Of a DNA stretch of 29,409 nt, positions 1 through 29,409 are shown piece by piece (within the stretch, counting starts at the first letter, position 1; each line of letters opens with the position of its first letter). The stretch is from a virus. A program made the translations under genes and the position numbers. Where the stretch lies: positions 1-29,409 of the IMG/VR virus record IMGVR_UViG_3300028548_003903; one strand, 5' to 3'. The notes under the pieces were generated by a model. That model was not told where the DNA came from. It made no database searches and saw only the letters and a list, made by a program, of their open reading frames with translations.

Positions 1-1
1 A

Positions 2-568
2 ATGGGTATAAACCAAAAAGAAAGAGAAATCTTAGAAATCTTATATCCTGGAGAGTTGATAGAAGACATCCTTGTTAAGGTAAACAAAGCACGTGGATCT
101 ATAGTTGCTGACAACAGAACTTTCGGAGGATCTCAGACTGCGGAGAGAGTGGCCGCTGGAGACAGAGTTGGCCTTGGGCAAACAGTGGCTGACGTGGGGA
201 GAGTTGTTGCCTCTGGTGGATCAGACATCCTCGCAACTGCGGGAATTGTTACAAGACTGTTCGGCGGGAAGAAGCCTCCTTTTACAGACGAACAATTTAA
301 ACAGATCGCAAGACTAGTTATCTCCGAAGATGCTGACCTTTTAGAAGCAGCAATAACAGACCAAACTAAAATAGACGCAATGTTAAGGGCATTCGATAAA
401 GCAATAAAGATTGTTTCTGGCTCTCAGCCAAGAGTGACTGCTCTGACAAATACGACTGAGCCTATTGGTAATGTAGTTGATCCTACATTTTCAGGAGCCT
501 TGGCAGGGATCGTTAGTACAGTCAGCCCTGAGACTGGTCGTAAGATACAAGCAGCAGCAGCGCAGTAA
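2..568 (+). CDS. 3' part of an unidentified late (probably virion) protein
   Basis: An open frame of at least 188 codons runs from the left edge; an ATG lies at base 2, but no ribosome binding site can be seen because the window begins there. The gene may therefore start upstream and only its C-terminal part be shown. The protein is rich in Ala, Gly, Val and Thr, with a mid-part stretch of alternating small and hydrophobic residues and a helical segment near residues 95-145. It has no membrane segment or catalytic motif that I recognise. Lying last before the small lysis-like genes, on the same strand as the head genes at the right end, it fits the end of the structural block if the genome is circularly permuted. 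A virion-associated role is inference from position only. Confidence 0.6.
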   Translation: MGINQKEREILEILYPGELIEDILVKVNKARGSIVADNRTFGGSQTAERVAAGDRVGLGQTVADVGRVVASGGSDILATAGIVTRLFGGKKPPFTDEQFKQIARLVISEDADLLEAAITDQTKIDAMLRAFDKAIKIVSGSQPRVTALTNTTEPIGNVVDPTFSGALAGIVSTVSPETGRKIQAAAAQ

Positions 569-572
569 TGTT

Positions 573-743
573 GTGTGGGTTCTAGTCTGGGTTCAATTAA
601 TATCGGGCAAGCCAATGGATTACTTTCAACTGGGCTCTTATCAGAGTCATGCTATATGTGAACAAGAAAAAGACAAAGCAGAAGTGATGGTTACCCACAA
701 TGGGATTGCACTTGCTTGTCTAAAGGTTGATCCAAATGATTGA
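573..743 (+). CDS. Small conserved phage protein, unknown function
   Basis: A 56-residue protein if the GTG at 573 is used. The N-terminus (VWVLVWVQL) is a short hydrophobic strand, followed by a polar part with two cysteines and a closing strand (ALACLKV). I recall similar short proteins (VLVW start, cysteine and lysine-rich middle) from marine phages, but no function is known to me. The frame is open further upstream across the end of the previous gene, so the start is uncertain: GTG 573 lies just after the upstream stop (566-568), and a later ATG is at 615. No clear ribosome binding site precedes GTG 573, so coupling to the upstream gene is likely. Its stop overlaps the start of the next gene by 8 bases. 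Confidence 0.6.
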   Translation: MWVLVWVQLISGKPMDYFQLGSYQSHAICEQEKDKAEVMVTHNGIALACLKVDPND

Positions 744-1209
744 TCCTATTACAGCATTCTCTGCGGCAAGTATGGCATTCTCAGGTCTAAAGAAGGCCAT
801 TGCTGTCGGCAAAGACATTACATCAATGGGGAGCACTCTTTCCCAGTGGTCTAAGGCTGTTTCCGATATGGACTTTCTTGACGAGCAAGCCAAGAAGCCA
901 CCGATGTATAAGATGTTTTCTGACACACAAGCGTCAGCTCTGGACATCTGGACTAAGAAGCAGAAGCTCGCAGAGATGCGGGAAGAGCTAAGAGCGCATA
1001 TTTCTTGGACCTATGGGCCTTCGGCTTGGAAAGAAATTGTCAGGATTGAAGCACAACAGCGCAAGGCTCAAAGAGAAGCAGTATACAAGAAACAAGAATT
1101 TGTCGACAGTTGCATTAACTGGGCCATTGGGCTGTTAGCTTGCTTTGCGGGAGCAGGCATCTTGTTCGTTGTGATATATATAATTGGTGCCAAGCAGGGC
1201 AAATGGTGA
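736..1209 (+). CDS. Membrane-anchored conserved phage protein, unknown function
   Basis: A 157-residue protein. The ATG at 736 overlaps the stop of the upstream gene, which fits translational coupling; a TTG at 727 is also in frame. Residues 1-40 are mildly hydrophobic and small (DPITAFSAASMAFSGLKKA), the middle is a long charged helix rich in Lys, Gln and Glu (likely coiled coil), and residues about 128-152 form one strong transmembrane segment (WAIGLLACFAGAGILFVVIYII) with a short basic tail. The layout, a long helical domain on one side of a single C-terminal membrane anchor, is seen in phage proteins near holins. It lies two genes before an EF-hand protein with two membrane segments. A spanin-like or lysis-accessory role is possible, but a spanin normally has an N-terminal anchor, so this remains unassigned. 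Confidence 0.75.
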   Translation: MIDPITAFSAASMAFSGLKKAIAVGKDITSMGSTLSQWSKAVSDMDFLDEQAKKPPMYKMFSDTQASALDIWTKKQKLAEMREELRAHISWTYGPSAWKEIVRIEAQQRKAQREAVYKKQEFVDSCINWAIGLLACFAGAGILFVVIYIIGAKQGKW

Positions 1210-1344
1210 GTGTTCCTTTTAGAGCAAAGGCGAAAATGGCTAGTTGTAGATGAATTCGGGAAAATAGTCATAATCACCCGTGACAAGAATATTGCAATTA
1301 AATTTGCAAAAAACTGGAGAGATGCAAATGACAGAGTTCGATAA
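1210..1344 (+). CDS. Small 44-residue protein, unknown function
   Basis: An overlooked short gene. GTG at 1210 directly follows the TGA of the upstream gene and the frame runs to TAA at 1342-1344. The product reads as a normal small folded protein: two strands (KWLVVDEFG and KIVIITR) followed by a charged helix (NIAIKFAKNWRDAND). The composition is unlike random out-of-frame sequence. An AGGG about ten bases upstream is a weak ribosome binding site; coupling to the previous gene probably helps. The 3' end overlaps the start of the EF-hand gene by 17 bases. Function unknown. Confidence 0.55.
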   Translation: MFLLEQRRKWLVVDEFGKIVIITRDKNIAIKFAKNWRDANDRVR

Positions 1345-1672
1345 GGCAGATTTAGATTCCAACGGAAGCATTGACCGCTCGGAATGGAACAAACTCGAGC
1401 TAGAAGATCGCAGGCTTGAAATTGCAGATCAAGATTTAAAGCGCAATGCAGAGCGCAGATTCACAGGCTTGGCCTTGATGGGAATGCTGGTCTATCCGTT
1501 TATTATCCTGTTGGCCTCAGTTCTAGGCTTCGATAAAGCTGCTTCTCTTATAACTGACATCGCATCCGTGTACGTCATTGCAGCCAGCGGTGTGGTTGCG
1601 GCATTTATGGGATTCAATGCATATGCTGGTAAGACCAAAAAAGCATCTATTTCGTATGAAAAAGACAAATAG
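1328..1672 (+). CDS. EF-hand protein with two membrane segments (holin-like candidate)
   Basis: A 114-residue protein. I chose ATG 1328 because GGAGAG lies six bases upstream; an in-frame ATG at 1322 is the alternative. Residues about 6-18 (ADLDSNGSIDRSEW) match a canonical EF-hand calcium loop with D, D, N/S, S and E at the ligand positions. A charged helix follows, then two hydrophobic stretches at about 48-68 (LALMGMLVYPFIILLASVLG) and 78-98 (SVYVIAASGVVAAFMGF), with a basic Lys-rich tail. A small two-helix membrane protein at the end of the late block is what one expects of a holin, and similar EF-hand membrane proteins occur in marine phages. That it is the holin is inference. Its 3' end overlaps the opposing VRR-NUC gene by 26 bases. 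Confidence 0.75.
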   Translation: MTEFDKADLDSNGSIDRSEWNKLELEDRRLEIADQDLKRNAERRFTGLALMGMLVYPFIILLASVLGFDKAASLITDIASVYVIAASGVVAAFMGFNAYAGKTKKASISYEKDK

Positions 1673-2066
1673 TTTTAGCCAGATCTTCCCAGTCTTCTGT
1701 GCTTAAATTCCCTTGTCTGCTCCAAGAGCTAATTTCTACAAGGTGCTTTCTGGATGGCCTGTCGAAAAGAGCCTTGGCATGCCTCCCACTGATCAGAATA
1801 GTAAAGTCTCTGCCAACACGAATCAGGATCCAACTGCTTCCTCTATTCAGTATGTACTTTGTTGCCCAGAAAACTTGATGTAATCTCAGCCCACTGACGA
1901 ACCGCTTCTTTGGCCATTTATCAATGTACTTCAATTCTATCCATCCAGAGCACCCATCTTTTATGTAATGAACGTCTGGCATCCCTTGGGCAACTCTGTT
2001 TTCAACTCTGTACATAACTAAAGGCAAGTTGTTCCTTATTAGTGTCCAGAAATTCTTTTCACTCAT
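1647..2066 (-). CDS. VRR-NUC domain nuclease
   Basis: A 139-residue protein with the PD-(D/E)xK core of the VRR-NUC family: a conserved Glu/Arg stretch (RVENRVAQGMPDVHYI), Asp31 in GMPDV, and Glu44-x-Lys46 in GWIELK. In phages these stand-alone domains are thought to act on branched or free DNA ends, for instance as Holliday-junction or recombination nucleases. The start at 2066 overlaps the stop of the SNF2-like helicase by 8 bases and has GGAGG about six bases upstream, so the two are co-translated, and a helicase plus structure-specific nuclease pair is likely. This is the last gene of the leftward block; its stop lies inside the end of the opposing EF-hand gene. Family assignment is firm; the exact DNA substrate is unknown. 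Confidence 0.88.
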   Translation of the reverse strand: MSEKNFWTLIRNNLPLVMYRVENRVAQGMPDVHYIKDGCSGWIELKYIDKWPKKRFVSGLRLHQVFWATKYILNRGSSWILIRVGRDFTILISGRHAKALFDRPSRKHLVEISSWSRQGNLSTEDWEDLAKTICLFHTK

Positions 2067-3756
2067 TCTCTTCCTCCGACATGAATAATGATATTGGGTC
2101 TTTTGTTATAATGTCAGCAAGGCTCTTCTTTTCTCGAAGTGCTTGGATTATTTTGCTGTCGACTGTTTTGCGGGTCTCAATGTCGATATAGGTTACATTG
2201 TTTTTAGTTCCTATGCGGTGGCATCTATCTTCCGACTGCATGCGTTGCTCTAAATCGAAACTGTTCGAATAGTAGATCACATAATCAGCCGCAGTAAGCG
2301 TCAAGCCTATTCCCCCAGACTGAGGCTGTCCGATAAAATATTGTATCTTTGGATCATTCTGGAAGCGGTCAACGGCAACCTCTCTAGCGTCACTAGATAC
2401 ATCTCCGTGATAACTTACCGCTAGATCTCCAAGAGCACGCTCTATGGCTCTTAAATCAGCCTTAAAACGTGCCCAGATAATAACCTTAGAGTCAATGTCA
2501 CTTAGAATCTCTTTCATGGCTTCAATCCGAGGATTCTGCTCGTCTATCTGGGTGACACCACCCTCACTAGGAAACCATCCGCAAAGTATCTGCTGGAGCC
2601 TTAGCAGGCGAGTGATTGCCTCTGGAGCCTCGATCATATTGCCTTCAAGCTCCGCAACAAAAGACTTCTTCATATTCTGGTAAAGTTTCTTTTGCTTTGC
2701 AGTCATCTCAACATAATGACGCTGATATATTTTATCAGGCAGGTCTAGGCAGTCTTTCTTCAGGACTCTGAAGCTGTGGCCTTCGATGTTCCGAGTCAGC
2801 TCATCTATATTCTGATAAGAGATAATCTGCTTGTTCTCGAATCCACCCATAACGCAGTATCTTGCCCGAAAGGAATAAAAGCTGTCGTATCCTAGTGTTT
2901 GTGGGTCTAGGAACTTGAACTGAGAATAAACATCCTCTGGGCCTTTGGTCACAGGTGTGCCAGTCATTATCCTTTTGTAATCAGCTTGCTTGCCGAACTT
3001 GGTTATTATCTTTGTGCGCTTGGCTCCTGGACGCTTGATCCTAGAGCTTTCATCCACAACCAACATCACCTTGTTGCTTACAAGTATTTTCTGCATATAA
3101 TATATTGCCTTGGGACTAGTGAAAGCCTCGACATTGAATGTGAATATTTTAAGGTTGTTTTCTGAGGCGAAGACCTTGTCATATTCCTCTATGCGCTTCT
3201 TGGTCATTCCAGAGGTATAATAGAACGATTGATTTGTACACCAGTCAGGCATATGGATATCAATCTCTTTAAGCCAGTTGCGGTGAACTCCATTGGGGGC
3301 AATAACAACCAGCGCAGTGATCTTGCCTTTCCCGTATAAATATGCGGCACTGTCTATGATTACTTTGGTCTTGCCTGTGCCTTGTTCCATTAGCAATGCG
3401 AAGGCCTCTTTGTCTCGACTCATGTAGAAGGCTTTGCGCTGGTGTTCGAATGGCTTGGTTTTAAAATCATAATCGTCATTGCTAGGAAGCTCAGACTTCT
3501 TCATCTTTATGTTTTCTTCCATCTGCTGCAGGTTGAAAATATATCGATCAAGATCTGGCAGTGCAGAATTATCCCACTCAGCTTCTGGGAAATACTTATG
3601 GAGCCTTTCGATATTGGCTCCTGTGGGATCAAACAACAGATCTCTACCAACCCATCTTTTAAATCCAGGAAGCGTTGATAGCTTTTCAAAAGTATCGCCA
3701 CCAAGACTAGACTTGATGACGAGATACTTTCCATAATCTGCTTTAGTTATTTTCAT
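2059..3756 (-). CDS. SNF2-like superfamily 2 DNA helicase/translocase
   Basis: A 565-residue protein. ATG 3756 overlaps the stop of the upstream zinc-ribbon gene (ATGA) and follows a purine-rich GAGGA run, so I prefer it to an in-frame upstream ATG (3801) that would add an arginine-rich extension read from another gene. Visible motifs: Q-like FEHQRKAF (about 103-110), Walker A MEQGTGKTK (about 123-131), IAPNGVHRNWLKE (Ia), VDESSRIK (motif II, DESS in place of DEAH), TGTPVTKGP (III), then the C-terminal RecA-like domain with IIWARFKADL, GIGLTLTAA (V) and QSEDRCHRIG (VI). The N-terminal 100 residues are an accessory domain. Such phage enzymes are probably ATP-driven DNA translocases in replication or recombination; coupling to the VRR-NUC gene supports this. 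Confidence 0.92.
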   Translation of the reverse strand: MKITKADYGKYLVIKSSLGGDTFEKLSTLPGFKRWVGRDLLFDPTGANIERLHKYFPEAEWDNSALPDLDRYIFNLQQMEENIKMKKSELPSNDDYDFKTKPFEHQRKAFYMSRDKEAFALLMEQGTGKTKVIIDSAAYLYGKGKITALVVIAPNGVHRNWLKEIDIHMPDWCTNQSFYYTSGMTKKRIEEYDKVFASENNLKIFTFNVEAFTSPKAIYYMQKILVSNKVMLVVDESSRIKRPGAKRTKIITKFGKQADYKRIMTGTPVTKGPEDVYSQFKFLDPQTLGYDSFYSFRARYCVMGGFENKQIISYQNIDELTRNIEGHSFRVLKKDCLDLPDKIYQRHYVEMTAKQKKLYQNMKKSFVAELEGNMIEAPEAITRLLRLQQILCGWFPSEGGVTQIDEQNPRIEAMKEILSDIDSKVIIWARFKADLRAIERALGDLAVSYHGDVSSDAREVAVDRFQNDPKIQYFIGQPQSGGIGLTLTAADYVIYYSNSFDLEQRMQSEDRCHRIGTKNNVTYIDIETRKTVDSKIIQALREKKSLADIITKDPISLFMSEEENE

Positions 3757-3908
3757 TCCTCGTCTTCCTCTTGCTCTTCGATTTCGCCTGAGCCTTCGCA
3801 ACTATCGCAGACCCCCCAAACAACATCGATGTACCCACCGTTGACTATGTCAACGACAGGCTTATCATATTCACGACGACCCCAACCTTCGCAATCAGGA
3901 CAGTTCAC
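3753..3908 (-). CDS. Small zinc-ribbon protein (CPDC/CDSC)
   Basis: A 51-residue protein read from GTG 3908. Two CxxCxG knuckles (CPDCEGWG near residue 3 and CDSCEGSG near residue 34) are separated by a 25-residue beta-rich linker and followed by an acidic tail (EIEEQEEDEE). This resembles a DnaJ-type or ribbon-type four-cysteine zinc site. The GTG overlaps the stop of the upstream DUF6011-like gene (GTGA) and its own stop overlaps the helicase start (ATGA), so three genes are tightly coupled. AGAGG about eight bases upstream of GTG is a fair ribosome binding site. The acidic tail and coupling to the helicase suggest a partner or adaptor of the helicase; that is inference. Confidence 0.75.
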   Translation of the reverse strand: MNCPDCEGWGRREYDKPVVDIVNGGYIDVVWGVCDSCEGSGEIEEQEEDEE

Positions 3909-4603
3909 AGTCCGAACCTCTCTGCACATATGGGGCCGATGCCACGCTCGATACTTGCATGGACAGTCAGCTCACGGCCACAACACGCACAAGCTCCTGT
4001 TCTGCGACCATATGCCACAGCAGCAGAAAGTGGGCTCTCAGCTATCTGCTTGAGCTTAGACAAAGTGTCTTCTGGAGTGAATCGGATACCGAAGAATTTG
4101 CCTTCCTTGACTTTGCCCATATATTGCCCGTCGACCTTGACGTAAAGAGCACCAGCATTAGCACCAGCATCAGGTGCACGGGAGATAACCAAGTCCTCAA
4201 AACGGAACTTAGGAGTCTTGATGGCCTCGTGAGCCTTGTCGAAGATAGCAACAATATTGCTAAGGTCAACAGAAGGTGCCTCAGCACGTGCAGACTTGTT
4301 AGCCTTTACTTTCATAAGCATGGCAATCGCAGCACCAGTCTGCTTGTCGGAGAGCGAGCCACGATCAGAAAACTGCTCTACTAAAGAAGCAGCAAAAGAA
4401 TTCCAAGAAGACAATTCTTTAAGTGCCTCGATAAGTCCTGGATTGGCTTCGTTAAATTTAGCTTTATTTTCAGGAGCCATAAGCCTTGCTTTCTGCTGTG
4501 AAGCAAATTTCCTTTTCTGAATTCCACGAGCAACAATCCGCTCTTTGGTCCAAGTGCTGTAGTGGTAATTTCCTGCGCTGGTTACTGGTAAAAACATCGA
4601 CAT
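3905..4603 (-). CDS. DUF6011-like protein with C-terminal zinc site
   Basis: A 232-residue protein. The last 35 residues carry TGACACCGRELTVHAS followed by ERGIGPICAERFG, the four-cysteine signature I know as DUF6011, present in many phage and bacterial proteins and thought to bind zinc. The N-terminal 120 residues are basic and helical; residues about 130-190 look beta-rich (FRFEDLVISRAP, LYVKVDGQYMGKV). Function of the family is unknown to me; nucleic-acid binding is plausible. The first of two near ATGs (4603) is chosen because AGAAAGGA lies seven bases upstream. It is the first gene of a unit driven by the promoter cassette at 4632-4660 and is followed by the zinc ribbon, helicase and nuclease with overlapping ends. 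Confidence 0.8.
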   Translation of the reverse strand: MSMFLPVTSAGNYHYSTWTKERIVARGIQKRKFASQQKARLMAPENKAKFNEANPGLIEALKELSSWNSFAASLVEQFSDRGSLSDKQTGAAIAMLMKVKANKSARAEAPSVDLSNIVAIFDKAHEAIKTPKFRFEDLVISRAPDAGANAGALYVKVDGQYMGKVKEGKFFGIRFTPEDTLSKLKQIAESPLSAAVAYGRRTGACACCGRELTVHASIERGIGPICAERFGL

Positions 4604-4631
4604 AATAATTTCCTTTCTCAGTTGATAACTT

Positions 4632-4660
4632 ATTCTATCTTATTTAGACAGAAAGGTAAA
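4632..4660 (-). promoter_or_regulatory. Promoter cassette copy 1, driving the DUF6011-helicase-nuclease unit
   Basis: On the minus strand, TTTACC (4660-4655), a 17-base spacer and TAGAAT (4637-4632), then a leader with TTATCAACTGAGAAAGGA ending in the ribosome binding site of the gene at 4603. AGTCATTG (about 4690-4682) lies 29 bases upstream of the -35. The same layout occurs at 5848-5876, 14711-14739 and 20570-20598, which makes chance very unlikely. It looks like a host sigma-70 promoter. Confidence 0.8.
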
Positions 4661-4698
4661 GAACTTTGATCTATTCAAAAACAATGACTTACAGCTCT

Positions 4699-5136
4699 TT
4701 ACTTTAATAGATTATCAGGTCTGGGCATTGGTTTAGGTATTGGCTTGTCAGAATAAAACACATGTTCGCCTATTTTATTAATCTGTTGGAAGTGCCTTGC
4801 CCAGTAGGGAGATATGCTTTGATTGTGGTAGTGAGTTGCGTTATCTCCAACCGCCCAGATATGCTCCCCTTCTTCAATCATCAGCTTGGCAATTATTTTT
4901 GATATTCTAAAAGCACGTTCGTCTTGGGGCATATCTGACTTGCCGTCACACCACCAGCTAAAGGCACAGCTCTTAGAATTGGACTGCAGGACAACCTCGC
5001 AAACTGTGTTGGGATAGCTGGGAGAAGCCACTCTGTTAAGAGTGACCTCTGCTACAGCAAATTGGCCGTGTATTGGTTGGTTCCTTGCCTCGAAATAAAT
5101 ATTCAAGGCAAGGCACATTATTGCTGTTTGTATCAT
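4699..5136 (-). CDS. SleB-family cell wall hydrolase (endolysin)
   Basis: A 145-residue protein with the hallmark of the Hydrolase_2/SleB family: NIYFEARNQPIHGQFAVAEV then LNRV, with the expected catalytic Glu16, followed by CAFSWWCDG and the conserved GDNATHYHNQSISPYWA segment near the end. These enzymes are lytic transglycosylases or related muramidases that cleave peptidoglycan. The small single-domain size, with no wall-binding domain, fits an endolysin. The N-terminus is mildly hydrophobic but shows no clear signal peptide. Its start shares one base with the stop of the cysteine-peptidase-like gene (TAATG). It sits in the leftward block rather than beside the holin-like gene. A virion-borne role is less likely given the position. 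Confidence 0.9.
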   Translation of the reverse strand: MIQTAIMCLALNIYFEARNQPIHGQFAVAEVTLNRVASPSYPNTVCEVVLQSNSKSCAFSWWCDGKSDMPQDERAFRISKIIAKLMIEEGEHIWAVGDNATHYHNQSISPYWARHFQQINKIGEHVFYSDKPIPKPMPRPDNLLK

Positions 5137-5627
5137 TATGCCACCAAATCAAAATCAAAAGTGAATTGATCATCGCAGTTGCTGTCAAACTTAGGATTCT
5201 CAACTTCGTAAAAAGCATGCACAAGCCTCTTGCTCCAGTGGTGAGAAGCATCCATGGCTCTCCACTCAGGGACTTGGTTGTCGATTGTAGTCCAGTCACG
5301 GGTGTCCATTACTAGGACATGGCGAGTGATCTGGATGATGTAGACTTTGCCCTGCTCTAAATTCTCAGGGACAAATTTACTCAGCTTGCGCTTTTTCTCT
5401 AGGTGAGTCCACTTGCCTTTAATGCCAAGCTGCTTACAAGCTTTTGCGATGTTTCCTGTTGTCACACCTTTACAGTGACGCTTGCCTCTGATATTTTTCA
5501 GGGTCTGGTATGCTGGCTCATATTCTTTACCAGAAACCAACGCAACGGAAAATGGGCCGCACCACGTGATTCTTTTCTTGCCAGTCCAGTCAGTGATTTT
5601 TCTCTCCAGAGGGTTATGCTTATTCAT
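5136..5627 (-). CDS. Papain/C39-like cysteine peptidase candidate
   Basis: A 163-residue protein. ITWCGPFSVALVSG (Cys23) begins a helix just as in papain-fold and C39-like peptidases; ITRHVLVMD supplies His103 on a strand, and TIDNQVPEW supplies Asp116/Asn117 after a turn. The order Cys, His, Asp/Asn and the surrounding pattern (GP after Cys, V after His) fit a catalytic triad of the papain-like superfamily. I recall similar proteins in marine phages annotated only as hypothetical. The gene has AGAAAGGA upstream of ATG 5627 and is followed directly by the endolysin gene (TAATG). A role with the endolysin (cleaving peptide bonds of peptidoglycan) or in processing phage or host proteins are both open. 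Confidence 0.65.
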   Translation of the reverse strand: MNKHNPLERKITDWTGKKRITWCGPFSVALVSGKEYEPAYQTLKNIRGKRHCKGVTTGNIAKACKQLGIKGKWTHLEKKRKLSKFVPENLEQGKVYIIQITRHVLVMDTRDWTTIDNQVPEWRAMDASHHWSKRLVHAFYEVENPKFDSNCDDQFTFDFDLVA

Positions 5628-5662
5628 TTTGTATTCCTTTCTCAGTGGGTTGATATTAATAA

Positions 5663-5682
5663 GTGAGCAAATTAATGCTCAC
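5663..5682. other. Short inverted repeat in the leader of the peptidase gene
   Basis: GTGAGCA, a 6-base loop (AATTAA on the plus strand), then TGCTCAC: a perfect 7-bp stem between the 42-residue gene and the peptidase gene. It lies at the place where other units carry the promoter, while the shared leader part (TATCAAC...GAGAAAGGA) is kept downstream. There is no T-run after it on either strand, so it is not a standard terminator. It may be an RNA hairpin or an operator. Confidence 0.5.
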
Positions 5683-5691
5683 CAGTAAATA

Positions 5692-5820
5692 TCAATTTTT
5701 GCTTTCGCGGTAATCGCCAAGGCCATCTGTGTTGTATTTAGCTCTTATCAGGTCAACAATCCGCTGAGTGTTCTCATCGTCTATTGCCTTCTGTACTGCT
5801 GCTTTGAAAATCGGGTCCAT
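5692..5820 (-). CDS. Small 42-residue protein, unknown function
   Basis: ATG 5820 lies seven bases after AGAAAGGA in the leader of promoter cassette copy 2, so this is the first gene of that unit. The product (MDPIFKAAVQKAIDDEN start, RESKN end) is charged and mostly helical, with a helix over residues about 4-32 and a short polar tail. It is probably a small soluble regulator or inhibitor protein, but no family is recognised. The frame ends at TGA (5692-5694), 64 bases before the peptidase gene. Confidence 0.75.
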   Translation of the reverse strand: MDPIFKAAVQKAIDDENTQRIVDLIRAKYNTDGLGDYRESKN

Positions 5821-5847
5821 TTTAGTTCCTTTCTAAGTTGATAAGGA

Positions 5848-5876
5848 ACTCTATCTTTTCCCACCAGAGAAGTAAA
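5848..5876 (-). promoter_or_regulatory. Promoter cassette copy 2, driving the peptidase-endolysin unit
   Basis: On the minus strand TTTACT (5876-5871), 17 bases, TAGAGT (5853-5848), then the leader TTATCAACTTAGAAAGGA ending at the start of the 42-residue gene. AGTCATTG lies 30 bases upstream of the -35 and only a few bases after the stop of the DNA polymerase gene. Confidence 0.82.
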
Positions 5877-5908
5877 GAGTTTTCTTTCTCAATGAAACCA
5901 ATGACTTG

Positions 5909-8719
5909 CTAGAGCTTACGCCACTTCTCTATATTCAACTTCCTGAAGCCTTTTCTTATTTTGCCTTTTAGAAGATACCAGTCGCCAATCTTCCCATCTT
6001 CAACTATTGGCTTGCCCAGCTTGTTATACTTGAATCTGTCTATCCCTGCGAGGATTGGGCCAGTGTCATCTTCGAACTTCATATTTAACCAGAGATTGTT
6101 GTTCTCAGCTCTGCGACCTCCTCGCTTGGCTAAGTTTACAGCCTCATTCAAGTCTCTGAGGTTCTTCTCAACTAATTTACCGAAAACCACAAATTCTCCT
6201 GGAGTGTCGGATTCAAGCAAGTTAATGTCTGATATTGGTGTTTTTATATTATGAGCCTCTGGATTCTGTTTCATGTGGCCAAATCTCCGCTCACACTCAA
6301 ATATATCGTCATATGGTGTTTCTCCCTCGTCTAGGAGCTTTTCTTGCCTAGGAGTCAGGGGCTGGTGCAGATCTCTGCGATTGGCTATGTCTTCAGCCAG
6401 CTTTGGCCCAACACCTTTTATTCCGATGAGGCCACCTATAAGTTCACCATCTTGCACAGACCAGTTCAGCTTCGACTTGAATTTGTCATAAGGCTTGTAT
6501 CCGAGGCCTTCTCTAACAACCTCCCGCAAAAGTTTAATGCCTTGGTCTTCGTCCTTAACATTGCGCAAACATGCAGCAGCAAACTCTAAAGGAAAGCGAC
6601 TTTTTAAAACACAGCACCAATAGCTGACCATCCCATAGGCAATTGCATGGCTCCGATTGAACGCCCATGATCCCATTGTGTTGATGTTCTTCCAGATCTT
6701 GATTGACTCGTCTTCTGGTATTCCTTGCTCTTCAGCACCAACCTTAAACTTTTGCCAATACTGGTCAAAGAACTCTTCGCCTAAAGATTTGCTCATTGCC
6801 TTGCGTAACTGGGAAACATCCTCCCAACTCAGCTTGCCCACATCACGAGCGATTGTCATAACCTGCTCTTGGTAAACGACAACGCCCAATGTGACTTTGG
6901 TTATCTCTTCAGCAAGGGGATGGAGATACGTTACAGGCTCTGTTCCGATCTTCCTTTGGATGTACTTAGTTGTGCCGCCTGAAGTTAATGGTCCAGGACG
7001 AGCTAGTGCTGTTATGGAGGCAATATCCTCGAAACTGCTGACTTTCATCTGCTTGGTTAAGGACTGCAAAGCATATCCTTCAAACTGGAAAATGCCTGCG
7101 GTCTTCTCATCGTTTAAGATATCAAAGGCTTGCTTGTCTTCAAGAGGGAAATTTATCAGATATTCTTTTTCCCAGCCAACTTGCTCTACAACATCATTAA
7201 GAACAGAAAGTGTCCTCAGCCCTAAAGCATCGATCTTCAAAAGGTTCAAGGCTTCAGCATCGTGCTTGTCTATTTGGGCAGCACCATTCTGGGAGCTGAC
7301 AGAGCAATAGTTGCTGACAGGCTCTTCTGTTACAATTATACCAGCGGCATGGACACCTGTGTGACGAGCATGGTTCTCCATTTTCTCCGCAATCTTCATC
7401 TGCGGATACTTAGCTAGAACTTGCTTGCCTATATCTAGGTCATTGAACGTATCCATAATGCACATAGCAGAGCGAGCGTCTCCACCACTCCTTTCGATTA
7501 TTGCGCCTTTGAGATCATTAACTTCCCAAGCTGGTATTCCGAGCTCTTTGGCAACTTCGGTTATTGTGCTCTTGGCTTTATACCTGCTCACTGTTCCTAG
7601 GTGAGCAACCTTCTCTGCCCCATACTTATCTCTCAAATATTGGAACACCATTTCTCTGCGGTCGTCTTGGAAGTCAATATCAATATCGGGCAAGTCAGCA
7701 CGGGTGATATCGATGAATCTTTCGAACAGCAGGTCGAACTTTATAGGATCAACATCCGTTATCCCTGTGAGGTAACAAACCAACGAACCAGCTGAAGATC
7801 CACGCGCTGGGCCAACAAACATATGCTTCTTTGCGTAGTTTATCATATCTGCGATAACATAGAAATAATCTTCAAACTTCTTGCTTGCGATCATTTCAAT
7901 TTCTCTTTTTAAACGATCACTGTAAACAGAGTCATTCAGATCAATACCTCTTGATGGAGCCGCATCTATGCACATCTGCTCTAGGCTTTTGTCTGGGGAG
8001 AAAGATATCATCTGCGCAACAGGCAAATCAGCATTGCACATGTCTGCTATTTTATAGGTGTTTTGTATTGCCTCATCAGGAAGCCAAGGGATGCAATCTA
8101 ACATTTCGTGTTCGTTCAAGAGGTGCATTGGTGAAGTGCGCTCTGTCCTATTCATACCAACAAGAACTTCATAGGCCTTCCTGTCCGAAACTTTAGGATA
8201 ATAATTGTCTGAGGTGGCGACAGGCTTGAAGCCTTTCTTCTCGCAGAAGTCTAGAGCCTTCTTAGAACTCATCGGGTTGATCTCAATGTAAAGATCGTCT
8301 TTTCTGGTCAAAGGAAGAAGTCCCCACTCTGGATGGGTGCCACTCAAAATTATTACATTTTCAGAGACGTCAAACAAATCTGAATAGCTCATCCTCGGAT
8401 AGTAATAGAAATTCTCCTTGGATGAGCTTCTGGTGACCATAGCATATATCTCAGAAAGTCCTGCATTGTTCTTAGCAATGAAAGCCATCATGTTTGCAGC
8501 TTGTTTGGTTCTGTCTGTTGAGTCGATAACAACAGCAATCTCAGCTCCGAATATAGCCTTCTTCCCAGCCTTCTTACAGGCCTTGCTAAAAGGCACATGC
8601 CCCCATGTTCCTGAGTCTGCGATCCCCATAGCATCTTCGCCATCATCTTGTATTATGTTAGCGATTGGGCCATAGGCTTTGCGGAAAGAATATTCGGTTC
8701 TGGTTCTGAGGTGAAGCAT
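5909..8719 (-). CDS. dnaE: C-family DNA polymerase (DnaE-like, Pol III alpha)
   Basis: A 936-residue replicative polymerase, shorter than bacterial DnaE (about 1160). Domains in order: PHP (1-240), where the first metal-binding motif is degenerate (HLRTRTEYS, residues 3-11, instead of HxHxxYS); the palm/thumb core with GPARGSSAGSLVCYLTG (303-319), PDIDIDF with catalytic Asp345 and Asp347, and LLKIDALGLRTL with Asp497; the fingers with GVVVYQEQVM and FNRSHAIAYGM; a helix-hairpin-helix (GLIGIKGVGPKLAEDIA); and a short C-terminal OB-like part. It would copy the phage genome. The dnaQ-like proofreading exonuclease lies just upstream, separated only by a 19-codon gene whose stop overlaps this start (TAATG). 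No strong ribosome binding site precedes ATG 8719, which points to coupling. The PHP is probably inactive as a nuclease. No sliding clamp gene is visible here. Confidence 0.95.
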   Translation of the reverse strand: MLHLRTRTEYSFRKAYGPIANIIQDDGEDAMGIADSGTWGHVPFSKACKKAGKKAIFGAEIAVVIDSTDRTKQAANMMAFIAKNNAGLSEIYAMVTRSSSKENFYYYPRMSYSDLFDVSENVIILSGTHPEWGLLPLTRKDDLYIEINPMSSKKALDFCEKKGFKPVATSDNYYPKVSDRKAYEVLVGMNRTERTSPMHLLNEHEMLDCIPWLPDEAIQNTYKIADMCNADLPVAQMISFSPDKSLEQMCIDAAPSRGIDLNDSVYSDRLKREIEMIASKKFEDYFYVIADMINYAKKHMFVGPARGSSAGSLVCYLTGITDVDPIKFDLLFERFIDITRADLPDIDIDFQDDRREMVFQYLRDKYGAEKVAHLGTVSRYKAKSTITEVAKELGIPAWEVNDLKGAIIERSGGDARSAMCIMDTFNDLDIGKQVLAKYPQMKIAEKMENHARHTGVHAAGIIVTEEPVSNYCSVSSQNGAAQIDKHDAEALNLLKIDALGLRTLSVLNDVVEQVGWEKEYLINFPLEDKQAFDILNDEKTAGIFQFEGYALQSLTKQMKVSSFEDIASITALARPGPLTSGGTTKYIQRKIGTEPVTYLHPLAEEITKVTLGVVVYQEQVMTIARDVGKLSWEDVSQLRKAMSKSLGEEFFDQYWQKFKVGAEEQGIPEDESIKIWKNINTMGSWAFNRSHAIAYGMVSYWCCVLKSRFPLEFAAACLRNVKDEDQGIKLLREVVREGLGYKPYDKFKSKLNWSVQDGELIGGLIGIKGVGPKLAEDIANRRDLHQPLTPRQEKLLDEGETPYDDIFECERRFGHMKQNPEAHNIKTPISDINLLESDTPGEFVVFGKLVEKNLRDLNEAVNLAKRGGRRAENNNLWLNMKFEDDTGPILAGIDRFKYNKLGKPIVEDGKIGDWYLLKGKIRKGFRKLNIEKWRKL

Positions 8720-8778
8720 TACATCACCATCGCAATGATAACATAGCTCACTACAAAACCTACAAGTGCAATTGTCAT
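8719..8778 (-). CDS. 19-residue hydrophobic micro-peptide between dnaQ and dnaE
   Basis: MTIALVGFVVSYVIIAMVM: one uninterrupted hydrophobic segment, long enough to cross a membrane. ATG 8778 shares a base with the stop of the exonuclease gene (TAATG) and follows AGGAG by seven bases, a strong site. Its TAA shares a base with the ATG of the polymerase gene. It may encode a small membrane peptide, or serve mainly to couple translation of the two replication genes; the hydrophobic content favours a real product. Confidence 0.55.
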   Translation of the reverse strand: MTIALVGFVVSYVIIAMVM

Positions 8779-9329
8779 TACAGTTCTCCTCTGTCTATGT
8801 ACCAGTCAACAATTCTAGCTGTTGCCTCTACATCGTTTATTGATCGGTGGGCACCATCTATCTTCTCATCGAAAAGCTCTTCATAGATGTCCCCAAGCTT
8901 GCGCATCTTGCCCCAGACCTTTTGGCCTATTTCAACTGTGCAGATATGGTTTGGTGGCCAAGGGAACTTAGTCATCTTGTCCAGCCTTTCCAATTCGAAC
9001 CTCAGCACCTTCCTATCAAAAGGCAAGTTGTGCGCGACAAGGTCTCTTTCCCCTAGGAAGAAGTCAGTCAGCTGTTCAATTTTAGTTATGAATGGCTTCT
9101 CGTCCTTCAACATCTCGTCTGTGATACCTGTGATCTTTATTATCTTTGGGTCGAGCAGGTGTCCTGGATTGCAGAAGAATTCTAGCCTTGCTTCTTCGCG
9201 CATCTCTCCCTTGCCGATAAGATCATCATTATACTTTATGGCACCGAACTCAATGATCCTCGGCTGAAGGTCTAAGTCTGAGCCCTCAGCCTTGGGAAGT
9301 CCTGTTGTTTCAAGATCAAATACTATCAT
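8778..9329 (-). CDS. dnaQ: DnaQ-like 3'-5' exonuclease (DEDDh)
   Basis: A 183-residue protein with all three Exo motifs of the DEDDh family: FDLETTG (Asp5, Glu7), AHNLPFD (Asp105) and GAHRSINDVEAT (His161, Asp166). TGITDEML is the usual mid-domain segment. The family includes the epsilon proofreading subunit of Pol III. Sitting two genes before a DnaE-like polymerase that lacks an exonuclease of its own, it is very likely the proofreading subunit. Its start at 9329 overlaps the end of the VOC gene by 14 bases. The length equals the catalytic domain alone; the epsilon C-terminal tail that binds the alpha subunit is absent, so contact with the polymerase must be made differently. Confidence 0.93.
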   Translation of the reverse strand: MIVFDLETTGLPKAEGSDLDLQPRIIEFGAIKYNDDLIGKGEMREEARLEFFCNPGHLLDPKIIKITGITDEMLKDEKPFITKIEQLTDFFLGERDLVAHNLPFDRKVLRFELERLDKMTKFPWPPNHICTVEIGQKVWGKMRKLGDIYEELFDEKIDGAHRSINDVEATARIVDWYIDRGEL

Positions 9330-9807
9330 CTTTGTTTATCCTGACAATGAATTTCAGATCCACTCCTAGTATATCCTTGGTGTCAAAAATAACATAGTTG
9401 TAAGATCTCTTGCCTGCTATAACAGGATTAGTGTGCGACTCAGTCATAACTTCCTGCGCAACTGGAATCCCACGGAACTCAAAGAAAACTCTCCACTTGA
9501 TAAGGTCTTCCGCAGAACAATGCATACCTAAATGGCTGACTGTGTTTCTGCGTAATGTAAGGGAGTGGTCTCTGTCGTCAATCCAGTTGGGCCCAGAGGT
9601 ATAGTCCAGGATCTCAAACTCATTGCCTGAAAACATATCATAGTTAAAAGACAGGTTGGCTTCATTAGTGCCTCGCTCTCCAAAAACATTACCACTGGCA
9701 ACAACATGATCTTCAGACCATTCAGTTGCTCCGATCTCAGACAGGAGCTTTTTAGCTGCAACAGGATCTTTAGGGACGATTGCTATTTGTTCGATTGTGA
9801 ATTTCAT
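9316..9807 (-). CDS. VOC superfamily (glyoxalase/dioxygenase fold) protein
   Basis: A 163-residue protein. ATG 9807 is preferred over an in-frame ATG at 9819 because GGAG lies six bases before it and the upstream gene ends between the two. The layout shows two beta-alpha-beta-beta-beta units of the vicinal oxygen chelate fold: IEQIAIVPKDPVAAKKLLSE then FEILDY, and SHLGMHCSAEDLIKWRVFFE then SYNYVIFDTKDILGVDLKFI. His and Glu residues at the expected strand positions (FEILDY; SHLGMH) could bind a metal. The family includes glyoxalases, extradiol dioxygenases and drug-resistance proteins, so the substrate cannot be told. Directly after an SDR gene, it may act in a small host-metabolism or nucleotide-related pathway; this is inference. 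Confidence 0.7.
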   Translation of the reverse strand: MKFTIEQIAIVPKDPVAAKKLLSEIGATEWSEDHVVASGNVFGERGTNEANLSFNYDMFSGNEFEILDYTSGPNWIDDRDHSLTLRRNTVSHLGMHCSAEDLIKWRVFFEFRGIPVAQEVMTESHTNPVIAGKRSYNYVIFDTKDILGVDLKFIVRINKDDSI

Positions 9808-9808
9808 T

Positions 9809-10501
9809 TTAAGCTCCATATGGTAGGATGCATCCAGTCAAGTATTTGTGATGCTGTTTTGATTGAAGTAAATATCCGATGAATTCTGCTAACTGATTGG
9901 GAGGAGTTTCTTCACCTGTCAGCAATCCATTCAGTTGGTACTTTTGGGCATACTCTTTTGTCCATCCACGGGTTGCCACAACTTGCTCGTCAATGGCATC
10001 GCTCATACCTGTGCCAGACAGTTTGTTGGGGGCTATACCGAAAACAGTAATGTCGTGTTTCTTGGTGAGCTCTCTGGCTAACTGTAGAGTCATGATGTGG
10101 GCTGCAGCTTTAGAAGCATTGTAAGCCAAAGAGCAAGTCATGGGCATGTGGGCTGCATTGCTTACAATATTTACAATTGTGCCTTTATTTTTAGACAACA
10201 TAGGCAAACAGGCTCTAGACATCATGTAGATGCCTTTGGCGTTTGTGTCCATTACTTTGTCCCAGTCTTCTTCTTCGAAGTCTTCCAGCCAGTTGATTAC
10301 ATTCACCCCAGCATTATTTATCAATATGTCGATATCTGGGATGGTGCGTTCACCTCCATCGCTATCAACAAAAGTTGGGTTGCGCACATCCCCACCACTA
10401 TTAATATCGAAGCCATAAACTGTGTGGCCTTCCTTGCGAAGAGTTTCTGTGAGAGCCAAGCCCAAGCCTTTGCCAGAGCCTGTGATTAAAATTTTACTCA
10501 T
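9809..10501 (-). CDS. Short-chain dehydrogenase/reductase (SDR)
   Basis: A 230-residue classical SDR. TGSGKGLG (residues 8-14) is the glycine-rich NAD(P) loop, NNAG (62-65) the structural motif, Ser114 in IVSNAA and YNASK (Tyr127, Lys131) the catalytic set. Residue Asp32 at the end of beta2 (YGFDIN) suggests NAD rather than NADP. The segment between beta2 and NNAG is short compared with host enzymes. The start overlaps the previous stop (ATGA) and has GGAG upstream; the VOC gene follows. The substrate is unknown; SDRs reduce or oxidise sugars, acyl chains and many others. In a phage it is an auxiliary metabolic gene candidate, possibly for a nucleotide sugar or a DNA-base modification. Confidence 0.9.
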   Translation of the reverse strand: MSKILITGSGKGLGLALTETLRKEGHTVYGFDINSGGDVRNPTFVDSDGGERTIPDIDILINNAGVNVINWLEDFEEEDWDKVMDTNAKGIYMMSRACLPMLSKNKGTIVNIVSNAAHMPMTCSLAYNASKAAAHIMTLQLARELTKKHDITVFGIAPNKLSGTGMSDAIDEQVVATRGWTKEYAQKYQLNGLLTGEETPPNQLAEFIGYLLQSKQHHKYLTGCILPYGA

Positions 10502-10809
10502 TTCTTTTCCTCCTTTATTAGTGATTCAACCATCGCAGCATAGACTGCTGCATCGTGGATGCTGTCTTTGTGTTGAAGCTCGCTGTTTGCGAACCTTGTT
10601 ATCTTGACAATCATAAGCTCGAAAAGGTGCCAGACATTGTAATCCGAAACAGTGTTGAGCTGGATACCTTTAGGGAAAAGGCTTATCATGACCTCCCCCA
10701 CAGTCTTGTAGTTGTCGCCATAAACTTTATTGCGCTCTCGGAAAGTGTCAGCCATCTCTTCTAATATTTTGGCCGCATCTTTTTCGCCTGTGGGGTGGCG
10801 TTCATTCAT
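10498..10809 (-). CDS. DUF6378-like small helical protein
   Basis: A 103-residue protein. ATG 10809 follows AGGAAGGGA, so the longer in-frame reading upstream is rejected; that DNA encodes another gene in a different frame. Landmarks are FRERNKVYGDNY (residues about 24-35), then a helix ELMIVKITRFAN and a final DSIHDAAVYAAMVESLI. This R..YGD...K..R....D...DAA.Y pattern is what I know as DUF6378 in phages. It is a compact helical domain that resembles MazG-type nucleotide hydrolases, but the metal-binding EExxE is absent, so enzymatic activity is uncertain. It overlaps the SDR start (ATGA) and the preceding 57-residue gene by 8 bases. Confidence 0.75.
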   Translation of the reverse strand: MNERHPTGEKDAAKILEEMADTFRERNKVYGDNYKTVGEVMISLFPKGIQLNTVSDYNVWHLFELMIVKITRFANSELQHKDSIHDAAVYAAMVESLIKEEKK

Positions 10810-10975
10810 TTTCGTCCCTTCCTTTTTCATATGATTCTCGGAGATCTTTTTCATAGTTGGTGGCCTTGTCGAAAAGGCTTTCAAGGTCTCTTCTGATGAA
10901 AGTATTGAGGTCGAAAAGCCTTGCAATCTTTTGGCCATCGAGCTCAATATCATTGCCTCTAATTTTAAGATCCAT
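10802..10975 (-). CDS. Small 57-residue charged protein, unknown function
   Basis: ATG 10975 follows an AGGAGAGGAAG ribosome binding site and lies inside the 3' end of the coiled-coil gene; the TGA at 10802-10804 overlaps the DUF6378-like start. The product starts MDLKIRGNDIELDGQKIARL, suggestive of a short beta hairpin and a helix, and ends with a long charged helix (DLESLFDKATNYEKDLRE). Good composition, ribosome binding site and overlaps on both sides support it. No family recognised; a DNA-binding or adaptor protein is conceivable. Confidence 0.75.
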   Translation of the reverse strand: MDLKIRGNDIELDGQKIARLFDLNTFIRRDLESLFDKATNYEKDLRESYEKGRDENE

Positions 10976-11150
10976 CTTCCTCTCCTCTCATCCATTTAAT
11001 GTCCTTGGCTAAGAGAAGCTTTTCACTTGTTACTTTTTCAAGAGCTTGGGTAAGCCTTGCAACCTCAGTGCGTTGCTTTGCGATCTTACTTCTCAAAGCA
11101 TCGTTCTCAAGCTGAGCATTCAAGATCCCATCAACAGTCCACTTAGCCAT
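10965..11150 (-). CDS. Small coiled-coil protein
   Basis: A 61-residue protein from ATG 11150, which shares one base with the stop of the phosphatase gene (TAATG). An in-frame upstream ATG (11201) would add an arginine-rich stretch read from that gene and is rejected. Nearly the whole protein forms a heptad-rich helix: LENDALRSKIAKQRTEVARL then QALEKVTSEKLLLAKD, so a parallel dimer or a coil with a partner is likely. Function unknown. The end overlaps the next small gene by 11 bases. Confidence 0.7.
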   Translation of the reverse strand: MAKWTVDGILNAQLENDALRSKIAKQRTEVARLTQALEKVTSEKLLLAKDIKWMRGEEDGS

Positions 11151-11584
11151 TAGAAGTCTCCTGGAGCGACTTGCAGGCAAGTTAAGCCTTCGCCTCTCCA
11201 CATATCAACAACAGACTTTCGGTCTTCTAAAACGAACCAAACATCTTTGTAGTCTATGTGCTTTTCGAGAAGCTTCTGCTTGCAGACTGGATCAGGGGAC
11301 TGATCCCACCTTGGCCTCATGAGCAACTCGTCATAAGGCACATCGTTCATCTCCAGCCACTTTTCAGTATCTGCTCGGCAACCTGCATCTCGAGCAGTCA
11401 TGATAACAACTTTAGTTTCTTCGTCATGAAGCATTCTTATTATGTTGCAAATGTTCTCGATGGGCTTGTCGTTTATGCCTGCCTTGTTAAAAGCATCGTA
11501 ATCCTTCTTCTTGTAAAGAGAGATGCGGTGGCCATAATCGGAAAGTGTCCCATCAAGGTCTGCTATGATTAAACGTATGCCCAT
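11150..11584 (-). CDS. HAD-superfamily phosphatase like the phosphatase domain of T4 polynucleotide kinase (PseT)
   Basis: A 144-residue protein; ATG 11584 is chosen because GGAGG lies seven to eight bases upstream, and an earlier ATG (11608) is rejected. HAD motif I DLDGTLSD (Asp9, Asp11), motif II MTARD (Thr63), Lys103 region, and motif IV VLEDRKSVVDMWR (Glu120, Asp121). The ending (EDR..VV.MWR..GL.CLQVA.GDF) closely matches my memory of the C-terminal end of T4 PseT, a 3'-phosphatase for DNA and RNA ends. The kinase domain of PseT is absent. It would repair 3'-phosphate ends to 3'-OH for ligation or priming, or work on nucleotides. It overlaps the upstream gene by 16 bases. Confidence 0.82.
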   Translation of the reverse strand: MGIRLIIADLDGTLSDYGHRISLYKKKDYDAFNKAGINDKPIENICNIIRMLHDEETKVVIMTARDAGCRADTEKWLEMNDVPYDELLMRPRWDQSPDPVCKQKLLEKHIDYKDVWFVLEDRKSVVDMWRGEGLTCLQVAPGDF

Positions 11585-12054
11585 GTTGGAGCCTCCGTGT
11601 AGTTCCACTTGGCAAAGCCTAGTTTCTCGTTGATGTAATAATCGTGATAGGCCTTAACAGTGTCGTCACCTTTATACTGATCTGGCATGCATTGAGGTGG
11701 TTCTGTGAAGCTCTTGTCCAATGAAATATACAAAGGCAACTTCCTTAAAGGCTCAAGGAGCTTCTCGGTGCTGTGGGTCTTTCTGTACCTGACCTCAAAC
11801 TGCTCGCAAAGACTTACCAGCAGATAGAAGCTGTACAGATAATTATCAGCACACTCTCTTACCCAAACAGAACATGGGTGGTGCTGGAAGGCAGTTTTGT
11901 AAAGGCCAGCTTTGTCGGCTGCCTCGTCACCATCAAGAATTCTCTGTGCTGTACAAAGAAGCTGTGCTGTTTCGAGTATCATTTTGACACAGTGCTTATC
12001 GCAATGCATCTCTGCACAGACCCGTGGGTCTGGGTCTAAGTAAAAAATATTCAT
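11569..12054 (-). CDS. Conserved phage protein beginning MNIFYLD, unknown function
   Basis: A 161-residue protein from ATG 12054, with AGAAAGGA seven bases upstream. Conserved-looking features: MNIFYLDPDP; AEMHCDKHCVKMILETAQLL (two His and two Cys in a helix); HHPCSVWVRECADNYLY; PPQCMPDQYKGDD; and a closing KWNYTEAPTW. I recall this as a widespread marine-phage family; some entries are labelled pyrimidine-dimer glycosylase, but I cannot confirm that from the sequence. The His/Cys-rich helix could bind metal. It precedes the PseT-like phosphatase with a 16-base overlap, which fits a DNA-repair or end-processing setting (inference). Confidence 0.7.
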   Translation of the reverse strand: MNIFYLDPDPRVCAEMHCDKHCVKMILETAQLLCTAQRILDGDEAADKAGLYKTAFQHHPCSVWVRECADNYLYSFYLLVSLCEQFEVRYRKTHSTEKLLEPLRKLPLYISLDKSFTEPPQCMPDQYKGDDTVKAYHDYYINEKLGFAKWNYTEAPTWAYV

Positions 12055-12086
12055 TCTAGTTCCTTTCTCAATATCAGAATTGTATA

Positions 12087-12326
12087 TTATTTCTGCAAAA
12101 ATGGAAACCGCTTTTTAATTCTTTTCCATATGGTATCGATCCTTTTAGATGCTTGTTCGACCTTTTCATATTCGACTTTTACAGACGGCTTTCTTTTTTC
12201 GAGAATGTAAGTAATGGCTTGTGCCTTTACTTTTAACTCTCCAGCAATTTTATGCTTGGGCCAGTGGTCTTTCATTGAATGAACTTTGTCGACAAACTCC
12301 TGATTGTACTTTTGCTTGCGTCCCAT
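12087..12326 (-). CDS. Small helix-turn-helix DNA-binding protein candidate
   Basis: A 79-residue basic protein from ATG 12326, which follows AGGAG at seven bases. KYNQEFVDKVHSMKDHWPKH, then KIAGELKVKAQAITYILEKR, has the pattern of a homeodomain-like or resolvase-like helix-turn-helix: a first helix, a turn, and a recognition helix (KAQAITYIL). The C-terminal 30 residues are a basic helix ending in RIKKRFPFLQK. It sits between the ThyX and MNIFYLD genes and may be a transcription regulator of the middle block; its DNA target is unknown. Confidence 0.65.
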   Translation of the reverse strand: MGRKQKYNQEFVDKVHSMKDHWPKHKIAGELKVKAQAITYILEKRKPSVKVEYEKVEQASKRIDTIWKRIKKRFPFLQK

Positions 12327-12334
12327 TTTATCTC

Positions 12335-12979
12335 CTATGGATTAAGTGATTTGCTCATTGATGGTGCAGCCCACTCAGTTGGTGTTAAGAAAGGTTCTGC
12401 CCATGGGTGCACTCGGACAATCTCAGCAACCATCAATTTAAACACTTGCTGGTATTCACCTTGGGCACGTGGGCTCAGGCGTGATTTAGCCATCTCACTC
12501 AATGTTCGCAGATTGAACTTGGCTACGATATTGGTGTGGATGTTTGTTGGGAGGATGCCACGTGCATCTTCTGCTGGGACTAGATCTCTCAGCTTTTGAT
12601 ATGCGTCGGCAATATCAGTCATTGCCTTGTCATATGCCTCCAGAGCTTCTGGGTTGTTCTCAATGCGGTCTGGGGTGTAATAGCTGAACCCAAACATATC
12701 GACTGTGCGCTGGGACTGCTGGGCATATGAAGCTTGGCGCGTCCTTACGAACTGGTGGGTGAACCCACGGCTGACGTCACGCACATTAAATGTGTAGTCA
12801 ATGAACTCCCAAGATGAGCGGATTGTTTGGAGCATGTAATCAAGCTCTTTCTGCTTGGCGTCCTCTGGCCAAGAAGCAATCTGTTTGTAAGCATCCTCGT
12901 CATCCATTAGGCGAGTGTTCTTTGTGAACAACAGCAAGTCTACTGCGTCCGAGGTGTAATTTACCAATTCTACTTTCAT
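12335..12979 (-). CDS. thyX: FAD-dependent thymidylate synthase, variant motif
   Basis: A 214-residue ThyX. ATG 12979 follows an AGAAAGGAG site and overlaps the stop of the FAD oxidoreductase (ATGA). The signature RHRxxSxNExSxR is present with the right spacing but altered: Arg79-Thr80-Arg81, Ser84, Ala86, Gln87, Ser89, Arg91, so His, Asn and Glu are replaced. Around it, FTHQFVRTRQASYAQQSQRT reads as a standard ThyX helix, and TNIHTNIVAKFNLRTLSEM corresponds to the usual second motif. The family makes dTMP from dUMP using FAD and methylene-tetrahydrofolate. The altered motif is, from memory, found in other phage ThyX proteins. It may still be active, or modify another base; this cannot be told. 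Confidence 0.9.
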   Translation of the reverse strand: MKVELVNYTSDAVDLLLFTKNTRLMDDEDAYKQIASWPEDAKQKELDYMLQTIRSSWEFIDYTFNVRDVSRGFTHQFVRTRQASYAQQSQRTVDMFGFSYYTPDRIENNPEALEAYDKAMTDIADAYQKLRDLVPAEDARGILPTNIHTNIVAKFNLRTLSEMAKSRLSPRAQGEYQQVFKLMVAEIVRVHPWAEPFLTPTEWAAPSMSKSLNP

Positions 12980-13914
12980 TGTGTTTCTCCTTTCTGAGAG
13001 TGCATCAATCGGGTGTAACTTGAACTTGACCGAATGAAATTTTCTATATGCTGGACATCTTCTGCAACGTCGTCGAGTAAAATTTGACGCCATGTAGCAA
13101 AACGGCCAAGCGAGTATATTCCGTATTTAGTTGTCATTTCGAAAATAAACTGCTTCCTGATCTCTTCATTGATAGGCTTTATCTTGCCAAGATACTGCTC
13201 TGAGGATTTCATGTCAACAAGTTTCTTAGGCTTAATGCCAAAGTCTTCTAGAAGTACATCCATCATATGGGGGCCAATATTGGCTTCTGGCTTCCTAATG
13301 AATTCAGATATAACAATATCACCAACTAAAGATATTCTGTAGTATGGGACTGTTGGGTCTGGGTAGTATATTGTTTGATGTACTTTACAGTCTGGGGAAT
13401 CAATGCGAGCCTTCTGCGTCCATATTTTCTGCGTGGGGAAGTCTGGCTTGTCTGGCCAGCCCATGATGTCCATCAGAGTCGGCATTGGGATAGTCGATAT
13501 TGTAGGCACAGATCCCATATCATCTACAGCTGTCTTCGTCAGCTTCATGTCATATTGTATTTTGCAATTCTTAGACATGGTGCTTATAAGCTCCCATGGA
13601 GCTATGTATCTGTCGACAGCATCTAAGCTGTTGATAGACCTGTTCAGTATTGAGCCTGTTACTTTCTGAGAATATAAATTGCTCAGGAACAAGTTTGTCT
13701 CGGTGTGGAGCTTGCCATTATACTTTATGGCCTTGTGCACTTTTACTTTTGCGAAGGGGATAGCACAAGCTGTGCCAACCTTGTCAGTCCTGAATCGGAG
13801 CAGAGCTCCTTGGTTGTTAGGCAGTTCACTTTGGGCTTCGTAAATTATTGGATCGAAGCTCCTCAACATATTCCCCGCTAACAGACCCGCAAGCCCTGCT
13901 CCATATATAATCAT
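12976..13914 (-). CDS. FAD-dependent oxidoreductase of the Rossmann/UGM-like type
   Basis: A 312-residue protein. The N-terminus MIIYGAGLAGLLAGNML is a dinucleotide-binding GxGxxG with the acid of beta2 at IYEAQ. The C-terminal part has YGIYSLGRFATWRQILLDDV, which matches the FAD-contacting end of amine-oxidase or UDP-galactopyranose mutase-type flavoproteins. The middle is a substrate domain of unknown specificity with several hydrophobic strands. Its stop overlaps the ThyX start (ATGA) and its start overlaps the upstream 56-residue gene (ATGA). Coupling to an FAD-dependent thymidylate synthase suggests a shared role in nucleotide or DNA-base chemistry, but the reaction is unknown. Confidence 0.8.
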   Translation of the reverse strand: MIIYGAGLAGLLAGNMLRSFDPIIYEAQSELPNNQGALLRFRTDKVGTACAIPFAKVKVHKAIKYNGKLHTETNLFLSNLYSQKVTGSILNRSINSLDAVDRYIAPWELISTMSKNCKIQYDMKLTKTAVDDMGSVPTISTIPMPTLMDIMGWPDKPDFPTQKIWTQKARIDSPDCKVHQTIYYPDPTVPYYRISLVGDIVISEFIRKPEANIGPHMMDVLLEDFGIKPKKLVDMKSSEQYLGKIKPINEEIRKQFIFEMTTKYGIYSLGRFATWRQILLDDVAEDVQHIENFIRSSSSYTRLMHSQKGETQ

Positions 13915-14081
13915 GCTTCCTCCCTCTCACGCATCTTGTTTAGCTTTCTGGTTGCTCTTATAGCGATTGACTTCGTTCTAGATGAAGGGTGACGATCTAG
14001 TTCATTCGGCCACATGCAAGCCTCGATTGCGATGAGCAAGAGACGTATCTCCTGCTCACTTAGTTTTACTTCAGCATTCAT
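13911..14081 (-). CDS. Small 56-residue helical protein, unknown function
   Basis: ATG 14081 lies inside the 3' end of the preceding gene (11-base overlap) and its TGA overlaps the FAD oxidoreductase start (ATGA). Residues 4-25 form an amphipathic helix (EVKLSEQEIRLLLIAIEACM) and the second half is basic (SRTKSIAIRATRKLNKMRER). The layout suggests a small DNA-binding or partner protein. No family recognised; support comes from composition and tight gene packing. Confidence 0.72.
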   Translation of the reverse strand: MNAEVKLSEQEIRLLLIAIEACMWPNELDRHPSSRTKSIAIRATRKLNKMREREEA

Positions 14082-14682
14082 CAATCAGCTCCACTCTTCC
14101 TTTTTTGATATCATGTGCGAGGTCTTCGCGGCAACCACCTTTTGTGCTACCATGCATTTCAGCCAGCTTAACGAACTCTTCATACTTGAGAGTTGCATTA
14201 GAGCCTAGGAACACATTGAAGTTTTTAAAGCCACGTGTGCCTTCCTTGCGAGGATTGTCATTGACGAGACACTTGATAATCTTGCCAGCAAAAGAACCAC
14301 GAGCCTTTTTAGGCTCTGCAGCTTTAGGAACATGTCCTTGTGGTGTTACAATATTCATTACTTTTGGAGAGATGCCAAGAGGTGTCATTCCTGGAATTGC
14401 AGCAACCTGTGGGGTTGGGACGGCACGGACATGAATGTCTGCAATCGCAGCCATGTATCGCTTTGCACCAGTTTTATTGTCAGAGAATTTCTTGACAGGA
14501 GCGTCGGACACTTCATTGTAAGCATCGACCAAAAGCCTTGTTGTTACATTACGGTCAGCCAAAAGCTCTCCAGCATTCGTAAAGAAGACAACGCCATTGC
14601 CCATCGAACGAGCAGCTTTGTCAGAGGCATAGCCTTTGACGACGAGGCTCTTCGGGTCGAGAGTGTAAGTTACAGTATTCAT
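14071..14682 (-). CDS. Conserved unknown protein at the head of the middle unit
   Basis: A 203-residue protein from ATG 14682, with AGAAAGGA eight bases upstream at the end of promoter cassette copy 3. The N-terminal 80 residues contain several beta-like segments (TYTLDPKSLVVKGYA, NGVVFFTNAGELL). A Pro/Ala-rich linker (residues about 85-130) leads to a C-terminal domain with FKNFNVFLGSNATLKYEEFVKL and a Gly/Cys-containing GCREDLAHDIKKGRVEL. The last part looks like a small DNA-binding fold. No family recognised. As first gene of the longest unit, it is likely made strongly. Confidence 0.65.
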   Translation of the reverse strand: MNTVTYTLDPKSLVVKGYASDKAARSMGNGVVFFTNAGELLADRNVTTRLLVDAYNEVSDAPVKKFSDNKTGAKRYMAAIADIHVRAVPTPQVAAIPGMTPLGISPKVMNIVTPQGHVPKAAEPKKARGSFAGKIIKCLVNDNPRKEGTRGFKNFNVFLGSNATLKYEEFVKLAEMHGSTKGGCREDLAHDIKKGRVELIDEC

Positions 14683-14710
14683 TTTGTATTCCTTTCTAAG
14701 TTGATAAGGG

Positions 14711-14739
14711 ATTCTATCTTTTATACACAGAGAAGTAAA
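14711..14739 (-). promoter_or_regulatory. Promoter cassette copy 3, driving the nucleotide/replication unit
   Basis: On the minus strand TTTACT (14739-14734), 17 bases, TAGAAT (14716-14711), then TTATCAACTTAGAAAGGA leading into the gene at 14682. AGTCATTG sits 30 bases upstream of the -35, directly after the end of the UvrD-like helicase gene. The unit downstream probably runs through the polymerase gene to 5909. Confidence 0.82.
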
Positions 14740-14775
14740 GCACTTTGTTTTTGTTTAAAACCAATGACTTGTAAA

Positions 14776-16239
14776 TTAGATGGAAAAGTATCTTAGGCCT
14801 CTTGGCTGTACAAGATACAAATTTTCCTTCGCTCTGGTCAATGCAACATACCATACTCTGTTCTCCTCGTCACTTCCTAAGTTGTCCCAACTCAGCTTGC
14901 CCATGTCAGTTACCAGCACAACATTGTCAGCCTCACCACCTTTGCTCTGGTGGATTGTAGAGATTGTTATTCTTGGCTTGTCGGTAAACTTCTCTCCATT
15001 ACGCATGCAAGACCTTAGATATTCCCGCTCATCTGCTGGGAGGCCTTTTAAGATATCCATCCAGTCCCTAGACCTAGCATCCTCAGGCAGTCCCAAATCA
15101 TTTATTCTATAGGTCTCTTTCTTTTCCAGCTTGATATTGAAGTTAAAGAAGTTGATTAGGTTCTTGGCTTCTGTCCTGTTGAGCTCTTTGCCTTTACGGA
15201 TCTTCTCCCATGAAGTTATTGCTTTGGTCTCATTGGTGTCTAAAGAACTTTGCCCATTGTAAGTGTATGCATATCCTTGCTGGCGGACAACCTTTTTAAT
15301 TCTCTGGAGGAGATATTTACTGCGAGCCATGCAAAGCCAAGTCCCATCATGGGATGAGAAGTCAATGGAGTCAGCTTCTGATATGTAGTTTACTGTGCCC
15401 ATATCTCTCTTGGGTTGCCATGGCTTAACATACCTATTCTTAATCCTCCCAACAACATCAGAAGCAAGCGCATGCACACTGCGAGGAATTCTGAAGCTCT
15501 GAGGGAGAATTCTTTTGTCACCTTTTAGGCTGAGGAACTTACTTATGTCTGCTCCTGCCCATGCAAAGATTGCTTGGTCGTCATCCCCAGCAATGTAAAC
15601 TTCTGAGGCCTCAGATGAAGCCATGATCGCCATTCTGTATTGCAGTGAGCTGAGGTCTTGTGCCTCGTCAACTATGCATATTTCTATTGGCAAAGAGCTC
15701 TGATATCTTTCTAGCATATCAGTGAAGTCCAGCAGACCATTTTGCCTTTTGTAAGTTGTAAGGGATTGGTGGTATTGCTTAACAGCGTGCAGAGTCAAGT
15801 CATTCTGGTTGGTTAATTGATATTGATCCTCCATTGAACGAATGCCAACTCTGGCTAGAGACTCAACTCTTGAACATTTATCCCCCAGACCATCCCCTGT
15901 ATGAATTCCTAGGTCTTCATCGTAAATGCCTTTGAACTCTACACCCAGAGCCTTGCCAAGCTTGCGATAGTGAACATTGGTCATTACCTCGTCTCTTTGC
16001 AATCCAAGCATTCTAAAGGCCAGCGAGTGGAGTGTGCGGAAATACGGGAAACGATCCGCATCGAAGCCAAACTGAACCATTGCCCGTTCTTGAGCTTCGC
16101 TTGCAGCTTTCCGAGTGAAGGCTAAATATGCGATGCGCTCTGGTGGCACACCTCTTTTTAAAGCATCCTCAACTATCTTCAGCAGAGTCGTTGTCTTGCC
16201 TGTTCCTGGAGGGCCCAGAATTATCTGCACGTGCCTCAC
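14776..16239 (-). CDS. UvrD/Rep-like superfamily 1A DNA helicase
   Basis: A 487-residue helicase if GTG 16239 is used. An in-frame ATG at 16257 contains the ribosome binding site AGAAAGGA within its own first codons, so the GTG is the better start. Motifs: Walker A GPPGTGKT (9-16), AFTRKAASEAQERA (Ia), VDEAQDLSSLQ (II), GDDDQAIFAWAGAD (III), LPQSFRIP (IV), ISTIHQSKGGEADNVVLVTD (V) and WYVALTRAKENLYLV (VI). The protein is shorter than UvrD (about 720), lacking most accessory-domain insertions. It unwinds DNA 3' to 5' and is probably the replicative or recombination helicase of the phage. The preceding zinc protein overlaps its 5' end by 71 bases. Confidence 0.93.
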   Translation of the reverse strand: MRHVQIILGPPGTGKTTTLLKIVEDALKRGVPPERIAYLAFTRKAASEAQERAMVQFGFDADRFPYFRTLHSLAFRMLGLQRDEVMTNVHYRKLGKALGVEFKGIYDEDLGIHTGDGLGDKCSRVESLARVGIRSMEDQYQLTNQNDLTLHAVKQYHQSLTTYKRQNGLLDFTDMLERYQSSLPIEICIVDEAQDLSSLQYRMAIMASSEASEVYIAGDDDQAIFAWAGADISKFLSLKGDKRILPQSFRIPRSVHALASDVVGRIKNRYVKPWQPKRDMGTVNYISEADSIDFSSHDGTWLCMARSKYLLQRIKKVVRQQGYAYTYNGQSSLDTNETKAITSWEKIRKGKELNRTEAKNLINFFNFNIKLEKKETYRINDLGLPEDARSRDWMDILKGLPADEREYLRSCMRNGEKFTDKPRITISTIHQSKGGEADNVVLVTDMGKLSWDNLGSDEENRVWYVALTRAKENLYLVQPRGLRYFSI

Positions 16240-16477
16240 TTTTATTTCCTTTCTCATTAAGATGATTTAACAAAACATCTTTGTACGTCTCTTGCTTATA
16301 CTTCCACAGGATCCATTCATAATATCTTTCTGGTTCTTTTTCGTTGACGCTGTCTTTCCACTCTGTTATGATTACGTTTTTACAGCTCCCACAAAGGACA
16401 TCTTTGTCTAATATCCTGCCATGGGTGTGCTCTCCGCAGAAGTCACAAGGCACTGTTTCTTTGTAATATGGTAACAT
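16169..16477 (-). CDS. Small zinc-binding protein between primase and helicase
   Basis: A 102-residue protein from ATG 16477, directly after the primase stop. CDFCGEHTHGRILDKDVLCGSC near the N-terminus is a four-cysteine zinc site. A helical part follows (ERYYEWILWKYKQETYKDVLLNHLNEK), and the last 25 residues are polar and are encoded in DNA that also encodes the helicase Walker A region in another frame, so that tail is probably not functionally important. Position suggests a replication accessory role. I recall similar short zinc proteins in marine phages without known function. Confidence 0.72.
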   Translation of the reverse strand: MLPYYKETVPCDFCGEHTHGRILDKDVLCGSCKNVIITEWKDSVNEKEPERYYEWILWKYKQETYKDVLLNHLNEKGNKSEARADNSGPSRNRQDNDSAEDS

Positions 16478-18007
16478 TTAAAAGTCCTCAGTCACTGCAC
16501 TAGGTATATCAAGTTGATCCTCGTCATCAAAGAATTCTGGCTCTGGCACAGACCAGACCTTCACAGGCTTAGACTTGATCCTGAAAGTTTTACGGTCACC
16601 ACCACTCGCTCTAAGCCAAGACCAGACTTGGTGCTGGGTGGTGTATCGGAACCTGCGAGCCTCTAAATAAATAAATAGGTCTTCAGACCGAAAGTAAACT
16701 TTGCCCTCATCAGAGTCGTGCCATGGCTTGCCATTCATTATCTCGTCTTTCTGACGAGCTTGAACTTTGCCTGTTAAGAAGCTGTCTAGCATTTTCTCGA
16801 ACTGGCCTTGTGGCGAAGCATCGTCTGGGTCTACAATGACCTCGACATTCTCCAGCAGTTGGTTTATCCGCTGTTCCCAAGCTTGGGATGGCATTGTGCT
16901 GGGACACTTGTTTAGCTTCTCAACACAGATCTTTTGCAGCTGTCGCTGGTCCAGCAGTTGGGGTGTTGTTACTTCTATCCGCTCACCTTGCATCTCGATG
17001 TACCAACGCACAGACTGGCGGTTCTCAGTTTCGTATTTTGTTATCGCATCGACCTCAATAGACAGGCCACCGCCAACTCTTCCGACTCCATAGTCTCGCT
17101 TCATGCATTTAGACTTCTCGCAATAATTGCAGATTGGACTTTGTTTGCATGTGTAGGCATATTCTTTTTTGCTGACTGACTTGACTAGGCCATTGACTTC
17201 ACCCATTGGCAGAGGCTCTGGCAGGTGCTCATAATTGAACTTCATTAAGTCTTCTTGCCAGTCGTCAGGATTGCGCTTGCGGAAATAAACACCAACATTG
17301 AACAGAGAAATGTTTCTTCCACCTTCTGGGAAGCCCATGGTCATGATGTGTTGCAAGCAGGGAGGCCCATCGCTAAAGTGATCAACTAAGTCTGGCTTGA
17401 AATTCTCTAGCTTTTCAAATGTTGTTAGCTTCTTTTCAGCAAGGTCAATGAATTGTTCTAGGTTAAGTTTCTTGCCTTTATGGATTGCATGACGCTCAGT
17501 CTTGTCGCCATCCCAATAACACAAGTTGATCCAGTTGCCTCGATCTCTTTCATTGGCTCTAGATATTTGCTTGGGGAAAACTTCTGATCCGCCATAGCCT
17601 AGTAATGCAGCGAATTCATTTAGCTTTGCGACCATGTCAATAGCAGGAATGGCAGGACTGCAAAAAAGATATAAATGAGCGCCACCAGACTTAGAACGGC
17701 ATAGCACCAAAGGAGTGTCACGAATCTTTTTCTCGAGACTTTCAAGGCTTTCATTTAATTTGACCTCACCTCTTATATCAATATCAATAACACCAAAGTG
17801 ACAGCTGTTGTCCTGTAACAACGGGATGACACCTAAAATATATTCGCCACCATTCAAGTGTTCTTTAAAATTATTTTCTGTTGCTGGTTCGCTAACAGTT
17901 ATTGCTCGGCCAGACATTTTTCCGTCGGCTTCTTTTTTGTTTACTCGATACTGTCCGTGGGCAAGCTCAAAGCCTCTGAACAGTTTCATAAATCTTTTTA
18001 CGTCCAT
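16478..18007 (-). CDS. Archaeo-eukaryotic-type (AEP/TOTE-like) DNA primase
   Basis: A 509-residue protein from ATG 18007, with AGAAAGGA upstream. The AEP core shows GVIDIDIRG (metal-binding DxD) and LCRSKSGGAHLYLF (the sxH motif), as in TOTE-type and related primases. A cysteine cluster (CKQSPICNYC, then KCMK) near residues 285-300 suggests a zinc site. The C-terminal 200 residues contain a winged-helix-like region (EDLFIYLEARRFRYTTQHQV) and an acidic tail (FFDDEDQLD). There is no helicase domain, so unwinding must come from the separate UvrD-like or SNF2-like genes. It would lay primers for the DnaE-like polymerase. Adjacent genes are the candidate ssDNA-binding protein and the helicase, giving one replication module. 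Confidence 0.88.
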   Translation of the reverse strand: MDVKRFMKLFRGFELAHGQYRVNKKEADGKMSGRAITVSEPATENNFKEHLNGGEYILGVIPLLQDNSCHFGVIDIDIRGEVKLNESLESLEKKIRDTPLVLCRSKSGGAHLYLFCSPAIPAIDMVAKLNEFAALLGYGGSEVFPKQISRANERDRGNWINLCYWDGDKTERHAIHKGKKLNLEQFIDLAEKKLTTFEKLENFKPDLVDHFSDGPPCLQHIMTMGFPEGGRNISLFNVGVYFRKRNPDDWQEDLMKFNYEHLPEPLPMGEVNGLVKSVSKKEYAYTCKQSPICNYCEKSKCMKRDYGVGRVGGGLSIEVDAITKYETENRQSVRWYIEMQGERIEVTTPQLLDQRQLQKICVEKLNKCPSTMPSQAWEQRINQLLENVEVIVDPDDASPQGQFEKMLDSFLTGKVQARQKDEIMNGKPWHDSDEGKVYFRSEDLFIYLEARRFRYTTQHQVWSWLRASGGDRKTFRIKSKPVKVWSVPEPEFFDDEDQLDIPSAVTEDF

Positions 18008-18029
18008 GCCTCTTCCTTTCTGATTGGTC

Positions 18030-18064
18030 GGGGGATAACTTCATTGGGACATGAGCTATCCCCC
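18030..18064. other. Strong stem-loop in the primase leader
   Basis: GGGGGATA (18030-18037) pairs perfectly with TATCCCCC (18057-18064). Inside, a CTTCAT/ATGAG pairing with one bulge lengthens the stem. It lies between the ssDNA-binding protein candidate and the primase start, just upstream of the ribosome binding site. No T-run follows on the minus strand, so it is not a normal terminator; attenuation, RNA processing or mRNA stability are possible roles. Confidence 0.65.
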
Positions 18065-18086
18065 TAAACAACGTAATGCAGGGTGG

Positions 18087-18881
18087 CTACATTACATCAT
18101 CATCAGAGGAGTCTGGTTGAACCTTGACTTCACCGTCACGAATGTTCTTGCGGAACTCTCGTGCTTCGAGATAGATGCTTTGGCCTTGGTCTAGGTTCTG
18201 AATGATCCCTCCAGACTTAGCATCGAACATCATCTCAACTTCCCAGTTGAACCACGAGCCCATATCGTTCTGCTCAGGTGTTGTGGTCAGGTTGTAGGCA
18301 GTCCAGAACATGGCTGGATTGAATGTGCCTTTGCCTGTTGGGTGAGCAACTTGTAGCCTGTTGATCATAGAGTTCCAACGCTTGGCTTTTTTAATGCCTG
18401 AAGAACTCATAGACAATATGGCAGGGGAAAATGTGCCGTCTTCACCAACAACATAAATAAAGTATTCTGCTGTCAATGATAGCTGGTTTCCGTCTGGTGT
18501 GCGCAATTTGCCTCGATCGTCTTGTACACACATTTCCATAATTGAAGGCTGTAGTCCGTGGTCTTTAACCAGCTTGCGCTCGTCAGTCCACTCGAGATAT
18601 GTCTTGCGATAGCTAACAGGAACAGCTGTTATTCCCTTTTCACCATCGAACAATTCACCCGTTACATTGTCCAAGATCTGTCCAGCCTCAGCACCTTTTA
18701 GATAGGCACCATCAGCTTTATTGACTTGGGGAGATTGAGCTTGTAAGATCTTGAGACGTGGGATGAGCATATCATCCGCTGTCATATTCTCACCTGCTGT
18801 GCCCGCATCTTCTAAAAGAATGGACGCATCAAATGCAATTACATTGCTCTCTTTTTTTACTTCTACTTCATTTTTAGCCAT
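18087..18881 (-). CDS. Candidate phage ssDNA-binding protein
   Basis: A 264-residue protein. ATG 18881 follows GGAGG by five bases; an earlier in-frame ATG (18953) is rejected. The core is beta-rich (ITAVPVSYRKTYLEWTDER, then YFIYVVGEDGTFSPAILSMS), with helix KKAKRWNSMINRL and a Trp/Phe-rich region (NPAMFWTAYNLTT, SWFNWEVEMMF). The C-terminus ends in an acidic tail (DSSDDDVM) as in SSB and T7 gp2.5. I recall this family next to primases in marine phages, often labelled ssDNA-binding. Gene order (before primase and helicase) fits coating of single strands in replication. Assignment rests on tail and context, not on a motif. Confidence 0.68.
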   Translation of the reverse strand: MAKNEVEVKKESNVIAFDASILLEDAGTAGENMTADDMLIPRLKILQAQSPQVNKADGAYLKGAEAGQILDNVTGELFDGEKGITAVPVSYRKTYLEWTDERKLVKDHGLQPSIMEMCVQDDRGKLRTPDGNQLSLTAEYFIYVVGEDGTFSPAILSMSSSGIKKAKRWNSMINRLQVAHPTGKGTFNPAMFWTAYNLTTTPEQNDMGSWFNWEVEMMFDAKSGGIIQNLDQGQSIYLEAREFRKNIRDGEVKVQPDSSDDDVM

Positions 18882-19470
18882 GGTATCCTCCTGTGATTTT
18901 GGCTTTACGACCTGTGAATAACTTAAACAGATCATGGGGAACATCCTTGCCATCAGTCAATCGCTCTTTGATAAAAGAGTTAAGTGACCCATGGTGGACG
19001 CCGACTGCACGTTTGTAAAAGAGATTTCTTTCACGCAACTCATCCGCAAAGTCATTGCATGCTTTGTCTTCATCTCTTCCGAACTGAACCTCAACATTGC
19101 TTTTAATTAAGTCACCAGCATTATTAGCTCGCAACCAATCGAAGCATTGTTGTTGACGCACTTCTAGTTCAGACCTGTCATCTCCTCTTGCTTTCATAAT
19201 AGCAGAAGCAGATGGAATAGAACCAGAAGTTATATCTTGAACCTCAACCTTACCACCATTGGTAAGAGTAAAGTCCTTGACGTTCAATTCTTGCATTAAG
19301 TCAGGCAAGTCATGTTCAGCCAACTTCGTCAGGTTCTGCTTTTTTTGCTTCAACAGCTCATTCAAATCATTTATCTCTTTTTCAAGATCAAACATTTGTT
19401 GAGCCATATCAGCCACTGCACCTATTGAGTTGGACGCAGGTGCCACGTCCTCAAGCAGATTGATATTCAT
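18874..19470 (-). CDS. Conserved phage protein upstream of the ssDNA-binding candidate
   Basis: A 198-residue protein from ATG 19470. An N-terminal coiled coil (MFDLEKEINDLNELLKQKKQ region, about residues 25-55) is followed by a small beta part (FTLTNGGKVEVQD) and a helical C-terminal domain (CFDWLRANNAGDLIKSNVEV, then VHHGSLNSFIKERLTDG, then LFKLFTGRKAKI). I recognise the pattern as a widely shared phage protein of unknown function that often lies beside replication genes. Overlap of 8 bases with the next gene suggests a shared role with it, perhaps as a DNA-replication accessory. Confidence 0.75.
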   Translation of the reverse strand: MNINLLEDVAPASNSIGAVADMAQQMFDLEKEINDLNELLKQKKQNLTKLAEHDLPDLMQELNVKDFTLTNGGKVEVQDITSGSIPSASAIMKARGDDRSELEVRQQQCFDWLRANNAGDLIKSNVEVQFGRDEDKACNDFADELRERNLFYKRAVGVHHGSLNSFIKERLTDGKDVPHDLFKLFTGRKAKITGGYHG

Positions 19471-19471
19471 C

Positions 19472-19840
19472 TTAATTTATTTCCTTTCTCATTTCTAAAG
19501 CGACAGGCATGTACCAGCCTTTGCGCCTGTCACGGTCTCCTTCTTCCATGTTACGTTCCCATCTAAGGACACGCACCACTGGTGACATTTCAGCTGCGAT
19601 CATACACGCTATCATAACAGCTATGGGGTCACCACCTCCTGGCCACAAAAGATAATCTTCCGTGGAGAAGTCTTTCATAATCTTACGAGCTTTTTGGATC
19701 GATGGACTAGGTAAAAACTGAGGCTTTTCATTAGGCTCAAATACAATTTCAAGCGAACCATAACGAGCAGCATCAGTCAGATCTGGAGTCCAACCGAACT
19801 TGTTCTCTCGTGGTCTTGTTACCACATAAACTTTTGACAT
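19472..19840 (-). CDS. Conserved phage protein, unknown function
   Basis: A 122-residue protein from ATG 19840, with AGAAAGGA upstream. The layout is KVYVVTRP at the start, then DLTDAARYGSLEIVF, a helix, DYLLWPGGGDPIAVMIACMIAAE, and VVRVLRWERNME. I recall similar proteins (start strand, GDP segment, LRWDR strand) across phages of marine bacteria and Proteobacteria, always unassigned. The central GGGDP with flanking helix hints at a nucleotide or phosphate-binding loop, but this is weak. It begins the unit that leads to primase and helicase; the ribosome binding site of the next gene lies within its last codons. Confidence 0.72.
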   Translation of the reverse strand: MSKVYVVTRPRENKFGWTPDLTDAARYGSLEIVFEPNEKPQFLPSPSIQKARKIMKDFSTEDYLLWPGGGDPIAVMIACMIAAEMSPVVRVLRWERNMEEGDRDRRKGWYMPVALEMRKEIN

Positions 19841-19867
19841 TCATTATCCTTTCTCAACGTGAAATAA

Positions 19868-19896
19868 ACTTTAACCTGTTTTCAATAGGAAGAAAA
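19868..19896 (-). promoter_or_regulatory. Weak relative of the promoter cassette upstream of 19840
   Basis: On the minus strand TTTTCT (19896-19891), a 17-base spacer and TAAAGT (19873-19868), followed at the same distance by GAGAAAGGA. Spacing from -35 to ribosome binding site equals that of the strong cassette copies, but the boxes and the TATCAAC leader are degenerate. It may be a decayed or weak copy. Confidence 0.4.
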
Positions 19897-19904
19897 GTTT
19901 TATT

Positions 19905-20195
19905 TTAATCAGCGATATCCTTGTCCAATATCGGTATTGGTCTGAGCATCCTGTCGTATGATACTCTTTCTTGCACCCACAAGCCATCTATCTTCTTGTC
20001 CAGAGCCTTTTGTTCTTCTTCAAGGCTGGGGGAATTGTCACAACTCTTTGCTCTCACTCTCCTCATTACAACTTCTTCGGTTCTAAAACACGCATTGCAA
20101 ACTGGGCATTTGCGAAGCCGAAAGCTGACGCCTTGTCTGGTGACTCCTGAGTTCGTTACTCTGGTTGTTTTCTGATCGCAGTCTATACACCGCAT
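19905..20195 (-). CDS. NrdR-like zinc-ribbon protein (possible transcription regulator)
   Basis: A 96-residue protein from ATG 20195, first gene on the left arm. MRCIDCDQKTTRVTNSGVTR and then RKCPVCNACFRTEEVV form a four-cysteine ribbon whose spacing and RTEE ending closely match the N-terminal zinc ribbon of NrdR, the repressor of ribonucleotide reductase genes. The ATP-cone domain of NrdR is missing; the rest is a charged helix and a polar tail. It might bind DNA at its own upstream region, which holds a palindrome and many repeated motifs, or be an Ogr-type activator. That is inference from position. Confidence 0.7.
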   Translation of the reverse strand: MRCIDCDQKTTRVTNSGVTRQGVSFRLRKCPVCNACFRTEEVVMRRVRAKSCDNSPSLEEEQKALDKKIDGLWVQERVSYDRMLRPIPILDKDIAD

Positions 20196-20224
20196 CTATA
20201 ATCCTTTCTCAATATTAGAATTAG

Positions 20225-20253
20225 AGTTTAAATTCTAGAATTCTAAAAGTAAA
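20225..20253 (-). promoter_or_regulatory. Leftward promoter with an internal palindrome (operator candidate)
   Basis: On the minus strand TTTACT (20253-20248), 17 bases, TAAACT (20230-20225), then GAGAAAGGA before the gene at 20195. The spacer is occupied by a perfect 12-bp palindrome, AATTCTAGAATT (20231-20242). A second inverted repeat, TTAGAATT (20215-20222) and AATTCTAA (20239-20246), brackets the -10. A protein bound here would block the promoter, so regulation is likely. Confidence 0.6.
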
Positions 20254-20263
20254 CATTTTTCTT

Positions 20264-20543
20264 GCGTTACCGAACTTTTCAATATAGACCAAGCCAGTAA
20301 CCAAAGAACCAGCGTTACCGAACTTGATTTGTTTTGGGGGACGTCCTATGGTTTACAAAACTATATAGGGGAAAAAATTTTGAGGTGAAAAATAATTCTT
20401 TAAAATTAGTGAAAGTCTGGAAACACTGGTAACGAAAGACGATTACTCTATACATTACAGAGGGTTGCGAGCGTTACCTAACAGGAAAAATGATGGTAAC
20501 CGAAACCACACACTGGTAACTTCCTTTCATAAAACATGTAACC
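20264..20543. repeat. Cluster of GTTACC/GGTAAC motifs in the divergent region (iteron or operator array)
   Basis: The 430 bases between the two arms (20196-20625) contain no gene. They hold two exact copies of GCGTTACCGAACTT (20264-20277 and 20312-20325, 48 bases apart) and further GTTACC or GGTAAC forms near 20297 (partial), 20428, 20473, 20495, 20515 and 20538 (partial), in both orientations. Between the two groups lies AT-rich DNA (about 20365-20410) that could melt easily. This pattern fits a replication origin with initiator-binding iterons, or a multi-site operator controlling both arms. Confidence 0.7.
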
Positions 20544-20569
20544 TATTGTTTTATCGTGTTTCTTTTCTC

Positions 20570-20598
20570 TTTACTTGTCTGCTAATAAAAGATAGAGT
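20570..20598 (+). promoter_or_regulatory. Promoter cassette copy 4, rightward
   Basis: On the plus strand TTTACT (20570-20575), 17 bases, TAGAGT (20593-20598), then TTATCAACTTAGAAAGGA before ATG 20626. It is nearly identical to the leftward copy at 5848-5876. The upstream box here reads ACCTATTGTTT instead of AGTCATTGGTTT and overlaps the last of the GTAACC motifs. Confidence 0.82.
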
Positions 20599-20625
20599 TC
20601 CTTATCAACTTAGAAAGGAATTAAA

Positions 20626-20886
20626 ATGACACTTACAGAGAATCAAACTGCCGCAATGACCGCCCTGATTAAATCTTGCTTGGAGAACATGGGTGGAGCA
20701 GACTTAGCAGAATTACAATGTGATCCATTTGTTTGGGTTGACGCATCTGATCTTGTAGATGCTGGTTGGGGACAAAAAGAAGCCGAAGGAACATTTGGAT
20801 CGCTGGTTGCCGAAGGTTTAATTTACATGGATGACGGCTTCGCTTTAACGCAAAACTGGGATGAGCTTCGCAAGTTCCACGCCTAA
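20626..20886 (+). CDS. Small acidic protein, unknown, first gene of the right arm
   Basis: An 86-residue protein from ATG 20626, with AGAAAGGA seven bases upstream. Helix TENQTAAMTALIKSCLENMG is followed by VWVDASDLVDAG, KEAEGTFGSLVAEGLI and YMDDGFALTQ, a helix/helix/beta-hairpin order like a small winged-helix domain, although the protein is acidic and so an unlikely direct DNA binder. Driven by a strong promoter next to the origin candidate, it is probably an early takeover protein. No family recognised. Confidence 0.72.
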   Translation: MTLTENQTAAMTALIKSCLENMGGADLAELQCDPFVWVDASDLVDAGWGQKEAEGTFGSLVAEGLIYMDDGFALTQNWDELRKFHA

Positions 20887-20894
20887 TCAATCAG

Positions 20895-20910
20895 GGGAGC
20901 TTCGGCTCCC
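20895..20910 (+). other. UUCG-tetraloop hairpin between two small genes
   Basis: GGGAGC, TTCG, GCTCCC: a 6-bp GC-rich stem closed by a very stable C(UUCG)G loop, starting eight bases after the stop of the first right-arm gene and ahead of the next ribosome binding site. The tail is TTCCATCCCC, not a T-run, so strong termination is unlikely. It may protect the upstream mRNA or reduce read-through. Confidence 0.55.
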
Positions 20911-20938
20911 TTCCATCCCCTCTGAGAAAGGAACTATA

Positions 20939-21265
20939 ATGACACACTCCATCGAATGGCTTACTTCGGATGTTGCTGCATATGAGCGTTACAAAAGGCT
21001 CGCAGGTGACGATGAGGTTGCTCTTTTCAATTGCATTGCTAGACATCAATATGTTATTCATGTTGAGCTCAATTCTAATTTCGAAGACCCAAAGAGGTTT
21101 GTAGAGATAGATGCTGATGGTCTGTCTCATGCGCTGGTTCTCCTCAAGCAATGGCTGATGGTTCACGGTGCGACGAGTGCAGGATTAAGGAAAGTTGATA
21201 GTGGAGCTTTTCTCGGCTCCCCCGACATTTACGACTGTTCAGATTTCATGGAGGAAGACCGATGA
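20939..21265 (+). CDS. Small protein, unknown function
   Basis: A 108-residue protein; ATG 20939 follows AGAAAGGA, and an earlier in-frame ATG (20861) is inside the upstream gene and rejected. It starts MTHSIEWLTSDVAAYERYKR, has a beta-like YVIHVELNS and RFVEIDADG, and a central helix SHALVLLKQWLMV. It is acidic overall. The end overlaps the next gene (ATGA). No family recognised; operon position suggests an early phage protein acting on the host or on regulation. Confidence 0.7.
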   Translation: MTHSIEWLTSDVAAYERYKRLAGDDEVALFNCIARHQYVIHVELNSNFEDPKRFVEIDADGLSHALVLLKQWLMVHGATSAGLRKVDSGAFLGSPDIYDCSDFMEEDR

Positions 21266-21459
21266 GTGGCGCGACAGCAGCAGACTTTAATAAGTGGGAA
21301 GGCATTGCTAAAAAATGCGACATCACTGAGCTGAACTTTATCATAAAGGATTGTCGTGAAGCTCAGTCGGCAATGCAAGGCTGGAACCCTGAGAAAGAAA
21401 ACTATTACTCCGACCAGAGGATGACGTTCTCGGATGAGTTGCGCAGGAGGTTCAAGTGA
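21262..21459 (+). CDS. Small helical protein, unknown function
   Basis: A 65-residue protein from ATG 21262, overlapping the previous stop (ATGA). It reads as two helices (DFNKWEGIAKKCDITELNFI and IIKDCREAQSAMQGW) and a charged end (TFSDELRRRFK). Two cysteines are present but no zinc motif. The stop shares one base with the next ATG (TGATG). Function unknown; support is packing and composition. Confidence 0.68.
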   Translation: MSGATAADFNKWEGIAKKCDITELNFIIKDCREAQSAMQGWNPEKENYYSDQRMTFSDELRRRFK

Positions 21460-21623
21460 TGTGGGCAACTGAAGTCATTGAAACTGGCGTTGGCATTCTC
21501 TTTGTAAAGGAACACAACGCCATGAGGTATTCTGAAGCCATGAACATGCACAACTATTACATGATGAAGTATGCTGGGAAATACTCAACTTACTTCGTTT
21601 GGAGGGATTGCAATGATCTCTAA
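21459..21623 (+). CDS. Small 54-residue protein, unknown function
   Basis: ATG 21459 shares a base with the previous TGA and has GGAGG nine bases upstream. The product starts MWATEVIETGVGILFVKEHN, with a beta-like opening, then a Met- and Tyr-rich helix (SEAMNMHNYYMMKYAG) and YFVWRDCNDL at the end. It overlaps the following membrane protein gene by 11 bases. No family recognised. Confidence 0.65.
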   Translation: MWATEVIETGVGILFVKEHNAMRYSEAMNMHNYYMMKYAGKYSTYFVWRDCNDL

Positions 21624-21786
21624 TTTCTTTAACATGGTGCTGGCGGTTACTCTTGTCCTTGCGTCATCTGCAATGGTGTCTTTTATTCTTATCAATATTT
21701 TATTGGGCTGTGACAACTGGGATCAAGAGCAATGGACGCAATACAAGTCTTGTATGACAATCGGTTATATAATAGGACTTGACTGA
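21613..21786 (+). CDS. Small single-span membrane protein
   Basis: A 57-residue protein; ATG 21613 follows GGAGG at seven bases, and an upstream in-frame ATG (21571) is rejected as it lies within the previous gene. Residues about 6-33 are a continuous hydrophobic segment (MVLAVTLVLASSAMVSFILI), followed by an outer or periplasmic acidic tail (DNWDQEQWTQ) and a second short hydrophobic end (CMTIGYIIGL). Last gene before the terminator at 21839. A membrane protein made early could act in superinfection exclusion; this is speculation. Confidence 0.7.
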   Translation: MISNFFNMVLAVTLVLASSAMVSFILINILLGCDNWDQEQWTQYKSCMTIGYIIGLD

Positions 21787-21838
21787 TTGCCCAGAAAAGC
21801 CTATCATCAAGATATTATCCCTGCCTCTACCTGACTAA

Positions 21839-21873
21839 AAGCTCACTGTAAAAAGTGGGCTTTCTTTTTCTTC
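21839..21873 (+). terminator. Intrinsic terminator closing the right-arm early operon
   Basis: AAGCTCACT, loop GTAAAA, AGTGGGCTT: a 9-bp stem with one G-T pair, directly followed by TCTTTTTCTTC. Both the stem and T-rich tail fit a rho-independent terminator for the genes 20626-21786. It separates the early operon from the packaging genes, which therefore need their own promoter; I could not identify one with confidence in 21874-21938. Confidence 0.85.
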
Positions 21874-21938
21874 TAGATTATATTACAGTTGCTTCACAGT
21901 TGACCACTGCAAACAAAGGTTCTGAAGGAGATAATCTG

Positions 21939-22478
21939 GTGTCAGGAAAAGGAAAAAAGGTTCAAGTCCAAAGGCCTATTAACAATGGTCGCAAAGTTGA
22001 GCCTGAGAAGTGGGATGGCAGCTTTAAATCTGTAGAACCTCTCAAGAACCAGAAGCCAGCCCAACACCGCCAAGCCAGACATAAGAAGTGGAACCATCCA
22101 GCCACAATCAATTGGATTATGGGGCAAGCTGACCCTGTTGGATTCCTCGCTTCGGTTATGCAAGGCAAGGAAATGTTTCCCGTTTACACTCAAGACCAAG
22201 ATGGCACAGTCCAGAACATCGGAAAGGTTGGTGCCGATCCAGAGCTGAGAGTTATGGCTGCAAAGACATTGCTCGGCAAATGCGTCCCTGATCTAAAGGC
22301 TGTTGAGATAACAGCACAAATTGAAGAGCGAAAGGTGCTTGATATAAGCAGATTAACTGATAATGACCTCACCACAATTGAACGAGTTCTTGAACACGCT
22401 GTCATTGAAGGAAGTGAGAGCGGAGAAGATGAGGAGATCTTTGAGGGAGTTCACCAAGAGCTCTTGGCAAGCGATTGA
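21939..22478 (+). CDS. Probable terminase small subunit
   Basis: A 180-residue protein if GTG 21939 is used; GGAG lies about eight bases upstream, and the frame before it runs back through the terminator region. The N-terminus is basic and polar. The C-terminal half has a helix (DPELRVMAAKTLLGKCVPDL) and KVLDISRLTDNDLTTIERVL, then an acidic end (SESGEDEEIFEGVHQE). Assignment as TerS rests on position directly before, and overlapping, the large subunit, and on a recalled likeness to marine-phage TerS proteins; no diagnostic motif is visible. TerS recognises phage DNA and feeds it to the large subunit. Confidence 0.65.
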   Translation: MSGKGKKVQVQRPINNGRKVEPEKWDGSFKSVEPLKNQKPAQHRQARHKKWNHPATINWIMGQADPVGFLASVMQGKEMFPVYTQDQDGTVQNIGKVGADPELRVMAAKTLLGKCVPDLKAVEITAQIEERKVLDISRLTDNDLTTIERVLEHAVIEGSESGEDEEIFEGVHQELLASD

Positions 22479-23871
22479 ACCAGGACGACCTTTTCAAGAC
22501 AACTGGCACATAGACGCAATATCAGACCATCTTCAAGCAGTTGTTGAGGGTGATATAAAGCGATTGATTATCAATGTCCCTCCAAGGCATATGAAATCTA
22601 TTTCGGTTGCTGTGGCCTTGCCTGCATGGGCGTGGACTATCCAGCCAACTAAACAATTCTTGTATGCGTCTTATGCAGGGTCTCTTTCTATTCGTGACTC
22701 GGTTAAGTGTCGGAGGCTGATTGACAGTCGTTGGTATCAGAATCACTTCGGAGAGACATTCAAGCTGACAGGTGACCAGAACCAGAAGCAAAGATTCGAG
22801 AATGACAAGACAGGCTATCGGATAGCAACTTCGGTTGGTGGTGCTTTGACAGGGGATGGTGGTGACATCGTTGTAATTGATGACCCACACAATTCAATTG
22901 AGGCCGACAGCTCTGCAGTGCGTGAAGGAGTTCTTGAGTGGTGGGATCAGTCTATGCAGACTCGTCTGAACAATCCCAAGACAGGTGCATTCATTATCAT
23001 TATGCAGAGGCTGCATGAGCAAGACTTAACAGGACACATCCTATCTAATGAGCTTGGGGATGAGTGGGATCACCTAATGCTCCCAGCCAGATATGAGATT
23101 GGCCATCCTACTCCGATGCGTTCCAGCCTAAACTTCACAGACCCAAGAACAAAAGAGGGTGAGTTGCTTTGGCCAGATCGGATTGACGAAGGCACACTGA
23201 CAACCCTTGAAAGGTCTCTCGGCAGTTATGCTTCCGCTGGACAACTACAACAGCGACCAATGCCCAAAGGTGGTGGTATCTTAAAAGCTGAGTGGTGGGT
23301 GCCGTGGGACAAGCATGAGTTGCCAGACATTGAATATGTCTTGCAGAGTTGGGACACAGCCTTCAGCACCAAAGAGAAATCATCTTATTCGGCTCGGACA
23401 ACTTGGGGTGTCTTTAAGATGAATGGCCAGATAAATGCGATGGTCTTAGAGATGTGGTTTGATCGTGTTAGCTATCCTGAGCTGAGAAAGCTCGCACAAG
23501 AGGCCTATAATGATTGGGAGCCAGATGCGGTTCTCATCGAGAAGAAGGCTTCTGGCCAGTCTTTGTTGCAAGATTTACGCATGGCAGGTGTCCCAGTTCT
23601 TGAGTATATGCCTGACCGAGACAAGCAAGCTCGTGCTCATGCAAGCTCTGCTCTTTTGGAAGACGGAAGAATTTTCTTTCCATCTGACAAGAAGTGGGCT
23701 AAAGATTTAATTGATATCTGTGCAGCCTTCCCTGCAACCGACAATGATGACATTGTTGACACATGTACACAGGCATGGTTAAGGCTTCGCAAAGGCTGGT
23801 TCGTTACACACTCGAATGATTTTGACGAAGATGATTATGAGGAAAGAAGAAGGATAACATTGTATGGCTAG
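22363..23871 (+). CDS. Terminase large subunit
   Basis: A 502-residue packaging motor. ATPase: VPPRHMKSISVAVALPAWAW (Walker A variant PPRHMKS), DIVVIDDPHN (Walker B, with catalytic acid), IIMQRLHEQDLTG (coupling motif). Nuclease (RNase H-like): LQSWDTAFS (first Asp), VLIEKKASGQSLLQDL and NDDIVDTCTQAW (third acid). It cuts and pumps DNA into the procapsid. The chosen ATG 22363 overlaps the small-subunit gene by 116 bases and has a poor ribosome binding site; ATG 22429, with GGAG upstream, would lose 22 residues. The extra N-terminus looks like a natural terminase start, so I keep the longer form. The end overlaps the portal gene by 8 bases. Confidence 0.95.
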   Translation: MTSPQLNEFLNTLSLKEVRAEKMRRSLREFTKSSWQAIEPGRPFQDNWHIDAISDHLQAVVEGDIKRLIINVPPRHMKSISVAVALPAWAWTIQPTKQFLYASYAGSLSIRDSVKCRRLIDSRWYQNHFGETFKLTGDQNQKQRFENDKTGYRIATSVGGALTGDGGDIVVIDDPHNSIEADSSAVREGVLEWWDQSMQTRLNNPKTGAFIIIMQRLHEQDLTGHILSNELGDEWDHLMLPARYEIGHPTPMRSSLNFTDPRTKEGELLWPDRIDEGTLTTLERSLGSYASAGQLQQRPMPKGGGILKAEWWVPWDKHELPDIEYVLQSWDTAFSTKEKSSYSARTTWGVFKMNGQINAMVLEMWFDRVSYPELRKLAQEAYNDWEPDAVLIEKKASGQSLLQDLRMAGVPVLEYMPDRDKQARAHASSALLEDGRIFFPSDKKWAKDLIDICAAFPATDNDDIVDTCTQAWLRLRKGWFVTHSNDFDEDDYEERRRITLYG

Positions 23872-26305
23872 AGAACCAGTTGTGATTCAACAACCATTGG
23901 CTCCCTTTGCGGAGACTGCTCCTGCGGACGATCTGCAAGTTGAAGAGATCGGCGATGATGTTCTCATAGGAGACCCAGAGCTAGACAATATTGAAGAGGA
24001 AGACACGAACTTCGGTGCCAACTTGGCAGAGGAAATGTCTGATAAAGAGCTTACCAAAGCAGCCTCCTCTCTAGTTACATATTACAATAATGACCGTGAA
24101 GCTCGATCCGAGTGGGAAGAGCGTTACAAAAAAGGCCTGAAGACTCTTGACCCAGATGGTGGCATGGAAGAGTCAGAAGACGAGCGTGCGACTCGTGGCC
24201 TGAGCGTTGTCGTTCATCCAATGATCGCAGAGGCTGCAACCCAGTTCAACGCTAAAGCTATTGCAGAGCTATATCCTAGTGGTGGCCCCATTAAGACAGT
24301 TATTGTCGGTGATCCGAATGAGGAGCTTGAAGAGCAAGCACGCAGAGTTCGGGAATACATGAACTACCAGATCACGCAGGAGATGCCAGAGTATTTCCCT
24401 GACCTTGATCAAATGTTATTCCATCTCCCGTTAGTTGGCCAGACATTCAAGAAGGTGTGGTGGGACACTAACATGGATCGTCAGTGCAGCCAGTTCGTTA
24501 AGGCTGAAGACTTCGTTGTCGCACCAGAGAGCAAAGACTTATACACATCGCCACGTTACACCCACATCATCCGTATCCCAAAAAACGATTACAACCGATA
24601 TGTGCAGTCTGGCTATTATCTTCAGACCGACGATAAAGGTGGCGACATTGATCCTTCGGGAGATACCATTGGCGAGATCGAGGGTGTTGATCAATATGGC
24701 GATGACTCGCAGGATCAGGTAATGACTCTGCTGGAGATGCATGTCTATGACAACTTCGAAGAAGACACAGACGACGACGATGATAATGCAGTCGGCATAC
24801 CTTATGTTGTAACAGTTGATTATGATAATGAGAAAGTTGTAAGCATTCGCCGCAACTGGCGAGAAGATGACGAGCGCAAGATCCGCAGGGATTGGTTCGT
24901 GTCTTATAAATTTCTTCCTGGATTGGGCTTTTATGGCTTTGGATTATATCATCTTATTGGTGGATTGGGTAAAGCGGCAACTGGATCCTTACGAGCTTTG
25001 CTTGACAGTGCAGCCTTTAGCAATATGCAAGGTGGCTTTAAGTTAAGAGGCAGAGTCTCAGGTGGAGAGGTTCAAGTAAATCCAGGAGAGTTTGTCGATC
25101 TAGACGCAACTGTTGACGATGTCAATAAAGCAATTATGCCACTGCCATTTAAAGAGCCAAGCCAATCTTTGTTTAATCTGCTTGGCTTTATTGTTCAGGC
25201 GGGACAGCGTTTTGCTAGCACTGCTGATTTGAATGTTGGGGATGTGAATCCAAATGCGCCTGTTGGCTCTACAGTGGCGTTGATCGAGCAAGGAAGCAAG
25301 GCCTTCTCGGCAATCCATAAGAGGCTGCATTATGCTCAGGGACAGGAGTTTAAGCTCCTCGCAGACTTGAATGCTGAAAACTTGCCTGAACAGTTTACAT
25401 TTTCGTTGATAGGAAGCAGTTCTGAGATATTCGCTGCTGACTTTAATGATCGCATTGATATCCTCCCAGTTAGTGACCCCAACATATTCAGCTCATCCCA
25501 GCGCATTGCTCAGGCCCAAGCTATTTTGCAGATGGCCCAGTCAGCTCCTGAGATGCACGATATGTACGCAGCATACAAGAGAATGTATGAGGCGATTAGA
25601 ATACCAAACATTGACGAGATACTAAAGAAGCCTGAAGACGCACCGCGCATGGATCCGATTGACGAGAACATGGCGATAATGTATGGCAAGCCTATAAGAG
25701 CATTCATTGAACAAGAACATGAATCGCACATAGCAGTTCACATGCAGTTTATTAAAGATCCATCTCTTGGAGGCAATCCAGGAGCCGCAGCAATGCAGCC
25801 TATTCTCATTGCCCACATAGCAGAACACGTTGCGTTACTTTACAGAACTCGCATGGAGGCCAGCGTTGGCGTTCCACTTCCCCCAGTTCCAAACTTCGCT
25901 GATAAAGACTTTAAGTTTGAGGACATCAATCCAGACCTTGACAGGCTCATTAGCCAGCGTGCTGCGCAAGTTGTTCAAGAAGCTCCGCAGATGAAAGCAA
26001 TTACTGCTATCCAGCCAGAGGGCCAAGGCCAACAACAGAACCCATTGCAATATGCACAACAACTCGCTCAACTCGAAGCTGAAGCACTCAAACTTAGGAC
26101 GCAAGCCCAAATCGCTACAGACCAAGCTAAAGCACAGTCCTCAATGGAAATTAAAAAGGCTGAAGCTCAGCAAAAAATGCAAATAGATGCAGCCAAGGCT
26201 CAAGCAGACTTGCAATCTAAAGTGATGAAGCTAGAGGCTGAGTTGCAATTAGAGCGAGAGAAGAGTGCGGCTAAAATGCAAATCGAGGCTATGAAAAATG
26301 GATGA
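23864..26305 (+). CDS. Portal protein, P22-like, with long coiled-coil tail
   Basis: An 813-residue protein. After an acidic N-terminus (residues 1-60), the core shows features of P22-type portals: SVVVHPMIAEAATQFNAKAI, FHLPLVGQTFKKVWWD, VKAEDFVVAP, WFVSYKFLPGLGFYGFGLYH, ALLDSAAFSNMQGGFKLRG and NAPVGSTVALIEQGSKAFSA. The last 110 residues form a long Ala/Gln/Lys/Glu-rich coiled coil (from about residue 700), which in P22 corresponds to the barrel; a barrel here would extend into the capsid. A dodecameric portal forms the channel for DNA. It overlaps the terminase gene by 8 bases and the next small gene by 8. Confidence 0.9.
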   Translation: MAREPVVIQQPLAPFAETAPADDLQVEEIGDDVLIGDPELDNIEEEDTNFGANLAEEMSDKELTKAASSLVTYYNNDREARSEWEERYKKGLKTLDPDGGMEESEDERATRGLSVVVHPMIAEAATQFNAKAIAELYPSGGPIKTVIVGDPNEELEEQARRVREYMNYQITQEMPEYFPDLDQMLFHLPLVGQTFKKVWWDTNMDRQCSQFVKAEDFVVAPESKDLYTSPRYTHIIRIPKNDYNRYVQSGYYLQTDDKGGDIDPSGDTIGEIEGVDQYGDDSQDQVMTLLEMHVYDNFEEDTDDDDDNAVGIPYVVTVDYDNEKVVSIRRNWREDDERKIRRDWFVSYKFLPGLGFYGFGLYHLIGGLGKAATGSLRALLDSAAFSNMQGGFKLRGRVSGGEVQVNPGEFVDLDATVDDVNKAIMPLPFKEPSQSLFNLLGFIVQAGQRFASTADLNVGDVNPNAPVGSTVALIEQGSKAFSAIHKRLHYAQGQEFKLLADLNAENLPEQFTFSLIGSSSEIFAADFNDRIDILPVSDPNIFSSSQRIAQAQAILQMAQSAPEMHDMYAAYKRMYEAIRIPNIDEILKKPEDAPRMDPIDENMAIMYGKPIRAFIEQEHESHIAVHMQFIKDPSLGGNPGAAAMQPILIAHIAEHVALLYRTRMEASVGVPLPPVPNFADKDFKFEDINPDLDRLISQRAAQVVQEAPQMKAITAIQPEGQGQQQNPLQYAQQLAQLEAEALKLRTQAQIATDQAKAQSSMEIKKAEAQQKMQIDAAKAQADLQSKVMKLEAELQLEREKSAAKMQIEAMKNG

Positions 26306-26525
26306 GATACTGGCATCAATCGGGCCAATCAATCCTTCAGCTTTTAGTGGGGGATCTCAAGGTGCTCCTCAGCAACCGCAACAACCTCCATTCGACGCAA
26401 GCCAATACTTAATGCAAAGAATGATGCAATTGAAACAAGGAAAGCTTGGCGCGTTGGGTAATGTTATCGCTGCAATGCCACAGCCCAACGAGATGCAACC
26501 CCAGCAAGGAGTGACAGCAGCATGA
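26298..26525 (+). CDS. Small Pro/Gln-rich protein next to the portal
   Basis: A 75-residue protein from ATG 26298, overlapping the portal stop by 8 bases (ATGGATGA). It is rich in Pro, Gln and Met: GAPQQPQQPPFDASQYLMQR, with a short helix SQYLMQRMMQLKQGKLGALG, and so is probably mostly disordered. The next gene overlaps its stop (ATGA). Its position between portal and a large Ser-rich protein suggests a head or portal-vertex accessory; no family recognised. Confidence 0.65.
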   Translation: MDEILASIGPINPSAFSGGSQGAPQQPQQPPFDASQYLMQRMMQLKQGKLGALGNVIAAMPQPNEMQPQQGVTAA

Positions 26526-28285
26526 ATTATGGAGCCTTAAAGTCTATTCCAAGAGAAACGAACATTAATGGCCAGTTCCACCAGCTGAGTTATATTCGCC
26601 CAGACGAGGCTGCGTTGCTAAAAAGCATGGGTGGTGCTGGCACAGCTGGTCCTGGTGGTGTTCCTCAGTATGGCTTCGCAGAATGGGCAAATGACAATTT
26701 AGGAACCAATTTTGACACGAGCAGCTCTAGCTCTAGCTCTAGCTCTAGCTCTAGCTCTAGCTCTAGCTCTAGCTCTAGTGATGATGATAAAGGCTATTTT
26801 GAAAAAGCATGGGATTATGGCACAGATCTTGTAACAGAAATTGTAACTCTTGGCGCAAAGGATACAGATACTTTTAACAGCACAGAATCTTCTAACACAT
26901 TTGTTACTGATGCTGGAACTGCAGTTGTAAACTTTGTCACAGATACTGCCACAGAGATAGCAACTGGCGGCAATGCAATAACAGGAACATATAATAAGGA
27001 TGTCACTGTCCCCACCACCACTCCAACTGCACTAGACCTCTCTATGGAATCTACTAAAACACAGGCTGAACTTGAAGCTGAGGCAAAGACCGCAGGGCAA
27101 GAAATGTATATGTTTATGGGCAATTACTACCCAGTAACAACTGAATTCTTTGACGCCTTTGGTGATTCATATTCAACTCAGGCCGAAGCCTCAGCAGCTG
27201 ACACAAAAGCAGAGCAGCAATCTACAGCCGCAAATGCTGGGGTGAATGTTGAATATACAAGCACAAACCTGCCAGTCTTTTACGACAATTCTGGATTTGC
27301 TCATTCAACTTTGGCTGGAGCTATAAGTGCCAACGAGACAGAGTCTCTTAATACAGCTCTTAATTCAGGAACAATGCAAGGCCCATTCAACGAGCAATTA
27401 GGACTTACATTCGTTGACTCCAGAGGATTGTTCCACACTTCCCAGTCCGATGCTGACGCAGCGAATGGCGCATATGTGATACAAGACAGCGCAACAAGTG
27501 CAGCCTCTTCAGGTTCTGATGAGGTCAGCGACTACATTGACAGATTTGGAATGACTGGATTAGAGGACAGATTCTTAGTTGGTAGAATAAATCCAAACAC
27601 AGGCCTGCCATATGTTGCGAATGATACAAACATAGTTAATTCTTTAGACGCAGACACTATACCTTATTCCCCAGATGGATACACAGACGCAGAAATACAA
27701 CTATTCGGTGGCGACCCATACCAGACCACCGAGAACGGTATTGTTCAAACAGACAATGCTTTCCGAGACCCAACAACCGAAGGCGATGGGCAGCATGGCC
27801 AGACCTTTACAGACGACGAAGCTGTTGAGCTCGCAGTTATTGAAGACGGAGTGGTCGTTGACGATGTCGGCTCTATAGATGCTGCATCTTTCATGGACAA
27901 TGACCAGCCTAGAATGCGGGACGTTTATTCAACCAGACCAACTTATGGTGATTTTTATGGTGGACGCTCTGGAGGCATCTGGGACAGATTCAGAGGCAGC
28001 TATCTAACAAGATTCGGCCAGCCGACAGAAGGCATTGACGAGATGGTTCGGGTTGTTACAGCGGCAGACGGGAGCAAGCTCTATTACGGTGCTGATGGAG
28101 CCTTGTTGAATCCTGACTCTGTTGGGGCAATAAGAACAGGCGGAGATCCGACCACTATACAAATTGGCGAGGAGCAGGTCTTGGTTGGCCAGCAAGAAAT
28201 CGGTGCTGATGGAGTCTTGGCTGGGACAACTTATACTCCTGATTACAATGCAATATCCGACGAAGAATTATTCAACTATCAATAA
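26522..28285 (+). CDS. Large acidic protein with poly-serine tract and internal repeats (head-associated candidate)
   Basis: A 587-residue acidic protein. Residues 67-86 are twenty consecutive serines, encoded by a hexamer repeat, followed by DDDKG. The part after it is rich in Thr, Ala, Val and Asp. Three similar stretches, about 45 residues apart, read as YPVTTEFFDAFGDSYSTQAE (near 201), LPVFYDNSGFAHSTLAGA (near 248) and LTFVDSRGLFHTSQSDADAA (near 292): a beta turn with aromatic residues and then a Ser/Thr helix start. No catalytic motif or membrane segment. In the head-gene order, it could be a scaffold, head decoration or internal protein; composition does not discriminate. Confidence 0.7.
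   Translation: MNYGALKSIPRETNINGQFHQLSYIRPDEAALLKSMGGAGTAGPGGVPQYGFAEWANDNLGTNFDTSSSSSSSSSSSSSSSSSSSSDDDKGYFEKAWDYGTDLVTEIVTLGAKDTDTFNSTESSNTFVTDAGTAVVNFVTDTATEIATGGNAITGTYNKDVTVPTTTPTALDLSMESTKTQAELEAEAKTAGQEMYMFMGNYYPVTTEFFDAFGDSYSTQAEASAADTKAEQQSTAANAGVNVEYTSTNLPVFYDNSGFAHSTLAGAISANETESLNTALNSGTMQGPFNEQLGLTFVDSRGLFHTSQSDADAANGAYVIQDSATSAASSGSDEVSDYIDRFGMTGLEDRFLVGRINPNTGLPYVANDTNIVNSLDADTIPYSPDGYTDAEIQLFGGDPYQTTENGIVQTDNAFRDPTTEGDGQHGQTFTDDEAVELAVIEDGVVVDDVGSIDAASFMDNDQPRMRDVYSTRPTYGDFYGGRSGGIWDRFRGSYLTRFGQPTEGIDEMVRVVTAADGSKLYYGADGALLNPDSVGAIRTGGDPTTIQIGEEQVLVGQQEIGADGVLAGTTYTPDYNAISDEELFNYQ
26723..26776 (+). repeat. Hexanucleotide repeat AGCTCT, nine copies, in a coding region
   Basis: Nine perfect tandem copies of AGCTCT encode Ser-Ser pairs; with flanking codons they give a run of 20 serines (26720-26779). 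Each gain or loss of a unit changes the linker by two residues without a frameshift. Confidence 0.95.
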
Positions 28286-28295
28286 GGAGGCTATC

Positions 28296-28943
28296 ATGGC
28301 TGAAAACGACCAGAGCGAACAAATCAACAGACTGTTAGCCCAACTCAGAAAAGAAGAAGGGGCTGCAATTTCTGAAGGCGAGATGGGTGCCATGCTTGAG
28401 CCAGCAGATGAAGGCTTATTGCAACAACAAAGGATGGCTGGTAAAAAAGAATTTGACAATTATATTAGTTCTGGCCAAGGCGAGCAAGACTTTAGGAGCT
28501 CCTTGGTTAAACAATATCCTAACGAGGCAGAAGCCTTACGCAAAGCAACTAGGAGAGAGCCTGGTGCAGCAGTGTCTAATAGTGAGATGCAGCAATTCAT
28601 GGAAGAAGAGCTAAACCTTATCACCACAGCTCAAGAAGGCCTAATGCAATTAGATCCTGAAGGGACTCGAGACGTTGTTCAAGGCCTCGAAGTAAGCAAG
28701 AACAGAGTTATGTCTGGTGCTGCGCTTTCCCCCGATGAGTACACAGGCATCTCAGCTATCCTAGAACAGATAGCCAATGCGTTCAAGGGGATGATGGGTG
28801 GTGGTGAATCTACAACCAAGACTTACATGGTCGATGGCAGACCAGTAGAGATGACTGAGCGAGAAATGATGGGAGCCAAGAATGCTGGCATCCTAGTACA
28901 AGATCCTGAGTCTGCAATTAGAGACATGGAAATGCAACAATAG
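28296..28943 (+). CDS. Helical head-region protein, unknown (scaffold candidate)
   Basis: A 215-residue protein from ATG 28296, with GGAGG seven bases upstream. It is rich in Glu, Gln, Met and Ala and is mostly helical: DQSEQINRLLAQLRKEE, MEEELNLITTAQEGLMQLD, ILEQIANAFKGMMGG. A KTYMVDGRPVEMTEREMMG segment near residue 185 looks like a small beta turn. An acidic, helical protein between portal and capsid genes fits a scaffold or head-assembly protein, but no family is recognised. A 20-base stretch around its start is identical to that at the next gene. Confidence 0.65.
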   Translation: MAENDQSEQINRLLAQLRKEEGAAISEGEMGAMLEPADEGLLQQQRMAGKKEFDNYISSGQGEQDFRSSLVKQYPNEAEALRKATRREPGAAVSNSEMQQFMEEELNLITTAQEGLMQLDPEGTRDVVQGLEVSKNRVMSGAALSPDEYTGISAILEQIANAFKGMMGGGESTTKTYMVDGRPVEMTEREMMGAKNAGILVQDPESAIRDMEMQQ

Positions 28944-28952
28944 GAGGCTATC

Positions 28953-29237
28953 ATGGCTGAAGTAAATGTAGAAAACATGGAAGAGAATGCTGAACTCTTT
29001 ATGGAGAAGATGGGCTTCGCTCATAATGCTGATGGGCTTGATATGTCTGATGATCAGTTGGTAAACTTCTTGCTGTTATGCCACCATATGCAATTCGGCG
29101 TTGGTGAGGACGATTACGAAGAAGAGATGATGGAAGACAGCTCCTCCCACGATGGTTCAGATGTCAAAGTTAAGATTATGAAAGTCGGCAATGGCGAAGA
29201 CGTTCATGCCATGATGAATAAGATCTTGGGCGGCTGA
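28953..29237 (+). CDS. Small acidic protein in the head block, unknown
   Basis: A 94-residue protein from ATG 28953, GGAGG upstream. Acidic and Met/Glu-rich, starting MAEVNVENMEENAELFMEKM, with a central helix LVNFLLLCHHMQF and an acidic linker DDYEEEMMEDSSS. A final KVKIMKVGNGEDVHAMMNKI resembles a strand plus helix. Its position suggests a small head-assembly protein; it could interact with the basic protein encoded next. No family recognised. Confidence 0.65.
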   Translation: MAEVNVENMEENAELFMEKMGFAHNADGLDMSDDQLVNFLLLCHHMQFGVGEDDYEEEMMEDSSSHDGSDVKVKIMKVGNGEDVHAMMNKILGG

Positions 29238-29238
29238 T

Positions 29239-29406
29239 ATGGCAAAACGAGGATTGTATTCTAATATCGCAGATAAGAGAAAGCGCATAGCTGCTGGCTC
29301 TGGAGAGAAGATGCGCAAGGTTGGCCAGAAAGGTGCACCAGCTAAAGGTGCATTTAAAGCTGCAGCCAAGACTGCAAAGAAGCCAGTAAAGAAAAGGAAA
29401 GCATAA
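29239..29406 (+). CDS. Small very basic protein (MAKRGLYSNI), DNA-binding candidate
   Basis: A 55-residue protein from ATG 29239, starting two bases after the previous stop. It starts MAKRGLYSNIADKRKRI and continues with GSGEKMRKVG and a lysine/alanine-rich tail (FKAAAKTAKKPVKKRKA). I recall short proteins with this KRGLYANI start in head-gene clusters of marine phages. The tail resembles histone H1-like basic tails, so binding to packaged DNA or to a structural partner is plausible. Its stop shares a base with the next ATG (TAATG). Confidence 0.75.
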   Translation: MAKRGLYSNIADKRKRIAAGSGEKMRKVGQKGAPAKGAFKAAAKTAKKPVKKRKA

Positions 29407-29409
29407 TGG
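29406..29409 (+). CDS. Start of the next gene, cut by the window edge
   Basis: ATG at 29406-29408 shares a base with the stop of the basic-protein gene (TAATG) and continues beyond the window. The identity cannot be seen; by gene order it may be the major capsid or another head protein. Confidence 0.5.

Follow-up and report, generated by a model that had tools for sequence, protein, structure and literature searches.

Five small genes (p1-p5) lie where the leftward replication and metabolism arm and the rightward packaging arm of this viral DNA diverge, and the question that they raise is what a locus encoding proteins of no named family does for the virus that carries it. The window, by which we mean the whole stretch of DNA analysed, is a 29,409-base virus record; end repeats were absent, and it is therefore probably a fragment of a genome. 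Its terminase large subunit showed 80-82% identity with those of the Roseobacter phages CRP-901 and CRP-902 and at most 41.1% identity with the other 38 records among the matches listed. The source virus was probably a marine tailed phage infecting Roseobacter. As a separate observation and a weak host hint, a Rhodobacteraceae MAG (L161, L168-L170) was found to hold contigs of a related phage, with terL pieces 81-84% identical. The leftward arm encodes DNA polymerase III alpha, a separate exonuclease, a TOTE-type primase domain, a Pam3 gp34-like protein and ThyX, and Pam3 gp32-like and gp33-like proteins adjoin the locus on that side. The positions in the window were as follows.

5909-8719 and 16478-18007: polymerase and primase regions (phage-encoded DNA polymerase III alpha subunit with a PHP domain; TOTE-type primase domain)
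8778-9329: separate exonuclease
20626-20886, plus strand: p1, open reading frame of 86 residues, occupant of the swap slot
20939-21265, plus strand: p2, open reading frame of 108 residues
21262-21459, plus strand: p3, open reading frame of 65 residues
21459-21623, plus strand: p4, open reading frame of 54 residues
21613-21786, plus strand: p5, open reading frame of 57 residues from the ATG at 21613

The preliminary description had proposed five small genes in a row, of 54-108 residues, and the analysis bore this out. On the plus strand, open frames covered 0.98 of positions 20600-21786, against 0.62 on the minus strand and a maximum of 0.76 in 500 dinucleotide shuffles, and a Shine-Dalgarno-like sequence preceded all five starts. 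Purifying selection was seen on four of the proteins: p1 (dS 0.56, dN 0.066, compared with L006), p2 (dS 0.66, dN 0.135, with L014), p3 (dS 0.59, dN 0.076, with L013), and p5 (dS 1.08, dN 0.256, with L014); substitutions in p4 relative to its relatives were too few for a dN/dS judgement. From the frame coverage, the ribosome sites, and dN values well below dS (p4 excepted), p1-p5 are therefore real genes, p4 being the least sure. That their proteins lack a family also held: comparison with Pfam, PHROGs, NCBIfam, and PADLOC gave no accepted match, the weak rows lying at E 0.025 or worse (in part of these searches the p5 query began at 21616, one codon after its ATG), and none to a known anti-defence, defence or exclusion family in the same libraries. 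Profile searches of solved-structure sequences with p1, p2, and p3 returned nothing convincing (best E 0.63, 0.17, and 0.0082, respectively, the last being a short stretch of a ribosomal protein), and the only two Rfam matches were both far below threshold. The one membrane protein that had been proposed is p5, with a single hydrophobic segment.

The signals around the operon were located at the following positions.

20196-20625, no strand: intergenic gap from the leftward arm to the operon, with six GGTAAC/GTTACC sites at 20266-20520
20570-20598, plus strand: promoter TTTACT-N17-TAGAGT, its TTTACT-N17 form being at the same place in 10 of 22 loci
20610-20620, plus strand: leader and ribosome site TTAGAAAGGAA, bounding the swap slot on the left (the match to L177 breaks off at 20624)
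20893-20912, plus strand: stem-loop after p1 with a TTCG loop and lacking a T run, bounding the swap slot on the right (the match to L177 restarts at 20894)
21838-21873, plus strand: intrinsic terminator that parts the operon from terS, made up of a stem-loop (21838-21863) and a T-rich tail, from a scan and from relatives

A strong promoter belonging to the operon had been claimed. Directly before the leader, 10 of the 22 loci had TTTACT-N17 followed by a TANANT-, CATAAT- or GATAAT-like box, and several of the other 12 had poorer hexamers with the same spacing (for example, TTGCCT-N17-GATACT in L032 and L038). By this comparison with relatives, and as part of a repeated module, the promoter is real. 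Its supposed strength was not supported, because the window copy has 8 of 12 consensus matches, with TAGAGT as a weak -10 box, and was missed by a consensus scan, which gave six promoter-like sites in the region against 5.0 expected, a chance level. The ribosome-site motif TKAGAAAGGAW occurred in 11 copies in the window, against 0.17 expected. The terminator was upheld: the stem-loop at 21838-21863 was among the sites found by a scan that expects 1.9 by chance, and in 14 of 15 chosen loci the stretch separating the locus from terS again contained a stem-loop with a T-rich tail, the stem sequences differing (L026 was ambiguous, its stretch beginning inside the stem-loop). Because of the conserved promoter and the recurring terminator, the p1-p5 locus is probably a transcription unit of its own.

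When the promoter-leader was compared with the window by BLAST, one further copy matched it at 97.6% over 42 bases and another at 94.6% over 37 bases, together with a weaker third. A pattern built from the four copies gave four exact matches in the window and none in 100 shuffles, a count that restates the BLAST result, since the pattern was built from those copies.

20570-20609, plus strand: promoter-leader copy of the operon (BLAST and pattern)
14700-14739, minus strand: promoter-leader copy upstream of a 203-residue gene (14071-14682)
5837-5876, minus strand: promoter-leader copy in the leftward arm, second swap socket (5.8 kb)
5692-5820, minus strand: 42-residue gene at the 5.8-kb socket, in place of which L182 and L189 have a 63-residue gene
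4621-4660, minus strand: promoter-leader copy upstream of a 232-residue gene (3905-4603) with DUF6011 at its end

The structural arm of the window held no copy when up to three mismatches were allowed. Since the other three copies all lie in the replication and metabolism arm, the operon is probably of the early or middle class, co-expressed with that arm rather than late. The early expression assumed by the preliminary description thus received indirect support, from the three sister promoters and from the terminator that parts the operon from terS, the evidence being promoter sequence and position. The operon had also been said to start at an origin candidate. The gap upstream of it does hold six of the 11 GGTAAC/GTTACC sites in the window and is the minimum of the cumulative GC skew, although divergent transcription alone could give that minimum. 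The same gap had five to seven such sites in L002, L013, L014, L021, and L025 and zero to three in 17 further loci; in L030 and L032, GGGAAC-type sites in a similar arrangement were recognised by eye. This shift from GGTAAC to GGGAAC suggests a binding protein whose specificity may have changed along with its sites.

Between the Pam3 gp32-like gene and terS, the interval in relatives was 1183-2968 bases long among the intervals listed and showed 22 gene layouts in the 29 contigs that held both flanks. In the comparison with L014, DNA identity was 78-96% in the leftward flank (17600-19799), fell to 26% at 20600-20799 (62% gaps) and 22% at 21400-21599 (76% gaps), and returned to 82-94% from 22000 on. 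By tblastn, p3 was found in 28 of the 29 interval contigs, p5 in 10, p2 in seven, and p1 and p4 in one each. Several of the 29 contigs were near-copies of one another, and the share of p3 is inflated because 24 of the 29 had been fetched through p3 itself; among nine loci fetched otherwise with sequence reaching terS, it was present in five (L002, L013, where gene calling had missed it and tblastn found it, L014, L150, and L181) and absent from L153, L186, L192, and L193. By these counts, p3 is the most shared gene of the locus without being universal, p2 and p5 are intermediate, and p1 and p4 accessory. The five genes do not form a fixed unit. On the leftward side, the small protein encoded by 19905-20195, with an NrdR-like zinc-ribbon start below the Pfam cut-off, was 51-54% identical in L013, L014, L021, and L025, where the neighbouring gp32-like protein was 90-98% identical. 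The fast-changing region reaches into the leftward arm.

The first gene of the operon occupies a swap slot. In the window and 23 contigs (L002, L003, L013, L014, L021, L023, L025, L051, L052, L055, L069, L149, of which L187 is the same contig, L150, L152, L153, L174, L175, L177, L181, L186, L190, L192, and L193), the promoter was followed by one of nine gene families or by none: p1, families of 128, 147, 63, 41, 80, 108, and 52 residues, and a 120/186-residue family, whose 186-residue form was grouped with the 120-residue form from the interval layout analysis. Compared with one another, the slot families (186-residue form left out) showed no similarity at E 0.001. In L025 and L181 the slot was empty, p2 following the promoter directly. 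In 18 of 23 loci, the 40 nt following the first-slot gene or p1 contained a stem-loop of -10 kcal/mol or better (L153 is counted among the other five, though a stem-loop is present past its true gene end), against averages of -2.7 to -5.9 in random 40-nt stretches, of which the best of 40 reached -8.1 to -16.3. For L051 and L059, the gene ends used in this count lay 3 nt too far downstream. A stem-loop after the gene at the 5.8-kb socket was also seen by eye.

Near-identical phages differed at these places by whole genes. The contig 3300028925_005534, of which L174, L182, and L183 are pieces, showed 99.3-99.7% identity with the window over 2317-20632; its piece L174 had a 128-residue gene in the place of p1, behind a letter-identical promoter-leader, and reached the contig end after 42 residues of that gene. 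L177, from metagenome 3300006190, was 99.2% identical over 11997-20632 and had the whole 128-residue gene in the p1 place; its identity with the window stopped at 20624 and returned at 20894, within the stem-loop, to continue to the contig end at 20967. L002, from the same metagenome as L174, had p1. L003 was 99.9% identical over 20528-21460 and 99.3% over 21614-25003, only the p4 stretch being missing, inside the contig. Since L174 ends within the 128-residue gene and L177 about 80 bases past it, the cleanest exchange is found at the 5.8-kb socket and not in the operon. There, L182 had a 63-residue gene for the 42-residue gene of the window inside one contig, with flanks of 99.6-99.7% identity. 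The identity was unbroken from the promoter up to and including the start codon (59 nt) and came back 3 nt before the stop codon of the window gene, with one mismatch in the next 500 nt and four in the 900 nt upstream of the promoter. L189, from metagenome 3300025276, also had the 63-residue gene at this socket, with flanks of 99.3% and 98.6%. The 63-residue family occupied the right-arm slot in L021, and the 147-residue family occupied that slot in L013 and, in L184, L185, and L191, the 5.8-kb socket next to the polymerase gene. Gene families thus appear, from their distribution, to move between the right-arm slot and the 5.8-kb socket.

Taken together, these comparisons suggest that the operon serves as a cargo locus, early or early/middle in its timing, with a plug-in first slot, and forms a diversity hotspot for conflict between phage and host or between phages, to which we assign a probability of roughly two in three. 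The host RNA polymerase would begin at the sigma-70-like promoter at 20570-20598, shared with the three sites of the replication and metabolism arm, and would halt at the terminator ahead of terS. The slot is bounded on its left by promoter, leader, and ribosome site and on its right by stem-loop, ribosome site, and p2. These edges stay constant in close relatives, while the open reading frame that they enclose is replaced whole by unrelated small genes, probably by homologous recombination across the shared flanks. At least one other promoter-leader copy, that at 5.8 kb, behaves alike, with families travelling between both. The slot genes would most likely counter host defences or alter host processes with strain-specific effect; p3 would perhaps be a service gene of the locus, and p5 would sit in the inner membrane, with a periplasmic tail closed by a disulfide bond, and possibly exclude other phages. 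Host takeover, anti-defence or exclusion had been put forward in the preliminary description, and what speaks for them is evidence from populations, namely first-gene exchange, loss of p4, and turnover between conserved flanks, and not a match to a known family. We further propose, tentatively and at somewhat less than even odds, a socket system not described so far, in a lineage of marine phages, in which near-identical promoter-leaders at at least two places would serve as docking sites for exchange of whole open reading frames from start to stop codon, also between the sites, so that dosage and timing are fixed while conflict proteins are rotated.

Whole-gene exchange at a fixed promoter between near-identical genomes is the pattern that diversifying conflict would be expected to produce, but turnover of small genes can also come from weak selection. 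The genes might accordingly be ordinary accessory genes, gained and lost by chance and often exchanged with no part in conflict. Such a reading would fit the lack of a family for p1-p5 and for ten further interval genes, which had no Pfam match at cut-off and no PHROG match better than E 0.024, and would fit the occurrence of p1 relatives in 66 viral loci, with varied surroundings of unrelated phages in the seven loci inspected. The dN values well below dS in p1, p2, p3, and p5 argue against it, as does the exchange of whole frames at a fixed promoter, seen at two sites and in several metagenomes between genomes that are 99% identical, and we consider it unlikely.

We regard as more doubtful the possibility that assembly joined co-occurring phages into chimeras, which would account for the swaps, and that the locus is an ordinary early operon. 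In L004, L010 (1-1120), and L079 (1-2600), a left arm unlike that of the window meets, at the slot or close to it, a right part that is near-identical to the window; these three may be recombinants or assembly chimeras, and were left out of the proof for that reason. Their divergent left arms, the neighbouring numbers of the metagenomes, and the end of L174 within the swapped gene would all be explained by chimeras. However, the exchange of the 42-residue for the 63-residue gene lies inside one contig, with 99.6-99.7% identity on both sides, and recurs in L189 from another metagenome; the loss of p4 is likewise internal to its contig, and more distant relatives have different first genes behind the same promoter.

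The hydrophobic segment of p5 had a 19-residue mean of 2.53 at residues 9-27 and was followed by a short tail with two invariant cysteines, C33 and C47. Weak relatives (E 0.02 and 0.06) were found in the Rhodobacter phages RcRudolph and RcSimone-Hastad; they keep the C-x13-C tail and a WDRE-x-WT-x-x-x-SC motif and likewise have small genes as neighbours, with a primase/polymerase gene a few genes away. In some other interval contigs, the place of p5 is taken by a different small membrane protein that has the same two cysteines. The small size of p5, its single helix, its two cysteines, and, in the window copy, LLGC near a lipobox could point to a lysis component, antiholin-like or an Rz1-like lipoprotein, and to an operon that is partly a lysis unit. 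A lipobox requires G, A or S before the cysteine, and N precedes the first cysteine in both Rhodobacter phage relatives; the lipoprotein reading was dropped because of this, and a lysis role is very improbable. Superinfection exclusion proteins of the inner membrane combine a membrane anchor with a periplasmic part; what bears on this in p5 is the one hydrophobic segment and the two invariant cysteines, and a role in exclusion is possible.

The AlphaFold model of p1 (pLDDT 91.1, pTM 0.82) was a winged helix. Foldseek gave no match with E below 0.001 (best E 0.037), most of the top rows being winged-helix proteins, and the best VIA match had a Z of 7.9 and an rmsd of 2.2 over 72 aligned residues, a level that, by the tool's own warning, may reflect a common arrangement only. 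p1 is thus a predicted winged helix-turn-helix protein at the level of the fold. A charge of the DNA-binding type is common among such proteins and not defining; p1, in contrast, is acidic (pI 4.05, net charge -11), and since this charge disfavours DNA binding, p1 more likely binds protein. That p1 is instead a DNA-binding regulator of the divergent promoter region, the operon mainly controlling the switch between replication and packaging genes, is the least probable reading of all, the predicted winged helix and the repeated GGTAAC sites just upstream being outweighed by this net charge, by the GGTAAC-rich gaps of L013, L014, L021, and L025 with no p1 in the interval, and by L177, which swaps p1 for an unrelated gene and retains the neighbouring GGTAAC sites. 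A relationship to the activation domain of T4 MotA was rejected, its Foldseek E of 0.1 not standing above those of other winged helices. As an exchangeable slot gene, p1 was also found elsewhere: L005 matches the window at 91.7% over 20610-20932, a stretch bounded by two successive ribosome-site motifs, and the 55-kb contig 3300047352_000276 carries p1 far from its interval (L087, L038), behind a promoter that resembles, by eye, that of the interval of the same contig. In the Synechococcus phage Ssp-JY38 (L164, 3827-4543), a p1-like domain was seen within a 238-residue protein.

Structure prediction covered p1 and p2. The p2 protein is acidic (pI 4.78) with a predicted alpha+beta fold (pLDDT 81), for which comparison with PDB folds gave nothing convincing (best Foldseek E 0.1); a Foldseek match to an unnamed viral protein (E 0.0029) was uninformative, and a photosystem I chain with the best VIA Z, 5.1, but an rmsd of 5.3, was rejected as a relative. 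In p3, 19 columns were invariant among 26 sequences, including GWNP, KENYY, and D51, and a homologue is present in the Synechococcus phage S-SRM01. A further p3 homologue was noticed in the cyanophage S-2L (L162, 6001-6180; record 5346-5525), where no gene is annotated. p4 was found only in near-identical phages.

Two known kinds of locus invite comparison. T4-type phages are said to carry PeSL (promoter early stem-loop) cassettes, reportedly the subject of work by Arbiol et al. in 2010 and Comeau et al. in 2014. A PeSL is one composite intergenic element of promoter and stem-loop. According to PMC4503421 and PMC3950731, these elements act as shuffling points for genes in T4, and the authors of PMC4503421 judged them an unlikely cause of gene gain in cyanophage S-PM2. 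Like them, the present locus has an early-type promoter that is repeated (four copies), stem-loops, and small genes shuffled among related phages. Unlike them, it has the promoter 5' and the stem-loop 3' of the exchanged gene, the element after p1 carrying a ribosome site and no promoter copy; its four copies lie within 29 kb, and exchange runs from start codon to stop codon in 99%-identical genomes. As to a T4-like background, the terminase of the window is closest to those of CRP-901 and CRP-902, and the other matches all lay below 60% identity. The hotspots of P2 and P4, small (1-5 kb) loci of high turnover between conserved genes, are a tested precedent (PMC9122126). The present locus is similar to them in being a high-turnover stretch of about 1.2-3.0 kb, from the Pam3 gp32-like gene to terS. 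Theirs are recognised and tested anti-phage systems of temperate elements, whereas here there are only small proteins of no family, and PADLOC recognised no anti-phage system among the five window proteins. By analogy, the locus would work like both and be a member of neither, since it lacks one feature of each.

In archaeal viruses, anti-defence genes can be located by the conserved regulatory sequence that precedes small early genes (PMC11065993). The likeness lies in that arrangement; the differences are a bacterial phage, a sigma-70-like promoter, and, here, a reading from sequence alone. CRP-901 and CRP-902 (PMC10149686) resemble the window in the terminase large subunit, and differ in having a bifunctional primase-polymerase where the window has DNA polymerase III alpha and a TOTE-type primase domain. 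At the far end of its record, CRP-902 has a run of small genes of no assigned function; were the genome circularly permuted, this run would come ahead of the terminase genes. tblastn with p1, p2, p3, and p5 found no match in CRP-901 or CRP-902. No prior description of the p1-p5 locus was found in one open-access library, a limited negative, the CRP-901/CRP-902 paper having been covered in part.

The small early genes of phages are for the most part unnamed and offer no handle for choosing candidates to test. Near-identical genomes that differ by one whole gene behind one promoter come close to a controlled natural experiment, and because of these single-gene differences the occupants of the slot become candidates: p1 and the families of 128, 63, 147, 42, 41, 80, 108, and 52 residues can be ranked as possible anti-defence, host-takeover, and exclusion proteins of marine phages. 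Since unrelated genes take the place of the entire first gene in viruses that are otherwise almost identical, the swap slot is likely a store of tools against hosts or rival viruses, and the promoter sequence would be a search key for further genes of this kind.

Two minor features of the window were also noted. Directly before terS, at 21897-21909, lies a dyad, CAGTTGACCACTG, which is a candidate packaging or late control site; it was exact in four of five relatives compared and had one mismatch in the fifth, and it occurred once in the window, where 0.67 occurrences are expected with two mismatches allowed. In the leftward arm, the protein encoded by 11569-12054 was just over the Pfam cut-off for pyrimidine dimer DNA glycosylase, and a 173-residue protein that looked related to it by eye was present in the interval of L059.
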